Source: an uncultured Muribaculaceae bacterium (lineage in GTDB: Bacteria > Bacteroidota > Bacteroidia > Bacteroidales > Muribaculaceae). Taken from it: a DNA stretch of 64,000 nt. This document shows positions 1 to 64,000 of this stretch, one piece after another. The notes beneath the pieces are model-generated. The model ran no database searches and was not told where the DNA came from. It saw nothing but the letters and a program-made list of their open reading frames with translations. The stretch is from NCBI GenBank assembly GCA_944321725.1, contig CALUMI010000003.1:1-64000 (forward strand), in the 5' to 3' direction. Every line of letters begins with the position of its first letter. Position 1 is the first letter of the stretch. The position numbers and the translations under genes were made by a program.

Positions 1-70
1 AAAACTGCTTGTTTTCAACGGGTTGCGTTTATCTTGCGCATATCTGTTTCCTGATGCTTTTTGACTTTGT

Positions 71-202
71 TTACATTAATGAGGACACATTTGGGGAGGG
101 CGGCAAAATTGAGAAGCTGCGTGGCGTGGCGTTGACGCTGCTTTCCGCGTGTGTGGCGGCACTGAGAGAGGCGAGTAAAGCCGACAGTATTAGTTTTTTC
201 AT
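71..202 (-). CDS. possible small secreted peptide or truncated secreted-protein gene
   Basis: A 43-codon ORF reads leftward from an ATG at 202. Its first 19 residues form a textbook signal peptide (MKKLILSALLASLSAATHA, then E-S-S). A TAnnTTTG-type -7 box (TATTTTTG, plus-strand 221-228) lies just upstream. The predicted mature part is only about 24 residues and has no recognisable domain. A shift into another frame extends it by about 25 residues and then also stops. It may be a tiny secreted peptide, the broken start of a larger gene, or chance. The ORF on the opposite strand (9-212) begins with TTG and looks less gene-like. Confidence 0.3.
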   Translation of the reverse strand: MKKLILSALLASLSAATHAESSVNATPRSFSILPPSPNVSSLM

Positions 203-332
203 ATTGGATTAGGTTTTTTACAAAAATATAAATAAAGTGTAAAAAATAAAAAAATTCCGGTTTTATTTTTGTCTGTTGAAAGAGTTTTTTTGTGGAGTTG
301 GTTTGGGAGTTGGTGAAAACGGTGATTATTTG

Positions 333-340
333 TAATTTTG
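333..340 (+). promoter_or_regulatory. possible -7 box upstream of hpt
   Basis: TAATTTTG matches the Bacteroidetes TAnnTTTG -7 consensus. It is only 11 bases before the first possible ATG, so a start at the third ATG (360) would leave a more normal leader. No well-spaced -33 TTTG is seen. Confidence 0.3.
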
Positions 341-350
341 TGAAACTTTA

Positions 351-902
351 ATGATGACTATGGGCAAAATAACCATTGACGGAATGACGTTTGTGCCGTA
401 TATAACAAACGACCGCATTCAGGAGAGGATAAAAGAGGTGGCAAAGCAGATAAAGGATGACTGCGGCGGGAAAAATCCGCTGTTTGTATGTGTGCTCAAC
501 GGGGCTTTTGTTTTTGCCGCCGATTTGTTTCGTGCCGCCGATTTCGACGCTGAAATATCGTTTATCCGTTTTAAGTCGTACAGCGGGACAGAGTCGACCG
601 GCGAGATAAGGCAGCTTCTCGGGCTTGACAAAGACATAAAGGGGCGCACGGTGGTGATTGTGGAGGATATAGTGGACACAGGCTACACTGCCGCCCGGCT
701 TGTCGAGGAGATATATCGTCTTGAGCCGGCTGATGTAAGGTTCGCCACGTTGTTGCACAAGCCGGATTCCGCCAAGGTCGATGTTAAAATCGATTACTGC
801 TGTTTCGAGATTCCGTCGAAGTTCATAATCGGCTATGGGCTCGACCTTGATGAGAAGGCGCGCAATTTGCCCGACATCTACATTCTTGAGAATGACCGTT
901 AA
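351..902 (+). CDS. hpt: hypoxanthine phosphoribosyltransferase
   Basis: This purine salvage enzyme joins hypoxanthine (and usually guanine) to PRPP to make IMP or GMP in the cytoplasm. The PRPP-binding loop [14 protein letters not shown] lies at about residues 101-114 with the two acidic residues expected of type I phosphoribosyltransferases. The length (183 aa) is normal. Three ATGs occur within the first four codons; 360 (MGKITIDG) is as likely a start as 351. adk follows 66 bases downstream on the same strand, so the two nucleotide-metabolism genes are probably cotranscribed. Confidence 0.93.
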
Positions 903-968
903 AATATTAATATAAGTTTCCAACAAAATTCCGCGGCATAAGGTCGCGGAGGTATAATTTTTTAGATT

Positions 969-1550
969 ATGTTCAATATTGTGATTTTTGGCGCTCCGGG
1001 CTCAGGCAAAGGGACGCAAAGCGAAAATCTGATTTCGTATTATGGTTTGTATCATATTTCTACGGGAGAGGTGCTGCGCGACCATATAGCGCGCGGGACA
1101 GATCTCGGCAAGACAGCCGCCGGCTACATCTCGGAGGGCAAATTAATCCCCGATGATTTGATGGTGAGCATCCTTGCCGACATTCTCGACAATACACCGG
1201 AGGCAAAGAAAGGTGTGATTTTCGACGGATTTCCCCGCACAATCAATCAGGCTGAGGCATTGAAGGCTATGCTTGCCGGCCGCGGGGCGAAAGTCGACGC
1301 TGTGGTAGGCTTGGAGGTCGATGAGGATGAGCTTGTCGACAGGCTGATAAAGCGCGGAAAAGAATCCGGGCGCAGCGACGACAATCTTGAAACGATTAAA
1401 AAGCGTTTGCAGGTGTATCATTCGCAGACACAGCCGCTTCGTGATTATTACATAAAAGAGGGCAGCTATGTGGCGATTAAGGGCGTAGGCTCGATAGAAA
1501 GCATTTTTGACAGCATAAAATCAGCCATAAAAGAAAAGTGCGGCAAATAA
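969..1550 (+). CDS. adk: adenylate kinase
   Basis: It converts ATP and AMP to two ADP in the cytoplasm. The P-loop GAPGSGKGT is at residues 7-15 and the AMP-site motif GFPRT near residue 88. The LID region (KRGKESGRSDDN) is short and has no zinc cysteines, so this is the short form, which agrees with 193 residues. It follows hpt on the same strand. It ends inside the stem of a strong hairpin that it shares as terminator with the convergent GH2 gene. Confidence 0.96.
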   Translation: MFNIVIFGAPGSGKGTQSENLISYYGLYHISTGEVLRDHIARGTDLGKTAAGYISEGKLIPDDLMVSILADILDNTPEAKKGVIFDGFPRTINQAEALKAMLAGRGAKVDAVVGLEVDEDELVDRLIKRGKESGRSDDNLETIKKRLQVYHSQTQPLRDYYIKEGSYVAIKGVGSIESIFDSIKSAIKEKCGK

Positions 1551-1570
1551 CCGCACTTTTCTTTATTTTG
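1533..1570. terminator. bidirectional terminator between adk and the GH2 gene
   Basis: A perfect 11-bp stem (GAAAAGTGCGG / CCGCACTTTTC) with a 7-base loop covers the adk stop codon. It is flanked by A-rich and T-rich sequence, so it can serve both convergent genes. Confidence 0.85.
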
Positions 1571-4040
1571 CCTCGACAGTTGTTTCGGCAGCCTCCAATC
1601 CGTCGGCGGCCGCTTTTATTTTTATAGGCCCCTGCCGTCTGTTGCTTTGTATGACAAGCATACATTTTCCGTAGAACGCTTTGCGCTTGTTGTCTTTGAA
1701 CCGTTCCATTGAAGTTTGGCTTCCGTTGTCCACACCGGCGATGAAGCCGCAGCCTTCCACCTCGAAATTTACCAAATTTTCCGCGTTGGGGCAAAGATTT
1801 CCGTCTTGGTCGAGTATCTCAACTGTTATGTAGCTTAAGTCTTTTCCGTTGGCCGCGATTGTACGGCGGTCGGGTGTAAGCCGCACTTTATTTGGCTTGC
1901 CTGCGGTAGCTATGGTTTCTTTCCTAACAACCTTTCCGTCTTTCCACGCCAATGCCTCGACTTTGCCCGGCTCAAATTTCACGCGCCATTCGGCATGCAG
2001 TCTGTCGGAAGTTTTTTTGCTGAAACCGGCAGATTTGCCGTTTATCACGAGCTCAACGCTGTCGGCATTGTTGTAGTAGCACCACATGTCCACATCGTGT
2101 CCCACTGTCCAGTTCCAATGAGGGAAAAGGTGCAGCACCGGCGTGTCTGTCCATTCCGATTGGTAAAGATAATATGAGTCTTTCGGGATGCCGGCAAGGT
2201 CGACAAGACCGAAATATGAGCTTCTTGCCGGCCAACCGTAAGGTGTCGGCTCGCCGAGATAGTCGAATCCTGTCCAAACAAATTGTCCGCTCACAAAATC
2301 ATTGTCGCGCACTATTTTGAATGTTTCTTCGTGGGTGCTTCCCCAAGGCACATGGCAGTTGTCGTAGGAAGAGCATGAGAACGACGGGTCGGAGAACGGC
2401 TTGTCCCAATACGGCCATACGAATGTGGTGTCGGAGGGCATACGGTAGTATCCGCGTGTCGACAGAGCGGAGTTGCTTTCGGTTATCAAGAACGGCATGC
2501 CGGGAAAATTTGTCGGGACGGATGCCACGCTGCCGTTGTGGTAGTTATAGCCCACCACGTCTAACGCTCCTGATTTAAGCACATTGTTGTTGACGCTCGG
2601 CTCGTTGCATCCGGCTGTTATGGACCGTGTAGGATCCAAAGAGCGTACGATTCCGGCTAAATGAAGAGCGAGCAGAGAGTTTGCGCTCATCTTTTCCACG
2701 TTTTCCGTGTCATGCCCCTGATTGAGTATGAGATTGGCCTCTTCTGCCGACAATCCTTCGGCATCAGCATCCGGCCATTGCTCAAGTATCTCGTTGCCGA
2801 TGCTCCACATGAATACGGACGGATGGTTGCGGTCGCGCATGACGAAATCCCGAAGGTCGCGCTCGTGCCATTCGTCGAAATAGCGGGCATAGTCGTGGGC
2901 AGTTTTTTTCTTGCGCCACATGTCAAATGCCTCGTCCATTACCAATAGCCCCATTTTGTCGCAAAGGTCGAGCAGCTCGGGTGCCGGTGGGTTGTGCGAG
3001 CATCTGATGGCGTTGCATCCCATGTCTTTCATCATTTGTAATTGTCTTTCCATTGCCCTGAGATTGAACGCCGCGCCAAGTGCGCCATGGTCGTGATGCA
3101 GGCATACACCGTTGATTTTCATGTTTTTGCCATTGAGGAAAAATCCTTTTTCGGTATCAAACGCGATAGTGCGGAATCCGATGTTGATGGTATCGCTGTC
3201 GACAATTTTCCCTTCGTGGCTGATATCGGTTATAAGGCGGTAAAGATTAGGGTTCTCCGTATCCCACAGCTCCGGGTTTTCAACAATCAGTACGGAACTT
3301 GAGGCAGAGCGTTTGCCGCTGTCGGCTGTGGCCGGATATTGCAGGCTTTGTACTGTTTTGCCGGACGGGTCGGTCAATGTCAGGCGGATTTCAATGCCGG
3401 CGGATTTGTCTGTTTGGTTCTCAACTGTGGTTTCAACATTCAGCTCGGCTTTTTCTCCGCTTATTACGCTGTATGCGTATGTTCCCCATTGCGCAATGTG
3501 TAACGGTGATTTTTTTATAAGGTAGACACTTCTGTAGATTCCGCAGCCGGAATACCAGCGCGAGTTGGGCTGCTCTGAATTGTCGACCCTGACGGCAACA
3601 ACGTTTTCTCCGCCCCAATTCACATAAGGTGTTATGTCGTAGCAGAACGGTATATACCCGTAAGGGCGTTTGCCCAATCTTATGCCGTTGATAAATACTT
3701 CGGTATTCATGTATGCTCCGTCGAAGAACAGACTCAAACGCCTTGTGCTGTCGGAGGCCTCTATATTCAGCGATTTGCGGTACCAGCCTGTACCGCCGGG
3801 CAGGGCTCCTCCGGTCACTCCCGAAGGGTTGGTTTCGCTGAACGACCCTTCTATAGCCCAGTCATGCGGTAAATTGAGAGTTCTCCATTCGGAATCGTCG
3901 TATCCGGGCTGTTGCGCGTCTGTCATATCTCCAAGACAGAAACGCCAACCGTCGTCAATGTTCTCTACTGTCCTCTGATTTGCTGATATGGTGGCGGAAA
4001 ATGCAAGTAAAACTGCCGCCAATGATTTTGTCAGGTTCAT
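1563..4040 (-). CDS. secreted GH2 beta-galactosidase-like glycosidase (DUF4982 type)
   Basis: An exported glycoside hydrolase of 825 residues. A signal peptide covers about residues 1-20. Then come the GH2 sugar-binding domain (DGWRF, GGTGWYRK, GIYRSVYL), an Ig-like domain and the TIM barrel. The likely acid/base is Glu417 (WSIGNE) and the likely nucleophile Glu521 (LITESNS). After about residue 620 there is a DUF4982-like domain and a further Ig-like C-terminal domain. This architecture is typical of Bacteroidales beta-galactosidases acting on host or plant glycans, probably periplasmic. There is no SusC/D pair beside it, so the substrate cannot be assigned from context. It is transcribed divergently from the sigma operon. 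Confidence 0.9.
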   Translation of the reverse strand: MNLTKSLAAVLLAFSATISANQRTVENIDDGWRFCLGDMTDAQQPGYDDSEWRTLNLPHDWAIEGSFSETNPSGVTGGALPGGTGWYRKSLNIEASDSTRRLSLFFDGAYMNTEVFINGIRLGKRPYGYIPFCYDITPYVNWGGENVVAVRVDNSEQPNSRWYSGCGIYRSVYLIKKSPLHIAQWGTYAYSVISGEKAELNVETTVENQTDKSAGIEIRLTLTDPSGKTVQSLQYPATADSGKRSASSSVLIVENPELWDTENPNLYRLITDISHEGKIVDSDTINIGFRTIAFDTEKGFFLNGKNMKINGVCLHHDHGALGAAFNLRAMERQLQMMKDMGCNAIRCSHNPPAPELLDLCDKMGLLVMDEAFDMWRKKKTAHDYARYFDEWHERDLRDFVMRDRNHPSVFMWSIGNEILEQWPDADAEGLSAEEANLILNQGHDTENVEKMSANSLLALHLAGIVRSLDPTRSITAGCNEPSVNNNVLKSGALDVVGYNYHNGSVASVPTNFPGMPFLITESNSALSTRGYYRMPSDTTFVWPYWDKPFSDPSFSCSSYDNCHVPWGSTHEETFKIVRDNDFVSGQFVWTGFDYLGEPTPYGWPARSSYFGLVDLAGIPKDSYYLYQSEWTDTPVLHLFPHWNWTVGHDVDMWCYYNNADSVELVINGKSAGFSKKTSDRLHAEWRVKFEPGKVEALAWKDGKVVRKETIATAGKPNKVRLTPDRRTIAANGKDLSYITVEILDQDGNLCPNAENLVNFEVEGCGFIAGVDNGSQTSMERFKDNKRKAFYGKCMLVIQSNRRQGPIKIKAAADGLEAAETTVEAK

Positions 4041-4073
4041 AAAAATAAAATGTTGTCAATTAGTTGTCGTCGA

Positions 4074-4120
4074 CAAAAGTATTAAAATGGATTGAGAAAA
4101 ACAATAATGGTGTATATTTG
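4074..4120. promoter_or_regulatory. divergent -7 boxes for the GH2 gene and the sigma operon
   Basis: TATATTTG at 4113-4120 on the plus strand is placed to start the sigma operon. On the minus strand TACTTTTG (plus 4074-4081) is placed for the GH2 gene. Both fit TAnnTTTG; good -33 TTTG partners are not obvious. The plus-strand box makes a sigma-factor start at or before 4120 unlikely. Confidence 0.5.
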
Positions 4121-4191
4121 TGTATCGTTGTTACAAAATAACAGGAAATTCGTATATCCTTTTGAAGACAAGCAAAACGGGCAATCAAAGA

Positions 4192-4707
4192 ATGGGCGAA
4201 GAAACGCTTACATCGGTGTTCACACGGCTGCGCGGAAAATTTCTCCGCGCGGCGTCGCGCTTCTTTCCAGATGAGGACGATGCCGCCGACGCTCTTCAGG
4301 ACGCTTTTTGCAGGCTTTGGGGGCGGCGCGGTGAAATCCTGTCGGACAAGCAGGCGGAGGCAATGGCGATGACCACTGTGCGCAACCTCGGCATAGATGC
4401 CTACCGTCGTCGTAAGGCGGCTGTGTTTTTGCCTGTCGACGATGAGCGCGATGTCCCGACAACTGTTTCTGCCGACAATGGGCTGGAAGTTGCGGAGCAG
4501 TTTGAAATGGTTGAGGCGATAATCGAGAAGCGTCTTTCGGATATGCAAAAAAAGATTTTTCGCATGAAAGAGTTTGACGGAGAAAGCTACGAGGATATTG
4601 CCGGCAAATTGGGTATGGAACAGGCGGCTGTCAGGATGCAGCTTTCGAGAGCGAGAAAGACAATCAGAAAATGCTATCAGGAAATTGAAGAGAACGATAA
4701 ATATTGA
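4192..4707 (+). CDS. ECF-type RNA polymerase sigma factor
   Basis: A cytoplasmic alternative sigma factor of 171 residues. The region 2-like part has DALQDAFCRLWGRR and the -10-recognising VRNLGIDAYRRRK. Region 4 has the helix-turn-helix YEDIAGKLGMEQAAVRMQLSRAR. I chose ATG 4192 because the longer frame would begin inside the presumed -7 box at 4113-4120. It heads a five-gene operon: a single-pass membrane protein begins 5 bases after its stop, followed by three exported proteins. It probably controls its own operon and envelope genes, with the next gene as the candidate regulator. Confidence 0.85.
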   Translation: MGEETLTSVFTRLRGKFLRAASRFFPDEDDAADALQDAFCRLWGRRGEILSDKQAEAMAMTTVRNLGIDAYRRRKAAVFLPVDDERDVPTTVSADNGLEVAEQFEMVEAIIEKRLSDMQKKIFRMKEFDGESYEDIAGKLGMEQAAVRMQLSRARKTIRKCYQEIEENDKY

Positions 4708-4711
4708 CGAT

Positions 4712-5167
4712 ATGGATTTTGAGGGCAAATCATTGAAAGAATGGCGGAGAATCATAAACCGTTATTTTGAGGCGGAAACCACTGATGAGGCGGAAGCCGC
4801 ATTGAAAAGGTTTTTGGTGTCGCCTTTAGCAGCCGGCAAGGAGTTCGACGAGGCAAGGGCCGTTGTTGGATTCTCGGTAGTGGGCAGGTGTTGCCGCCAT
4901 GTTCGCCGCGCGACATTGCGCCGCCGGGTAGCCGGATATTGTGCCGCCGCGTCAGTGGCGTTGGTGATTGTTGCCTCAAGTCTGGCGTTTTACAACAGCC
5001 GAAACCGTTGTGTAGCTTATATCGGGGGTGTGAAATGCACTGACGAGGATGTTGTTATGGCCGAGATGCGCCGTTCGATGGATGAAATCAGCTCCACAGC
5101 GGCTGACGCCGACATTGGCGCGACATTGGGCGATATATTTGTAACAATGGATGAATTTAATGAATAG
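4712..5167 (+). CDS. single-pass membrane protein, candidate anti-sigma partner
   Basis: 151 residues. The N-terminal half is cytoplasm-like (KEWRRIINRYFEAETTDEAEAALKRFL), then a basic stretch leads into one membrane helix (YCAAASVALVIVASSLAFY, about residues 73-92) and an acidic C-terminal part. It starts 5 bases after the sigma gene and overlaps the most upstream possible start of the next gene. Topology and position suit an anti-sigma factor or sensor, but no known anti-sigma domain is recognisable, so the role is inferred from context only. Confidence 0.65.
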   Translation: MDFEGKSLKEWRRIINRYFEAETTDEAEAALKRFLVSPLAAGKEFDEARAVVGFSVVGRCCRHVRRATLRRRVAGYCAAASVALVIVASSLAFYNSRNRCVAYIGGVKCTDEDVVMAEMRRSMDEISSTAADADIGATLGDIFVTMDEFNE

Positions 5168-5171
5168 AGAT

Positions 5172-5609
5172 ATGAAACGACTGTTATTCATATTGATAAT
5201 CACAGTCTCGGCATTGCCCGCCGCGGCTCAAAAAGGGATGAACATAGCCTCTCTTTTCGACGGCGGTTACCAGAACCGCAGAGATGTGACGGAGATTGTG
5301 GTTGAGGGCAAACGGTTGAAGCCTTTTAATTTAAGGCTGTTTCGAAGTATTACGGTTACCGGCAATGTGTCGTTGGCCGCAGAGATGGAGCGGCTTGTGA
5401 GGCTTGACGGAAAAGCGGCCTCCGACAGAGAGGAAGGGATGATTGGCGGAAAACTTTATTATGCCTTTTACTCGTTTCCCGACGGCAACGGCGGCTACCG
5501 GCATCTGTTTTTCCGGAACAATATGCTCAAGCGTGGCGCAAAGCCGGAAACAACTGTCGTGTATATGGAGGGCAAAGCGACACTCGGAGAATTGAAAAGA
5601 ATGTTTTAG
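5172..5609 (+). CDS. small exported protein, DUF6108-like
   Basis: 145 residues with a clear signal peptide (MKRLLFILIITVSALPAAAQ). I chose ATG 5172 because it gives a clean signal sequence; ATGs at 5151 and 5160 are in frame but overlap the previous gene. The mature protein begins KGMNIASLFDGGY, has a VTEIVVEGKRLKPFNLRLFRS segment and ends with a short alpha/beta-like region. It resembles small periplasmic DUF6108-like proteins that sit in Bacteroidales sigma operons; I make that match from memory. Its function is unknown, perhaps signal input for the sigma system. Confidence 0.6.
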   Translation: MKRLLFILIITVSALPAAAQKGMNIASLFDGGYQNRRDVTEIVVEGKRLKPFNLRLFRSITVTGNVSLAAEMERLVRLDGKAASDREEGMIGGKLYYAFYSFPDGNGGYRHLFFRNNMLKRGAKPETTVVYMEGKATLGELKRMF

Positions 5610-5629
5610 AAATTAAATTGTAAATAGAT

Positions 5630-6517
5630 ATGAGAAGAACTGTTACAACCATTGTTTGCGCATTGCTTTTCTCGTGCGCGTTGTTTGCCGGCAATACGGA
5701 GGCCGGCGATTCTGTCGAATGTTTTTCCCGTCCGGATTCGGTAGTATTTCTGCATGGAGAAAAAGGTGTGGAATTGAAAGTGTTTGGCGCGAAGGACAAT
5801 CCGGATTATTACTATTCCTACAGGCGCAATGTCGATGACGGCGCGGAAGTGAGCAAGGAAGGAAATTCGGGTTGGGATTTTACTCTGCCTTTTGTCGACA
5901 GCTCTGAAAAGAAAAGCGGACGTTCTCTTTATTCTTTTGAATGTGGAGGATTGGGCTTTGGTTTTGTCAATGCGGTTGACGCTCCGGCTGCCATGAATGT
6001 GAATATGGCGAGCTCCTACGAGGCGTTTATTGACCATTTGCTTGCTGTGAGCTGCCGTCCGTGGAGAAACGGGACATCGTTTATGATAGGATTCGGTTTC
6101 GGATGGCGCAATTATCGGATGACCGGCGCCAACCGTTTCGTGCAGGAGGGCGGCATGATAGGCCTCGACAAATATGAGGATGGAGCCGATGTGCAGTTCT
6201 CACGTTTGAAAATGTTCAGCTTGATGTTTCCGGTAATGTTCCGTCAGGAGCTTGGCAAAGGATTTGAGATTTCTGCCGGCCCGGTGCTGAACGTGAATGT
6301 ACACGGCAGCATGAAAACGAAATATACTGTCGGTGATGACAAAATCGAAAATTCGACCGACGACATCCACCAGCGCAAGGTGACTGTCGACCTGATGGCG
6401 CAACTCAACTATAAGGCCATAGGGTTTTATGTGAAATATTCTCCATGCAAGATACTCGATGAAAGCTACGGCCCCGAATTCCGCCACCTTTCAGCCGGCA
6501 TCACATTGTTTTACTAA
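5630..6517 (+). CDS. exported envelope protein, first of two paralogues
   Basis: 295 residues with a signal peptide cut near residue 20 (LLFSCALFAG). The mature part alternates short beta-prone strands and ends in an aromatic residue (AGITLFY), typical of outer membrane beta-barrels. It shares GWRNYRMTG-like, GPVLNVN, RKVTVDLMA and YVKYSP blocks with the next gene. It lies 20 bases after the DUF6108-like gene in the sigma operon. No enzyme motif is seen. A small barrel or surface protein under the control of the sigma factor is the best guess. Confidence 0.6.
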   Translation: MRRTVTTIVCALLFSCALFAGNTEAGDSVECFSRPDSVVFLHGEKGVELKVFGAKDNPDYYYSYRRNVDDGAEVSKEGNSGWDFTLPFVDSSEKKSGRSLYSFECGGLGFGFVNAVDAPAAMNVNMASSYEAFIDHLLAVSCRPWRNGTSFMIGFGFGWRNYRMTGANRFVQEGGMIGLDKYEDGADVQFSRLKMFSLMFPVMFRQELGKGFEISAGPVLNVNVHGSMKTKYTVGDDKIENSTDDIHQRKVTVDLMAQLNYKAIGFYVKYSPCKILDESYGPEFRHLSAGITLFY

Positions 6518-6533
6518 AATAACAGATAACGTT

Positions 6534-7418
6534 ATGAACATATATTCATTATTCTTGCTGTCGGCCGTTTGCAGTTTCAGTGTTGTGGCGGAAGAAAAAA
6601 CCGACACAATTTTAAGCATTGCGCAGCCGGATTCTGTAATTATCAAAACAGAAGCCGGAAGATTGGATTTGGAGGTGATAGGAAGAAAGGATAATCCTGA
6701 CTATCTTTATCTTTTTTCACATTCAATTTCCGGTAATGACACTTTGCAGGTAAGCGAGAGCAAAAACAGTGGTTGGAATTTTCGTATTCCGTTTGTCGAT
6801 AAAAAGACATCCGGGCTTGGCAGGTTTGAGGAAAAGAACACGTTCAGTGTGTTAGGTGTCGGGCTGGGATTTGTAGGAGCGGTCAATGCAACACAAGGAA
6901 TGGATGTCAATGTGTGGAACTCTTACGAGATATTTGTGCGTTGGATTAATTTGTCGCACCGGTTTAGAGGAGTGAATCTTAATGTCGGAATAGGTTCAAC
7001 GTGGCGTAATTACCGTATGACAGGGTCGTCGCAATTTGTGGTTGACGGGAACTATATGGATGTTATGCCATTGCCGGATGGGGCTGTCCCGCGATATTCA
7101 GGAATTAAGATACGCAGTTTCAACGTTCCTGTCAGCATTTCGTATCCGGTTGGGAAGTTTTGGATGGCAATCGGACCTGTGTTGAATGTCAACAGCAAAT
7201 CGTGGGTAAAAACAAAATATCTTGCGGATGGCAATGCCGTTAAATCGGAATGTAAAGACATTCCTGTGCGGAAGGTTACGGTTGACTTAATGGCTAACGT
7301 CGGGTTTGGAGATACTCCGCTTTCGCTTTATGTGAAATATTCGCCTTGGGATGTGATGAAAACGGATTTTGCACCGAAATTCAATCATCTTTCTTTCGGT
7401 TTGACTTTGCTTTGGTGA
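6534..7418 (+). CDS. exported envelope protein, second of two paralogues
   Basis: 294 residues. I chose ATG 6534 because it gives a proper signal peptide (MNIYSLFLLSAVCSFSVVAE); the open frame to 6459 overlaps the previous gene. It is a tandem paralogue of the protein at 5630-6517: RKDNPDYLYLF, NSGWNFRIPFVD, WRNYRMTG, GPVLNVN, RKVTVDLMA and YVKYSP all have counterparts there in the same order. It ends FGLTLLW, again barrel-like. It is the last gene of the sigma operon. The role is unknown. Confidence 0.6.
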   Translation: MNIYSLFLLSAVCSFSVVAEEKTDTILSIAQPDSVIIKTEAGRLDLEVIGRKDNPDYLYLFSHSISGNDTLQVSESKNSGWNFRIPFVDKKTSGLGRFEEKNTFSVLGVGLGFVGAVNATQGMDVNVWNSYEIFVRWINLSHRFRGVNLNVGIGSTWRNYRMTGSSQFVVDGNYMDVMPLPDGAVPRYSGIKIRSFNVPVSISYPVGKFWMAIGPVLNVNSKSWVKTKYLADGNAVKSECKDIPVRKVTVDLMANVGFGDTPLSLYVKYSPWDVMKTDFAPKFNHLSFGLTLLW

Positions 7419-7421
7419 TTT

Positions 7422-7510
7422 TATGCCTGCGTATTATGGCAAATTTCGGCACTTCTATACCTGCGTATTATGGCAAATTTTGGAGGTTTTATACCTGCGC
7501 ATTGCAGAAA
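7422..7510. repeat. 34-bp tandem direct repeats
   Basis: The string CCTGCGTATTATGGCAAATTT starts at 7426 and again at 7460, and a decayed third unit (CCTGCGCATTGCA) starts at 7494, an exact 34-base period. The array fills the gap between the sigma operon and the ATPase gene. Its function is unknown. It could be a remnant of the acquired segment or part of its leader. Confidence 0.75.
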
Positions 7511-7581
7511 AATAATGTCTTAAACACTTGTAAATCTGATTTTTAATGATAATTTTACAGCAATATTAAAAATGACAGATT

Positions 7582-8942
7582 ATGGCTGTATTTAAACGAA
7601 AAATTTATGACAAACTAAAAGAATGGAAAGAAACGGCAAAAGGCACAAAATCCATTTTAATTGAAGGCGCGCGTCGTATAGGCAAATCGACAATAGCGGA
7701 AGAATTTGCCAAAAATGAATACAAAAGCTATATACTGATTGATTTTAATAATGCAAGCGATGTCGTGAAATCGGCGTTTGAGTCTTATTTGAACAATCTT
7801 GACTCTTTTTTTATGATAATATCCTCAGAATACGGGGTGAAATTGTATGAAAGAGAGTCGTTGATAATATTTGATGAGATACAGCAGTTTTCAAAAGCGC
7901 GACAATCGGTAAAATATCTTGTGGCAGATGGCAGGTATGACTATATAGAAACAGGCTCATTGATTTCGATAAAAGAAAATGTAAAAGGGATAACTATCCC
8001 ATCCGAAGAACGGCGGCTTGCCATGTACCCTATGGATTTTGAGGAGTTTGCATGGGCATTGGGTGAAGGTCAGATGATAAACTATATACGCCGGTGCTTC
8101 AAAGACCGAATGCCATTGGAGCAAGGTATTCATGCAAAAGCGATGCTTTTGTTCAGACAGTATATGATTGTTGGCGGAATGCCAAAAAGTGTTTCGGCTT
8201 ATTTGGAGAACGGGCGCGATTTTAAAATGTCGGATATGGAGAAACGTGATATTTTGGCTCTGTATCGCAATGATATGATGAAAATAGAGGCTGCTTATAA
8301 ATCTGCTGTATTGGCAATTTTTGACCAAATACCCGCTTTTTTGTCAAAGGCGGAGAGGAGAGTGGTATTCAGTAAAATAGATAAAGGCGCAAGTTTTCCG
8401 AAATACCATGACACATTCTTCTGGCTTGCCGATTCAATGGTTGCCAACGAGTGCTTTAATTGCTCGGATCCGAATGTAGGATTATCGCTCAACGGAAACA
8501 GAACTTTTGTGAAATGCTATATGGGGGATACCGGATTGCTGATGAGCCACATATTTGATGAAAATGAAATTTCCGATGGTGAGTTATATCGTGAGATATT
8601 GTTTGGGAAACTCTCGACTAATGAGGGAATGCTGTATGAAAATGCAATAGCCCAAATGCTTGTGGCGGCAGGGCATAAATTGTATTTTTATACACGTTAT
8701 AATAATGAAAAACATAGAAATGACATTGAGATAGATTTTATTTTGTCGAATAATAGCAAGTTGAAATATAAAATATATCTATAGAAGTGAAATCAACTGA
8801 CCGTTATTCCACTGCGTCACTTTCTAAATTTTGTGAGCTATACCGTGAGAGGATAGGCGGATGCTATGTGATACATCCGAAAAATCTAAGTGTTAAAGAC
8901 AAGATTACGTATATTCCTGCATATATGGCTTTTTGCTTGTAA
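7582..8942 (+). pseudogene. AAA ATPase with DUF4143-type C terminus, frameshifted
   Basis: The first frame (7582-8784, 400 aa) has a P-loop (EGARRIGKSTIAEEFA), a Walker-B-like LIIFDEIQQF and the family's MYPMDFEEFAWALGE, then stops at 8784 after FILSNNSKLKYKIYL. The -1 frame continues from 8781 to 8942 with IEVKSTDRYSTASLSKF, the conserved nuclease-fold-like tail of DUF4143 ATPases. One missing base near 8778-8780 explains the break. The joined product would be about 454 residues, the usual size. The gene is much richer in A+T than its neighbours, suggesting transfer. Members of this family are common accessory genes of uncertain role. Confidence 0.8.
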
Positions 8943-8984
8943 AAAACGATGGGGCGCGTCGGTAAAGATGCGCTCCATCGTCGT
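8941..8984 (-). terminator. metK terminator
   Basis: A 13-base stem (8946-8958 with 8969-8981, two G-U-type mismatches) is followed on the minus strand by TTTTTT. It sits just after the metK stop. Confidence 0.85.
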
Positions 8985-8997
8985 GTGTTGCGGTTTG

Positions 8998-10287
8998 TTA
9001 CAGGCCGAAGGCCTCGCGTATTTTTTCCACATAGTCGAGTTTTTCCCAAGTGAACAGTTCCACGCGCATTGTCTTGTCGCCGTTGTATTTCGAATAGAAT
9101 GTTTTGTCGACGATTTCCGGTTTGCGGCCAACGTGTCCGTAGGCGGCGGTTTCCTGATAGATTGGTTGGCGCAGCTTCAGGCGGCGTTCGATTGCGGCAG
9201 GGCGCATGTCGAACAGGCCGTTGATTTTATCGGAAATTTCAGCGTCTGTAATGTTGACTTTGGCTGTGCCGTAAGTGTTTACATAGAGGCTTACCGGCTC
9301 GGCCACCCCGATTGCGTATGCCACTTGCACCAACGCTTCATCGGCAAGTCCGGAGGCTACAATGTTTTTTGCTATGTGGCGTGCGGCGTAGGCTGCAGAG
9401 CGGTCGACTTTCGACGGGTCTTTGCCGGAGAACGCTCCTCCGCCATGTGCTCCTCGTCCTCCGTAGGTGTCGACTATGATTTTGCGGCCTGTCAGGCCTG
9501 TGTCGCCGTGAGGGCCTCCGATTACGAATTTTCCTGTGGGGTTGACATGCAGAATCAGTCTGTCGTCGAACATAGCCTGTATGTGTTTCGGCAGTTTGGC
9601 TATGACGCGCGGCAATAGTATGGTTTCAACATCTTTGCGTATCACTTCAAGCATTTCGCGGTCGGCAGCGTCTTGGGCTTGTTTCGAGCCGTCGGCAGGG
9701 GAGATGAACTCATCGTGTTGTGTGCTGACTACGATTGTGTGAACCCGTACAGGCCGGTTGTTTTCGTCGTACTCTACGGTTACCTGACTTTTTGAGTCGG
9801 GTCGCAGGTAAGGCATCAGCTTCCCTTCGTGGCGTATGGCCGACAGTTCGCGCAGTATGAGATGGGCGAGGTCGAGCGTCAGAGGCATGTAGTTTTCCGT
9901 TTCGTTGCATGCGTAGCCGAACATCATGCCTTGATCGCCGGCTCCCTGTTCTTCAGCGTTTTCGCGCTCTACGCCCCGGTTGATGTCGGGCGACTGCTCG
10001 TGTATTGCCGAAAGCACTCCGCACGACTCGCCGTCGAATTTGTACTCGCTCTTGTTGTAGCCTATTCCGTTGATTACGCGCCGGGCGGTTTCCATCAGGT
10101 CGATGTAGGCTTCTGATTTAACTTCTCCGGCGATCACCACCTGTCCGGTGGTTACAAGTGTTTCGCACGCCACTTTCGACTCGGGGTCGTAGGCGAGCAG
10201 TTTGTCGACGATGGCATCGGAAATCTGGTCAGCCACTTTGTCGGGATGACCTTCCGAAACCGATTCTGAAGTAAACAGATAATTCAT
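8998..10287 (-). CDS. metK: S-adenosylmethionine synthetase
   Basis: It makes S-adenosylmethionine from methionine and ATP in the cytoplasm. The N terminus [20 protein letters not shown] carries the methionine/ATP-binding segment; [12 protein letters not shown] and [15 protein letters not shown] are the family signatures, the latter with the phosphate-binding lysine. It is 429 residues, complete and of usual length for Bacteroidales. It is a single gene with its own promoter, a SAM-II-like riboswitch in the leader and a hairpin terminator, so product feedback at the RNA level is likely. Confidence 0.97.
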
Positions 10288-10347
10288 CTTTCCAATTTGT
10301 TTTAAAGTGGAAAAGTCAAATGCAACGTGAAAATCTGAGGGGTGAAA

Positions 10348-10402
10348 TTCGCAGTTTTAGCATTTTTTTACGTGGTTGCAAGCAGCCAAATTTTTCCACA
10401 AG
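10348..10402 (-). ncRNA. SAM-II-like (SAM-alpha) riboswitch candidate upstream of metK
   Basis: In the metK leader (minus strand) a GUGG/CCAC helix (plus 10396-10399 and 10371-10374) encloses a loop containing AUUUGGCUGCUUGCAA. It is followed by ACGUAAAAAAAUGCUAAAAC. The order AUUUG, CUUGCA, CCACGU, A-rich, GCUAAA matches the conserved core of SAM-II aptamers as I remember it. It ends about 60 bases before the metK start. I could not verify the pseudoknot pairing by hand with certainty. Confidence 0.65.
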
Positions 10403-10425
10403 GTTAATAAATATGTTTTCCGCTG

Positions 10426-10493
10426 CAAAGATAATACAAATCGGGAGCAGAACAATCAAACTTGGCTGAAATTGTTATGCCGGGATGCGGTTT
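10426..10493 (-). repeat. dispersed promoter-bearing repeat, copy A (metK)
   Basis: A 68-bp element. It matches 63 of 68 positions without gaps to 14789-14856 and is also found inverted at 37976-38043. On the minus strand it ends in TATCTTTG (plus 10426-10433), a perfect TAnnTTTG -7 box. TTTGATTG about 20 bases upstream supplies the -33 region. Transcription from it would begin near 10419 and read through the riboswitch into metK. Confidence 0.8.
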
Positions 10494-10502
10494 ATCCCCT
10501 CT

Positions 10503-11315
10503 TTATTTCATTCCTTTGAGGAAGTTTTTGCCGTAGTCGGTTGCATACATGGCCAATGATGTTGCCGATACGGGCACTTTTACTTCGCCTTGAGCCCATG
10601 AGCTGATTTCGTAGGGGTTGTAATAGAATACCAACGAGTCTGCCTCCGGATAGAAGTTTTTAGGAACTTTTACATCGCCTGTTGAGAATACTACGCCATT
10701 TTTCTCCAAATCCTCGATTTTGCAATTATTTTTCCGGGCGATGCTTTCGAGTATCAGATGTCTTACTCCGTTTTGGTCGGCAAATAAGTTTTCTGCGTTT
10801 ACTACGGTGCCGCTTTCTGTGTCATAATTTATGTAGGCTGCGGAGTAGTAGCCGTGGGCTCCTCCCGTATATCCCTGACTTACGATGTGGAACGTGGTCA
10901 GATTGTTGTGGCATAATGTGTCGATGACTATGTTTTTTGACAGCAGCACGATGTCTTCGGGTTTGTCGGGTACGAAACCCACTTTTTCAGCTCCTGTCTG
11001 CACAAAGTCGACCGGTGTCGACAGAAATCTGTCGGCAGCCGCGCTGATTCCTTGTGAAATTGAGTCGTCAGGAAAGGCTGTGGATAGTATCAGTTTTGAT
11101 ATTTCCGAAACGGAGTCTGCCGGTATGGTCAAATCCACTTTTGAGGTGGAATAATACGGTCGTCCTTGTGCGATGTCTTCAGGCACCGTCAATTTGAATG
11201 ATGCTTCTTTGCGAATTGTTAAAAATTCGGTTTCTTTCGCTTTGTTCTCTTTTCCGCCGCAAGCGGGCAGCAGTACCGCTGCCGCCAACAGCCCCGCAAT
11301 AATGGCTTTCATCAT
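10503..11315 (-). CDS. lipoprotein with DUF3298-type domain
   Basis: 270 residues. The signal peptide ends in a lipobox (LLPAC, Cys about 19), so it is a lipid-anchored envelope protein. The middle and C-terminal part has VSQGYTGGAHGYYSAAYINYD, the conserved GGAHG motif of the DUF3298 (RsiV C-terminal) family, after a DUF4163-like segment. In RsiV the domain binds lysozyme; whether this protein does is unknown. It appears to be a single gene. A start at the second Met (11312) is equally possible. Confidence 0.8.
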   Translation of the reverse strand: MMKAIIAGLLAAAVLLPACGGKENKAKETEFLTIRKEASFKLTVPEDIAQGRPYYSTSKVDLTIPADSVSEISKLILSTAFPDDSISQGISAAADRFLSTPVDFVQTGAEKVGFVPDKPEDIVLLSKNIVIDTLCHNNLTTFHIVSQGYTGGAHGYYSAAYINYDTESGTVVNAENLFADQNGVRHLILESIARKNNCKIEDLEKNGVVFSTGDVKVPKNFYPEADSLVFYYNPYEISSWAQGEVKVPVSATSLAMYATDYGKNFLKGMK

Positions 11316-11401
11316 AAAAATGCTTATTTGTTATGTCACTATTCTATACAACACAAATTGCTGTAAAAAGTTTTGGATGATTGTAGTTTTGTGAATGATT
11401 T

Positions 11402-12097
11402 TTAGAAATAGCCGAGCACGCGGAGAAGCCATGGGGTGAGCATGGCTGTGAAGATGCCGTTGAGGGTCAGGCCGAGACTTGCGAATGCCCCATAGCGGTC
11501 GCTGACGGTAATTGCCCGCGATGTGCCTACGGCATGGGCGGCGGCTCCGAGCGACAGCCCTTGCGCTATCGGACTGTTGACGTGTGTTATGTGCATCACG
11601 CCGAAGCCGGTCATTCCGCCTACGATGCCTACGGCCACCACTACGGCAGCCGTGAGCGATGGTATGCCGCCGAGCGATTCTGTCACCTCCATGGCAATGG
11701 GAGTTGTGACAGATTTGGCGGCGAGCGACATCACTATCTCGTGGGAGGCTCCGAACAATTCCGCCACGAACACCACCGACACCACTCCGGATATGCAGCC
11801 TCCAAGAGCCGACAGGATTATCGGGAGCAGTTGTTTGCGTATCGATGACAGTTGCTTGTAAAGCGGCACACCCAATGCCACCACCGCCGGTTTCAGCCAA
11901 AAATCTATGTATACACCGCTTTGCCGATATGTTTCGAACGGTATGTCGTTTGCAATCAAAAATGCTATTATCAGGGCTATTGTGATAAGAATGGGGTTGA
12001 ACAGCGAGCTGTGGGAGCGCGTCTGCACTATTTGCGCCGCGGCATATACCACAAACGTGAGTGCCAATAGAAAATACGGGTTATTGATGTATTCCAT
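11402..12097 (-). CDS. lrgB: LrgB/CidB family membrane protein
   Basis: 231 residues of hydrophobic helices with the LrgB-type segments AAKSVTTPIAMEV and GMTGFGVMHI. LrgB and LrgA form a holin/antiholin-like or metabolite-transport pair in the inner membrane that affects murein hydrolase activity. It overlaps the upstream lrgA gene by 17 bases, which indicates translational coupling. Length is normal. Confidence 0.9.
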   Translation of the reverse strand: MEYINNPYFLLALTFVVYAAAQIVQTRSHSSLFNPILITIALIIAFLIANDIPFETYRQSGVYIDFWLKPAVVALGVPLYKQLSSIRKQLLPIILSALGGCISGVVSVVFVAELFGASHEIVMSLAAKSVTTPIAMEVTESLGGIPSLTAAVVVAVGIVGGMTGFGVMHITHVNSPIAQGLSLGAAAHAVGTSRAITVSDRYGAFASLGLTLNGIFTAMLTPWLLRVLGYF

Positions 12098-12434
12098 TTT
12101 GCAGCCTCCTTACTATCTGATGAATCCATCCGGTGACAACGAAAACCACTATCATGCTTATCACCGACGCCACCACTATCGGGATAATCTGTGTCTTTAT
12201 GATGTCCAAATAAAGCATCAGAGCCACTCCCGGCGGAACGAAAAAGAAACCGAGATTTTTTACCAAGAAGTTGGAAATGCCCTCTACCCACCGCAATTTT
12301 ATCCACCGCAGTTGCAGAAACAGAGTGAGAAGAAGCATTCCGATGATGCTTGAGGGTAGTTTTATGCCTGTCAGCCATACGACAAGCTCTCCCAATGCCA
12401 AGCATCCGAAAATGACAGCGCATTGCAATACCAT
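12081..12434 (-). CDS. lrgA: LrgA/CidA family membrane protein
   Basis: 117 residues with four predicted helices. GELVVWLTGIKLPSSIIGMLLL is the CidA/LrgA signature region and the later VPPGVALM segment also fits. It is the first gene of the lrgAB pair. A TATCTTTG -7 box on the minus strand (plus 12473-12480) lies about 40 bases upstream. Small holin-like membrane proteins of this kind act together with LrgB. Confidence 0.88.
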   Translation of the reverse strand: MVLQCAVIFGCLALGELVVWLTGIKLPSSIIGMLLLTLFLQLRWIKLRWVEGISNFLVKNLGFFFVPPGVALMLYLDIIKTQIIPIVVASVISMIVVFVVTGWIHQIVRRLQNGIHQ

Positions 12435-12562
12435 AATACAAATCTTTTTTTACCTGTTTTGAAAACCGGCGACAAAGATAGGCATAATATGTCGCTGTGC
12501 CATGCGTGCAAGTGAATAAATTGCGCTTATAGATCAAAAGATAAATAATTTCGAATGAAAAA

Positions 12563-12594
12563 TTTGCGTGTTTCAAATCGAAACTATATATTTG
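12563..12594 (+). promoter_or_regulatory. promoter of the metallophosphoesterase gene
   Basis: TTTG (12563-12566) and TATATTTG (12587-12594) are separated by 20 bases, which fits the Bacteroidetes primary sigma consensus. The gene starts 30 bases further on. Confidence 0.75.
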
Positions 12595-12624
12595 TGACAA
12601 CCTAACATTTAAAACATATCTGAT

Positions 12625-13650
12625 ATGGATAAAATTTCAAGAAGATCCTTCCTGCAAAAGGTGGCCACGGTTGCGATGGCCTCTGCCGTAGCTCCTGTTG
12701 CGGCTCTTGCCGCCGATGAGGACGTGAAAACAAAAGCAGTGCCGGGCACCGGCGGTTTTGATGCCGACGGCCGTCCGCTGCCGCCCAAAAAGATTATCGG
12801 GCGCGGCTCGGAGATGAAAATAGTGCAAATCACCGACACGCATCTTAGAGGCGACAATCTTTTGTCGTTCGGCAAATGCGACACTTCCACTACTGTGAGA
12901 AAGGCGGTGGAATATTTCCAGAAGATGGCCGAGAAAGATTTGCCCGACATGTTTATAGCTACGGGCGACTTGGCCGACAACGGCAATCATACCGCTTACG
13001 GAAAAATTCATGATTATTTTGCGGCTCTTCCGCGTCCGGTGTTCTGCGTGCCCGGCAATCACGACAACCGTGAGGCCATGCTTACGCTTCTCGGCGACAA
13101 GATGTGTCCGGTGAAAGACGACATCGCTCCTTATATCTGCTACACGATAGATGGCTATCCTGTGCGCGTAATCTGTGTGGATACGATTGTGCAGGGCAAG
13201 CATTGGGGAGGTGTCACCGAGAAAGTTGCCGACTGGTTGGAGGCTAAATTGGATGAGCAGCCGAGAAAGAAAACCCTTATCTTCACTCACCATCCGCCTT
13301 TCGACACAGGCATGGGATTTATGGACGAGGGATTTGAGAATATCGGACGTTGGGAGGAAATCCTCGTAAGGCATAAGAATCATATCCAGCTTTGCTGCGG
13401 CCACATGCACCGTAACATATCCACACGTTGGCGCGGTGTGCCTGTGACGGTGGCAGCTCCTATCTGCATGTTGATGGAGCTTGATTTCAGCGAGCCGGGC
13501 GGCGACCGTTTCTGGTTGGCTGATCCGCAGTACACGATACATCATTTCTACCACAACCAGATAAACACCTACGGTTGCACAATCCCGACACACGCAAGTT
13601 GGGACGGGCCGTTCCCGTTCAAATATTTGGATGTGGATAAAAAGAAATAG
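12625..13650 (+). CDS. Tat-exported calcineurin-like metallophosphoesterase
   Basis: 341 residues. The N terminus SRRSFLQK is a twin-arginine motif followed by a hydrophobic stretch and AALA, so export as a folded protein is likely. All metallophosphoesterase motifs are present: TDTH, GDLADNG, PGNHDN, THHPP and GHMH. The order and spacing resemble class III cyclic-nucleotide phosphodiesterases (CpdA/Icc type), but the substrate is unknown and a periplasmic enzyme may act on other phosphoesters. tatC and tatA lie immediately downstream on the other strand, which supports Tat export in this organism. Confidence 0.88.
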   Translation: MDKISRRSFLQKVATVAMASAVAPVAALAADEDVKTKAVPGTGGFDADGRPLPPKKIIGRGSEMKIVQITDTHLRGDNLLSFGKCDTSTTVRKAVEYFQKMAEKDLPDMFIATGDLADNGNHTAYGKIHDYFAALPRPVFCVPGNHDNREAMLTLLGDKMCPVKDDIAPYICYTIDGYPVRVICVDTIVQGKHWGGVTEKVADWLEAKLDEQPRKKTLIFTHHPPFDTGMGFMDEGFENIGRWEEILVRHKNHIQLCCGHMHRNISTRWRGVPVTVAAPICMLMELDFSEPGGDRFWLADPQYTIHHFYHNQINTYGCTIPTHASWDGPFPFKYLDVDKKK

Positions 13651-13728
13651 TCAGGGCAGACAATCTCCCTGACAGGTGCAGGAAATGCGGGCAGTGACGG
13701 GCAATCGGGTTGCTGCCCGCGTTTTTTT
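13650..13728 (+). terminator. hairpin and rho-independent terminator after the metallophosphoesterase
   Basis: A small hairpin (GTCAGGG/CCCTGAC, 13650-13673) is followed by a strong one (GCGGGCAG at 13687-13694 with CTGCCCGC at 13713-13720) and a run of seven T. Confidence 0.85.
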
Positions 13729-13744
13729 ATTGCCAGTGGCTGGG

Positions 13745-14530
13745 CTATTTTTTTACAATCAGCGCGCTCAATTCATAGAGCAGGTAGAGCGGCAGAAAAA
13801 CTATTGCGAGTGTAAAAGGGTCGCCGGTGGGTGTGATTATGGCCGCAAGTATCAGAAGCACAACAATGGCATGGCGGCGGTAGCGGCGGAAAAACGCGCG
13901 GCGCAGTATCCCGGCAGCCGACAATGCCCATGCAACCAACGGCAGCTCGAACACAAGGCCGATTACGATGTGCATGGTCGTGAAATTGCTCATGTAGGAG
14001 TCGAGCGAAAGCAGATTGTCGATTGACGAGCTGAGCTGATATTCATATAGGAATCTCAGAGTTACCGGAAATATGACGAAATAGCATATGGCAACGCCCA
14101 AGTAGAACATTATCGTGCCTAAAAGGAATGCCGTGCGCGCTCCGCGTTTTTCTTTGTCGTAGAGAGCGGGGCTGATGAAGCTCCATAAGAAATAGAGCAG
14201 GAAAGGGCACGCGCAAATCAGCGCAAACCAAAATGAGGAGCTGATGTGGGTGAAAAATTGCGACGCAAGGCCCGTGTTGATTATTTTCACCTCAAAAGTG
14301 CCGGTGTCGAATTGCGGCAACCCGGGTATGCCGCCGGTAATTTTTGCGAAAAGGCGGTAGAGTATGAAATCGCCGTGGCACGGGCCGAGTATGATGCGGT
14401 CGAAAATGTCGCGCATGTACACAAATGAAACTGCCGTGAACACGATGAGCACGGCAACCATCTTGAACAGCACTTTCCGCAAATCGTCAAGATGTCCCCA
14501 AAAAGTCTTTTCGCTATTGCCGGCAGACAT
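13745..14530 (-). CDS. tatC: twin-arginine translocase subunit TatC
   Basis: 261 residues of the six-helix TatC family: GHLDDLRKVLFKM at the N terminus carries the signal-peptide-binding region, and the FWALICACPFLLYFLWSF and FELPLVAWALS helices follow. TatC recognises the twin-arginine signal of folded substrates in the inner membrane. It starts 3 bases after tatA, so tatAC is an operon. There is no separate tatB, as is usual for minimal TatAC systems. Confidence 0.92.
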   Translation of the reverse strand: MSAGNSEKTFWGHLDDLRKVLFKMVAVLIVFTAVSFVYMRDIFDRIILGPCHGDFILYRLFAKITGGIPGLPQFDTGTFEVKIINTGLASQFFTHISSSFWFALICACPFLLYFLWSFISPALYDKEKRGARTAFLLGTIMFYLGVAICYFVIFPVTLRFLYEYQLSSSIDNLLSLDSYMSNFTTMHIVIGLVFELPLVAWALSAAGILRRAFFRRYRRHAIVVLLILAAIITPTGDPFTLAIVFLPLYLLYELSALIVKK

Positions 14531-14533
14531 CAG

Positions 14534-14758
14534 TTATTTATTGTCGTTCTTTTCGTCAGAAGTTTCGACCGGTTTGTTGATTTCCTCTTTCACGTCGTTT
14601 ACCCCTTCCTTGAAGCTGCGTATGCCTTTGCCGATGCCGCGCATCAGTTCCGGAATTTTTTTGCCTCCAAAAAGGAGAAGCACGATTATTGCGATTATGA
14701 TAATTTCCGTAGTGCCTATATTTCCAAGAAAGCAGGGTATAAAAAGAATACTGTTCAT
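14534..14758 (-). CDS. tatA: twin-arginine translocase subunit TatA
   Basis: 74 residues. I chose ATG 14758, which gives a short N terminus, a single membrane helix (TEIIIIAIIVLLLFGGKKIPEL) and an amphipathic helix (MRGIGKGIRSFKEGVND), the canonical TatA layout. It forms the translocation pore with TatC. The -7 box of repeat copy B lies 31 bases upstream. The longer open frame to 14818 runs through that promoter and is unlikely to be translated. Confidence 0.92.
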   Translation of the reverse strand: MNSILFIPCFLGNIGTTEIIIIAIIVLLLFGGKKIPELMRGIGKGIRSFKEGVNDVKEEINKPVETSDEKNDNK

Positions 14759-15058
14759 AATGTTTGTTTGGGTTTGAGTTTCTAAGAACAAAGATAATAC
14801 AAATCGAGCGCAGAACAATCAAACTTGTTTGAAATTGTTATGCCGGGATGCAGTTTGTCTTATCGAAAGTATGGTACAAATGTCGGTTGGGTATAAGCAA
14901 ATATCGGCCTCGTGGAGGTTGCGCGTGCCCGGTTTATAGCTGTGAATTCTCTATGTAGCTCATTCACCCGTGCTTGTTTCATCCTTTCCGGGACGCAAAT
15001 CTACAAGCCTCTTGCAATTATGACACACCGTCTTATGTGCCCCATTAATTGGCGGTTG
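14759..15058. other. intergenic region between tatA and polA
   Basis: This 300-base gap holds promoter repeat copy B (14789-14856) and a small hairpin CCTCGTGGAGG (14908-14918). The hairpin's flanks (CGGCCTCGTGGAGGTTGCGC) resemble the hairpin-repeat blocks around the transposase at 20 kb. I see no gene in it. Confidence 0.6.
14789..14856 (-). repeat. dispersed promoter-bearing repeat, copy B (tatA)
   Basis: A 68-bp element, ungapped to copy A (63/68 positions). On the minus strand it ends in TATCTTTG, 31 bases before tatA. The part beyond the promoter boxes (GAAATTGTTATGCCGGGATGC) is also conserved, so it is more than a shared promoter consensus. Confidence 0.8.
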
Positions 15059-17821
15059 TCAATGGGCGGCAAGCCAATTATCTCCGGTGCCGCAGTCAGC
15101 TATGAGCGGTACGGTTGACCGGTATGCGCCTTCCATCTCTTCTTTCACTATGCGGGTTACGGTTTCGAGCTCTTCCGGTACAACGTCGAAATCAAGTTCG
15201 TCGTGTACTTGCAGTATCATTTTCGAGCGCAAGCCTTCCTGCCCAAAACGTTTGAAGATTCGTATCATCGCTATTTTTATGATGTCGGCGGCGGTGCCTT
15301 GTATCGGCGCGTTGATTGCGTTGCGTTCGGCGTAGCCTCTTACCACGGCATTTTGAGAATTGATGTCGGGGATGAGTCTGCGGCGTCCGAACAAGGTGGT
15401 CACGTAGCCTTTCTCACGAGTGTGTGCGATGCTCTCGTCCATGAAGCGTTTCACGTCGGGGAATGTCTGGAAGTATTCCGTTATTATTGTTTTGGCTTCC
15501 GAGCGCGGTATTTGCAGGCGTTCGCTCAATCCGAAAGCCGAGATGCCGTAAATCATTCCGAAGTTGGCTGTTTTGGCTTTGCGGCGTTGGTCGTCGGTGA
15601 CGGCGGAAATGTCTTCGTGGAATATTTTTGCGGCGGTGGCGCGGTGGATGTCTTCTCCCGCAAGAAACGCCTCTACCAATGATTTGTCTTTGCTGGCGTT
15701 TGCCACTATGCGCAATTCGATTTGCGAGTAGTCGGCTGAGAAAAACACATTGCCTTTGCTCGGTATGAACGCCTTGCGTATTTCGCGTCCCTCATCGTTG
15801 CGTATGGGGATGTTTTGCAGATTCGGGTTGGCCGACGACAGCCGTCCTGTTGCTGTCACTGTCTGGTTGAAAGTGGTGTGTATTTTTCCTGTTTCCGGAT
15901 TTATCAATTTCGGCAAGGCGTTGACATACGTTGAAAGCAGTTTCTTAAGTTTGCGGAATTCGAGTATTTTCCCGACGAGCGGATGACGCGAGATGAGTTT
16001 TTCGAGCACTTCTTCTGTAGTGGAGTACTGTCCGCGCACTGTTTTTTTCGCTTTTTCGTCGATTTTCAGTTTTCCGAACAGCACTTCTCCCACCTGTGCC
16101 GGCGAGCTGATGTTGAATTCCATCCCCGCAAGCTCGAAGCATTCATGCTCGATGGCGTTCATCTTCTCGGTAAGCACTTGTGAGTAGGCCTTTAATGTCG
16201 GCACATCTATTGTCACACCGGTCATTTCCATGTCGGCAAGCACCGTTGTGAGCGGAAATTCTATGTCGTTGAGCAAATGCTGCATCTCGTTTTTTTCGAG
16301 TTGTCTGTCCAATATGGGGTGCAGCAGCAGGTTGGCGCGCGCGGTGGCGCAGGCGATGGTGTAGTAGTCTGCTACGGGCAATTCTGCCGGGTCGAATTTC
16401 GATTTTACCGTTCCTTGCGGAATCTCGGCTGTAGGCAATGCCTCATTAAGGTAGACTTCCGAAAGCCGGTCGATGGAGTGTCCCATTTCAGGCTGCAGCA
16501 GATAGTGGGCAATGGCATTGTCGTAGAATGGCGCCGTTAAATGTACGCCGTGCCTGTGCAGCGCGATAATAGCGTGCTTGATGTCGTTGCTTATTTTCAG
16601 GGTTTCGCTTTCGAAAAGGCGTTTCAACTGTGTGGTTGCCTCGGCGCGTTCCTTTTCTGTGTCGGGCATGGGCAGATAAAATGCCTCTTTGCCGGTTACA
16701 GCAATGGCTATTCCTTTCAGTTCGGCGCGCATCGCCTCTTTGTTGGTGGTGGCGACAAATACGCCGCATTTGCCTGCCTGTATTGCTTTGTCGGTCTGTT
16801 CTTTGAACTTTTCGATGTCGGCTATGTGAAAGCCTGTTGTAGAGGTCTGTTTTATGGAGCTTTCTTCCGGTTCCTGTTCCATGAGGTCGTCGAACAGCGA
16901 GGGCATTGCCGGCGTTTTCGCCGGTTTGGACGGTTTCGGCGCGGGCTCGTTTTTAAGCACCCGTTTCAGCAGGGAGCGGAATTCCAGCTCTTCGAAGATA
17001 GAGCGGATTGCTGCCGCGTCGATTTCTTTTCTTTCCAGCTTGCTTTCGTCGAGCTCTATCGGCACATCGGTGCGTATCGTGGCGAGTTGCTTGGAAAACA
17101 GGATGCTGTCGGCGTTTGCCTTGATTTTTTCTTTCAGTGAGCCTTTCAGCTTTTCAGTGTTGGCTATGAGGTTTTCCACCGAGCCGAATTCCATGATTAG
17201 TTTCGACGCTGTTTTCTCTCCCACTCCCGGACAGCCTGCTATGTTGTCGACTTTGTCGCCCATCAGGGCGAGCATGTCGATTATCTGTCCGGGACGCTCG
17301 ATGCCGTATAGCTCGCATATCTCTTTTGTGCCGCGTATTTCCGCGTCTTGTCCTTTGTAGCCCGGACGGTAGATTTTGATTCCGTCGCCGACGAGTTGTC
17401 CGAGATCCTTGTCGGGCGACATTATGAATGTGTCGAATCCATGCCCGCGGCTTTTCACGGCGAGTGTTCCTATCACGTCGTCGGCCTCATAGCCGTCCAC
17501 TTCCATTATGGGGATGCGGTATGCGCAGATTATTTTTTTTATGTAGGGCACAGCTGTTTTTATGTCCTCAGGAGTTGCCTCGCGTCCGGCTTTGTAGTCG
17601 GGAAACATCTCGTGCCGGAATGTCTTGCCGACCGGGTCGAAGCACACGGCTATGTGTGTTGGCGACTCTTTTCGCAGTATCTCCTCAAGCGTGTTGACAA
17701 ATCCGAAAATCGCCGATGTGTTCATGCCGTGGGATGTGAAGCGAGCCGAGTATTTCATTGCGTGATATGCCCGGAAAATCAACGCGTATGCGTCGAGCAG
17801 AAACAGTTTTTTTCTTTCCAT
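15059..17821 (-). CDS. polA: DNA polymerase I, apparently without proofreading
   Basis: 920 residues, full length, acting in repair and Okazaki-fragment processing. The 5' nuclease domain (1-290) keeps its acidic residues (LLDAYALIFR, YEADDVIG, MSPDKDLGQLV). The polymerase domain keeps motif A (FSADYSQIELR), motif B (RRKAKTANFGMIYG) and motif C (QVHDEL). The middle 3'-5' exonuclease domain has the fold's outline, but its metal ligands are gone. Where E. coli has D355/E357 there is V356/T358 (FVATT), at D424 there is A417 (IKHAI) and at D501 there is T493 (ACATA). It should therefore lack proofreading, as in Taq polymerase. Confidence 0.95.
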   Translation of the reverse strand: MERKKLFLLDAYALIFRAYHAMKYSARFTSHGMNTSAIFGFVNTLEEILRKESPTHIAVCFDPVGKTFRHEMFPDYKAGREATPEDIKTAVPYIKKIICAYRIPIMEVDGYEADDVIGTLAVKSRGHGFDTFIMSPDKDLGQLVGDGIKIYRPGYKGQDAEIRGTKEICELYGIERPGQIIDMLALMGDKVDNIAGCPGVGEKTASKLIMEFGSVENLIANTEKLKGSLKEKIKANADSILFSKQLATIRTDVPIELDESKLERKEIDAAAIRSIFEELEFRSLLKRVLKNEPAPKPSKPAKTPAMPSLFDDLMEQEPEESSIKQTSTTGFHIADIEKFKEQTDKAIQAGKCGVFVATTNKEAMRAELKGIAIAVTGKEAFYLPMPDTEKERAEATTQLKRLFESETLKISNDIKHAIIALHRHGVHLTAPFYDNAIAHYLLQPEMGHSIDRLSEVYLNEALPTAEIPQGTVKSKFDPAELPVADYYTIACATARANLLLHPILDRQLEKNEMQHLLNDIEFPLTTVLADMEMTGVTIDVPTLKAYSQVLTEKMNAIEHECFELAGMEFNISSPAQVGEVLFGKLKIDEKAKKTVRGQYSTTEEVLEKLISRHPLVGKILEFRKLKKLLSTYVNALPKLINPETGKIHTTFNQTVTATGRLSSANPNLQNIPIRNDEGREIRKAFIPSKGNVFFSADYSQIELRIVANASKDKSLVEAFLAGEDIHRATAAKIFHEDISAVTDDQRRKAKTANFGMIYGISAFGLSERLQIPRSEAKTIITEYFQTFPDVKRFMDESIAHTREKGYVTTLFGRRRLIPDINSQNAVVRGYAERNAINAPIQGTAADIIKIAMIRIFKRFGQEGLRSKMILQVHDELDFDVVPEELETVTRIVKEEMEGAYRSTVPLIADCGTGDNWLAAH

Positions 17822-17913
17822 GTGATTAAAGCCGTGTTAATCTGAAAAACATAAAATAAATTAAGCAGATGATAATTCGACCGTGAAATTACTACAAACG
17901 AGCAATTATTTAT

Positions 17914-17921
17914 TATTTTTG
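17914..17921 (+). promoter_or_regulatory. -7 box upstream of the polyprenyl synthase
   Basis: TATTTTTG fits TAnnTTTG and lies 19 bases before ATG 17940. No good -33 partner is seen. It argues against the in-frame start at 17883. Confidence 0.45.
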
Positions 17922-17939
17922 TGCCTTAAAAATCGTTGT

Positions 17940-18914
17940 ATGACGAAATTTGACGAAATAAAAGAATCTATATCCGCAGAATTATCCAAGCTAAATGAAA
18001 TAATCAATGTTTCATTGGACAGCAGCAGCCCGCTGCTCAATGAGATAGTGTCTATGTATTTGAAAACCAAAGGCAAACAGATACGTCCGATTATTGTTAT
18101 TCTCAGTGCCGGTTTTTTTTCGGGTGTAAACGACAATACCCTTAACGCCGCCGCGGCAATCGAGCTGCTCCACAACGCCTCGCTGATTCACGACGATGTT
18201 GTCGACGAAACGAAGAAAAGGCGCGGAAACCCTACCATCAACAGCGTGTGGGACAATCACATAGCCGTGCTTGTGGGCGATTTTTTCGTGTCTAACGCCC
18301 TTTCGTGCGCCATACAGTCGGGCGATATGCGAGTGATAACCACAATATCGCAGCTTGGCAAGGAGCTTTCCATTGGCGAGCTCGACCAAATCGATGTGGC
18401 AAAGCATCACAGCATCACCGAGGAAAACTATTACAGGATAATAGGCAAAAAGACCGCCTCGCTTTTCAAAAGTTGCGTGCAAGTTGGCGGATATACGGCT
18501 AAAGCCCCGCAGAGCGATATCGACAATCTCGCGCGGTTTGTTGAGTTGTTGGGCTTGTGTTTCCAAATCAAAGATGATATTTTCGACTATTTCAGCGATA
18601 AAGAGGTTGGCAAGCCTACGGGCAACGACTTGCGCGAGGGAAAGGTGACGCTGCCTTTGATTTATGCCCTGTCGAAAGCCGATTCTCCGCTTCATCGCGA
18701 GATGAAAGAGCTTGTCATGCGCGATGTGCTTGAAAATGACGACATAGAGCGGCTTATTGAGTTCGCGAAAAGCGAGGGTGGAATAGAGTATGCCTATTCG
18801 TCGATGGCGCGGTTGAAAGACGAGGCCTGCAAAGTGCTTGCCCCTTATCCGGAGAGCTGCGCCAAGCGTGCTTTTATTGACCTTTTCGATTATATAATAG
18901 AGCGTCATAATTAA
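17940..18914 (+). CDS. polyprenyl diphosphate synthase (trans-prenyltransferase)
   Basis: 324 residues. It extends isopentenyl diphosphate units onto an allylic primer. The two aspartate-rich motifs are present: LIHDDVVDETKKRRG and FQIKDDIFDYFSD. In Bacteroidales this gene usually supplies the menaquinone side chain (IspB-like), but chain length cannot be read from the sequence. I start it at ATG 17940 because the longer frame crosses the -7 box. rnhB follows 15 bases downstream, probably in the same transcript. Confidence 0.9.
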   Translation: MTKFDEIKESISAELSKLNEIINVSLDSSSPLLNEIVSMYLKTKGKQIRPIIVILSAGFFSGVNDNTLNAAAAIELLHNASLIHDDVVDETKKRRGNPTINSVWDNHIAVLVGDFFVSNALSCAIQSGDMRVITTISQLGKELSIGELDQIDVAKHHSITEENYYRIIGKKTASLFKSCVQVGGYTAKAPQSDIDNLARFVELLGLCFQIKDDIFDYFSDKEVGKPTGNDLREGKVTLPLIYALSKADSPLHREMKELVMRDVLENDDIERLIEFAKSEGGIEYAYSSMARLKDEACKVLAPYPESCAKRAFIDLFDYIIERHN

Positions 18915-18929
18915 TAATCCTTTTGCGAC

Positions 18930-19526
18930 ATGCTGCGGCAATATCTTGAGGAGGGACGTGTTGAGGCCGGGTGCGACGAGGCCGGAAGAGGTTGTCTTGC
19001 CGGGCCGGTTTTTGCCGCCGCCGTGATTCTTCCCGTAGATTACCGCAATGAAATGCTCGACGATTCCAAAAAACTGACGGAGCGGCAGCGAGAGAAACTG
19101 CGTCCGGTCATAGAGCGCGACGCGCTTGCGTGGGCGGTGGGAGTTGTGACGGCGCAGGAAATCGACAGGATAAATATTCTTAACGCGTCGTTTCTTGCCA
19201 TGCACAGGGCCATTGCCGGGCTGTCAGTAAGTCCGGATTTTCTTTTGATTGACGGCAACAGGTTCAAGCCGTATCCAGGCATCTCTCATTTGTGCATCGT
19301 GAAAGGCGACGGGAAAATGATGAGCATAGCCGCCGCCTCTATCCTTGCCAAGACCCACCGTGACGAGTATATGCGAAAAATTTATGAGGAATATCCGCAA
19401 TACGGCTGGAACGTGAATAAAGGGTATCCCACCAAGTTGCATCGCGGGGCAATAGCCGAATACGGGGTGACGCCTTATCACCGCCGTTCGTTTCGTTTGC
19501 TCGATACCCAACTTTCGCTTTTCTGA
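18930..19526 (+). CDS. rnhB: ribonuclease HII
   Basis: 198 residues. It removes ribonucleotides and RNA primers from RNA-DNA hybrids. The catalytic GCDEAGRG motif is at residues 12-19, with further acidic residues in LLIDGNRF and the AASILAKTHRD segment. It is complete and of normal length. It lies directly after the polyprenyl synthase gene. Confidence 0.95.
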   Translation: MLRQYLEEGRVEAGCDEAGRGCLAGPVFAAAVILPVDYRNEMLDDSKKLTERQREKLRPVIERDALAWAVGVVTAQEIDRINILNASFLAMHRAIAGLSVSPDFLLIDGNRFKPYPGISHLCIVKGDGKMMSIAAASILAKTHRDEYMRKIYEEYPQYGWNVNKGYPTKLHRGAIAEYGVTPYHRRSFRLLDTQLSLF

Positions 19527-19786
19527 AACACACATCCTCGAAGAACGCCGTCGACAAGACGATGTTACGCACCAACAGCCTTGGCGTGGATGTATTGTCG
19601 GCGCACATCCTTTTACAGTCATCCAATCAGACAAGATACCTAAAGCCTCATAATACTCGGATGCAAATCTAAGTTGGCTCTTTCGTAACGATTGCCTTAT
19701 GGGAATGCAATGGCAGGTGAAAGAGTGTCGTGTAAGATTTCCATTGGCAACCGCCGCCAACCAATGAGAAAACCAAAGACGGGTGA
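19527..19786. repeat. intergenic region with left repeat block (L-block)
   Basis: No gene is seen. 19655-19757 is about 90% identical to 37559-37655, starting at ACTCGGATGCAAATCTAAG and ending at CATTGGCAACCGCC. In both loci the L-block directly precedes the hairpin-repeat block. Confidence 0.65.
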
Positions 19787-20030
19787 GAGCGCCTCATTAG
19801 CACCCGCGACGAGTGGAAGAGCCTCGTAGAGGTAACATTGTGCAACGTGGTAATAACAGGGTTCAACTGAGGAAAGGAGGTGAGCTATGCGTGGAGGAAC
19901 ATTGTTCAACGTGGTAACAACAGGACAGATGGTGGGGGAGAGCCTCGTAGAGGCTCCTGATTGGTAACCCCGAGCAAGCGAAGCGCGGCTTGGGGTGATG
20001 ACAACAGCACTCTACGGCCTCGTAGAGGTC
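19787..20030 (-). repeat. hairpin-repeat block, inverted copy 3' of the transposase
   Basis: Reverse-complement copy of 20561-20738. Hairpin cores are at 19822-19832, 19940-19956 and 20018-20028. The segment with GTGCAACGTGGTAATAACAG occurs twice in tandem (19835 and about 19900), the second copy slightly diverged. Confidence 0.75.
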
Positions 20031-20041
20031 GCGCTTGTAGC

Positions 20042-20494
20042 CTAATTGTCATTGATAAAATATTGGAATCTATCCGACAGCCCGGCAGAGCCAAAGAATT
20101 CCTCCAACTCCTCCGCGAACGATTTCCTCCTGTGATGCTCCTGCTGGTTGGATATGTAGGACACAACTTTGTCCGCGTCCCTCTTGCTGAACGTCGATGC
20201 GAAATACGATTTGGCCCATCCCTGAAATCCATAAAACAGTTTGTTTTCCGCCACCCAACGGCTGCTGCGGCTTTTCACTTCCCGCATATATTCTGAAGGC
20301 GATATTTCCGCCGACAACTCTGCCGCAATGTGGATATGGTCGGGCATTCCGTTTATGGCGATTACCCTGCATCCTGATTTCTTTGAGATTCCGCATATAT
20401 ACTTGTAAAGACGAGGCAATACGCTGCAGTCCATTATGCGGAGATTGTTTTTTGTGCGGAACACGAAATGGTAATATGAATTGATGTAGGTCAT
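20042..20494 (-). CDS. IS200-like Y1 (HUH) transposase, RAYT-like
   Basis: 150 residues. The HUH metal-binding motif is PDHIHIA (His53, His55). The likely catalytic tyrosine is Tyr113 in YISNQQEHHRRKSF, the conserved helix of IS200/IS605 TnpA. I chose ATG 20494; the frame open to 20599 runs through the flanking repeat. The N terminus YYHFVFRTKNN is also typical. The enzyme acts on single-stranded hairpins, which fits the hairpin repeats on both sides. No partner TnpB is present. The gene seems intact. Confidence 0.85.
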   Translation of the reverse strand: MTYINSYYHFVFRTKNNLRIMDCSVLPRLYKYICGISKKSGCRVIAINGMPDHIHIAAELSAEISPSEYMREVKSRSSRWVAENKLFYGFQGWAKSYFASTFSKRDADKVVSYISNQQEHHRRKSFAEELEEFFGSAGLSDRFQYFINDN

Positions 20495-20560
20495 AGTGTG
20501 GAGTTTTGTTTTTCCAAAAATAATAAAGTGTTGTCGATTGTGCAACATCGCTTCAAGTGC

Positions 20561-20738
20561 GACCTCTACGAGGCCGGGTGACACAGCACAACACCCCAAG
20601 CCGCGCTTCGCTTGCTCGGGGTTACCAATCAGGAGCCTCTACGAGGCTCTCCCCCACCATCTGTCCTGTTGTTACCACGTTGCACAATGCTACCTCCACG
20701 AGGCTCTTCCACCCGTCGCGGTTGCTAATGAGGCGCTC
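20561..20738 (+). repeat. hairpin-repeat block, copy 5' of the transposase
   Basis: Hairpin cores are at 20563-20573, 20633-20649 and 20693-20703 (the last with CAC in place of TAC in the loop). It gives spurious short ORFs in several frames, which I do not regard as genes. Confidence 0.75.
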
Positions 20739-21098
20739 CTAACAGCCTTTGGCTTCCTTGTTGGTAACGGCGGTTTAAAGAGTTACTTCTACCTCGCAAC
20801 TAACGTATATGAGGCTCATAACCGCAGTTTGTTATGCGAACACTTCCTCTGCTCGGCAAAAAGAAACCATTGAGTATGCCAACAAACTTATAAGGAAATA
20901 TGGTTCTAAATATGACAACTTTGATGATTTTACGGAGGCCTGCGTCAAAAAGTGCAGCACAAAATCAACAGGAGGAATTGGGCTGTGTTTTGCTTTTAGG
21001 TTATAAATATTTTTACAATTTATTTGGAAATGTTGGTAACAAATCATAAATTTGTGGCTATGAGAAAATTCTATTAATAACTAAAAACCAAAATTCGT
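20739..21098. other. intergenic region with a possible gene remnant
   Basis: A 65-codon ORF (20809-21006, plus) has a protein-like C-terminal part (TIEYANKLIRKYGSKYDNFDD, then FTEACVKKCSTKSTGG) after an N-terminal part that looks like repeat-derived sequence. It may be the 3' remnant of a gene interrupted by the repeat element. I do not recognise a family. The promoter of the next gene lies at the right end. Confidence 0.35.
21023..21054 (+). promoter_or_regulatory. promoter of the 1400-residue secreted protein gene
   Basis: TTTG (21023-21026) and TAAATTTG (21047-21054) are separated by 20 bases and lie 44 bases before the start codon. Confidence 0.75.
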
Positions 21099-24000
21099 AT
21101 GAGAAAAATTTACTTTTTGATGGCGATGATGGTGCTTGCGTTGGGCATACCGGCGTGGGCGCAGGAATCGGTTCAAAGCTACGTGGAGAGTTTTGACAAC
21201 CTCGACACTTCCGACCACGAATTTGCTCCGAAAGGTTGGGGGCATATAGTGGATTCATACTACAATTACGGTGATTATGAGTATGTGGCATATACATCTC
21301 ATGCTTCAGGCGGATACGACGGGGGAGCTTATCTGTCGGTTGATGCGCAATCGCTCGGTTGGTATGGAGAAGACGTGAACGACATGCTTGTAACCCCCCC
21401 CGTTTCGGGCAATGTGAGCCTTTATGTGAAATTGGAAAAAGAAAGCGGCTCGATTACGTTCTACAACTGCACGAAGGACGGCAATGACTTTACAGAAGGC
21501 GAGGTATATGCGGTTGAAGTTCCGGAATTGTCAATGGACACATGGACACAGGTCACCATACCGTCGGTGCCCGAAGGCACGTATCTCGGAATACGCGGAG
21601 AGTATGTGGGCATCGATAATTTTCAGGCCGACAATGCCGTGATAACTCTGAAGCGGGAGCTTACGATAGTCTCTGCCGAACTTGTTGGCGATGACGAAAT
21701 CGATGCCGACGAGAACGGCAAAGCGTCGTTCACGTATAGTGTGACGCTTGAAAACACCGGTGAGGTGGATTTCTATCCCGGCGATGAGGGCTATTCAATA
21801 AGTATTGTGAATCGCGACACACCGGATGTGGCGTTGGCAACCAAAAATCTTGATTTCGCGCTTGCGGCGGGTGAAACAAGCCAACCGGTGGAAATTACGG
21901 CCACTATAGATGTTTCGGCCACTATAGATGTGGGTTCGGATGAATTGCGTGGGAGCTGGTTGGCAAAGGAGAACATAACCGGCACAACCGAATACGTGAC
22001 ATGGATTACGATTTATCCTTACAAGGTGGTGTTCTCTATCCGTCAGGAGGACAGTTACGATGATTTGGAGCCGGGCACGGAGTTGCAGTTCGGCCTTTCG
22101 CAGCAGGCTGTAACCAAGAATTTCACCATGCGGAATGACGGAGCGGCCTCCGCAAATATTGACGTTACTGTTCCTGAGGGCTTTTCTGTCAAAGTGACAG
22201 CTGAAGAGGGTTCGGAGGAGGCTTTGACGCTTCCCGCTGAAATGCCGGCGCACGGCACATTGTATCTGTCTGTTACGATGACAGCCGACCAACCGGGCGC
22301 CAAGAGCGGCGACATGGTGATAAAGATAAACGGCTACGACAATATTGTGTTCCCGGTTTCCGGACAGATTGTCGACCCGACGAAGCTGTATGTGAATTTT
22401 GAGGATAACCGATTCCCGGCAGGCGTATATCTTGAGGGCGACACATGGTCGATTTCCAATTTCCCGAGCAGCGTGGATTTGGAGGGCAACCGGTATTGCG
22501 CACAAAACGGTAGGACTGACATGGTCAAATTGGTGTTGCCGAAAGTGCATGTGAGCACGGGCGAAACGATGGTGTTCAGCGCGGCGCAGCGCACAAGCTC
22601 TTCTGTTTTGAAAGTGTATTATTCAGCCGACCGTGCGGATTGGACATTGGTTCGTGAGATAACCTCCGGAGCCGAGAATGAGGACGACAGTTTCTCTACA
22701 GAGAAGGTAGGATATTCTTCGTCAAACGATAATTACGCGTTCAAGCAGTTTATCATCCACAATATTCCGGCAGGCGACTGGTATATAGCGTTTGAGTCGG
22801 GTTATGCCCGTTTGGATGACATCATGGGATACACATTGCTTGATATTCCTGCTGTTGATTTTGTCGTGACAGAATCTGAAATCCCGGCAGAGGGAATGGT
22901 GAACTATGAGAGCAAGGCAAGCATTGGCCTGTACAATGTGGGCAGCGTGGCTGTCGAGGAAGGCGCACTGACGGCGAAAGTTTATTTGGATGGCAATGCT
23001 GTCGCCGAACAGACTTTGCCGGCTATGGAAACAGGCGAGACGGCTTCCGTAGACATTGCTTTCACTCCCCGCTATGCAGGCAATGTCGCTGTAAGGATAA
23101 CGGTAGAGAATCAAGGCACTGTAGTGGTTGAGCAGTCTGGAGAAATGACTGTCGCATCCGAAACTCCGGCTGCGGAATATTCTTTTGGAACGTATGTCAA
23201 CACATCATCCAATGTCCCGCTTTCACTTAATTATAACAACAGCGAGTCGGAAACGATTTATACGCAGGATGTAATCAATCTTCCGGCAGGGACAAAAATT
23301 TTGAGCCTTATCTATCGTGGTTACCGTACGAGCAGCGCTTGCACTCCGCATCTGAGAGTGTGGATTGAGAACACTACCGACGGACTGTTTGAGTCAGCTC
23401 CTTCGGAAATGCACTCAACCGATGCCATGACATTGATTTATGACGGTGATTATACGTTTGAAACTAAAGGCTCGGCAAACAACATCCAAGATATGTTGGT
23501 TATAAATCTTGAAGAGCCGTTTGAATATGCCGGCAACAATATCCGTATAATAATTGAGTCGCGCGACGATGAATATGGAAACACCTCATTCGAATGCGAC
23601 AATAACGTAAGCAACGCCTCGATATATCGTCGTAGTGATGGCGATATTTCTGAACAATCGTATTCTATATCATCGAGCTTGCCGGTTGTGCACGCTCTTG
23701 TCGAGAAAGAGTTGACTGTGTTGAGCGGCACGGTGGTTTCTTCGAAAGGCCAATCCGTTATTGCCGGCGCGGAAATCAAACTTGTTTCCGGCAATGTGGA
23801 ATATAGCGGAGTGTCGGGCGACGATGGTTCTTACAGCATTGAAGTTTATCAGGACAACAGAGAGTATGCCGTTACCGCCAAGAAAGAAGGCTTCTTCAGC
23901 TATGAAAACACAGTGTCTTTCCCGGAAGGCAGCACCACGATGGACATTGCAATGGACGAGGCTACAGGTTTCCGCATCAAGGAGGCTTCTGTTCCGGCTA

Positions 24001-25301
24001 CAGCGATGGTGAATTATCCCTACACGGCTACCGTCACGATAGAAAATGGCTTGGAGAAACCGGCAGGCTCTTACACTGCGGAACTCTATGTCGGCGGCGA
24101 GGCTGTTGCGTCTGACCAAGAGGCTGTGCTTGAGGCCAACGCCGACCATACATTCACGTTCAGCTACACTCCTCATGCGGCAGGCACGGTATCTGTCTAT
24201 GTGGAACTGACAAGCGACTATGGAACAGTCCGGACCGAAGAGGCGCAACTCATCATAGCCGAAGAAAGCGCCGAGTCGGTGGTTCAGGTTGGTGAATATG
24301 AAGTATTGTCGGGTGATGGCGGACCTATCCATACGTATAATTCAACATCGCGTACAGAGATAATTTATCCGAAAGAAATGATTGGACTGTCTGAAGGCTC
24401 GAAGATTATCTCTCTGCAATATAAGGGCTATCACTATGGAAAGGCTGATGTGATATTCAACACTCAGGTGTGGATAGGCAATGTTTCCGGCGTAGAATTC
24501 AAGGAGAACGACGTGACAGGAATGACTCAGATTTTCGACGGGCAGATTGACTTCACAGAGGCAATGGGCTCAACCGGTGAAACTGCTGTTTTGATAGATA
24601 TTCCTATCCCCGACGGCTTTGTATATACAGGCGAGAATATCCGTGTCGTGATAGCCGCGAATGACCCTGAGAAAGGTTGGATATCCAGCTATTTCGAGAC
24701 TGACGAGTCGGCTGCCGGATATGCGCGTCAGAAAGCTAAAGACACATATTCTCTCGAAGAGTTGGATAATGACCGATATACAGCGTGGGAGGATATCGCT
24801 TTGCCGGTGGCTTACTTCGGTATTATTCCGTCGAGAAATGTGAGCGGTGTGGTTACCGACGCTGAAACCAACGAGCCTGTTGAGGGAGCTTTGGTGACAT
24901 TGCGCTCCGGCGAGGTTGAGTACTACGCCACTACCGACGTGACGGGCAGCTACAGCGTGGATGTGCTGCAATATTCGCTCGATTATGAGATGACAGTGAC
25001 TGCCGACGGCTATTTGGACGCTACGCAACCGGTATCGTTTGCCGACGGCGATGTAGAGCTTGACGTTGTTCTCAAAGTCGACGACGGCAGCGGTGTCGAC
25101 TCTGTAGGAATTGATGGATTCCGCGCTTATGGCGGCAACGGGTGTATAGTCGTTGAGGCGGATGCGGAGGCATCTGTAAGTGTTTACAATATGCTTGGCG
25201 TGCTTGTGCGCCGCGCTGAGGTGGCAGCCGGAAAGACCCGCATAGACGGAGTGGGTGCCGGTGTCTACATTGTTAACGGCGTGAAAGTGATGGTGAAATA
25301 A
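21099..25301 (+). CDS. large secreted multidomain protein with C-terminal sorting-like domain
   Basis: 1400 residues with signal peptide MRKIYFLMAMMVLALGIPAWA. The N-terminal segment (about 27-190) looks like a choice-of-anchor/MAM-like jelly roll (SFDNLD, GGAYLSVDAQSLGWYGEDVNDMLVTPP). Then come CARDB-like Ig domains and two repeats of a larger unit, each ending in a carboxypeptidase-regulatory-like domain (LSGTVVSSKGQSVIAGAEI and VSGVVTDAETNEPVEGALV). The last 70 residues (VYNMLGVLVRRAEV, then GAGVYIVNGVKVMVK) resemble a type A sorting domain. It is probably a surface or secreted adhesin-like protein. No catalytic motif is seen. It is monocistronic, with its own promoter and terminator. Confidence 0.75.
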   Translation: MRKIYFLMAMMVLALGIPAWAQESVQSYVESFDNLDTSDHEFAPKGWGHIVDSYYNYGDYEYVAYTSHASGGYDGGAYLSVDAQSLGWYGEDVNDMLVTPPVSGNVSLYVKLEKESGSITFYNCTKDGNDFTEGEVYAVEVPELSMDTWTQVTIPSVPEGTYLGIRGEYVGIDNFQADNAVITLKRELTIVSAELVGDDEIDADENGKASFTYSVTLENTGEVDFYPGDEGYSISIVNRDTPDVALATKNLDFALAAGETSQPVEITATIDVSATIDVGSDELRGSWLAKENITGTTEYVTWITIYPYKVVFSIRQEDSYDDLEPGTELQFGLSQQAVTKNFTMRNDGAASANIDVTVPEGFSVKVTAEEGSEEALTLPAEMPAHGTLYLSVTMTADQPGAKSGDMVIKINGYDNIVFPVSGQIVDPTKLYVNFEDNRFPAGVYLEGDTWSISNFPSSVDLEGNRYCAQNGRTDMVKLVLPKVHVSTGETMVFSAAQRTSSSVLKVYYSADRADWTLVREITSGAENEDDSFSTEKVGYSSSNDNYAFKQFIIHNIPAGDWYIAFESGYARLDDIMGYTLLDIPAVDFVVTESEIPAEGMVNYESKASIGLYNVGSVAVEEGALTAKVYLDGNAVAEQTLPAMETGETASVDIAFTPRYAGNVAVRITVENQGTVVVEQSGEMTVASETPAAEYSFGTYVNTSSNVPLSLNYNNSESETIYTQDVINLPAGTKILSLIYRGYRTSSACTPHLRVWIENTTDGLFESAPSEMHSTDAMTLIYDGDYTFETKGSANNIQDMLVINLEEPFEYAGNNIRIIIESRDDEYGNTSFECDNNVSNASIYRRSDGDISEQSYSISSSLPVVHALVEKELTVLSGTVVSSKGQSVIAGAEIKLVSGNVEYSGVSGDDGSYSIEVYQDNREYAVTAKKEGFFSYENTVSFPEGSTTMDIAMDEATGFRIKEASVPATAMVNYPYTATVTIENGLEKPAGSYTAELYVGGEAVASDQEAVLEANADHTFTFSYTPHAAGTVSVYVELTSDYGTVRTEEAQLIIAEESAESVVQVGEYEVLSGDGGPIHTYNSTSRTEIIYPKEMIGLSEGSKIISLQYKGYHYGKADVIFNTQVWIGNVSGVEFKENDVTGMTQIFDGQIDFTEAMGSTGETAVLIDIPIPDGFVYTGENIRVVIAANDPEKGWISSYFETDESAAGYARQKAKDTYSLEELDNDRYTAWEDIALPVAYFGIIPSRNVSGVVTDAETNEPVEGALVTLRSGEVEYYATTDVTGSYSVDVLQYSLDYEMTVTADGYLDATQPVSFADGDVELDVVLKVDDGSGVDSVGIDGFRAYGGNGCIVVEADAEASVSVYNMLGVLVRRAEVAAGKTRIDGVGAGVYIVNGVKVMVK

Positions 25302-25322
25302 TCAGTCATTGCCCATGAATAG

Positions 25323-25356
25323 AAGGGGTGCATCGCACTGCGATGCACCCCTTTGT
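25323..25356. terminator. terminator after the 1400-residue protein gene
   Basis: A perfect 15-bp stem (25323-25337 with 25339-25353) with a one-base centre, followed by T. It lies between convergent genes and may also serve der. Confidence 0.88.
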
Positions 25357-25397
25357 CGTATAAAAATATATTGGTGTTGTATGTTTGTGAGTCCGCT

Positions 25398-26711
25398 TTA
25401 TTTTTCACGCATGAAAATGTTGATTGGCGTGCCTGAAAAATCCCACTCCTCGCGTATCTTGTTCTCGAGATAGCGGCGATAGGGCTCTTTTACCCATTGC
25501 GGCAGGTTGCAGAAGAACACGAATGATGGTATTTTCGCGTCTTTCAGCATTGTCACGTATTTTATTTTCACGTATTTCCCTTTGTTTGCCGGAGGCGGAT
25601 AGGCGGCAATCACTTCCTGCATATAGTTGTTGAGCGGCGAGGTGGCTACTCTGCGGTTGCGGTTCTCATAGACTTTCACAGCCGTTTCGAGCACTTTGTA
25701 GATTCTTTGTTTTGTCAGGGCAGAGCCGAATATTATCGGGAAGTCGGTGAATGGAGCGAAGCGGTTGCGTATGGCGTTTTCGAAAAACCGTATGGCCTCC
25801 GTGCTTTTGTTCTCCACCAAATCCCATTTGTTGACGCATACCACCAATCCCTTGTTGTTGCGTTGTATGAGCGAGAAGATGTTGGCGTCCTGCGCCTCTA
25901 TGCCGCGTGTGGCGTCGATCATGAGTATGCACACGTCGGAATTTTCGATGGCGCGTATGCTGCGTATCACCGAGTAGTACTCGATGTCTTCGTTTACTTT
26001 CTTCTTTTTGCGTATTCCGGCTGTGTCAACCAAATAGAAGTCGAAGCCGAATTTGTTGTAGCGAGTGTAGATGCTGTCGCGTGTGGTGCCGGCTATCTCT
26101 GTGACGATATTGCGCTCCTCTCCGATAAAAGCGTTGATTATCGATGATTTGCCGGCGTTGGGGCGTCCCACAATGGCAAAGCGCGGTATTTCCTCGAGTT
26201 GCTCTTCCTGCTCTTTGTCGGGGAAACGCTTGATTACCTCGTCGAGAAGGTCGCCCGTGCCGAATCCGTTGTTTGCCGATATGCAGAACGGGTCGCCCAA
26301 CCCTAACGCGTAGAATTCGGCCGACGTGTATTGCCAATCGCTGTTGTCGGATTTGTTGACAACAAGCAGAACGGGCTTTTTTGCCCGCCGCAAAATCTCG
26401 GCCACACGGTCGTCGAGGTCGGTGACACCTGTGGTCACATCGACCATGAACAGTATGATGTCGGCCTCTTCGATGGCAGTATGTACTTGCTTGTTGATTT
26501 CGCCTTCGAATATGTCTTCGGAATTAACCACCCATCCTCCGGTGTCGATTACCGAGAATTCCTGTCCGCACCAGTCCACCTTGCCGTATTGGCGGTCGCG
26601 CGTTGTGCCTGAGGTGTCGTCGACAATCGCGGTGCGAGTTTGCGTCAGGCGGTTGAACAGTGTCGATTTTCCGACGTTGGGTCGTCCTACAATTGCTACT
26701 AATCTTCCCAT
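25398..26711 (-). CDS. der: ribosome assembly GTPase Der (EngA)
   Basis: 437 residues with two G domains in tandem: GRPNVGKST near residue 8 and GRPNAGKSS near residue 182. Each has DTAG/DTGG and NKxD motifs (VNKSD, VNKWD). A KH-like C-terminal domain follows. It acts in maturation of the 50S subunit. It lies 20 bases after era, with which it is probably cotranscribed. Confidence 0.96.
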
Positions 26712-26731
26712 TTTTCTGTCTGTTTGAGTTT

Positions 26732-27613
26732 TTATTCTATATAGCCGAACGAGCGCAATTTGTTTTCGCGGTTGCGCCAGTCTTTTTCTACTTTTACATA
26801 CATTTCAAGAAACACCCGTTTGCCGAAGAATGTTTCGATGTCGCGCCGTGCGGATATTCCCACGCGCTTTAGTTTCATGCCCCCGTGTCCGATGATTATT
26901 CCTTTTTGGCTGTCGCGCTCCACATAGATTACCGACATTATGTGGATTGACTCCGGCTTCTCGTCGAACTTCTCGACAAGCACTTCGGTGGAATAAGGCA
27001 CCTCTTTGTCGTATTCCAGCAGAATTTTCTCGCGGATTATCTCCGTGACGAAAAATCTTGCCGGTTTGTCGGTCAAGGCGTCTTTGCCGAAATAGGGCGG
27101 CGAGTCGGGGAGCAGCTCCACGATGCGCTTCATCAGGTTGGACACGTTGAAATTTTCTTTTGCCGACATCGGAAACACTTCCGCGTTTGGCAGTATCTCT
27201 TTCCATCGGCTCATTATTTTTACAAGGTCGGCGTTGCCTTTCAGCAAATCAATCTTGTTGATTACGAGCAATACGGGGACTTTCTCTTTTGCCACTTTCT
27301 CAAGGAAATCGGCATTTTTTGTGGGGTCTTCCACCACATCGGTCACATAAAGCAGTATGTCGGCGTCGGTCAACGCGCTTTCCGAGAAGTTGAGCATGCT
27401 TTCTTGCAGCTTGTATTTTGGCTTCAGCACGCCCGGTGTGTCGGAAAACACTATCTGGTAGTCGTCGGTGTTGACTATGCCGTGTATGCGGTGGCGTGTG
27501 GTTTGCGCTTTCGACGTGATAATCGACACCCTTTCTCCCACAAGGTTGTTCATGAGTGTGGATTTTCCGACGTTGGGATTTCCTACGATGTTGACAAATC
27601 CTGCTTTGTGCAT
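26732..27613 (-). CDS. era: ribosome assembly GTPase Era
   Basis: 293 residues. The G domain has [15 protein letters not shown] and INKIDL. The C-terminal KH domain has the [11 protein letters not shown] loop that binds the 3' end of 16S rRNA. It acts in maturation of the 30S subunit. It lies upstream of der and downstream of fabH on the same strand, separated from fabH by a long inverted repeat. Confidence 0.96.
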
Positions 27614-27670
27614 ATTCTGTTTGTTTTATGTGATTTTTAGGGTTTTGCCCGGTCAAAATTTAATGCAATA

Positions 27671-27726
27671 TGCGGGATACGGGGCAAATCGCGCGGCTTG
27701 ATGCCACTCTTGTGCCGTATCCCGCA
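27671..27726. terminator. inverted repeat between fabH and era
   Basis: A perfect 12-bp stem (TGCGGGATACGG / CCGTATCCCGCA) with a 32-base loop. No clear U-run follows on the minus strand, so it may attenuate or stabilise rather than terminate fully. Confidence 0.55.
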
Positions 27727-27747
27727 CGTTTATGTTATGCTGTGGGG

Positions 27748-28734
27748 TCAGATTCCCCAGATGAGGTACATTGCCCCCCACGTAAATCCGGCTCCGAAAG
27801 CTGTAAGTACTATTTTGTCGCCTTTCTTGAGCTTGTCTTTGTTCTCGTCAAGACACAACGGAATTGATGCCGCGCTCGTGTTGCCCCTGTATTGGATGTT
27901 GACCAGCACTTTCTCCGGCGCGATGCCGATGCGTCCGCCGACAGCCTCGATGATTCGCAGGTTTGCCTGATGTGGCACGAACCAGTCGATGTCGTCTACC
28001 GTCAGCCGGTTTCTCGCCATGATTTCAAGCGATGATGTCAGCATGTCGGTCACAGCGTGTTTGTACACCGCGCGCCCTTCCTGATAGACATAGTGCTCGC
28101 GGGCGTCGATGGTGGCGTGGCTTGCCGGATAGGCGGAGCCTCCCGCTTTCATCACCAAATGCGGCAGGCCTTCTCCGTCGACATGGAAAACGCCGTCGAT
28201 TACACCCATGTTCTCCTCTTCTGTCGGCTCGAGCAGGATTGCCGCCGCCGCGTCGCCGAACAGCGGGCAGGTTGTGCGGTCTTCGTAGTTGGTCATGCTC
28301 GACATCATTTCAGCGGCCACCACTATGACTTTCTTGTAAAGTCCGCTGCGCACGTATGCCGTAGCCGCTTGCAGCGACACGATAAATCCGGCGCATGCCG
28401 CCTGTATGTCGTAGGCGTAGCAGTGGTTAAGCCCGCATTTGTGGGCTATTATGGATGCTGTCGAAGGGAAGCGGTAGTCGGGATTTGAAGTGGCGCAAAT
28501 CACCAATTCTATGTCGTCGGGATTGGTGCCTGTCGATTCAAGCAGGCGGTCAACCGCGATTTTTCCCATATACGACGACCCCAATCCCTCACCTTTCAGT
28601 ATGCGGCGCTCTTTGATGCCCACACGTGTCGTTATCCACTCGTCGTTGGTGTCGACCATGTGCGACAGCTCGTCGTTGGTCAGGATATAGTCGGGTACGT
28701 ATGATGCTATACCTGTTATTTTTGCGTTGTACAT
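27748..28734 (-). CDS. fabH: 3-oxoacyl-ACP synthase III
   Basis: 328 residues from ATG 28734 (MYNAKITGIASYVPDYIL). It condenses an acyl-CoA primer with malonyl-ACP to begin fatty acid synthesis. The catalytic triad is present: Cys in QAACAGF, His in VPHQANLRI, Asn in YRGNTSAAS. The frame open to 28785 adds a non-conserved leader and was not used. It lies after yceD and rpmF, an arrangement that links ribosome and lipid synthesis in many bacteria. Confidence 0.95.
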   Translation of the reverse strand: MYNAKITGIASYVPDYILTNDELSHMVDTNDEWITTRVGIKERRILKGEGLGSSYMGKIAVDRLLESTGTNPDDIELVICATSNPDYRFPSTASIIAHKCGLNHCYAYDIQAACAGFIVSLQAATAYVRSGLYKKVIVVAAEMMSSMTNYEDRTTCPLFGDAAAAILLEPTEEENMGVIDGVFHVDGEGLPHLVMKAGGSAYPASHATIDAREHYVYQEGRAVYKHAVTDMLTSSLEIMARNRLTVDDIDWFVPHQANLRIIEAVGGRIGIAPEKVLVNIQYRGNTSAASIPLCLDENKDKLKKGDKIVLTAFGAGFTWGAMYLIWGI

Positions 28735-28828
28735 AAAAACTGTTCTTCTTATTCTGTTAAACAAATAAGTCCTAAATATCTGCATTTAGGACAAACTTTT
28801 ATCAGAGCAGAATAATCATGACGGATTA

Positions 28829-29014
28829 TTAAAGAGCTGCTTCTTTCTCGATAGCTACTTTACCGCGATAGTAACCGCATTCGCCGCAGACAGTGTGATA
28901 AACATACCATGCGCCGCAGTTCGGGCAAAGTGCCAATGTAGGCGCTACAGCCTTGTCGTGAGTTCTTCTCTTGGCTGTTCTCGTCTTTGATTGTTTTCGT
29001 TTAGGATGTGCCAT
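28829..29014 (-). CDS. rpmF: ribosomal protein bL32
   Basis: 61 residues, MAHPKRKQSKTRTAKRRTHD at the N terminus and a zinc-ribbon CPNC ... CGEC in the middle. It is a 50S subunit protein. It starts 13 bases after yceD, the usual yceD-rpmF pair. Confidence 0.97.
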   Translation of the reverse strand: MAHPKRKQSKTRTAKRRTHDKAVAPTLALCPNCGAWYVYHTVCGECGYYRGKVAIEKEAAL

Positions 29015-29027
29015 TTTATTTCTGTTT

Positions 29028-29570
29028 TTATTTGTTATCCAATAAGTCCCTCAATGCGTCCCATCGGGGATCGTTGCTTTCAAAATCGTTGTTTTCGCCG
29101 TCGTTTTCCTCTTCTTCGTTGTCGGCGCTGTGACTGCGCAACCGCGCGGCCATTGCTTTGTTGCATTGTCCTGCCGGATGCACATGCCTTAGCGGAATTT
29201 CCAACGCTATCGAGTCGTAGACTGTATAAGCCACATTGAAATAGCTGTCGGATTCCGGTATGATGAGCAAGTCGTCTTTCTCATCATAGCTGTCGCCATA
29301 TTTCACTGTCAGATGATATGTCGTGTCGATGGGCAGCGGCATATCGTCAAGGCAGCGGTCGCACGCGATAATGATTTCTCCTTTGAAAGAAAAATCAAAC
29401 GAGTAGGCGTTGCCGTCATATTTCAGGTCTAATTCAACATCCACATTGCCCGACCTTATGTCCGCGCTTTCCATGTTTCTGAAAAACTCGGAATCTACGG
29501 CATACTCAAAATGGTGGTTTCCAATGGGTAAGCCTCTCAGGTTCAGTTTGTATGCAGTGAATTTTCCCAA
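29028..29570 (-). CDS. yceD: YceD/DUF177 family protein, TTG start proposed
   Basis: 180 residues from a TTG at 29570, read as MGKFTAYKLNLRGLPIG, which is where the family's homology begins as I know it. The ATG at 29603 lies inside the -7 box and would not be transcribed in full. Conserved features are the CDRCLDDMPLPID segment and the acidic C-terminal tail with DPRWDALRDLLDNK. YceD proteins act in 23S rRNA processing or ribosome assembly and are nearly always encoded before rpmF. Confidence 0.85.
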   Translation of the reverse strand: MGKFTAYKLNLRGLPIGNHHFEYAVDSEFFRNMESADIRSGNVDVELDLKYDGNAYSFDFSFKGEIIIACDRCLDDMPLPIDTTYHLTVKYGDSYDEKDDLLIIPESDSYFNVAYTVYDSIALEIPLRHVHPAGQCNKAMAARLRSHSADNEEEENDGENNDFESNDPRWDALRDLLDNK

Positions 29571-29592
29571 AACACGTACCGTTAAAACGGCA

Positions 29593-29624
29593 CAAAGATA
29601 CAAACAAATTATTGAACAGTCAAC
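29593..29624 (-). promoter_or_regulatory. promoter of yceD-rpmF-fabH
   Basis: On the minus strand TATCTTTG (plus 29593-29600) is preceded at 20 bases by GTTG (plus 29621-29624), a near match to the -33 TTTG. It overlaps the ATG 29603, which supports the TTG start at 29570. Confidence 0.65.
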
Positions 29625-29663
29625 ATTTTACGTTTTTTTTGTGGCTGTTTGCCGCACAAACGG

Positions 29664-29721
29664 CTTCGCGACCGCGTGTTTTCAGCCGATTTTTTGTCGG
29701 GAGAGGGGCGCGGTCGCGAAG
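29664..29721. terminator. inverted repeat downstream of nagB
   Basis: A perfect 13-bp stem (CTTCGCGACCGCG / CGCGGTCGCGAAG) with a 32-base loop containing a T-run, between the nagB stop and the yceD promoter. Confidence 0.65.
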
Positions 29722-29744
29722 TATGGCGTTTTGATCCTTATATA

Positions 29745-30554
29745 TTATAATAAGGTGTCGGGGTCGAGGTTTTTGCCTTCGATGTCCTTGAAGTAGCGGT
29801 AGGTGCCAACTTTCAGCTCCATAGTGGCCGGCTCGTCGGCTACGATTATTGCTTTCGGGTGGTTTTGCAAAGCCGTGATGGTCCACATTTGTGAGATGGC
29901 TCCTTCCACGCCCTGTTGCAAAGCGCGCGCTTTGTTGTAGCCGTTGACTATTATCAGCACGCTTTTGGCCGACATCACTGTCCCTACCCCTACGGTCAGT
30001 GCCGTTTCCGGAACTTTTGTTATGTCGCCGCCGAAAAACCGCGAGTTGGCGATTTTCGTGTCCAATGTCAGGGTTTTCATCCTTGTGCGTGAGGTTAGCG
30101 AGGAGCCCGGCTCGTTGAACGCTATGTGTCCGTCGGGGCCTACTCCACCGAGAAACAGGTCGATTCCTCCGTAGGACGCTATTTTTTCCTCATACCGGCG
30201 GCATTCCTCCTCAGGATCGGCGGCGTTGCCGTTGAGAATGTTGACGTTCTCTTTTTTTATGTCGATGTGGCTGAAGAAGTTGTTCCACATGAAGGAATGG
30301 TAGCTTTCCGGGTGCTCCTCAGGAAGGCCGCAATACTCGTCCATGTTGAAAGTGACAACGTTGGCAAACGACACTTTGCCGGCTTTGTTCAGCTCGATTA
30401 GTTTTTTGTACATCCCGAGAGGGGAGCTTCCTGTCGGACATCCCAATACGAATGGCTTGTCCGGAGTGGGGTTTGCCCCGTTGATTCTTGAGGCCACGTA
30501 GTTGGCTGCCCATTGTGACACTTTGTCGTAGTCAGGTTCAATAATTAAGCGCAT
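29745..30554 (-). CDS. nagB: glucosamine-6-phosphate deaminase
   Basis: 269 residues. It converts glucosamine 6-phosphate to fructose 6-phosphate and ammonia in amino-sugar catabolism. The active-site residues known from E. coli NagB are all here: Asp in FNMDEY, and Asp, His and Glu in [15 protein letters not shown]. It is divergent from the NagB-like/PIG-L fusion gene, so the two genes of amino-sugar metabolism share a control region. Confidence 0.95.
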
Positions 30555-30604
30555 AATTTAAAATATTTTGTATTAGAATTATTGACGCAAAATTATCATA
30601 AAAA

Positions 30605-30635
30605 TTTGAGATTACAGAATTTATTCCTATCTTTG
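30605..30635 (+). promoter_or_regulatory. promoter of the NagB-like/PIG-L fusion gene
   Basis: TTTG (30605-30608) and TATCTTTG (30628-30635) are separated by 19 bases. A leader of about 115 bases follows before the start codon at 30756. Confidence 0.75.
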
Positions 30636-30755
30636 CGGCGAAGAAAAGACCATTGTTCTTTAAAATAAAGATATTAAATATTAAATTTTGTAAAACATGT
30701 TTTCCGCGACAAAAGTTAGGATTACTTTTGTGTAAGAGAAACAAAAACAGGATCG

Positions 30756-32735
30756 ATGAAAACAAATTTAAGCTCTCAAATCAAATTGGATCTTATTCCG
30801 AAGCGTTACTACGCTCCGGAAAACAAGTTGGATTTCGCCTCGCTTTGTCGCGAAGAGAAAGTGTTTACAAAAATTTTCGAGACAGCCGATGAGGGCGCTG
30901 CCCATATAGCCCGCGAGTTTGTGGACTATGTGAAAAAGACTGTTCGCCAAAAAGGAAAGTGCATAATCGCATTGGGTGCGGGCAACAGCGTTCTGCCTGT
31001 TTATGCTGAGCTTGTCAATCTTTACAATGCTCAGGAAATAAGTTTTGAGAACGTTGTTTTCTTCAATCTTGCCGATTTCTTCCCTTCTGAGGACGGGCAG
31101 CCGAGCACTCTCGACCGTCTGATGAGCTCATTCTTGGGACAAGTTGACTTTTTGCCTGTAAATATCCATTCCTTCAACAAGGAGTTGGCAAAAAAAGACA
31201 TCTATGAGGCATGCCGCCAATATGAGGCAGAGATAGACAGTTGCGGAGGCTTGGATCTCGTAATGTGCGAGATAGGCGTGAACGGCAACATCGGCTTTAA
31301 CGAGCCCGGCTCGCAAATGGCCTCTCCGTGCCGTCTGACTATGATTAACAGCGCCACCCGCCGCACGATGAGCAGCTATTACAATGTGGAAGTGGCTCCT
31401 GCCACGGCGTTGACGCTCGGACTGTCAAACATCCTTTCTGCCAAGAAAGTAATATGTATGGGATGGGGCGAAACGGTGTCGAAGTCGGTATTCGCCACTG
31501 TTGAGGGACCGGTGACAGAGGCTGTGCCGTCTACATTCTTGCAGACTCACAGAAACGCCGATTTGATTCTCGACCTTTCGGCGGCTGAGAACCTCACACG
31601 AATCAGCCATCCGTGGTTGGTAACCTCCTGCGAATGGAACACGAAGCTCATACGCCGCGCCATCGCGTGGATTTGCAACAAAACAGGAAAGCCGATTTTG
31701 AAACTCACCAACAAGGATTTCAATGACAACGGTTTGAATGAGCTTGTGGCTCTTTACGGCTCGGCTTATAATGTAAATATCAAGGTGTTCAACGACATAC
31801 AGCATACCATCACAGGTTGGCCAGGCGGTAAGCCCAATGCCGACGACACTTATCGTCCGGAGCGCGCTAAGCCGTTCCCCAAGAGGGTGATTGTTTTCAG
31901 CCCGCATCCTGACGATGACGTGATTTCGATGGGTGGCACGCTGAAGCGTCTTATCGACCAAAAGCACGATGTGCATGTGGCATACGAAACTTCCGGAAAT
32001 ATTGCCGTAGGCGATGAGGACATGTTCCGCTACATTATGGTCATGGATCTTATCGGCGAGCGGTTCGGCCTTGATTCGGAGGTGTACAGGCAGAAGAGCG
32101 AGGAGATAAAAACGTTTTTGCACGGAAAGAAGCCGGGCGACATCGACACTCCCGACCTGCGTTTCCTGAAAGGGCGCATACGCCGCGCGGAGGCTCGCAC
32201 AGCCTGCAACTTTATGGGTGTGAAGCCCGAGAATGTGCATCATTTGGATCTTCCTTTCTACGAGACGGGCACAATCAAAAAAGGCGATCTGACGGAGAAA
32301 GACGTGAATATAGTGAAAGATCTTATCTCATCGGTTAAGCCGCATCAGATATTCGTTGCCGGCGACCTTGCCGACCCGCACGGCACTCACCGTGTTTGCA
32401 CCGACGCTGTGTTTGCTGCCATCGACGAGTTGCTTGACGAGTCGTGGATGAAAGATTGCCGTATATGGATGTATCGCGGAGCGTGGGCGGAATGGGAAAT
32501 AGACCATATCGAAATGGCTGTGCCTTTGAGTCCGGAGGAGCTGCGGTTTAAACGCAATACCATCCTGAAGCACCAGTCGCAGATGGAGAACGCGCCGTTC
32601 CTCGGCGACGACGACCGCCTGTTCTGGCAGCGTGCCGAAGACCGCAACCGCGCCACAGCGCAGCTCTACAGCAAACTCGGGCTCGCGTCCTACGAGGCGA
32701 TGGAGGCGTTTGTCGAATATCATCCAAAGCGATAG
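30756..32735 (+). CDS. NagB-like domain fused to PIG-L/LmbE deacetylase
   Basis: 659 residues in two domains. Residues about 1-290 have the NagB fold, but key catalytic positions differ: FNLADFF replaces FNMDEY, and GVNGNIGFNEPGS replaces [13 protein letters not shown] (Asp and His both Asn), so deaminase activity is doubtful. Residues about 370-659 are a PIG-L deacetylase with the zinc motif FSPHPDDDVISMGG and a distal DPHGTHR. The likely job is deacetylation of an N-acetylglucosamine-type compound, with the NagB part binding sugar phosphate. It is divergent from true nagB. Bacteroidales carry this fusion commonly under the name NagB. Confidence 0.82.
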   Translation: MKTNLSSQIKLDLIPKRYYAPENKLDFASLCREEKVFTKIFETADEGAAHIAREFVDYVKKTVRQKGKCIIALGAGNSVLPVYAELVNLYNAQEISFENVVFFNLADFFPSEDGQPSTLDRLMSSFLGQVDFLPVNIHSFNKELAKKDIYEACRQYEAEIDSCGGLDLVMCEIGVNGNIGFNEPGSQMASPCRLTMINSATRRTMSSYYNVEVAPATALTLGLSNILSAKKVICMGWGETVSKSVFATVEGPVTEAVPSTFLQTHRNADLILDLSAAENLTRISHPWLVTSCEWNTKLIRRAIAWICNKTGKPILKLTNKDFNDNGLNELVALYGSAYNVNIKVFNDIQHTITGWPGGKPNADDTYRPERAKPFPKRVIVFSPHPDDDVISMGGTLKRLIDQKHDVHVAYETSGNIAVGDEDMFRYIMVMDLIGERFGLDSEVYRQKSEEIKTFLHGKKPGDIDTPDLRFLKGRIRRAEARTACNFMGVKPENVHHLDLPFYETGTIKKGDLTEKDVNIVKDLISSVKPHQIFVAGDLADPHGTHRVCTDAVFAAIDELLDESWMKDCRIWMYRGAWAEWEIDHIEMAVPLSPEELRFKRNTILKHQSQMENAPFLGDDDRLFWQRAEDRNRATAQLYSKLGLASYEAMEAFVEYHPKR

Positions 32736-32828
32736 ATGGCGATAGTGAAAAATGATTTCTATATATAAATTGAGTACAGTAATTAAAAAGAAAGCAACAA
32801 CAACAAATAAGTGAATCATAGGTTAAGG

Positions 32829-32877
32829 AATCCGACGGATCGTGAGATTAGTCGGATTTATTTTTTTGCATTATTAC
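32829..32877 (+). terminator. terminator after the fusion gene
   Basis: AATCCGAC (32829-32836) pairs with GTCGGATT (32851-32858) and is followed by a T-rich stretch. It lies 94 bases after the stop. Confidence 0.75.
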
Positions 32878-32887
32878 TTAAATTTCA

Positions 32888-32895
32888 TATCTTTG
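32888..32895 (+). promoter_or_regulatory. -7 box upstream of the PpiD-like gene
   Basis: TATCTTTG, 37 bases before the start codon. A correctly spaced -33 TTTG is not obvious. Confidence 0.55.
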
Positions 32896-32931
32896 CGTGC
32901 TATAAATGAAAAAACAAAAAATATTAGATAA

Positions 32932-35004
32932 ATGGCAGTATTAGAGAAAATCAGGAGCAAGTCAGTACTCTTGCTCGTTGTTATCGGTGTGGCGCTCTTG
33001 GCGTTTATCATCGGTGACTTCTTAAATTCGGGACGCTCTTTCTTCGGAGCGGGAACAACCGTCGCTAAAGTCGACGGCAAGAAAATAAGCATAACGGATT
33101 TTCAACGCCGTTATGAGGAGTACAACCAGCGTTTGCAGGCCTCAAATCAGAAAGTGGATGGAGCTGTTGTGCAAAATCAGGTGCTTGAGGACATGGTGAC
33201 GGAGCAGCTTCTGGAAGAAGAGGCGGAGGCTTTGGGAATAGATGTCACCGACGCGGAAATCACTGAGGCCATGACCGGCGCAGGGGCTGTGCCCGCCGTA
33301 GTGCAAATGGCTCGCCAACTCGGTTTGGAAACTCCGGCGCAGTTGCACGATTTGGTGTTCAATCCCGGCAAATACGGCGCTCGCGATGAGGATGTCGCGA
33401 TGGTTCGCGCACAATGGATGGAAATGGAGCAGAATGTGATTAACCAGTTGAAATATCAGAAAATCGGAGTGCTTCTTGCCGGTGCAATCCAAGCAAACGA
33501 CCTTGACAAAGAGGCTATTGCGGCTGACATGTCGACTGCCTCGACCATCGATTTGGTCAATGTGCCTTATTCTTCGCTCGACAATAAAGATTTTCCTGTG
33601 AGCGACGAGGAACTGAAAGCCCGCTATGAGAAAGAAAAAGGACAGTTCAAAACCGACGACGAAATCCGGAAAATCCATTATATTGCTGTCAATATCGCTC
33701 CTTCTCAGGCTGATTTGGCCGAGGCTCAGACTTTGTTCAACAGAGTTGACTCGACATTGCGCGTGACTGCCGGTGTAGAGTCGGTACGCAATATTTCCGA
33801 ACTGACAATCAGCCAGCGCACAGTGCGCGCCAAAGATGTCGACGCCGCTACACGTGAGTTTATCACTTCGGCTGCCGACGGCGCGGTTTCCACTCCGCGT
33901 TTCCGCAGCGATGAGCATTCGCTTGTGAAATTGCTTTCCAAGAAAATGGATGTTGACTCCGTTAATGTGAACATGATTCAGGTGCAAGGCGCGAAAGCCG
34001 TGCAGGATTCCGTTTTGAACTTGCTCAATTCCGGCAAGCCTTTCGCTGAGGTTGCCGACAATAAGGTTGCCGGCGGACAGGAAAACATGTGGATGAATCT
34101 CATGCAGATGGGAGCCGACAACAAGTCGGTTGAGGCCAAAGCCAAATTGCTTGCGGCGGGAAGCGATTATTTCGTAATCGACAGCAACGACAACGCAGCT
34201 CTTATCTACAAAGTGAACGAGAAAAAAGCTCCGAAACAGATGTATGAGATTGCGGAAGTGTCATGCAAGGTGTATCCGAGCGATGAAACGATTGAGAATC
34301 TGCGGGCTGACCTGCAAAAATATATAGCAGCCAACAATACTGCAAAATTGTTTGTCGACAACGCCATCTCTTCAGGTTATCAGGCACTTGAGGCTGAAAT
34401 TACAGCAGAGTCGCCGCAAATCAACGGCATAGAGGCCACCCGCAAAGAGGTGCAGTGGGCTTTTGGAGCCGAGAAAGGCTCTGTTTCGCCGATTTACGAT
34501 AAAGAAGGAAACGACAAGATGATTGCGGTGTCGCTCGATGAAATCATACCGGCAGGCTATATGCCGCTTACCGACGCGAGTGTGCGCTCTGCAATCGAAA
34601 GCAAGGTGCGCAATGACAAGAAAGGCGAGAAATTGCTTGCCGATTATAAGGGCAAGGCTTCTGACCTCGCCGGATACGCGAAAGTTATGAATGTGCCTGT
34701 CGATACTGCTGTGGCAATAACTTTCTCTCAGGACTTCATACCTGTGTTGCGCAACATGGAAAGCAAACTGACGGCAGAGGCTCCTTATGCAAAACAGGGC
34801 TCGTTGAACGGTCCGGTAAAAGGCGACCAGGGAGTGTTTGTATATCAGGTGGTGAAGAACGAGAAGTCGAGCACTCAGATGACACCTGAGCAACTTGCAC
34901 AGCGTTACTCGATGTCGTTGGGGTCGTCGGCCGTTTCGAGAATGGCGGTTGAGATCCTTAAAGAGAACAAGGATATTGTAAACAATCTGATTGATTTCTA
35001 TTAA
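32932..35004 (+). CDS. PpiD/SurA-like membrane-anchored foldase
   Basis: 690 residues. One N-terminal membrane helix (SVLLLVVIGVALLAFIIGDF) anchors a long periplasmic part. The N-terminal SurA_N-type chaperone region (VDGKKISITDFQRRYEEYNQ, then VLEDMVTEQLLEEEAEALG) is followed by parvulin-like segments that are poorly conserved. PpiD-type proteins help exported proteins fold at the Sec translocon. Bacteroidales carry one such long form. It has its own promoter and a strong terminator. Confidence 0.85.
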   Translation: MAVLEKIRSKSVLLLVVIGVALLAFIIGDFLNSGRSFFGAGTTVAKVDGKKISITDFQRRYEEYNQRLQASNQKVDGAVVQNQVLEDMVTEQLLEEEAEALGIDVTDAEITEAMTGAGAVPAVVQMARQLGLETPAQLHDLVFNPGKYGARDEDVAMVRAQWMEMEQNVINQLKYQKIGVLLAGAIQANDLDKEAIAADMSTASTIDLVNVPYSSLDNKDFPVSDEELKARYEKEKGQFKTDDEIRKIHYIAVNIAPSQADLAEAQTLFNRVDSTLRVTAGVESVRNISELTISQRTVRAKDVDAATREFITSAADGAVSTPRFRSDEHSLVKLLSKKMDVDSVNVNMIQVQGAKAVQDSVLNLLNSGKPFAEVADNKVAGGQENMWMNLMQMGADNKSVEAKAKLLAAGSDYFVIDSNDNAALIYKVNEKKAPKQMYEIAEVSCKVYPSDETIENLRADLQKYIAANNTAKLFVDNAISSGYQALEAEITAESPQINGIEATRKEVQWAFGAEKGSVSPIYDKEGNDKMIAVSLDEIIPAGYMPLTDASVRSAIESKVRNDKKGEKLLADYKGKASDLAGYAKVMNVPVDTAVAITFSQDFIPVLRNMESKLTAEAPYAKQGSLNGPVKGDQGVFVYQVVKNEKSSTQMTPEQLAQRYSMSLGSSAVSRMAVEILKENKDIVNNLIDFY

Positions 35005-35038
35005 TAGAGGATTTAAGTTTTTTCATTATCCATTTAGA

Positions 35039-35077
35039 ATAGGCCATGCCGGAATTTCGTATCCCGGCATGGCCTAT
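35039..35077 (+). terminator. terminator of the PpiD-like gene
   Basis: A perfect 14-bp inverted repeat (ATAGGCCATGCCGG / CCGGCATGGCCTAT), partly T-rich afterwards. Confidence 0.8.
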
Positions 35078-35291
35078 TTATAGGGGGGTGGTGATGTCGC
35101 AATCATTTCTCATTCTAATCTTTTTTATGGATGTTCGTAAAAATGCGAAAAGTGTTCCGGTTTACGGGGTGTTGGGCATTAATTGTGTGCCGGTGTGTTA
35201 AATAAAACTAACCATGTTCATTTTCTTTGCAAAATGTCGCTACAATTAAAATCTTATGCTTATATTTGCAATGTGTTTTTCATGGTATTAG

Positions 35292-35310
35292 ATTTAAGGT
35301 TAACAAGATT
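35292..35310 (+). repeat. left direct repeat of the three-gene cassette
   Basis: ATTTAAGGTTAACAAGATT, identical to 36597-36615 in the same orientation and followed in both cases by GGTTGT (after two extra T on the right). It contains the palindrome GTTAAC. It looks like an attachment or duplication site bounding 1.3 kb. Confidence 0.75.
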
Positions 35311-35350
35311 GGTTGTCGTGAGACAATCAATTTTTTTATTTCCCTGCCTG

Positions 35351-35779
35351 TCATTTCAGCGCGATAAGCAGCCGCGAGCGGTATTCAGAGTGCCGTTCCT
35401 CAAGGGCTTCGGCTGTTTCAGGCCGCGTTTCGTAGCATATTGAGAGCACTTTCGACGCTATTATTTGCTCCGTCAGTTTCCGTATCACCTGTGCCGCTAT
35501 TTTTGAGCTTTTCGGGATGAGGAATGGCAGCTTGACAATGTCGCCGGTTCTTTCTATGTCGAGTTCCGCATTGTCGATAAACGCGCAAAAATTTGCGGTG
35601 AATTCTGCTATTGCGTTTTCGATATAGAGTGTCAGCAGTATGTCGTGGTCGCCGTTGAGTATCTCCGGGCGGCCTGACTCGGGCGACATCAGGGCTATAC
35701 ATGCGCTTTCCGCATATATGTCGCGTTTTATCCGGCTATAGTCTATTGCAATTGTTGCTGTTGTTACTGTGTTTTTCAT
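35351..35779 (-). CDS. orphan cytoplasmic protein, third gene of the cassette
   Basis: 142 residues, no signal peptide or membrane helix. It overlaps the stop of the previous gene by 4 bases (ATGA), a sign of coupled translation. It has an acidic N-terminal half and a basic C-terminal end (EERHSEYRSRLLIALK). I do not recognise a family. It may be a phage- or mobile-element-type protein, but only the compact layout suggests this. Confidence 0.5.
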   Translation of the reverse strand: MKNTVTTATIAIDYSRIKRDIYAESACIALMSPESGRPEILNGDHDILLTLYIENAIAEFTANFCAFIDNAELDIERTGDIVKLPFLIPKSSKIAAQVIRKLTEQIIASKVLSICYETRPETAEALEERHSEYRSRLLIALK

Positions 35780-36213
35780 TTTTGTATCAGTTTGATGATT
35801 AATAAAATTGTGATTATTGATATAATGGCAGCCGCTTTTCTTATTGGCGGCAGTGCTGCGTCTTTCTTCTCTTTGTTGCGGTAGGATGCCGTTTTTGTCT
35901 TTTCCGTTGCTGTTTTACGGCTTGCCGAGCGTGTCGACACTGTGCTGCCCGACGTTGCCCTCTTGGTTGAGGTGCGTATCACTTTGGTTATATGCTGCTT
36001 GCCGTAGATGCTGTCGGGTTCGGATAACAGCAGTTCTGTCCGCTCTGTCGCCTCGAATCTGCGGATTTGCTTCGTTGTTGCGGTTGAGTCTGCCGCTGCT
36101 TTTTCCATTGTTGTTTCCGCCCCGGTTTCTGCCGACGCGATTTTTTGGCTTTTGCATGAGGTTAGGCTAAGCGCGGCAACTGCTGTTGCTATTGCGATTT
36201 TTATTGCATTCAT
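35776..36213 (-). CDS. lipoprotein with C-terminal membrane helix, u-spanin-like layout
   Basis: 145 residues. The N terminus has a signal with lipobox LTSC (Cys20). A long Ser/Thr/Lys-rich linker of about 100 residues follows, and the last 20 residues form a membrane helix (AAIISIITILLIIKLIQK). A lipid anchor for the outer membrane plus an inner-membrane helix in one chain is the layout of phage unimolecular spanins. Sequence similarity to known spanins is not claimed. It overlaps its upstream neighbour by 47 bases and its downstream one by 4. Confidence 0.55.
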   Translation of the reverse strand: MNAIKIAIATAVAALSLTSCKSQKIASAETGAETTMEKAAADSTATTKQIRRFEATERTELLLSEPDSIYGKQHITKVIRTSTKRATSGSTVSTRSASRKTATEKTKTASYRNKEKKDAALPPIRKAAAIISIITILLIIKLIQK

Positions 36214-36568
36214 GGTAGATTATTTTTGAGGCTTGCTTGTACGACAGGAAATATCTTGAGGCCCGTTTGTTGATTAATGTCGCTGTTACGGCATCGGCCA
36301 GATTTTTGCCGTGCCGGTCCATGTAGGTTTCCACATGGCGTTTTATCTCTTCCCACATCTCCCGTTTTACGCCTTTTGCCGGGCATGGCTTTCTTTGCTC
36401 TATCATGTCGTGCATCAGGCGCATTGCCCAATTATACGATACATGATAGTTTGGGGTGGATTCCGTCAGCATTTTTCGTATGGCTTTTTCCCTGTTCAAT
36501 TCTTGTCCTGCGGCAAGAACCTCCTTTACTGTGCGGCGATAATCGCGCATCAGCTCATTGTTTCTCAT
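36167..36568 (-). CDS. orphan protein, first gene of the cassette
   Basis: 133 residues from ATG 36568 (MRNNELMRDYRRTVKEVLAAG); ATG 36586 is possible. It is basic and helical, with a PNYHVSYNWAMRLMHDM segment that could be a DNA-binding helix-turn-helix, though I cannot show it. It is transcribed from a promoter that overlaps an inverted repeat. No family is recognised. Confidence 0.5.
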   Translation of the reverse strand: MRNNELMRDYRRTVKEVLAAGQELNREKAIRKMLTESTPNYHVSYNWAMRLMHDMIEQRKPCPAKGVKREMWEEIKRHVETYMDRHGKNLADAVTATLINKRASRYFLSYKQASKIIYHECNKNRNSNSSCRA

Positions 36569-36596
36569 GATTTTCGATTCAAACATTGTGTTGTGT

Positions 36597-36615
36597 ATTT
36601 AAGGTTAACAAGATT
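36597..36615 (+). repeat. right direct repeat of the three-gene cassette
   Basis: Second identical copy of ATTTAAGGTTAACAAGATT, 1305 bases from the first. It lies between the cassette promoter and its first gene. Confidence 0.75.
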
Positions 36616-36634
36616 TTGGTTGTTATTTGTGTTG

Positions 36635-36692
36635 CAAATATAATATCGATAATTGGTAAAATGCAAATAAAATATTGTTAAATTACCAATTA
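36635..36692 (-). promoter_or_regulatory. cassette promoter with overlapping inverted repeat
   Basis: On the minus strand TTTG (plus 36664-36667) and TATATTTG (plus 36635-36642) are 21 bases apart. A 10-bp inverted repeat (TAATTGGTAA at 36650-36659, TTACCAATTA at 36683-36692) has one half between the two promoter boxes and the other just upstream. That is the position of a repressor operator. Confidence 0.6.
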
Positions 36693-36775
36693 ATTTCTGT
36701 TTTATTCCGAATCATTTGTTTTGCAGTCAATTTGCATGATTTCCTTTTAAACAGCGATTGTTGGTTCTTCAATCT

Positions 36776-37405
36776 TCAATAGTAACCGGTATCCTCAAAA
36801 GTGCCATTTTGGAAAGTCCATTCATAATAAAAGCCACGAAGATTTCTTGGTATCTTGACTTTGTTTAGAATAAGCTCACAAGACGGTTCGCCCAAAATTC
36901 CTGAAGCAGGTAAAATCCATTGTTTCATGTCATCGATGCGCCAAATATTCAAACAAATTCCTCCCATAGGATCTGCTTTGTCGTTGGATTTTACAGCTAT
37001 AATCAGCTCATCTGCCTTGTCGCCGTCAAAATCATATTGTCCGATTACATATTCATTGTCTATATACGGAAGGTGGATCTCCGGGTCGCTCATGTCAAGC
37101 CCTATATTCCCAAAGTCTAAATTCAGTACTGTTCGCCTGTTATTTTCATCCACAAGGCGGGCATCCATCCTGTTTTGGTTCATAAAAAGCAGGACATCCA
37201 ATTTCCTGCCGCAATCATAATGATACACGGCTCCCTCGTTGTATTCATCTCCTTTTTCTGAATAAAGGGTAAACCGGGTAAGACCCTCAATAAAGCACTT
37301 GGATTCCTCTGTTTCCGGTTCCATGCTTGTTTCTCCATGCTTTTCCATGGAGCACAAACCAAGCAAAAGGCATCCCGGCAAAATGTACAAAATTAACTTC
37401 TTCAT
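36776..37405 (-). CDS. exported hypothetical protein with a DxDGDxxDE repeat
   Basis: 209 residues. The N terminus (MKKLILYILPGCLLLGLCSMEK) is a signal sequence; Cys18 may be lipidated, although the preceding Leu is not a standard lipobox. One FG-GAP/VCBS-like calcium motif (YDFDGDKADELII) is seen near the middle. The rest is unrecognised. It lies alone between the cassette and the solo repeat block and may be a recent arrival. Confidence 0.6.
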   Translation of the reverse strand: MKKLILYILPGCLLLGLCSMEKHGETSMEPETEESKCFIEGLTRFTLYSEKGDEYNEGAVYHYDCGRKLDVLLFMNQNRMDARLVDENNRRTVLNLDFGNIGLDMSDPEIHLPYIDNEYVIGQYDFDGDKADELIIAVKSNDKADPMGGICLNIWRIDDMKQWILPASGILGEPSCELILNKVKIPRNLRGFYYEWTFQNGTFEDTGYY

Positions 37406-37558
37406 AGACTATATTATTTTATTGGTGCCCGCTAAAAACATGTGGCGGAGCCAACAAGCAAGTGTAACAAAGTTAGCGAAGAAATTTGAAGAAACAATTC
37501 TTGAGCGAGTCGAAAGTGGGTTTTTCACGAGGGCTGCGGACTCATCCGTAGATATACC

Positions 37559-37832
37559 ACTCGGATGCAAATCTAAGTTGGCTCTTTCGTAACTATTGCC
37601 TTATGTGGATGCAATGGCAGGTGAAAGAGTATCGTGGAAGATTCTCATTGGCAACCGCCTCTACGAGGCCGGGTGGCACAGTCACAACCACCCCAAGCCG
37701 CGCTTCGCTTGCTCGGGGTTACCAATCAGGAGCCTCCACGAGGCTCTACCATCTGCTGTCCTGTTGTTACCATATTGCACAATGCTACCTCCATGAGGCT
37801 CTTCCACCCGTCGCGGTTGCTGATGGGGCTCT
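37559..37832 (+). repeat. solo copy of the L-block and hairpin-repeat block
   Basis: 37559-37655 matches 19655-19757 and 37656-37832 matches 20561-20738. Hairpin cores are at 37658-37668, 37730-37746 (GAGCCTC-CAC-GAGGCTC) and 37788-37798. No transposase is present, so the block appears to have moved or been copied on its own. Confidence 0.78.
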
Positions 37833-37975
37833 CTCACCTCTCTTTTGCTAAATTATTCAAATCTATATCGTTTTATTTTTTATGTAAGCATAGTTTCTTT
37901 TGATAAGATAGGATGTGGTTCGGAGGAACTGAAGATTTGTTTCTGCCCTCTCCTTTCATTATCTTTGAATAAGAT

Positions 37976-38043
37976 AAGCTGTATCTCTGCAAAACAATTT
38001 CAAACAAGTTTGATTGTTCTGCACTCAATTTGCATTATCTTTG
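37976..38043 (+). repeat. dispersed promoter-bearing repeat, copy C (sufE)
   Basis: The inverted counterpart of 14789-14856, with about 58-60 of 68 positions shared. It ends in TATCTTTG (38036-38043), 27 bases before the sufE start. Confidence 0.75.
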
Positions 38044-38069
38044 TGCTTAAAGATGTAATTTTCCGGTTT

Positions 38070-38501
38070 ATGGCGACTATAAACGAGATTCAAGACGAAA
38101 TAATAGAAGAGTTCAGCGGTCTTACCGACTGGATGGACAAATATTCTTATATAATAGAGATGGGAAACGCTTTGCCGCCGCTCGACGAGAAATACAAGAC
38201 TCCCGACAATCTTATCGAGGGATGCCAAAGCCGTGTATGGGTTAATGCCACATACGCCGACGGTGTGATACGTTTCGACGCCGATAGCGACGCTATAATT
38301 GTGAAAGGCATAATTTCGATGCTTGTCAGAGTGCTGTCGGGGCAAACGCCATCGGCTATCCTCGACGCCAATCTCTATTTCATCGACGAGATTGGGCTGA
38401 AAGAGCATCTTTCGCCCACCCGCAGCAACGGTTTGCTCGCAATGGTGAAGCAGATTAAAATGTATGCTGTGGCGTATAAAGCAAAGGAGGAGCAGAAATG
38501 A
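38070..38501 (+). CDS. sufE: SufE family protein
   Basis: 143 residues from ATG 38070. SufE accepts sulfur from the SufS cysteine desulfurase for Fe-S cluster assembly. The active cysteine is in LIEGCQSRVWV, and the LLxMLVRVLSGQTP and LSPTRSNGL segments are family signatures. The frame open to 37845 runs through promoter copy C and is not used. The next gene overlaps its stop (ATGA). Confidence 0.93.
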   Translation: MATINEIQDEIIEEFSGLTDWMDKYSYIIEMGNALPPLDEKYKTPDNLIEGCQSRVWVNATYADGVIRFDADSDAIIVKGIISMLVRVLSGQTPSAILDANLYFIDEIGLKEHLSPTRSNGLLAMVKQIKMYAVAYKAKEEQK

Positions 38502-38965
38502 CAGGTGTTTTTAGAAACAAATGGGCTGTAGGCGTAATCGCTTTTTCGCTTGTCACAGTGCTTGCCTATATATTCTTGCCCCTTTTCAAGATTCCTGTTT
38601 TCGGTATCGACAACGGTTTGGGGTATATAAGAATAGTGTGGATGACCAAAGATGTTGCCAACATAGTGTCGTTCCTGTTGCCTTTTATCGGTGGCATAGG
38701 AGCTGCCGCATTCGTTTTCTCGAAAAGCCGCGAGCCGCATATCCTCTCTATAGCGTTCGCGCTGCTGCAAGTGATATTTTTCGCTTATTTCCTGATAAGG
38801 ATGAGTGTGTTTGTCAATAGCGGAATAACTGTTGGCGGCGACGGCCTTTCCGTGACTGATATAATCGGCGGAGGAGTGTGGGCAGGATTGCTTTCGTCGG
38901 TTTTGGCCGCTGTGTCGTCGGTGATGCTTGTTTTGTCTGACTATAAGAAAAGAAAAAATTACTAA
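38498..38965 (+). CDS. four-helix membrane protein of unknown function
   Basis: 155 residues with four predicted membrane helices (about 9-30, 45-70, 80-100 and 125-145). It overlaps sufE by 4 bases and precedes the POT transporter by 18, so it is probably part of the same operon. No family is recognised. Confidence 0.65.
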   Translation: MTGVFRNKWAVGVIAFSLVTVLAYIFLPLFKIPVFGIDNGLGYIRIVWMTKDVANIVSFLLPFIGGIGAAAFVFSKSREPHILSIAFALLQVIFFAYFLIRMSVFVNSGITVGGDGLSVTDIIGGGVWAGLLSSVLAAVSSVMLVLSDYKKRKNY

Positions 38966-38983
38966 CTAATAAATCATTATTCT

Positions 38984-40546
38984 ATGTTTAAAAACCATCC
39001 CAAAGGATTGATACCCGCCGCTCTTGCAAATATGGGGGAGCGTTTCGGGTACTATATCATGAATGCGGTTCTTACCCTGTTTCTATGCTCGAAATTCGGA
39101 CTCAGCGACGAGGCCGGCAGTTTGATTTATTCGTTCTTCTATGCGGGGATTTATGTGTTGAGCCTCGTGGGCGGATTTATTGCCGACCGCACGCAAAATT
39201 ATAAAGGCACGATTATCAACGGTTTAGTGATAATGTCGCTCGGCTATATAGTGCTTTCCATTCCTATCCTTTCTACGGAGGGCAATATCGGGTGGCTGCT
39301 TCCGCTCACATGTTTCGCTTTGCTGATGATTGCTTTTGGCAACGGCTTGTTCAAAGGCAATTTGCAGGCAATTGTAGGGCAGCTTTACGACAATTATGAG
39401 GCTGAGGCCGCGAAGAAAGGGACGGAAGCTCTTGCCTTGGCCAAGAGCCGCCGCGATTCGGGCTTCCAGATTTTCTATGTGTTTATCAACATAGGCGGGC
39501 TTATCGCTCCGTTTGTGGCTCCGCTGTTGCGTAATTGGTGGCTTAGCGCCAACAACATGGTCTATAATGCCGGATTGCCGGCTTTGTGCCATGAGTATAT
39601 AGAGAAAGGCTCGGCAATGGCTGCCGACTCGATGGCCAATCTTACGGAGCTTGTCGGAAAGGCGAGCACAGTGGCCGTTACCGATTTGGGCGCGTTCTGC
39701 ACCAATTATCTCGACGTTTTCAACACGGGTATCCACTATTCGTTTATAGCCTCGGTTGTGGCGATGCTTATTTCTTTGGTGATATTTGTGGCTACCAAGA
39801 AGATATTCCCAAATCCGGCAAAGAAAGAGGAGAAAGTTGCCGCTACTTACACACAGGAGGAGAAGATGCAGATGGCGAAAGAGATAAAGCAGCGCATGTA
39901 TGCCCTTTTCGCTGTGCTCGGCATCGTGATTTTCTTCTGGTTCTCATTCCACCAGAACGGCACCTCGCTCTCGCTCTTCGCGCGCGACTTTGTCAACACG
40001 TCGGTGATTCCGCCGGAAATATGGCAGGCTGTCAATCCGTTCTTCGTGATTGTGCTTACACCGTTTATCATGTTGCTGTTCGGCTCTTTGTCGCGTAGAG
40101 GCAAAGAGATATCCACTCCGCGCAAGATTGCCTACGGTATGGGCATCGCCGGATTGGCATATTTGTTCCTTGCTGTGTATTCGTGGGTGATGGGCTATCC
40201 GTCGGCAGAAATCTTCCGCGGATATGGCGACACCGTGCAGGATACGATGAAAGCCGGGCCGTGGGTGCTGATTGTGCTTTATTTCTTCCTTACGGTCGCC
40301 GAGTTGTTCATCTCTCCGCTCGGATTGTCGTTTGTGTCGAAAGTGGCTCCTAAGAACATGCTGGGATTGTGCCAGGGATTGTGGCTTGGAGCGACGGCAG
40401 TGGGCAATCTTCTGCTTTGGATAGGCCCGTTGATGTACAACGCATGGTCGATATGGCAATGTTGGACTGTGTTCTTTGTCGTGTGCCTGATTTCAATGGG
40501 CGTAATGTTCGGAATGGTCAAATGGCTTGAACGCGTGGCTAAATAA
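38984..40546 (+). CDS. proton-dependent oligopeptide transporter (POT/PTR)
   Basis: 520 residues, about 12 or more membrane helices. The POT signature MGERFGYYIM near residue 17 contains the conserved ExxERF-like motif in the form GERFGYY, and GGFIADR follows the next helix pair. It imports di- and tripeptides with protons across the inner membrane. Complete. A hairpin follows its stop. Confidence 0.9.
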   Translation: MFKNHPKGLIPAALANMGERFGYYIMNAVLTLFLCSKFGLSDEAGSLIYSFFYAGIYVLSLVGGFIADRTQNYKGTIINGLVIMSLGYIVLSIPILSTEGNIGWLLPLTCFALLMIAFGNGLFKGNLQAIVGQLYDNYEAEAAKKGTEALALAKSRRDSGFQIFYVFINIGGLIAPFVAPLLRNWWLSANNMVYNAGLPALCHEYIEKGSAMAADSMANLTELVGKASTVAVTDLGAFCTNYLDVFNTGIHYSFIASVVAMLISLVIFVATKKIFPNPAKKEEKVAATYTQEEKMQMAKEIKQRMYALFAVLGIVIFFWFSFHQNGTSLSLFARDFVNTSVIPPEIWQAVNPFFVIVLTPFIMLLFGSLSRRGKEISTPRKIAYGMGIAGLAYLFLAVYSWVMGYPSAEIFRGYGDTVQDTMKAGPWVLIVLYFFLTVAELFISPLGLSFVSKVAPKNMLGLCQGLWLGATAVGNLLLWIGPLMYNAWSIWQCWTVFFVVCLISMGVMFGMVKWLERVAK

Positions 40547-40575
40547 TCTGCTGCGGCAGTGACATACAATTTAAA

Positions 40576-40620
40576 GCTATGGCCGCCGTGTCTGCACTAT
40601 AGCAGCATGGCGGCCATGCT
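40576..40620. terminator. hairpin after the POT transporter
   Basis: ATGGCCGCC (40579-40587) pairs with GGCGGCCAT (40609-40617). There is only a weak U-run. Confidence 0.6.
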
Positions 40621-40727
40621 GCATTTCTCCGGTCAATGAGATGGTGTGCCAACCTGTTTAATCATAAATAATTTGCAAAAATAATAGTAGTACGAGGCCA
40701 ATTATTTTTAGCGTATGCCAATAATTA

Positions 40728-40759
40728 TTTGTAAAGGCAAGAAAAGATGTTTATTTTTG
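40728..40759 (+). promoter_or_regulatory. promoter of the outer membrane protein gene
   Basis: TTTG (40728-40731) and TATTTTTG (40752-40759) are separated by 20 bases, 22 bases before the start. Confidence 0.75.
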
Positions 40760-40781
40760 TGAAAACGTTAAAAATCTTTTT

Positions 40782-41435
40782 ATGAAAAAACTACTGTTAT
40801 TATCGTTGGTGCTGCTTTGTGCGGCGTTTGTGGCTTATCCGGTGGATTTTAAATTCGGTGTGAAAGTTGGCGCGACAATCTCTTCTGTGAGCAACAAGGA
40901 AGCAATAAATCCCAACAACTACCTTTTCGCGGAACCTTTTCTCGATGCCAACTCTGTCACGTTTACAGGCGGGCTTATTTCGCAAATTGATTTGTGGAAA
41001 GGCTTCGGTGTGGATCCGGAGCTGATGTTTCAGGCTGTTTCCTCAAAATTCAACCATAACGCCATCGTTGAAAGGCTGGCTTATGAGGAGCTTTCTAAAA
41101 TCGATGAAAAAAAGTACAGCACATACAACTTTGCCCTGCCTGTGATGTTGCGCTACAAGTTTGATTTTGGCAACGGCCTTTTTTCTCCGAAAATTTTCAC
41201 CGGACCGGTGATTTCGTTCAGATTGCAGAACAGTTATACCGTTTCGATGCGTTCGCCTGTGGTGCAGTTCGATTGGCGTGCTGGTATAGGGTTTATTCTC
41301 AATAAAAAATTTGAGGTTTCGGGCAGTTATAATGTGGGATTGACTAATTTTGCGGAATATTTCTCGATGGTCACAAGGCCTGAAATTCGCAACAGGGCTT
41401 ATTATTGGGCTGTCGGTTTGGGTTATTATTTTTAA
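40782..41435 (+). CDS. outer membrane beta-barrel protein (PorT-like)
   Basis: 217 residues with a signal peptide (MKKLLLLSLVLLCAAFVAYP). The mature part begins FKFGVKVGATISSV, the start of the outer-membrane beta-barrel family common in Bacteroidetes, and ends AVGLGYYF with a terminal aromatic. The function is unknown. It may be cotranscribed with map, which starts 4 bases later. Confidence 0.8.
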   Translation: MKKLLLLSLVLLCAAFVAYPVDFKFGVKVGATISSVSNKEAINPNNYLFAEPFLDANSVTFTGGLISQIDLWKGFGVDPELMFQAVSSKFNHNAIVERLAYEELSKIDEKKYSTYNFALPVMLRYKFDFGNGLFSPKIFTGPVISFRLQNSYTVSMRSPVVQFDWRAGIGFILNKKFEVSGSYNVGLTNFAEYFSMVTRPEIRNRAYYWAVGLGYYF

Positions 41436-41439
41436 TTGA

Positions 41440-42294
41440 ATGGCAGCATACAGAAGAAATTGGATTGTGCCGCGTGGGGCGGAGCTTACAGACATGGACC
41501 GCAAAGTGCTGTACTATCAGGAGAGGGGATGTCTTGTGCCCTCGCGAAAGCTGATAAAGACACCGGAGCAAATCGAGGGTATCCGCCGCAGCGGAAAAGT
41601 GAATACCGGAGTGCTCGACCTTGTCGCAAGAGAGATACACGCCGGAATGAGCACGGCTGAAATCGACAGGCTCGTCTATGACTATACCGTTGCGCATGGG
41701 GCCATACCCGCACCGCTCAACTATGAGGGTTTCCCGAAGAGTGTGTGCACGTCGGTCAATGAGGTGGTGTGTCACGGCATACCTTCGGAAGATGAGATAT
41801 TGGAGGAGGGAGATATAATCAATGTGGATGTTTCCACCATTCTCGACGGGTATTATTCCGACGCGTCGCGCATGTTTATAATCGGCAAGACCACTCCTGA
41901 GAAAGAAAAACTTGTGCGTGTGGCGAAAGAGTGCCTTGAGATTGGGATGCAAGTCGCCAAGCCGTATTGTTTTGTGGGCGATATCGGACATGCCATTGAG
42001 CGGCACGCCAAGAAAAACGGGTTCTCGGTGGTGCGCGACCTTTGCGGGCACGGAGTGGGGCTGGAGTTTCATGAGGAGCCCGATGTGTTGCATTTCGGGA
42101 AAAAAGGCACGGGGATGCTTCTCGTCCCGGGTATGGTGTTTACCATCGAGCCGATGATTAACATGGGGACGTGGAAAGTGTTTGTCGATTCCGACGACGA
42201 TTGGACGGTCGTTACCGACGATGAGCTGCCTTCGGCCCAATGGGAGCATACATTTCTGATGACCGAGAAAGGCGTGCAGATACTCACGTATTGA
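41440..42294 (+). CDS. map: type I methionine aminopeptidase with N-terminal extension
   Basis: 284 residues. It removes the initiator methionine from new proteins. The five metal ligands are present (Asp in NVDVSTILDGYYSDASRMF, His in GHGVGLEFHE, Glu in FTIEPMI and EHTFL) and the substrate-side His is in EVVCHGIP. About 40 residues before the catalytic domain are extra compared with the shortest type I enzymes and have no zinc-finger cysteines. Confidence 0.95.
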   Translation: MAAYRRNWIVPRGAELTDMDRKVLYYQERGCLVPSRKLIKTPEQIEGIRRSGKVNTGVLDLVAREIHAGMSTAEIDRLVYDYTVAHGAIPAPLNYEGFPKSVCTSVNEVVCHGIPSEDEILEEGDIINVDVSTILDGYYSDASRMFIIGKTTPEKEKLVRVAKECLEIGMQVAKPYCFVGDIGHAIERHAKKNGFSVVRDLCGHGVGLEFHEEPDVLHFGKKGTGMLLVPGMVFTIEPMINMGTWKVFVDSDDDWTVVTDDELPSAQWEHTFLMTEKGVQILTY

Positions 42295-42362
42295 TTTGCC
42301 GCGCGTGAATAAACATTTGCGCGTTATGATTGTTTTACCTGTATCGGATACATAAAACATAT

Positions 42363-43331
42363 ATGGAGCTTGGGAAGAAAATAGGAATGGTGGCGGCTGC
42401 TGCGGCAACAGTGGGAGTGGCATTGTTTGCCGTGTCGAAGATTAAGCCTGACATAAGGAAAAGCACATACCCGTTTGCTATGAAAGACGGGACAATACTC
42501 TATTTGGACAAATATGAGGCGGAAAATTGGCTTCATCGCCGCCGTCCGGTGCTGATTTTTGCTTACGGCGGCTCGTTTGTGCGCGGTCGCCGCGACAAGC
42601 CGCAGTATGTCGATTTCATGAATTTCTTTGCGAGGAAAGGTTATGTGGCCATAATAATCGACTATCGCAAGCATCTGCGCCATATCGCCCCGGAGCGTAA
42701 GAAAAGCACGTTGGGCTTTCTTGGCGCGCTCAATGAGGCCATCGATTTCGCTTCGGAGGACTTTGCCGACGCCACCGCCTTTGTCGTGGAGCACGCCGAT
42801 GAGTGGGGTATCGATGTCGACAATATCATAGCTTGCGGCTCAAGTGCCGGAGCCATAACCGCGCTTCAGACGGAATACGCTATTTGCAACGGGCTGCCCG
42901 TCGCGTCCCGGCTTCCGGAGGGGTTCAACTATGCCGGCGTAATGTCGTTCGCCGGGGCGATTGCCGACAAGTCGCTTCCCGTGTGGAAGAAAAGGCCGTG
43001 CCCGATATTGATGTTTCATGGCGACGCCGACAGGCAGGTGCCGTTCTCTCAGGCAGCCATACGCGGCGTGGGCGGATTATGGGGCTCCACTTCGATTGCC
43101 GCCTCATTGAAAGCGGCGCGCGCACCTTACTATTTCTATATTGTCAACAATGCGAGCCATGAGGTTTGCAAAACGCCGATGTGGCTCTACCGTAAAGTGA
43201 TTTCCGAGTTTCTCGACAAATTGGTGCGCCGCCATAAGCGCGTGCGCATCACCTCTCAGGATTTCCATTCCAAAGAAACCGGAGTGCAAAAAGATTTCGG
43301 TCTGAAGGACTATATCATCAACAACATGTAG
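42363..43331 (+). CDS. alpha/beta hydrolase (esterase/acetylxylan-esterase-like)
   Basis: 322 residues from ATG 42363. A hydrophobic N-terminal helix (MVAAAAATVGVALFAVS) could be an uncleaved anchor or signal. The oxyanion loop is YGGSF, the nucleophile elbow CGSSAGA, and the acid and base lie in FHGDADRQVPF and NNASHEV. The fold and motifs are those of carboxylesterases of the BD-FAE/hormone-sensitive-lipase kind. The substrate is unknown. It is on the same strand as map, with 68 bases between. Confidence 0.85.
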   Translation: MELGKKIGMVAAAAATVGVALFAVSKIKPDIRKSTYPFAMKDGTILYLDKYEAENWLHRRRPVLIFAYGGSFVRGRRDKPQYVDFMNFFARKGYVAIIIDYRKHLRHIAPERKKSTLGFLGALNEAIDFASEDFADATAFVVEHADEWGIDVDNIIACGSSAGAITALQTEYAICNGLPVASRLPEGFNYAGVMSFAGAIADKSLPVWKKRPCPILMFHGDADRQVPFSQAAIRGVGGLWGSTSIAASLKAARAPYYFYIVNNASHEVCKTPMWLYRKVISEFLDKLVRRHKRVRITSQDFHSKETGVQKDFGLKDYIINNM

Positions 43332-43388
43332 CCGCTTTTTGCGGTTGTCGCCGGGCGGCGGCAGCGTGAAATAAAGGCTTGAGGGCTG

Positions 43389-43459
43389 ACAGTTTGGGGG
43401 TTGTGACTATTTGGCACTCCGTTGTGACTGTTTGGCAATCATTGGCTTTGCACGTTTGG
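43389..43459. promoter_or_regulatory. direct repeats upstream of the small peptide gene
   Basis: TTGTGACTATTTGGCA (43401-43416) and TTGTGACTGTTTGGCA (43422-43437) repeat with a 21-base period, two helical turns. Further related 9-mers are ACAGTTTGG (43389-43397) and CACGTTTGG (43451-43459). This resembles the paired sites of LytTR-type response regulators. No such regulator gene is in the window. Confidence 0.45.
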
Positions 43460-43489
43460 CGCGTGTGATATGTTTTGTCTATACCTTTG
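43455..43489 (+). promoter_or_regulatory. promoter candidate of the small peptide gene
   Basis: TACCTTTG (43482-43489) is a good -7 box, 31 bases before the start codon. TTTG at 43455-43458 is 23 bases upstream, slightly too far, so an activator binding the repeats just upstream would make sense. Confidence 0.55.
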
Positions 43490-43519
43490 TAATCTGAATC
43501 AAGATAGGAGATTATAGAT

Positions 43520-43741
43520 ATGGAAAAAAGCAAAGTAAGGAAAGCATATCATCGTCCTGTTGTCAAGGTTGTTGAGTGGGATTTCAATGAGTCAATATGC
43601 GCCACGCCCTACGTGGCAAGTCCGTGTATCAACATAGACAATGGAAATGAAACGATAAGAATCGACCACCGCGCGAGCTATGGAAGAGATCATATAGAGT
43701 GGACAGACTGGCGTTCGGGTGGAAGTGTTGACAATAATTAA
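43520..43741 (+). CDS. 73-residue peptide, candidate substrate of the export system
   Basis: No signal peptide. The N-terminal half (KAYHRPVVKVVEWDFNE) resembles the leader-like K-Y-x-x-P-x-V-x-V-V-E motif of small Bacteroidales peptides. It is followed by a Cys-containing stretch (SICATPYVASPCINID) and a polar, Gly- and Asn-rich C terminus. It has its own promoter and is followed after 5 bases by a lipoprotein gene, with a PqqD-like gene and an S26-ABC exporter nearby. I infer that it may be a modified and exported peptide; there is no direct proof. Confidence 0.6.
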   Translation: MEKSKVRKAYHRPVVKVVEWDFNESICATPYVASPCINIDNGNETIRIDHRASYGRDHIEWTDWRSGGSVDNN

Positions 43742-43746
43742 ACGGC

Positions 43747-45027
43747 ATGGCGATTATGAAAGCGAAAATATTCAACGGCTTGTTGGCTGTAATGATGGTT
43801 GCCGGCTTTTTGTCGTGTTCCGATGAGAGCAATGAGATAGGGAAGGTTCCTTCGGCAAAGCCGGGAGTTTATTCTATGGATATAACTGTGTCGGCCGCTA
43901 ACGGCGATGGCTCTGATGCCAACATCTCATCCACGAGGGGTCTTGACCCTGATGGCGGAGTTTTTACGGAGGATTATCCGTATGACTATATATATGTGCA
44001 TTCCGATGACAATTATGAGGACGACCGTCATCAGGTGCTTAAAGTGCCTTTGAAAGAGGTAGAGTTTTGCGGCGATTGCCGCGGCATCCATTTGGAGTGC
44101 GAGGTGATGGACGATGGCAACGGATATACGATAAGCAACGAGGCCGGCGAATCGATTCATTTGAATGACGACCAAAGCGTGTATTTCTCCACCATACCGA
44201 CTCCTTTTTGGGAAGCCACAGTGGCAACTACTCCCACTCCGGTCAGCCTTAGTGATGTGTTTGTCGATGATCCGGACGTTAATCTCGAATTGCTGAGAAG
44301 TAAGGAGGACTATTCGAAAGACGAGTTGGTGGCTCTTTTGCAAGAAATGGCGCCTGTAATCACTTTGGCGAGGCACTGCACCGGATTCCGTGTGTATTTC
44401 ATGTTTACCAATGTAAGGTCAGAGGGTTCTACAAGCAATATGATAGATGAATATGAATGGGCAGACAATATGAATGGCTATTCTCCGTACAACTTTTATA
44501 TAAAGTTGTATTTTGGACCTAATTTCGCCCATAAATATGATATGCTCAACAACAGTGTTGTAACTAATGATGTCGAGGGAGGATATTATGCCACAAACAA
44601 TCAGACTTATCAGCCGTTTGAATATATGGAATATGATTTTACGGGCGGTTCCTCTTCCTCTAAAGGGCATTATTGGGGATACGGATATTTGACAGATGAC
44701 AATAAATATCTTTTGTCGCCTTTGAATAGCAATATTCCTGCTGAGGAATTCAGCCTGTATGCTTTTGTGAAGTTCAGCACGGTGGCGAATAACACTGACG
44801 CGGAGTTCCTTTCGAGTGACGCAGGCTCTAAGTATTTCCAAGCAACGATACCGGGCATGACGTTGGAACTCAACAGAGTACACTTTATTATATTGGCATT
44901 CCATTATGAGGACCTTAAGGCATTCTTGCCGGGTGAGGACGCTTCAGGCGTATCGACCCGTGCAGCAGGCGCGTGGGACGCTCCGCAGAAGATTGACATA
45001 AAGCCTTATAAGGTGATAGTAAAGTGA
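43747..45027 (+). CDS. large lipoprotein of unknown function (fimbrillin-like setting)
   Basis: 426 residues. The signal peptide ends in the lipobox LSC (GFLSCSD). The mature part starts with a region like Bacteroidales fimbrillin-family lipoproteins (KPGVYSMDITVSAANG), is acidic and ends KIDIKPYKVIVK. No catalytic motif is seen. It is 5 bases after the peptide gene, so the pair is cotranscribed. It ends in a strong terminator. It may be an immunity, receptor or surface component; this is not established. Confidence 0.65.
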   Translation: MAIMKAKIFNGLLAVMMVAGFLSCSDESNEIGKVPSAKPGVYSMDITVSAANGDGSDANISSTRGLDPDGGVFTEDYPYDYIYVHSDDNYEDDRHQVLKVPLKEVEFCGDCRGIHLECEVMDDGNGYTISNEAGESIHLNDDQSVYFSTIPTPFWEATVATTPTPVSLSDVFVDDPDVNLELLRSKEDYSKDELVALLQEMAPVITLARHCTGFRVYFMFTNVRSEGSTSNMIDEYEWADNMNGYSPYNFYIKLYFGPNFAHKYDMLNNSVVTNDVEGGYYATNNQTYQPFEYMEYDFTGGSSSSKGHYWGYGYLTDDNKYLLSPLNSNIPAEEFSLYAFVKFSTVANNTDAEFLSSDAGSKYFQATIPGMTLELNRVHFIILAFHYEDLKAFLPGEDASGVSTRAAGAWDAPQKIDIKPYKVIVK

Positions 45028-45068
45028 TGTTTGTGAATGTGACAGATAGATATGATTGAGATAATTCG

Positions 45069-45118
45069 TCCCCTGTTTGCGTAGAGTTGCCGGCTCTGCA
45101 TATTACAGGGGATTTTTG
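45069..45118 (+). terminator. terminator after the lipoprotein gene
   Basis: TCCCCTGT (45069-45076) pairs with ACAGGGGA (45105-45112) and is followed by TTTTT. An inner AGAG/CTCT stem extends it. Confidence 0.75.
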
Positions 45119-45169
45119 AGCTGAAAAGAATGGAATTACGTTTATAAGGGGATCTCATTGGTCGGAAAT

Positions 45170-45451
45170 ATGAAAGTTGCGATTAAGAAAGATTTTTTGC
45201 TCAGGAATGTGGCGGGCGAGAATGTGCTGATAGGATGCGGCGAGCAAATCAACTTCTCGCGGATGCTGATGCTCAACGACACGGCGGCACGCATTGTGAA
45301 GATGCTGCAAAATGGATCGGCTGCCACTGACGAGGATTTGGCGCGACAGATTTCCGAAGAGTATGAGGTGGGCTATGACGAGGCTTTTGGCGACGTGGGA
45401 GATGTGCTCGCTGCTCTTGAGGAGCAGGGAGTAGTGGTTTTGGACAAGTAA
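45170..45451 (+). CDS. PqqD-like protein (RiPP recognition element)
   Basis: 93 residues from ATG 45170. The winged-helix PqqD fold is indicated by FLLRNVAGENVLIGCGEQINFSRM, MLNDTAARIVKML and the C-terminal helix VGDVLAALEEQGVVVLDK. Such domains bind leader peptides of ribosomally made, modified peptides and pass them to modifying enzymes. It lies alone between a terminator upstream and a terminator downstream, and I see no clear promoter. It faces the S26-ABC exporter gene. Confidence 0.85.
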   Translation: MKVAIKKDFLLRNVAGENVLIGCGEQINFSRMLMLNDTAARIVKMLQNGSAATDEDLARQISEEYEVGYDEAFGDVGDVLAALEEQGVVVLDK

Positions 45452-45457
45452 AAAATA

Positions 45458-45566
45458 CGGATAACGCACGGCGCGTTATCCGAAAGCAGACGGTTGTGTT
45501 CTACGACCGTTTATATTGACTGAACAACATCGGGCTTGTGCTTTGTGAAAAGCGCAAGCTTTTTTA
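45458..45566. terminator. convergent terminators between pqqD-like and exporter genes
   Basis: CGGATAACGC/GCGTTATCCG (45458-45482) is followed by a U-run in the minus direction. GCTTGTGCTT/AAGCGCAAGC (45534-45559) is followed by TTTTTTT in the plus direction. Confidence 0.82.
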
Positions 45567-45574
45567 TTGTGTGA

Positions 45575-47656
45575 CTAAAGGCTTATTACGTTGTCGCATC
45601 TGTCGCGCACGGCGGCATGGTGGGTGATGAAGATAAATGTTTTTCCTGTATATTCCGTTTCAAGATTGTCCATCAGCCGGCGTTCTGTCTCGTCGTCGAG
45701 GGCTGAGGTAGCCTCGTCGAGCAGCAGTATGTGGCTGTCGCGCAGCAGGGCGCGGGCTATGGCTATGCGTTGAGCCTGCCCTTCGCTCAGTCCGCCGCCT
45801 TGCTCGCCGATGAACGAGTCCAGCCCTTTCGGGAGGGCGAATACGAAATCGGCCGCTGCCGTGCGCAATGCGCGTCGCATCTCCGTGTCTGAAGCGCGCG
45901 GATTGCCCATGAGAAGATTGTCGCGGACGGTGCCGCTGAAGATGGTGTTTCCTTGCGGAATGTATGTGAAATTGCAGCGTGTCGCCGGCGATACGGACGC
46001 GCTTTTGCCGTCTGCGCGGAGCTCTACTGTCCCCGATTGTGGCGAAGCAAGCGCGAGCAGCATCCGGACAAGTGTGGTTTTTCCGCGTCCTGTTTCTCCT
46101 GTCACGGCAGTTTTGCTGCAGGCGGCAATCCGGCATGAGAAGTTTTGGAACACAGGCTTGTCGCCACGGCTGTAGCGGAACGTCACATCGCTGATTTCGA
46201 TGTCTGGCGTATGCTCAAACCGTATGGGGCTTTCTTGCGGCTCGGCCGGCACTGACTCCAACTCACGCAACCGGTCGATTGACGTGAGCGATTCGGCAAA
46301 CAGAGGGAGCATACGCGATATGTCGAGCAAAGGGCCTTGCACCTTTCCCACAAGTTGCAGGAACGCCGCCATCGTCCCGAAAGTGATGATGCCTGCCGCG
46401 AGTGAGCCCAATCCCCAAAAAAACGCGACAAGATAGCCTGCCGCGAATGCCGCCGACACACAAGTGCGCGCCGATAGCGAGAAGCGTGTGCGCCGCATGA
46501 ACCCGGAGCGGAACTCGTTTTGCTGTCCGGCCAATTTGTCGACGCGGTCGCGGTCTTGCTCGAGAGCTTTTATTACGGTGCGCTGTTGCAGGCTTTCCTG
46601 TATGATGGATTGTATGCGGCTGTCGGTGGCTCGTATCTCGTGGGAATACCTGTACATGCGCCTCATGTAGAAACGGCTTCCTATCAGAAAAAACGGCAGA
46701 ATCCCGGCCACAATCCAAGGCAGCCATGCGTCCAAATAGCAGAAAAACGCGAATGCCGCCATGAGTTGTATGGCGGTGATGAAGAAAGCCGGAATGGTGA
46801 CGGTTAGCAGTCTGACCACAGCCGATGTGTCGCGCTCCACGCGGTTGACCACATCGCCCGTGTGGAAATGCTCCAGTTCGTTCCACCGGCTGCGGAGCAA
46901 CCGTGAGAAAAGGCGGTGGCGCAGATCGTTGCCTGCGTCGATTTGCACTTTGACGCCTATCCATCCGTCGACAGCATCGCAGGCTAATTGCAGCACAACC
47001 ACCGACGCGAGCGCGATGGCGTATTCCGCCAATTCTCCGGGCAATTTGCCTGACGCTATGTCGATAAGCTGTTTCGACAGGTAGATGAACAGCAGCGACA
47101 ACGCCACAGACAGTATCCCGGTCAGCATACTCAGAGCGATGGTGCGTTTGTGTCCCTTGACGGCTGTGCGCATATAGAGCAATGCGCCGTGCAGTTTGCC
47201 AAGTATTTTTCTTATCGGCAGCAACTTTTTCCAACATCGGGAATATGTGCGCCACACTGTTCCTGTGACTTTGTAAGTGCGGCTTTTGCGTATGAACGCG
47301 GTTGCGATGCCGGCCACGTTGTCAACGCTGCTTTCTTCGGTTGTCAGCGGATTGCCGTCGCCTTGCAGCGTCAGGCGGTTGCCGTCACGCATGACAATGC
47401 GGTGGAGCACCATCCGTCCGTACCTGTTTTCGCGGGCAAGCACCACATCACCCGGCTTGAGCGCGTCAGGGCGGCATTGGCATAATTCCACACTGTCGCG
47501 CCCGTCACGAAGAAAGGGCGACATACTTCGCCCTTTCACTGTGATGGTCACTCTGTGTCCGTCGTGCAGCAGCGCCGCTATTTCTTCCGACAGCACCTGA
47601 TTGTCGAAATATTGCCGACATTTGTCTGCCGTCCGGTTGCCGGTAGCGGGACTCAT
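45575..47656 (-). CDS. ABC exporter with fused N-terminal S24/S26 peptidase-like domain
   Basis: 693 residues in three parts. Residues 30-125 are an S26-type signal-peptidase-like domain with catalytic Ser44 in KGRSMSPFL, His85 in MVLHRI and LQGDGN, the Ser/His form known from SipW/Sec11-type enzymes. Residues about 170-440 are the six-helix exporter domain. Residues 470-693 are the ATPase: TGETGRGKTTL (Walker A), LSEGQ (signature) and ILLLDEATSALD (Walker B). In known peptide exporters of this design the peptidase is a C39 cysteine protease; here a serine-type domain takes its place. It starts 1 base after the OmpA-like gene. Confidence 0.88.
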   Translation of the reverse strand: MSPATGNRTADKCRQYFDNQVLSEEIAALLHDGHRVTITVKGRSMSPFLRDGRDSVELCQCRPDALKPGDVVLARENRYGRMVLHRIVMRDGNRLTLQGDGNPLTTEESSVDNVAGIATAFIRKSRTYKVTGTVWRTYSRCWKKLLPIRKILGKLHGALLYMRTAVKGHKRTIALSMLTGILSVALSLLFIYLSKQLIDIASGKLPGELAEYAIALASVVVLQLACDAVDGWIGVKVQIDAGNDLRHRLFSRLLRSRWNELEHFHTGDVVNRVERDTSAVVRLLTVTIPAFFITAIQLMAAFAFFCYLDAWLPWIVAGILPFFLIGSRFYMRRMYRYSHEIRATDSRIQSIIQESLQQRTVIKALEQDRDRVDKLAGQQNEFRSGFMRRTRFSLSARTCVSAAFAAGYLVAFFWGLGSLAAGIITFGTMAAFLQLVGKVQGPLLDISRMLPLFAESLTSIDRLRELESVPAEPQESPIRFEHTPDIEISDVTFRYSRGDKPVFQNFSCRIAACSKTAVTGETGRGKTTLVRMLLALASPQSGTVELRADGKSASVSPATRCNFTYIPQGNTIFSGTVRDNLLMGNPRASDTEMRRALRTAAADFVFALPKGLDSFIGEQGGGLSEGQAQRIAIARALLRDSHILLLDEATSALDDETERRLMDNLETEYTGKTFIFITHHAAVRDRCDNVISL

Positions 47657-47657
47657 G

Positions 47658-49418
47658 TTATTTCACATAACGTATTTTCACTTTCACGCAGCGGTTGAGT
47701 TTCGCGGCGAGGCCTTGTGTGCTCTTGTCGTCGACGGTGGCAATCGGGTCGGACAATGAGTTGAGAGCAAAATCATCGTCAGCGACAAATTGGAATTTGT
47801 CGTTGCCTTTCAACCATTTTGTGACGGTGTACGCGCGGTTGTAGGCAAGTTTTTTGTTGCGCTCAAGTCCTACCTTGTCGGCGTCTTTACCGTAATAGTT
47901 GTCTTGGCTTGTCGCCAAACCTTCGGCTACGACCGACAAAATGCGTCCTTTGGCAAAAATCTCCTTAATCCGGGCAACTGCCGCAGTGTCGGCAGCCTCT
48001 GCTATAAAGCCGTTGGCACCCTCGATGGCTGTATAGATGTCGGCAAAGCTGTAGAGCTCGGTGTCGTCAGGCAGATTCATGTTTTTCTTTACTATGTCCA
48101 AACCGTCGTGCGCGTTGAGGCTGTAGGAGTTTTTCTCCATGTAGTTGTCGTCCGACAGCAATTTTTGCGATATTGTTTCCTTGTCCACGCGATAGTACCA
48201 TGTGTTCCGTTTGTTGTACATCGGCGCATAGTAGTAGCCTGTCTTGTCCTTGAACGATTCCATGCTGTTCTCGTCCATGCTTAGCGAGATAGGCGCGTCC
48301 GACATCTCATAACCGCGTGCCACACCTTCAATCACGGCAGCCTCGCCGGCTTCCTCTGTTGGTATGTCGGATGTGCTGAGCGATGAGAGTTTTGAGCCTG
48401 TTTCCAACCGTGACGCTACAGCGTCGGTGTCATCGAATTTCTTTTGGGTGAAGATACCTGATGCCAAGTAATCTATGGCGTTGACTGGGGCGTCGGCTAC
48501 TACCGGAGCGTCATCACGACCGGAATAGTTGTTGGGGAAGAACACGTAGAACACCATTGTACCGTATTCCGGACATTCCTCTGCCGGAGTGATATAAGTG
48601 TTGTTGATATAGTATGTCGGTTGTCCGCAAGGTTGGCATCTGTCCCAATGACGGTCTTTGAAGTAGTATGTCACACCGACGCTGAGGCCGATGTTGGAGT
48701 CGAACCATGTGCTTCGCTCTCCGTTGCTTTTGAAATCCACCCCGTCGAAATTCGTCTGGTATGCCACGGCACGCGCTTTTACGTCCAACGACACGCGTTT
48801 TGCTGCGTTGAAGAAGCGGCTGTACTGTATCTCGAAATGTCCGCTCCACTCGTTGCGCTTGGCCTCTATGCCTCTGTGGTGTACGGCTCCGAGTCCTACC
48901 GACGCTATGAACTGGTTCATCAGCTTGTCGGATTCGCGGCCTTCGTAGCCGCAGAACAGTCGCGACAGGTTGAACATCGCGTTGACGTTCAAATCCCACC
49001 ATTTGTTTTTCGTTTCCCAATAAGCCTCTCCGTCGCCGTTGGTTATCTGCTCTCCGTCGAGAAAGTGCGTCGGCTCTTGGGTGTAGCCTCTTGAGTTCGA
49101 CATTCCAAACTGCACTTTCATACCTATGCCCGGAGTGAACCATTTGCCGACACCCACATTGAAGTCGGGCGACAGCAGCCCTTTGAATTTTCCCGTGCTT
49201 CCGTAGTCGCCAACGAAAGCGTGGCCGCCAATGTCGCCGAGCACGAACCAGTTATCCCAAAAACGATTGGTAACAACACGGTATTTATCGTCGGTAGGCT
49301 GCGGCAAAATTTCCGTTTCACCGATAATGGTATCTGAAACCACTGTCGTTTCCTGTGCATAGGCGCTGCCGGCGCATAATGCCGACAGTATCCACATCCA
49401 AAATACTGACTTTTTCAT
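47658..49418 (-). CDS. OmpA-like outer membrane protein
   Basis: 586 residues with a signal peptide (ILSALCAGSAYAQ). The N-terminal half is a beta-barrel (FVLGDIGGHAFVGDYGS, then FSRFFN-type strands ending in VGVTYYFKD). The C-terminal half has an OmpA-like stretch (GRILSVVAEGLATSQ, GLERNKKLAYNRAYTVTKWL), which would bind peptidoglycan. It lies between the nucleotidyltransferase (22 bases) and the S26-ABC exporter (1 base), so it may be the outer-membrane part of the same machine. The family is otherwise general. Confidence 0.8.
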   Translation of the reverse strand: MKKSVFWMWILSALCAGSAYAQETTVVSDTIIGETEILPQPTDDKYRVVTNRFWDNWFVLGDIGGHAFVGDYGSTGKFKGLLSPDFNVGVGKWFTPGIGMKVQFGMSNSRGYTQEPTHFLDGEQITNGDGEAYWETKNKWWDLNVNAMFNLSRLFCGYEGRESDKLMNQFIASVGLGAVHHRGIEAKRNEWSGHFEIQYSRFFNAAKRVSLDVKARAVAYQTNFDGVDFKSNGERSTWFDSNIGLSVGVTYYFKDRHWDRCQPCGQPTYYINNTYITPAEECPEYGTMVFYVFFPNNYSGRDDAPVVADAPVNAIDYLASGIFTQKKFDDTDAVASRLETGSKLSSLSTSDIPTEEAGEAAVIEGVARGYEMSDAPISLSMDENSMESFKDKTGYYYAPMYNKRNTWYYRVDKETISQKLLSDDNYMEKNSYSLNAHDGLDIVKKNMNLPDDTELYSFADIYTAIEGANGFIAEAADTAAVARIKEIFAKGRILSVVAEGLATSQDNYYGKDADKVGLERNKKLAYNRAYTVTKWLKGNDKFQFVADDDFALNSLSDPIATVDDKSTQGLAAKLNRCVKVKIRYVK

Positions 49419-49440
49419 GTTGATAAAATATAATTAGTAA

Positions 49441-50499
49441 TTAAATATTTTTGTTTCTGTTGAATATTGTCTTGACACGCCGTTTTGCCATGTGTCCCAA
49501 AAAGCATAATGTTTCTGACGGCGACACGGGGTATAATCTCAACTCGCGCCTTGTCCAGAACAACGAGTTGCTCAATATCCGGAAAAACGCCGGGCGGATG
49601 CGGCTTGTCGCCTCCATGCGGTCGGTCTTCAGCCGGTAGCCGTTGCCGAGTATCACATCGCGCAGCAGCCCGAAGTTTCTGCCCGAGCGTATCGGCAGTA
49701 GCGGATAGTCGGTTGCCACCCCTATATGCAGATCTATAAATCCGAACAGAAGGCGGCTGAAATATCCGATACCTATGTGCTTCAATATGCGTGCTGCCTT
49801 TTGCCGGTCCAATTCCGCGAAATACAGCATCGCAGCCAAGTCGCATACGGCTTTCAGCCCGATACCGTAGGAGAGGAAATGCCGTTGCAGATGCGTTATC
49901 AGGCATGCGAAGTACAGCTCGTTGCTGTCGCTGTATTCCGGGTCTCCGCATAGGCGTTGGAGGCGTTTGTTGGCAAACGGGTTGTAGACATATTCCATGC
50001 GCGGATGAAATTCTATCGACAGCCATTTGCCATCGCTGATTGTCAGCCCGTCGGAATCCTGTTTGTAGGGAATGCCTTTTGAGCGCAGGAGTTTTACCAG
50101 TCTGTCATAGCCGGAAGTTATCACCATGTCGATATCTCCGTAGCTGCGGTGCAGCGGTTCCGGATACCACGTCGCCACAGAGCTGCCTTTGAATATTTTT
50201 GAGCTTATTCCGTTTTCTTTCAGGCTTTCCTGCCATTGCAGCCCGTATTTTGATATTGCCTTGTTTGTCTGCTCTATATGCAGCAAATGCGCTATCCATT
50301 TGTCCCATATATCGCTGTCGGGTCGCATGGTTGTCCGCGATATGCCGTCAATCAGCAATCCGGTGACGGCTTGCTCCCTTGCCAACTCGAACAGGCGTAT
50401 CCATTTCTCGCGTGGAATGGCCGGGCCTGTGTATGCCTCGTCGGTTTTCCACAGCCCTTTGCGAATGAAGTAGAACAGCAAACTTTCGATATCAGCCAT
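49441..50499 (-). CDS. NTP_transf_5 family nucleotidyltransferase
   Basis: 352 residues. The nucleotidyltransferase motif is KIFKGSSVATWYP followed by SYGDIDMVI, with the GxS and paired acidic residues of the fold. Members of this family occur in lasso-peptide-type and similar peptide clusters next to PqqD-like proteins and S24/S26 peptidases, where they modify the precursor or an intermediate. It overlaps the upstream GT2 gene by 8 bases, which ties it to the polysaccharide operon. Confidence 0.85.
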   Translation of the reverse strand: MADIESLLFYFIRKGLWKTDEAYTGPAIPREKWIRLFELAREQAVTGLLIDGISRTTMRPDSDIWDKWIAHLLHIEQTNKAISKYGLQWQESLKENGISSKIFKGSSVATWYPEPLHRSYGDIDMVITSGYDRLVKLLRSKGIPYKQDSDGLTISDGKWLSIEFHPRMEYVYNPFANKRLQRLCGDPEYSDSNELYFACLITHLQRHFLSYGIGLKAVCDLAAMLYFAELDRQKAARILKHIGIGYFSRLLFGFIDLHIGVATDYPLLPIRSGRNFGLLRDVILGNGYRLKTDRMEATSRIRPAFFRILSNSLFWTRRELRLYPVSPSETLCFLGHMAKRRVKTIFNRNKNI

Positions 50500-51262
50500 T
50501 TGGAAATCTTTTTCTGAAACGAGCGTCGATGTATTGCGGCACTTTCCACCCCATTTTCATTAGTTTCTCGGGTACACCCATAAAACCGTGCTTGCGGTAC
50601 ATTCTGATGTCCTCTTTCCACATTTGTATTTTTTTGTTGGTTGATGTGGAAAGCCCTCCCATCCGCATCTTCACTATGTATTTGTCAAGATATTCCACGT
50701 GCAGGTTTGTTTCGTAGAGGCATCTGACGAGAAAATCCGAGTCGGCTGCTATTTTATATGTTTCGTCGTATAGTCCGCATTGCTCTATCACGTTGCGCCT
50801 GACATATACGGTGGGATGAAGCGGCAGCCAGCCCAATCTTACTTTCCAACGCCTGTAATTTCCGCTTATCCAATCTCTTATCACTTTGTCGGTTTGTGCG
50901 GCGTCGACATACAGGCCGTTGCCGTAGACGAGGTTTGCCTTCGTGCTTTTAAACACGCTGACAATGTCGGAAATGATATGGTCGCTGAGGAAAAAATCGT
51001 CGGAATGCAGCAGCCCGATGATTTCGCCGGTAGCCGCCTTTATCCCTTTGTTTATCGCCTCATACATGCCTTTGTCGGGCTCTGATATGATTTTTGCTAT
51101 ATTTTTCCGGTAAGAATTTATTATTCTTAATGAATTGTCTTTGCTCGCCCCGTCGACCACTATGTACTCAATGTCGGGATAGCTTTGGCTTAATACGCTC
51201 TCGATGGCTTGTCCGATAGTCGCCTCACGGTTGTAGCACGATGTGATTATTGAAACTTTCAT
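50492..51262 (-). CDS. family 2 glycosyltransferase
   Basis: 256 residues with a GT-A fold: SIITSCYNREATIGQAIESVLSQ at the N terminus, VVDGASKDNSL and HSDDFF carrying the DxD-type site. It adds a sugar to the lipid-linked polysaccharide unit at the cytoplasmic face. It is close to WfgS-type enzymes of colanic acid and O-antigen loci. It lies 3 bases after the next GT2 gene. Confidence 0.88.
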   Translation of the reverse strand: MKVSIITSCYNREATIGQAIESVLSQSYPDIEYIVVDGASKDNSLRIINSYRKNIAKIISEPDKGMYEAINKGIKAATGEIIGLLHSDDFFLSDHIISDIVSVFKSTKANLVYGNGLYVDAAQTDKVIRDWISGNYRRWKVRLGWLPLHPTVYVRRNVIEQCGLYDETYKIAADSDFLVRCLYETNLHVEYLDKYIVKMRMGGLSTSTNKKIQMWKEDIRMYRKHGFMGVPEKLMKMGWKVPQYIDARFRKRFPNG

Positions 51263-51265
51263 TGT

Positions 51266-52147
51266 CTATTTTATGCAAATCGTTTCGAGATATTTTCTGA
51301 TTTTGTCGCTGTCGAAGCTGTATTGTTTTTTTATCTCATACACTTTCGCGTCGGCCAATGTGCGGTACCACCATCCTTGCAGAAAGTGCCACAGAAAGCC
51401 TTCTTTTCCGTCGAGAAATCCCAACCGGAAGAAATAGCGGTAGACGAAAAAGGCGAAAGCGCGCCAGAACAGCGGCAGCTTCACGTATTTCAATTTCTTT
51501 TGTCTTACGGCGGCGGTGTGCCGGCCGGATTTCGTCAGGCTGTTGTCGTGCATTCCGTATTCGGTTAACAGCAGGTCGAGAGCCTCGCGCGTGGCGTAGC
51601 CGTTGTGTTTTGCCGTCCACCATGTGAGGCCGTTGAGATTGTCGTCGTAGAATGGCGATTTCAGCTCTTCTACGCTTCCCTCTGTCACCTCAATGTGCTC
51701 GTCCATGAAGCGGTTTTCGCAGGCGGCGTGTCCGGTGCGGAACAGCCGCAGCAATATCAAAGGGATTATTCCGTGGTGTATGTACCGTCCCATGAATATC
51801 CGCAGGCATGGGGCGGTGAAGCCTCCTGTGCCGGAGCTGGCAGAAGGCAGGCGGCGGTGCAGCTCGTCGACGAGCTCGTCTGACAGATATTCGTCGGCAT
51901 CCATCCGCCATATCCATTCGGTTGTTATCGGCAGGTTGCACAAAGCCCAATTAAATTGCCTTGAATAGTTCTCCCATTTGTTTTGATAGACTTCCGCTCC
52001 CAGCGAACGGGCTGTCGCCACGGTGGTGTCGGTGGAATAGGAGTCGACCACATAGATTTTCTTTGCGAATTTCCGTGCGTTTTCAATACAACGGCGTATG
52101 TGTATCTCCTCGTTGTAGGTGAGTATTACTACAGAAATGTCAAGCAT
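51266..52147 (-). CDS. family 2 glycosyltransferase (WaaE/KdtX-like)
   Basis: 293 residues: VVILTYNEEIHIRRCI, VVDSYSTDTTVATA and WIWRMDADEYLS are the usual GT2 motifs of WaaE-type enzymes that add glucose to a core or repeat sugar. It is 6 bases after the acyltransferase gene. The donor and acceptor sugars are unknown. Confidence 0.85.
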   Translation of the reverse strand: MLDISVVILTYNEEIHIRRCIENARKFAKKIYVVDSYSTDTTVATARSLGAEVYQNKWENYSRQFNWALCNLPITTEWIWRMDADEYLSDELVDELHRRLPSASSGTGGFTAPCLRIFMGRYIHHGIIPLILLRLFRTGHAACENRFMDEHIEVTEGSVEELKSPFYDDNLNGLTWWTAKHNGYATREALDLLLTEYGMHDNSLTKSGRHTAAVRQKKLKYVKLPLFWRAFAFFVYRYFFRLGFLDGKEGFLWHFLQGWWYRTLADAKVYEIKKQYSFDSDKIRKYLETICIK

Positions 52148-52153
52148 TGTATG

Positions 52154-52690
52154 TCAGTGATTTATTATTCTTTTCTTCAGAAATTTGGCGGGATTGCCGC
52201 CGACAACGGTCCATGGCTCAACGTCGCGCACCACTACCGCTCGCGCGCCTATCACAGCCCCGTCGCCTATGCTTACGCCCGGCCCGATGAACGCTTCCGC
52301 GGCCACCCATGCACGGTCGCCGATTGTGATAGGCTGCTCCGTCTGCCGGTGGTCGGCCGAGGCGATGTCGTGGGAGGCGGTACACAGATAGCACCGTTGT
52401 GACACTGTGGCGTTCTCTCCGATTGTCACGGGAGCCGCGTTGTAGCAATCTACTCCCGATGCGAGGCAGGAGTGCTCTTTCATTTCCAAATGCCACGGCA
52501 TGAACACCTTTGCTGTGGCGTAGACATACGCTGTATCGGCTATTTTTGCCCCGAACATGCGGAGCAGCAGCCGTTTCCATGCCATGAGAGTGCTTTTCGG
52601 AAATGGCCGCGCAAGCGTGTTCCAGCATATTGTCCATATCATTCGCCTTACGCGGTTGCCTGTGGTGTAGGGCGATGTGAATCCGTCCAT
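52154..52690 (-). CDS. left-handed beta-helix acyltransferase
   Basis: 178 residues. Hexapeptide repeats ([LIV]-G-x4) are seen in AYVYATAKVFMP, VTIGENATVSQ, ITIGDRAWVAAEAFIGPGVSIGDGAVIGARAVVVRD. The catalytic His is likely in CTASHDIASADHRQ. It is a WcaF/maltose-O-acetyltransferase-type enzyme, and probably acetylates a sugar of the repeat unit. It starts 4 bases after the second acyltransferase gene. Confidence 0.87.
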   Translation of the reverse strand: MDGFTSPYTTGNRVRRMIWTICWNTLARPFPKSTLMAWKRLLLRMFGAKIADTAYVYATAKVFMPWHLEMKEHSCLASGVDCYNAAPVTIGENATVSQRCYLCTASHDIASADHRQTEQPITIGDRAWVAAEAFIGPGVSIGDGAVIGARAVVVRDVEPWTVVGGNPAKFLKKRIINH

Positions 52691-52694
52691 TTCT

Positions 52695-53282
52695 TCAGTC
52701 GATGTAGTTGTAGCGGTATTTGTTATATTCTTCTTTTGGTATGCGTTCTCCTTTCACCTGACACGGCGAGCCGAAAGCAATCACGTTTTCCGGCACGTCT
52801 TTTAGAACCACGCTTCTCGCGCCTATCACAGCCATTTGCCCGATGGTCACGCCTTTGCCGATGTAGGAGTCCGCACCGATGAACGCCCCGTTGGCGATTG
52901 TTACAGGCTCGCGCTCTGACGCGAAATTTCTTTGTCTTACGTTATGTCCGCCGGTGTAAATGTGCACGAAATTCGAGATGCTCACATAGTCGCCTATGGT
53001 GACCTTGTCGGAATTTTTGATGAAAACATAGTCGTCGACAGATGAGATGTTGCCCATTGTGAGATTCCAAGGCATGTAGATTCTTGCCTTTGGCGATATA
53101 TAGCACCCTTTTCCGATTTTTGCGCCGAACAGCCGGAGCAGGAATACCCTCCAGCAGGAAAGAGGGTTGGGGCTTGTCTTGAAAAGCAAACTGTCGGCAC
53201 ACCTCCAGATTTGCAGCTTTATTTTTTCGCGGACGCTCATGTTCTGTGTGGCGGCGTTCCGCTCAAACCATAATTGGCTCAT
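52695..53282 (-). CDS. left-handed beta-helix acyltransferase, second copy
   Basis: 195 residues with the same fold: KGCYISPKARIYMP, VTIGDYVSISNFVHIYTGGHNVRQ (His), ITIANGAFIGADSYIGKGVTIGQMAVIGARSVV. It is distinct from the previous one and probably modifies another position. It is 1 base from the ligase gene. Confidence 0.87.
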   Translation of the reverse strand: MSQLWFERNAATQNMSVREKIKLQIWRCADSLLFKTSPNPLSCWRVFLLRLFGAKIGKGCYISPKARIYMPWNLTMGNISSVDDYVFIKNSDKVTIGDYVSISNFVHIYTGGHNVRQRNFASEREPVTIANGAFIGADSYIGKGVTIGQMAVIGARSVVLKDVPENVIAFGSPCQVKGERIPKEEYNKYRYNYID

Positions 53283-53283
53283 G

Positions 53284-54618
53284 TCAGTTTCTAAATTCGC
53301 TGATTATGTACCTGTGTTTGCCTCTGTCGGATGGTATGTCGGTTGTTTCCACCAATTTTACGGGCAAAGATGTCTTGTTCCGCAAATTGTCGGCCACGGC
53401 GTTTATCTCTTTGTCGCTGTCGGTGTGGTTATTGTTTGGCACCACTAAAAGTTCCACGCTGAAATCTTTTTTCTGCCTTATCTGAAAACTTGTTATCGCG
53501 TTCGGGCAATCATCGAATATCGTTGTCAGCCATTCTCCTGAAACAAATCCACCGCCGGGAGTGATGAGATTGTCGGTGATGCGTCCTTTGACAGGCGACA
53601 TGCGCGGCAGGCGGCATCCGCAACTGCAATCGCCTCCGACAAGACATGATTTGTCGCCCACCCGGTATTTGATTATCGGAAAACCGAAATTTGTCAAATC
53701 GGTCAGCAGCACATCTCCAATGCGGCCTTCCTCTGTGATGAGCTTGTTGCCGTCGGCAATGTCGATGTGCCTGTAGTCCCAATTTATATGCAGGTCGGCA
53801 GAACTGTGACAACTGAACGCTATAAAGCTGACCTCGTTGCAGCAGTAGAGGTCCAATATGGCGTCTGTGCCGAATGCCCGGCCGATTATTTGGCGGTCTG
53901 TCGCCGAGAGAGGCGACGCAAAGGCAATTATGAGCTTGGGAGTGGTGACACGCATATTGCCGGATACGATATGGCGCGACATTTCCGCGATGCTGCCTGC
54001 GTATCCGTTGATTATTCCTCCCGTGCGGTTGAAACGCCTGATGAAATCTATTATGTCGTGTGGAGTGATGCCTGTGGCTTCCATCTGGATTCTTTTGGTC
54101 GGAAACCAGATTATTTTGTTTTTCAGCTTGTTTGCCGGCGATAGCCAACTATCCGGTATTCTCCAGATTTTTGCCATGTTGCAGGCCGGTGACACATTCC
54201 ACAATTTCAGCATTCTCCATTCCAAAATCTCCTGATTGAACCGTGAGTCGTGATAACAAACCAACGGCTCTCCTGTGCTTCCGCTTGTGGTGTTGGCTCT
54301 CATCAAGCTGATGTCGGCGGTGAGTATGCGGTCGGAGTTTTTGCGTATCATCTCTTTTTCAACGACCGGCACCTTCTCCCAATCGGCGGGTTGGCGCAGC
54401 TGTGAGGGGTGGAAGCCTTCTGCGTCGTAGTAGCCGTGATAGAACAGGCTGTGGTTGTAGGCATGTTCCACTATGGCTTTGCGTTTCGCGAAATTAAGTT
54501 CAGCCAATTCCTCTTTGCCGAGTTTCAGTTGCCGCAGGCTGCGTTTGTATTCTTCTGTCGCTTTGTGGCGCAACAGTGTGTTTTTAGACCAGAATGCAAA
54601 ATCTTTTATGGCTCCCAT
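53284..54618 (-). CDS. CapK/PaaK-like adenylate-forming ligase
   Basis: 444 residues of the phenylacetate-CoA-ligase-like family found in capsule loci (CapK). The phosphate loop is RANTTSGSTGEPL, and the later LLTDLTNFGFPIIKYRVGD and CGCRLPRMSPVKGRITD segments match. It probably activates an acid for transfer onto a sugar or amine. The ATP-grasp gene is next to it, so an amide-linked substituent is possible. It contains CSCGC, which may bind zinc. Confidence 0.82.
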   Translation of the reverse strand: MGAIKDFAFWSKNTLLRHKATEEYKRSLRQLKLGKEELAELNFAKRKAIVEHAYNHSLFYHGYYDAEGFHPSQLRQPADWEKVPVVEKEMIRKNSDRILTADISLMRANTTSGSTGEPLVCYHDSRFNQEILEWRMLKLWNVSPACNMAKIWRIPDSWLSPANKLKNKIIWFPTKRIQMEATGITPHDIIDFIRRFNRTGGIINGYAGSIAEMSRHIVSGNMRVTTPKLIIAFASPLSATDRQIIGRAFGTDAILDLYCCNEVSFIAFSCHSSADLHINWDYRHIDIADGNKLITEEGRIGDVLLTDLTNFGFPIIKYRVGDKSCLVGGDCSCGCRLPRMSPVKGRITDNLITPGGGFVSGEWLTTIFDDCPNAITSFQIRQKKDFSVELLVVPNNNHTDSDKEINAVADNLRNKTSLPVKLVETTDIPSDRGKHRYIISEFRN

Positions 54619-54621
54619 TTC

Positions 54622-55581
54622 CTATTTTTCTTTCATAATTTCGTAGTAATTGCAGTGTTCTCCCACCATTTCCATGAACTCGTAGTCGGGATTGTGGTTG
54701 CCTTCTATCAGCTCGATGCCGTCCTCGCGGACTGCCACATCCCAACCTATGAACCGGCATTGCGGGACTGTTGTCGCGGCCTTTCGCACCGTGTCGGTTA
54801 TGTCATTCCAAAAAGGCACTTGAAAACCGGGCATGAGTTTGCCGTTGGCAAACGCGGTTCGTTGGTAGTTGTGGTTCATGCCCCGTCCCTTGACATATCC
54901 GTACTCGGGATCTATCGGAAAAAATGTGCCTCCGGCGCAGAAATTGTCGACAATGGAATCGCCGGAGCCGATTCTCAGCACTGTGGTGAGAATCTTTGCA
55001 CGGCCTTTCTTGTCCAGCAGTGTGACTACCCTTATGGTGTTGACCGATTTGTTCTCAAATCGCATCTTGGGGTGCTGTTTGATTACTTCTTCTATCAGTA
55101 CATTGCCGGCTTTCAGCCGATTGTAATTCTCTTCTGAAATGAATTGGACGGTGACAGGCAATTTTCTGATGCCGTTGCCTTGCCAATCGTTTGTCGGCTT
55201 GACGATTATTTCGCCGATTGCCGAGCAGAAACCGGCAAATTCCTCATAAGTGGAATCTTTCAGATACAGCCATTTCCTTTTTATGTAGGGCTTGAATGTT
55301 GTGTTGAACAGCGGTTTGTTGTCGAAATGGCAGATATATTTCGGGTCGTTGAATGTTCTGACAACTTTTTCCCAACGCTTGTATGACAGCACTCTTCCGC
55401 TCTCAAAAAGGCGCAAATCGTAAATTTGGCCTGCTTTGTAGTGCTTCATTGTCCCTCCTGTCCTTAAATAGAACAGCAGGAAGTCGGTGTAGTAGAACAA
55501 AGCCGTCTTATGTTTCTCTTTTGCCAAAGTGCCGGCCATCTCGTGCAATGTGCGCAGATAGTAGCTGAAGTTTTTGCTCAT
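54622..55581 (-). CDS. ATP-grasp enzyme, sugar-transfer-associated type
   Basis: 319 residues. The ATP-grasp features are IIVKPTNDWQGNGIRKL, VLIEEVIKQHP and FIGWDVAVREDGIELIEGNHNPD, and the sugar-transfer-associated ATP-grasp family (PF14397) is the closest I know. It forms an amide or ester with ATP hydrolysis. It overlaps the neighbouring GT4 gene by 4 bases. Confidence 0.8.
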   Translation of the reverse strand: MSKNFSYYLRTLHEMAGTLAKEKHKTALFYYTDFLLFYLRTGGTMKHYKAGQIYDLRLFESGRVLSYKRWEKVVRTFNDPKYICHFDNKPLFNTTFKPYIKRKWLYLKDSTYEEFAGFCSAIGEIIVKPTNDWQGNGIRKLPVTVQFISEENYNRLKAGNVLIEEVIKQHPKMRFENKSVNTIRVVTLLDKKGRAKILTTVLRIGSGDSIVDNFCAGGTFFPIDPEYGYVKGRGMNHNYQRTAFANGKLMPGFQVPFWNDITDTVRKAATTVPQCRFIGWDVAVREDGIELIEGNHNPDYEFMEMVGEHCNYYEIMKEK

Positions 55582-56669
55582 AGTGTGCCGGTATATTGTT
55601 TGTACAGTTGTTCGGCCATTGCTTTTGCCGAATATTTCCGCTCTATCAGCATCCGTCCGTTTTCTCCCATCTCTCTCAGTTGGCAGGGATTGAGCTTGGT
55701 GAAGCGCAGAATCGAGTCGGTCAGCTCGGAGAGGTCTCTTTCAATCCATGCTCCGCAATGCGCGGTTTCCAAATCTTCCCAAGGGGTGTCGCGCGTTGTT
55801 ATGACAGGTGTGCCGCAGGCCAACGCTTCGGCAACGACATATCCGAAATTCTCGCCGTATGTGGGGAGCACGAAAAAGTCGCTTTGCCGGAATAATTCCC
55901 ATTTTTTGTCGCCATAGACGGCGCCGGTGAATTCCACGATATTCTCTAATCCCAATTCGGCGACGCGCGCTTTAAGCGACGCGATATACTCAGGCTCGCC
56001 GTCGCCGGCGATTGTCACTTTGTGGCCGTCCAAGTTGCAGTGCAGCCGGTGTAAAGCGTCCAACAGCAATTCAACTCCTTTTTTCTGGTGCAGCCGCGAA
56101 AGGTACAGAATCCTCTTCTTGACGCTCCAATCGGTCTTCATCGCTATAGTCGAGATGTCGATGCCGTTGGGGATCATAGCTATATTGTTGTTGATGCCCA
56201 ACCGCAGTATGTTTTGCCTCTCGCTTTCAGCGGTGGAGATTAGTTTGCGCGCCTTTTGCAAAGATTTTCGTTGGTAGAGAAGCATTGCAAGCCGTTTCTT
56301 GTGATAATTTCTGTGGAGAATCCATGGCTCAAGCATCCCGTGCGGGGTGATGAATGTCGGGATTTGTCGTTTTATCGCCTCCCGCTGAAATTGCCAAGTC
56401 TGGTACATCCAAATGCCGTTGATGTGTACGATGTCGGGCTTGAGCCCGTCAAGAAGATTTCGCCATTGGCGCAGGTATTTGTGCGATTGCGACAAGTAAA
56501 GAGGGATGAACACCACTTTGCAATTCTCCAAATGGAGCGGATTTTTTGTGTGCCATGTCACTACAGTCAGGTCGACCAATTTTCCTAATTCTTTGGTCAG
56601 CAACTGCATATACATCGACACTCCGCCCAGCGAGCGGTCGATAGCCGTCACAAAATGCACCACTTTCAT
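55578..56669 (-). CDS. family 4 glycosyltransferase
   Basis: 363 residues, GT-B fold. VTAIDRSLGGVSMYMQLLTKEL, then VHINGIWMY, and the donor site VLPTYGENFGYVVAEALACGTPVITT with the E-x7-E motif. It overlaps the neighbouring genes on both sides by 4 bases. Confidence 0.9.
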   Translation of the reverse strand: MKVVHFVTAIDRSLGGVSMYMQLLTKELGKLVDLTVVTWHTKNPLHLENCKVVFIPLYLSQSHKYLRQWRNLLDGLKPDIVHINGIWMYQTWQFQREAIKRQIPTFITPHGMLEPWILHRNYHKKRLAMLLYQRKSLQKARKLISTAESERQNILRLGINNNIAMIPNGIDISTIAMKTDWSVKKRILYLSRLHQKKGVELLLDALHRLHCNLDGHKVTIAGDGEPEYIASLKARVAELGLENIVEFTGAVYGDKKWELFRQSDFFVLPTYGENFGYVVAEALACGTPVITTRDTPWEDLETAHCGAWIERDLSELTDSILRFTKLNPCQLREMGENGRMLIERKYSAKAMAEQLYKQYTGTL

Positions 56670-57757
56670 ATCTCCGTAGATGTTTGGGTCAGTATCTCGG
56701 CCAAAAATGCTTTGCTGTCGTTGATGAGTTTGATAAAATCATCGGAGTAGGCTATTTCTTGGAAGGAATCGGTTAGAGCGAGTATTTTTCCGGTTTCTTC
56801 CATTTCCACATACCGGTTTCCCAAGCCTGTGATGTCGAATAAGGTCAGGAAACGGTTGTTCATTCTCTTGCCGTTTTTCCGGGAGATGGTTACAAACTGC
56901 GTTTTGAGAATTATGGACAGCAGAGTGGAATGATAAGAGTCGGTTATGACCACGTCGCTTTTGTCGATAAGCCCTATCCATTCCGGAATGGAGGGAGTGC
57001 GGTCCGATTTCAGCCCATTTCCGTTGGGATTGGTGTAGACAACGTTGTATTTCTCTTTTAAAGCCGTCATTAATTCCGTCAGTTCATTGCAATTCTCCGA
57101 CAGCACATAAATGAATATGTTTTTCTTTCCGTTGGCCGGAAACACTGCCGCGGACTCTATTTCTCTCCATTCGCCGGCATCTATCAGTGCGACAGGGTCG
57201 GCAACAAGCCGTGATTTTATGTTTAGCCGTGAGCAGATGTCGGCACCGGATTTCTCGCGTACTGTGACAGCCGAGAATTTTGAGAGGGCATTGGTGAAAT
57301 CCTCAATCTCATTACCGTTTAGGCGGTCGCGTCCGAAACTTGCCGCATAGGATATTTTTTTTACGTTGTCGCTGAATCTCAGCAGATACGCGTTTCTTCT
57401 CGAAGTGTTGCGCATGTAATTCCACACTTGGTCGCTGCCGGCGATGAGCAGGTCGGCCTCCGGCGGACGGTTTCTCAGCCGGCTGTATGAATGATAGAAC
57501 TTGCCGGAGTATTTGATGCGCGATTTAAATTCTTTAAAGCGGCGTTTTTTCCGGCTACTGAGATAAACCGGCAGCCGTCCGGCAGCTATGAGCAGCAACA
57601 GCTCTTTGACGCGCGACAGCAGACTGCTGAACCGTATTATGAACGCGTCGCAGTGTTGTTGCTCCAAATATCTCTGCAAGGCGTAGCCTTGTATGATTTG
57701 GCCGTAATTGTCACTGCTGTTCCACAGTGTCATCACTCCGATTCTTAATTTTTTCAT
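56666..57757 (-). CDS. polysaccharide pyruvyl transferase family protein
   Basis: 363 residues: RIGVMTLWNSSDNYGQIIQGYALQ at the N terminus, AGSDQVWN, ISYAASFGRD and VVITDSYHSTLLSIIL are typical of the CsaB/WcaK family. It transfers pyruvate from phosphoenolpyruvate to form a ketal on a sugar. It is 1 base from an FrhB-like gene, a pair often seen in polysaccharide loci. Confidence 0.88.
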   Translation of the reverse strand: MKKLRIGVMTLWNSSDNYGQIIQGYALQRYLEQQHCDAFIIRFSSLLSRVKELLLLIAAGRLPVYLSSRKKRRFKEFKSRIKYSGKFYHSYSRLRNRPPEADLLIAGSDQVWNYMRNTSRRNAYLLRFSDNVKKISYAASFGRDRLNGNEIEDFTNALSKFSAVTVREKSGADICSRLNIKSRLVADPVALIDAGEWREIESAAVFPANGKKNIFIYVLSENCNELTELMTALKEKYNVVYTNPNGNGLKSDRTPSIPEWIGLIDKSDVVITDSYHSTLLSIILKTQFVTISRKNGKRMNNRFLTLFDITGLGNRYVEMEETGKILALTDSFQEIAYSDDFIKLINDSKAFLAEILTQTSTEI

Positions 57758-57758
57758 C

Positions 57759-58964
57759 TTAGCGTAAAATCCTGTATGAGTGCATCAGTTGATGCAGTTT
57801 CAGTTTGTGTGCCACGACTGATATGCTGTCTTTTATTTTTTGCTTAAATGGCTTTTTCGTCAGCCTCATGATTAAAGGTATGAGGGGCTTGTCATCGTAA
57901 AGCTCCCTGAAAAACAGCTCACGCTTCGGATTGTATGACGCACTTTTAAGCGCGTAATTGTTATAATCCACATAAGCCTGTTTGAACGAAAGGCAGGTCC
58001 TTTCGTATTTTGTTGTGTCTATCGATTTGAGGAAAGCGGCTCCTTTCTCTGTGTTTACCGCGATGCAGCTTGCCCCTTTGTCGTCATTCCATTCCGGATG
58101 GTTTGTCCATACGCCCCAAAAGTCTGAAAGGGTCAGGTCGGAGCCTGAGCTGAAATGCTTGAATTTGCATTCATGGCACGATGGGCGCAGATATAAATCA
58201 TAGAGAAAACCTCTGACGAAAGGGTTGGCATATCTGCTTTCTGTGACGTTTGCCGCTTTCCCGTCGGGGTATTCTTTGTGGTAACAAAATCTGATGCTAA
58301 TCCACCCGTTTTCCTTGTTGCGGAAATTTATGTCTTTTATTTTTATATGATTGTTGTCCGAGATAGTTGCAAGATATTTTTGCCAGACAGCCGGGCTTGG
58401 AACTCCGTGGCATACGAAATCCACTGCAATCAGATTCTGAAAGTCTTTGCCGAGAAAAGAGCGAAGGCCCGCTATTTGGCACGGTGTGCCGACAAACAGC
58501 ACCTTTCTGCCGGCTTTCAGAAATTCTCCGGTTTGCCTGTATGTGGCTCCTATGGCGGATTGCACGTATTTGCTTCTTCTTAATGTGTCGATGTCGCCTG
58601 TTTTCTCTATGTGTTTGTGGACTACATTGTTGTCTTTGTCAAATCCTGCTCCGAACACTATCCCGTTGTCTGACAATACGGCATCTGCCAACAGCTCGAA
58701 CATTCCGCCTGACGAGGCGGCTGCCAAACTTTCGCTGTCGGCGTTGCGGCAGCCATAAATACAGATGGGTGTGCGTGCACGGTGCTGCGGGTCAAGCATC
58801 GGGCAACGTTTCTCGCACAGTCCGCAATCTACACATTCTTGCATGTTTACCGACGGGTACAGAAACCCCTCTTTGCCCGGGAGCATGGAAATACAGTTCT
58901 TCGGACAAATATTCATGCACGCGAAGCATCCGCAGCAGTCGGTCTTGTCGTTAATCGAAATCAT
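57759..58964 (-). CDS. FrhB/FpoF-like iron-sulfur protein
   Basis: 401 residues. The N terminus carries two 4Fe-4S ferredoxin motifs (CCGCFACMNICP and CVDCGLCEKRCP). The rest matches the coenzyme F420 hydrogenase beta-subunit C-terminal family (VGTPCQIAGLRSFLG, FVCHGVPSPAVW, SDLTLSDFWG). Bacteroidales have no F420; here it is probably a flavin-linked redox enzyme on a sugar or pyruvyl intermediate. It overlaps the GT4 gene by 4 bases. Confidence 0.87.
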   Translation of the reverse strand: MISINDKTDCCGCFACMNICPKNCISMLPGKEGFLYPSVNMQECVDCGLCEKRCPMLDPQHRARTPICIYGCRNADSESLAAASSGGMFELLADAVLSDNGIVFGAGFDKDNNVVHKHIEKTGDIDTLRRSKYVQSAIGATYRQTGEFLKAGRKVLFVGTPCQIAGLRSFLGKDFQNLIAVDFVCHGVPSPAVWQKYLATISDNNHIKIKDINFRNKENGWISIRFCYHKEYPDGKAANVTESRYANPFVRGFLYDLYLRPSCHECKFKHFSSGSDLTLSDFWGVWTNHPEWNDDKGASCIAVNTEKGAAFLKSIDTTKYERTCLSFKQAYVDYNNYALKSASYNPKRELFFRELYDDKPLIPLIMRLTKKPFKQKIKDSISVVAHKLKLHQLMHSYRILR

Positions 58965-60064
58965 CTGACTGTTAGAAGAAAATCATTGTATCGCTTGCCG
59001 TATTCTGCCCACGACAACTGCTTCAGGTCGTTGTCGGTGGTGTAGCGTCGTTTCCCTTTTTGGGTGTCGGCCAACTGCAAGGCTTTTTTTATGCCGGATT
59101 CCAACGACGGGGAGTCGATGTTTTCCATCTCTATAATCCATTTTTTATCGCTTATCATGCCGCGCAGTGTGGGGCCTCCGGTGTTTTTGCTGCAGACTAT
59201 TGGAAGGCCGCAGACCATTGCCTGAATCAGCACGAGCCCGAATCCGTCCTCGTAGGAGGGAAAAAGGAATATTCTTGCCTGCCGGTAGTAGCCGGCTAAT
59301 TCGGATTCCAAAACCGGCTCTACATGTGTGAAATTGGAATCTTTTGGAAACTCCAAGTCGGCGATATTGCCAACATGGAGTATGCTCAACCCCATTCTGC
59401 GCGCGGTTTCGGCAACTATATCGCTGCCTTTCCTTTTGCTCCATTGGCCTACCACTATGGCGTCATAATGCTTTTCCGACAGTTCGGTCGGGGCGAATGC
59501 CCGTATGTCGACGCCATACGGATTGACGAACAGTTTGCTGTCGGCGATACCGTGCTTTGTGAATCCGTCTTTCACGAAATATGACGCTACGGTGATGCGG
59601 TTGGCAATTTCGTAGCATTTCAGATAGCGTTTTGTGCCAATGGTGTTTTTTCTTGCTATGTTGTATTTTTGCAGATAGCCGTTGTACTCCGTAATGTGGC
59701 TTAGCCCGCTTTCAATTATTACTTTCGCTCCTCTCTTTTTTGCCACGCGTCCGCTTATCAAAGTCATTGGGGCTTGCCCGATGAACACGTCGCATTTGCG
59801 CATGTAGAGCGCCAATATGTAGTCGTAAATCCTTCTGTACCAATAGCGGAGCTCTTTTGTGTGGCCGAAAATCCTTGCTATTGCCGTGTATGGCAAGGCG
59901 AGAATCCAAAACATGCTGTTGTTTTTCGGCTGCAGTTTGAACTTTTTGGCATAGAAAGTCGGGGTGTATGAATAGAATTTCACGTCGTTGCCTTGTGCCG
60001 CAAGCTCTCTTGCTATGTCGAGCAGATGGGAGCGTCCGCCGAATGATGCTACATTGATTTTCAT
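58961..60064 (-). CDS. family 4 glycosyltransferase
   Basis: 367 residues. NVASFGGRSHLLDIARELAAQG at the N terminus, VGQWSKRKGSDI and FPSYEDGFGLVLIQAMVCGLPIVCS, in which the E-x7-E motif has Gln in place of the second Glu. It is a cytoplasmic glycosyltransferase of the polysaccharide pathway. Confidence 0.88.
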   Translation of the reverse strand: MKINVASFGGRSHLLDIARELAAQGNDVKFYSYTPTFYAKKFKLQPKNNSMFWILALPYTAIARIFGHTKELRYWYRRIYDYILALYMRKCDVFIGQAPMTLISGRVAKKRGAKVIIESGLSHITEYNGYLQKYNIARKNTIGTKRYLKCYEIANRITVASYFVKDGFTKHGIADSKLFVNPYGVDIRAFAPTELSEKHYDAIVVGQWSKRKGSDIVAETARRMGLSILHVGNIADLEFPKDSNFTHVEPVLESELAGYYRQARIFLFPSYEDGFGLVLIQAMVCGLPIVCSKNTGGPTLRGMISDKKWIIEMENIDSPSLESGIKKALQLADTQKGKRRYTTDNDLKQLSWAEYGKRYNDFLLTVR

Positions 60065-60088
60065 TGTGGTGTTTGGGCGTGTATTTGC

Positions 60089-61000
60089 TTAATAGGTGAA
60101 TGACACTGTTTTTGCCACCAAGTTTTTCAAATGCCGCAGCGCGATGATTTTTATCCGTTTGTAGCTGCTGCTTTCTATTCCGTTCAGTGGCAAGTTGTTC
60201 CAGCACGTCATCTTTTTGTATTTCAAATAATATTTTTTGTATGGATTGACACATTCTTTGTGCCACGGCTTCACTTTGCCGGTGAAGTGCGTGATGACGG
60301 CACCTTTCCACAGCTTCTTTATGTATTTTCTTTGTTCCGGTATCACCAACGGCGGAAACGCGAAATAACCGGTGTGGCAATTCCATTTCGGATGCAGGAA
60401 TTTTATGGTTCCGTGCAATATTATGTTTATGGCGTCCTGATCGGGGAATTTCACGTGGTGTGTGTTGAGAAAATCGACAAGTTTTTTCTGTGTGCCATGC
60501 TTTCTCCAATAATCAAGGTTCATCAGCAACACGCCGCTGTTGGCATAGCCCTCTTTGTGGTAGTCGTATCCGAGATAGCTTTTTGTGGCCTCGTAGGAAT
60601 AAATGGCGTCGTGGCCGGCGGCACATGAATAGCCATCGATATCTGTATCCCATAGTTCCTTTATGGAGCCGTTGACAATCAAATCGCAATCCAAGTACAG
60701 CGCTTTGTCGGACTTGGGCAGCAACTCCGGCGTCAGTATCCTTAAATAGCAAGCCAAAGAATAAATGCCGGGATTTGGAAATTTGGCGAATAAGTCTTTA
60801 GTGACCTGATATGTGGATATTTGCGCGTTCTCGAAAGGCTCCGCCATTGATTTTAGCTTGCTGAGGTTGTCATTGCTCACATCGATAGTGAATAGATGGA
60901 TTGTTATCGATTCATTTTTGTTGTTGTGTAAAAGTGATGTGATGGCAACCGCAACGTGCGGACAGAAATTGTTGTCGGTGGCGAATACTATGTCAATCAT
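60089..61000 (-). CDS. family 8 glycosyltransferase
   Basis: 303 residues from ATG 61000 (MIDIVFATDNNFCPHVAVAI); the longer open frame overlaps the polymerase gene and has no homology-like sequence. The DxD site is ALYLDCDLIV, and EGYANSGVLLMNLDYWR and HFTGKVKPW are GT8 signatures. It transfers glucose or galactose. The polymerase gene overlaps by 4 bases. Confidence 0.9.
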   Translation of the reverse strand: MIDIVFATDNNFCPHVAVAITSLLHNNKNESITIHLFTIDVSNDNLSKLKSMAEPFENAQISTYQVTKDLFAKFPNPGIYSLACYLRILTPELLPKSDKALYLDCDLIVNGSIKELWDTDIDGYSCAAGHDAIYSYEATKSYLGYDYHKEGYANSGVLLMNLDYWRKHGTQKKLVDFLNTHHVKFPDQDAINIILHGTIKFLHPKWNCHTGYFAFPPLVIPEQRKYIKKLWKGAVITHFTGKVKPWHKECVNPYKKYYLKYKKMTCWNNLPLNGIESSSYKRIKIIALRHLKNLVAKTVSFTY

Positions 61001-62313
61001 TCTGTTTTTTCTTTGCGGATGATGTCGGCTTTGGAACGTAGTGCCAATGTGAGAGCTATTGCGGCTCCGAAATTGTTGAACCCCACGGCTGTTGGTGTCT
61101 GCCCGGTGCCGGGACGGGCGATTATGCAGAATATGCAGAACAGCAAAGGCACGATGCTGCTTTTCCGGGCTTTGTAGCATTTTGCCAGAATGTATATCAG
61201 TATGGCCCATTTCGTCAGAAACATTATGCTGCCGACCAAATATCCGTTTTCTATCAAGTCGGAGCCGCCCTCTCTTGTGAGAAAATCTTTTTTCCCTGTC
61301 AATAAGGTTGCCGCTACGTTGGTGCTCATGCCTATTCCGCTGCCATAGAAAAAGGGTATATTTTCATTGTCGAGCAGTTCGGCGAACACATATTTTATGC
61401 CGCGGTCCACGATACTTTCCCTGATGAAGTCGCCTTCAGCGTTGGCCGCGCTCTCAAACCGCATCTGCATGTTGCTTGTCGCGGTGCGCATGATGCCGCT
61501 TTGCATTAGCGGTGGGATTATTATTATCAGTGCCACTCCTATTTTCAGGAAGTCTTTTTTTATCTGCCGGTTAAGCGCCAATACGATTATTGCCCATATC
61601 AACAGCACAGCCGCCTCTGTCACTACGGCGCGTGAGAGCGACACAGGGATGCAGACTATAAAGCCTGTTGTGGCCGCCAATAGTGTTATGACGCTCGCGT
61701 GGAGTTTCAGATTTTTGTATTTGCTGTTGATTATGTAGTATATAATGAGGCAGCATCCGGCCCACATCATGAATAAAGCTACTCCTTCGGTGAAAGAGAA
61801 TGTGCCCGACGGGCGGAAATATTTGCCAACGCCGGCAAATCCGGATGCGCCTGCTCCTCCTACGCCGATGTTGAAGATTGAGGTTTGCGGAGTGAAATAT
61901 TGCAGGCAAAGCAGTACTGCCATTCCGACTGTAACCGGCAGGGTGGATTTGAACATCAGAACCACATCTTTTGCCAACAGAAAGTGAGGTATGGCAAAGA
62001 TGAGAGGTATGTAGTAAACCCATATTCTTGCCCCGTAGAGCGCGATAAACAGGTTTTGGTGTCCGAATAACAGCGCGGTTATGGTTGTGATGAGGGCTAT
62101 TGCCCATGCCGTTATCACAAATTTGTTGCGCGCAAGCCCGCAATGCTTGCATGCCATGAACACCACGAATATGGCAAGAGGGTCACGTATTATCAGAAAA
62201 ACGTCGGATAACGACGGCAATATCCATTTTCTGAATGCCCCCTCAAAAATGAGGAGGAAAAAGAAAATCCAAATTGCTATGTTGCATAATCTGTATTCAG
62301 CCTCTTTTTCCAT
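60997..62313 (-). CDS. Wzy-like O-antigen/polysaccharide polymerase
   Basis: 438 residues from ATG 62313, with about 10-12 membrane helices and an O-antigen-ligase-like core (GKYFRPSGTFSFTEGVALFMMW). It polymerises repeat units in the periplasm. The large periplasmic loop lies at about residues 290-360. It is between the acyltransferase and the GT8 gene. Confidence 0.8.
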   Translation of the reverse strand: MEKEAEYRLCNIAIWIFFFLLIFEGAFRKWILPSLSDVFLIIRDPLAIFVVFMACKHCGLARNKFVITAWAIALITTITALLFGHQNLFIALYGARIWVYYIPLIFAIPHFLLAKDVVLMFKSTLPVTVGMAVLLCLQYFTPQTSIFNIGVGGAGASGFAGVGKYFRPSGTFSFTEGVALFMMWAGCCLIIYYIINSKYKNLKLHASVITLLAATTGFIVCIPVSLSRAVVTEAAVLLIWAIIVLALNRQIKKDFLKIGVALIIIIPPLMQSGIMRTATSNMQMRFESAANAEGDFIRESIVDRGIKYVFAELLDNENIPFFYGSGIGMSTNVAATLLTGKKDFLTREGGSDLIENGYLVGSIMFLTKWAILIYILAKCYKARKSSIVPLLFCIFCIIARPGTGQTPTAVGFNNFGAAIALTLALRSKADIIRKEKTE

Positions 62314-62318
62314 GCCGA

Positions 62319-63371
62319 TTATTGGAATATGCGGGTTATGAACACGCGGCTTTTTTCCAAAATGAGAGAACAGAGTAGCGGCAGTGACACACCAACTGCC
62401 GAGTATCCAATCCAACCGTATTCATATAGGCCGTTGCCGATCGGATAGTCAAGTCGTATGGCGTCATGTGGGACACCGAAACAATGCAGCAATATCAAAG
62501 AAAGAATCTTGAACGAAATCAGGTGGAGTATCAAGATTGTCATTGTGTGTTTGCCTATGTAGACAAACACGTTGGCGAGTTTTCCACATCTCAGCATGTA
62601 GAGTGAGACGCAGTAACCCATGTAAAATCCTGCCGACGCCAAGACTATAAACACTATCGGGTCGACTATCTCGGCAGCTATTAATTCGAATGTGAAATAT
62701 CGGCTGCATAGCAATATTACGCAAAAACAAATTATGGCGGCTGTGATATTTGGCCTTAACAGTTTTGACTTATACCTGCTGAAAATGATGCCCAAATAGA
62801 TTACGGACGGCACAATCAGCTCTCGATGAATATCGTAGGTGAAAGCCCCATAGGATTTCTTTATCAGGAAACCGGCGCAAAGAAGCGCGAAAAACACGGC
62901 GCTTACTACTGCGTTTTTCAGGCGACATCTCTTTTGCAGCCATAAAACGGCCAATACGATTAAGGAGCCGAAAAACAGGCTTTTCAAGAACCACAGCGGA
63001 TGCAGCAGCGGCTCCATCCGGGTGAACAGCGCTATTTTTATTCCGTGCCGCAGATAGTCGGCTACAGAATATTCTGTTGAGTTCAGTCCTATTGTGTACA
63101 GGCAATTATGGAATATCAAAAACAGTATGTTCCAAAACAGGAAAGTCAGATACAGGCGTTTTATCCTCTTTATTATGAATTGCTTCTTGTTGTCGACGTA
63201 TGCCGGTTTGAAAAAGAACCCGGAAACAATGAAAAACAAGGGCATGATAAAAAGGTACGGGAAATTGTAAAATGGCGAGTCGGTATGGGTAATCACCATC
63301 ATTATTATTCCTAATGCCTTGACTATGTAGAACGCGTCGCTCAGATTTTTGCCTGCGATTACTTTTTCCAT
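62319..63371 (-). CDS. acyltransferase family 3 membrane protein
   Basis: 350 residues with about 10 membrane helices. The N terminus AFYIVKALGIIMMVITHTDSP contains the conserved His, and FIMPLFFIVSGFFF follows, both typical of the acyltransferase 3 family. It probably O-acetylates the polysaccharide. It overlaps the flippase gene by 13 bases. Confidence 0.87.
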   Translation of the reverse strand: MEKVIAGKNLSDAFYIVKALGIIMMVITHTDSPFYNFPYLFIMPLFFIVSGFFFKPAYVDNKKQFIIKRIKRLYLTFLFWNILFLIFHNCLYTIGLNSTEYSVADYLRHGIKIALFTRMEPLLHPLWFLKSLFFGSLIVLAVLWLQKRCRLKNAVVSAVFFALLCAGFLIKKSYGAFTYDIHRELIVPSVIYLGIIFSRYKSKLLRPNITAAIICFCVILLCSRYFTFELIAAEIVDPIVFIVLASAGFYMGYCVSLYMLRCGKLANVFVYIGKHTMTILILHLISFKILSLILLHCFGVPHDAIRLDYPIGNGLYEYGWIGYSAVGVSLPLLCSLILEKSRVFITRIFQ

Positions 63372-64000
63372 TTGTTTCTTAATCCCGTTAATTTGTTGGC
63401 CGCGAAAGTTTGGGTGAATAATCTTTCGTCTTTATTTAATCCTATGAAATAGATTGAGGCGGTCGTGGTTATGGCGGAGAATGCCGTAATCGCGACCAAT
63501 CTCTCCCAACATTCCGGCATATAGACGCTTACGATGATTGGCAGCAAGAATGCCGGCACGGATACTTTTATTATGGTGAGAATCACTTCCGCGATAAATC
63601 TCTTGAATGCTATTTGCTTCTGTTTTTGCAGTATCCATGCCCCGACAAGCGAGGAGATGAAAGAAAAAATTATAAAGACAACGCTCGACGATTCCGGTAT
63701 GCATCCGTTTTTATAGATTATAAAAGACACGGGTAGTATGAGAATCATCACGCTGTTGACGGCTAATTGATAATTCCTCATGTTTCCGTTGGCTACGGCG
63801 GTTGTGTTCAGCGGATTGCTGATTGACGCTGTCAGTGTCCAAAAAACTGCCAACTGCGTGAACAGCACAGCGTGCTCGGGCACGTAGCCAAGCCAAAAAC
63901 GCAGAAGAATTTCCGCCTCGTAGAATAGGGGGACAGCGATAAGCAGCATCAAATAATATGAGAACTTGATGCTTCGGAACACTAATTTCTGCATTTCCTG
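63359..64000 (-). CDS. polysaccharide flippase (Wzx-like), C-terminal part
   Basis: The frame is open to the right edge of the window (two more codons before the ATG at 63994), so only the C-terminal 213 residues are visible. They form about six membrane helices with FWLGYVPEHAVLFTQL and NPLNTTAVANGNMRNYQ, a pattern of Wzx/RfbX flippases, which are normally 450-500 residues long. It moves lipid-linked repeat units across the inner membrane. It is upstream of all other genes of the operon seen here. Confidence 0.78.
   Translation of the reverse strand, partial: QEMQKLVFRSIKFSYYLMLLIAVPLFYEAEILLRFWLGYVPEHAVLFTQLAVFWTLTASISNPLNTTAVANGNMRNYQLAVNSVMILILPVSFIIYKNGCIPESSSVVFIIFSFISSLVGAWILQKQKQIAFKRFIAEVILTIIKVSVPAFLLPIIVSVYMPECWERLVAITAFSAITTTASIYFIGLNKDERLFTQTFAANKLTGLRNKWKK

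Follow-up and report, generated by a model that had tools for sequence, protein, structure and literature searches.

A candidate system for peptide phosphorylation and export joined to a polysaccharide operon in an uncultured Muribaculaceae bacterium

The genome of an uncultured Muribaculaceae bacterium (2.53 Mb, 99% complete) encodes a precursor peptide, a free-standing PqqD-type protein, an HprK-like kinase, an NTP_transf_5 enzyme and a peptidase-exporter fusion, and part of this gene set is embedded in a polysaccharide operon. The genes form a genuine and coherent set, and its co-occurrence across genomes is above chance. We propose that the leader of the peptide would be gripped by the PqqD protein, that the peptide would then be phosphorylated by the kinase, decorated by the NTP_transf_5 enzyme and cut and exported by the fusion, and that the product would have a role at the cell surface; we give this whole scheme a probability of roughly 0.7.

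The stretch of DNA that was analysed, here called the window, comprises 64,000 nt (positions 1-64000 of contig C3 of the source genome, G000). All six genes of the initial annotation were found again at the same positions (Table 1), as was the pattern of short gaps and overlaps by which it had tied the exporter and NTP_transf_5 genes to the glycan operon: from 45575 to 60089, back through the polysaccharide genes, neighbouring genes are separated by 1-24 nt or overlap by 4-8 nt. The HprK-like kinase, UpxY, Wza and Wzc were absent from that annotation because they lie just beyond the end of the window. The kinase gene is located downstream of UpxY and of a likely invertible promoter.

Table 1. 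Features of the locus. Positions are those of the window; entries marked G000 C3 lie on the same contig.
Feature	Position	Strand	Basis or remark
Match to Bacteroidales -7 promoter box (TAnnTTTG), TACCTTTG	43482..43489	+	Consensus match only; 30 nt before peptide ATG
Precursor peptide, 73 aa	43520..43741	+	Profile matches and common leader
Partner lipoprotein, 426 aa	43747..45027	+	Lipobox GFLSC by sequence; one relative, in L090, same arrangement
Free-standing PqqD/RRE protein	45158..45451	+	PF05402, E = 1.9e-11; N40, D79
S26-ABC fusion	45575..47656	-	ABC domains 2e-31 and 3e-24; S44, H85, D100
OmpA-like outer membrane protein	47658..49418	-	Via a relative with PF00691; conserved in system loci
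NTP_transf_5 nucleotidyltransferase-like enzyme	49441..50499	-	PF14907, 1.9e-24; KG..R..GDID..ExH intact
Polysaccharide operon: glycosyltransferases, hexapeptide transferases, ATPgrasp_ST, pyruvyl transferase, FrhB-like, GT8, acyltransferase	50492..63994	-	
MatE-like flippase	G000 C3:63362-64897		Operon continuation beyond window end
Wzc	G000 C3:64922-67351		Operon continuation beyond window end
Wza	G000 C3:67364-68158		Operon continuation beyond window end
HprK-like kinase	G000 C3:68620-69486	Glycan-operon strand	4.6 kb beyond window end
UpxY	G000 C3:69932-70516		Beyond window end

The precursor peptide matches no family in Pfam or NCBIfam. Its leader contains Y10xxP13 and VVEWDFNESICATP and is followed by a variable tail. 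The short ORFs near PqqD and kinase genes have YxxP in common, which is the motif bound by PqqD-type recognition proteins. The leader consensus KKxYxxP..V..[VLI]x[LV]E..[IF][CA]xxS is common to 43 peptides, whose alignment spans 25 residues and needs no more than one gap. Counted from Tyr at 0, with Pro at 3 (both were selection criteria for some of the 43 rows, which the other columns were not), a basic residue is found at -3 in 93% of the peptides, aliphatic residues at 10 and at 16 (98% each), Glu at 13 in 29 of 43 and small residues at 17-20. Ser or Thr occurs at positions 18-21 in 42 of the 43.

The catalytic and leader-gripping residues that we examined are conserved, and the active sites look intact. 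For the PqqD protein ATG 45170 is the likelier start; its Asn and Asp are invariant in 16 proteins and align with N33 and D70 of LppB, D70 being located by counting back the tag of 9x8z_B, which we take to be LppB. The RRE profile matched the lasso B1 protein TfuB1 (4e-9) better than 9x8z_B (3e-4), and the best matches of the predicted RRE structure (pLDDT 91) were lasso B1-leader complexes. The kinase carries the His-Lys-Asp-Asp motif described for kinases of phosphorylated lasso peptides, with H136, K157, D176 and D177 invariant in 15 proteins. Pfam matches the peptidase domain of the S26-ABC fusion only weakly (S24, E = 0.007), and this domain aligns over its whole length with stand-alone relatives that match the archaeal-type signal peptidase I model TIGR02228 at 5e-11, below its cut-off. 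The Ser, His and Asp listed in Table 1 are conserved, and more than one Asp may correspond to D93 of LppS. The exporter half is MsbA-like. Peptidase-containing ABC exporters carry a C39 domain, in whose place S26 stands here, and a second such peptidase-exporter fusion, of 805 aa, is present in locus L081. The NTP_transf_5 motif is invariant in 10 relatives. The OmpA-like protein has no Pfam match itself; a relative (2e-57 to the window protein) matches PF00691 at 2.2e-8.

The initial annotation had proposed to look for the same set in other Bacteroidales genomes, and it is indeed conserved there. A strong S26 match was present in 20 genomes of the family, all 20 with PqqD and kinase, and 16 of these 20 also had a detectable peptide; in the other four the profile detected none. 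A family-level peptide profile, built from nine short YxxP ORFs near system genes, matched in 17 of 149 genomes of the family, and 17 of 17 had PqqD and the HprK-like kinase. For peptide versus PqqD in the 149 genomes Fisher's test gave P = 3e-16, and P = 8e-9 when the nine seed genomes were left out; like all P values for co-occurrence given here, these ignore kinship between genomes and are guides rather than exact probabilities, and the seeds of the profile came from PqqD loci. A signal-peptidase-like protein was found in 16 of the 17 peptide-bearing genomes, G116 having the peptide and no S26 match. PqqD itself was found in 17 genomes by single sequence and in 26 by profile. At the level of the order, the profile seeded in the family only matched a further six genomes, of which five had the kinase, and a leader-only profile gave uninterrupted short-ORF matches in 11 genomes, several of which had served as its seeds, 10 with kinase and PqqD (9 of 10 without G000, P = 6e-8). 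The other weak matches were in long ORFs or contained stops.

Relatives of the kinase occur in at least 584 stretches of GTDB genomes. Among the best 80 of these loci, PqqD was nearby in 54 and an S26 peptidase in 50; the family-level profile found two peptides there and the YxxP pattern a few more, a census limited by the shortness of the sequences. In Prevotella-type genomes the precursors may be dispersed or more divergent. Dispersed precursors were found in genomes G258 (21 matches) and G202 (16 matches), on many contigs and far from the enzyme locus, and the regions fetched around them contained short ORFs with variable tails. In many relatives a single set of enzymes appears to act for numerous scattered precursor genes, up to about 20 per genome. 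Prochlorosins likewise have one enzyme set and many precursor genes spread over the genome, with different chemistry and enzymes; to our knowledge they show no pairing with lipoprotein genes.

Such pairing is a feature of the present system. In the window the lipoprotein gene starts 5 nt after the peptide gene, and where a gene starts no more than 70 nt downstream of a peptide it is lipoprotein-like in 23 of 27 cases, as judged by a crude lipobox rule that picks out 11.7% of background genes. The peptide gene mostly precedes the lipoprotein gene in G202 and in the family of the window, and in G258 most peptides lie a few tens of nt behind a large gene, several of these with a signal peptide. 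Neither the window lipoprotein nor eight partner lipoproteins of relatives match a family in Pfam or NCBIfam. An AlphaFold2 model of the lipoprotein, made with its one relative, reached pLDDT 34 and was discarded. The pairing could be co-regulation only. Still, most precursors found adjoin a gene for a secreted or surface protein, from which function can be approached directly, and short Bacteroidota ORFs of a so far unannotated class gain a testable role. A wider reading, which we hold tentatively and at a little below an even chance, is that of a distributed system in which one set of kinase, RRE and peptidase-exporter acts on as many as about 20 peptides, each with a lipoprotein or secreted protein as its genomic neighbour, and so equips many surface proteins, some of the loci being switched together with polysaccharide.

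The relatives of the PqqD gene within the family lie in two layouts. One is a cluster with a stand-alone S26 peptidase, the HprK-like kinase, NTP_transf_5 and an ABC exporter. The other is the end of a polysaccharide operon, in the order Bac_transf - PqqD - NTP_transf_5 - HprK - Wza - Wzc - short peptide - lipoprotein - (x) - OmpA-like; in several genomes of this layout the S26 gene is found farther down that contig. Locus L090, from Candidatus Phocaeicola excrementigallinarum, has OmpA-like, S26, peptide, lipoprotein, kinase, ABC and PqqD genes within 7 kb; its lipoprotein is 31% identical to that of the window, NTP_transf_5 was not seen, and no glycan gene was found among the system genes. 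This compact locus argues that the glycan operon is not essential to the system. A GT1 glycosyltransferase with a C-terminal PqqD fusion is encoded in two family genomes (L020 7369-8799 and L043 6642-8084). Loci L045, L046 and L047 (genomes G066, G088 and G022) represent, within this family too, a second, more divergent kind of PqqD and HprK-like cluster (kinase E ~1e-7), in which no YxxP peptide was found. A contig labelled as a Rickettsiales MAG (L106) has Bac_transf, NTP_transf_5 and kinase as in the Bacteroidota loci, and its label is possibly a binning error.

The initial annotation noted that such enzymes recur in lasso-like and other RiPP clusters; by core gene set the closest relative is instead the LPP (Linear Polyphosphorylated Peptides) system of the Paenibacillus lpp cluster, described in 2026 as a Bacillota-restricted family whose role was left unknown (PMC13381572). 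The LPP core set of HprK-like kinase, discrete RRE, archaeal-type signal peptidase, MsbA-like exporter and NTP transferase is also present in the G000 locus; both systems have a precursor with a YxxP leader and a variable tail, the equivalents of RRE N33 and D70 and the His-Lys-Asp-Asp of the kinase are present, and LPP clusters, like the window system, often lie within polysaccharide loci. In contrast, the LPP leader YxxPxVLxHQxIxFETxxS is not matched by the window-type leader, which has no HQ and no FET, and LPP clusters have 1-3 precursors whereas the Bacteroidota system has up to about 20 dispersed per genome. The latter also differs in phylum, in the fusion of the window peptidase to the exporter, in the OmpA-like partner and in the pairing with lipoproteins or secreted proteins. 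Likened to LPP by gene set and residues, the system would be new in its occurrence in Bacteroidota, in the fusion, in its dispersed and paired precursors and in its probably phase-variable polysaccharide operon. Among the papers searched we found no report of the system in Bacteroidota, and the LPP-type gene set looks widespread in this phylum, outside its stated range. Paeninodin, pseudomycoidin and BsfA (PMC9266682, PMC10368454) share with it the RRE, a YxxP-type leader, the HKDD HprK-like kinase and a nucleotidyltransferase that hexosylates phosphoserine. The HPr-rel-A/SynChlorMet cassettes (TIGR04352, TIGR04353, TIGR04249) also combine an HprK-like kinase with a PqqD-like protein. All matches to these models were far below the curated NCBIfam cut-offs (15.8 bits versus 200 for the TIGR04352 kinase, 24.8 versus 35 for the TIGR04353 PqqD), and identity with the HPr-rel-A/ScmC cassette was therefore rejected.

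The gene set, its co-occurrence, the common leader, the intact active sites, the fusion and the pairing with exported proteins are facts at the level of sequence; from them we infer leader binding, phosphorylation, an added group, a cleavage site, export and a surface role, because characterised relatives (LPP, pseudomycoidin, paeninodin, BsfA) use the same enzymes. The free-standing PqqD protein would grip the YxxP leader through Tyr and Pro, as LppB does with N33 and D70 (PMC13381572). Phosphorylation is the likely first modification since the system has an HprK-like kinase, which would act on a Ser or Thr shortly after the end of the leader; in LPP the residue that LppK phosphorylates is core Ser3 (PMC13381572), and in BsfA phosphorylation is faster with the RRE (PMC10368454). 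NTP_transf_5 would add a group to the phosphate, most likely a hexose, as PsmN adds hexoses to phosphoserine in pseudomycoidin (PMC9266682). This step is the weakest of the scheme, because no activity of LppN could be detected in the LPP host (PMC13381572). The signal-peptidase-like domain would remove the leader, probably near the [IF][CA][AGST] site. In LPP the SpI-like LppS cuts the leader together with LppB, with F at -3 and T at -1 (PMC13381572), a pattern matched here by [IF] at 16 and a small residue at 18, which would place the cut after leader position 18. Alternatively, the F-E of LPP might correspond to [LV]E at 12-13; we weakly prefer the cut after position 18. The fused ABC exporter would move the core out, and the product would act at the cell surface with the OmpA-like protein and the partner lipoprotein, while the cell makes a polysaccharide encoded by that operon too. 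Of the earlier suggestion that the peptide is nucleotidylated or glycan-linked and then cut and exported, modification, cutting and export are well supported, the set being conserved, and nucleotidylation is less likely: the enzyme more probably decorates phosphoserine with hexose than simply nucleotidylates the peptide. A glycan link is possible, given the GT1-PqqD fusions in two genomes.

These fusions, together with the phospho-hexose precedent in pseudomycoidin and the gene order Bac_transf-PqqD-NTP_transf_5-HprK-Wza-Wzc, would also suit a peptide that is not exported free, with PqqD guiding glycosyltransferases and the phosphorylated peptide serving as attachment point or primer for the polysaccharide of the operon. 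We consider this unlikely, since L090 combines peptide, kinase, PqqD, S26, ABC and OmpA-like genes and no glycan gene was found among them, and since the peptides of G258 and G202 are far from the enzyme locus. The tight pairing with exported-protein genes could also be expected of phosphopeptides that stay in the cell as regulators or chaperones of the partner lipoproteins, but the set comes with a linked exporter, which in the window is fused to the peptidase, so that we give this very little credence.

A lasso peptide cluster that has lost its cyclase and protease, or has them elsewhere, was rejected and seems highly improbable. PqqD does resemble lasso B1 proteins in sequence and fold, and some lasso clusters use a kinase and NTP_transf_5 for tailoring. 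In line with the initial annotation, however, the lasso-type protease PF13471 had no match over its cut-off in 20 system-bearing genomes including G000, and a signal-peptidase-like protein, the predicted leader cutter, is present in nearly all peptide-bearing family genomes. No asparagine-synthetase-like cyclase was found among the locus genes scanned, and in these respects the locus differs from those of phosphorylated lasso peptides. That the peptide and lipoprotein genes have nothing to do with the PqqD and exporter genes beside them is scarcely more credible and was likewise rejected. The pair is encoded on the strand opposite to the glycan operon and has a promoter-like box of its own, but PqqD follows next on the same strand, L090 has the same pair beside kinase, ABC and PqqD, and the co-occurrence holds where the peptide is on another contig. 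A phosphorylated, cut and exported peptide is the reading that we prefer.

A perfect 28-nt inverted repeat around 145 nt (G000 C3:70599-70799; L034 7599-7799) lies upstream of UpxY, between UpxY and a tyrosine integrase gene, and the repeat occurs in the G000 genome at this site only. The arrangement probably acts as an invertible promoter for the entire glycan, kinase and exporter operon, as known from Bacteroides capsule loci, and the polysaccharide operon is probably phase-variable. A TACCTTTG box inside the inverted repeat, located by eye, points away from the operon in the present assembly, and by this direction the switch would be OFF. The peptide and lipoprotein genes have a promoter-like box of their own and may be outside this control; TAnnTTTG-type boxes matched 52 times in the window versus 41 expected by chance. 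Lastly, the glycan operon encodes a PaaK-like adenylate-forming enzyme (window 53284-55581, no Pfam match at 0.01) beside the ATPgrasp_ST protein, which may activate an acid for decoration of glycan or peptide.
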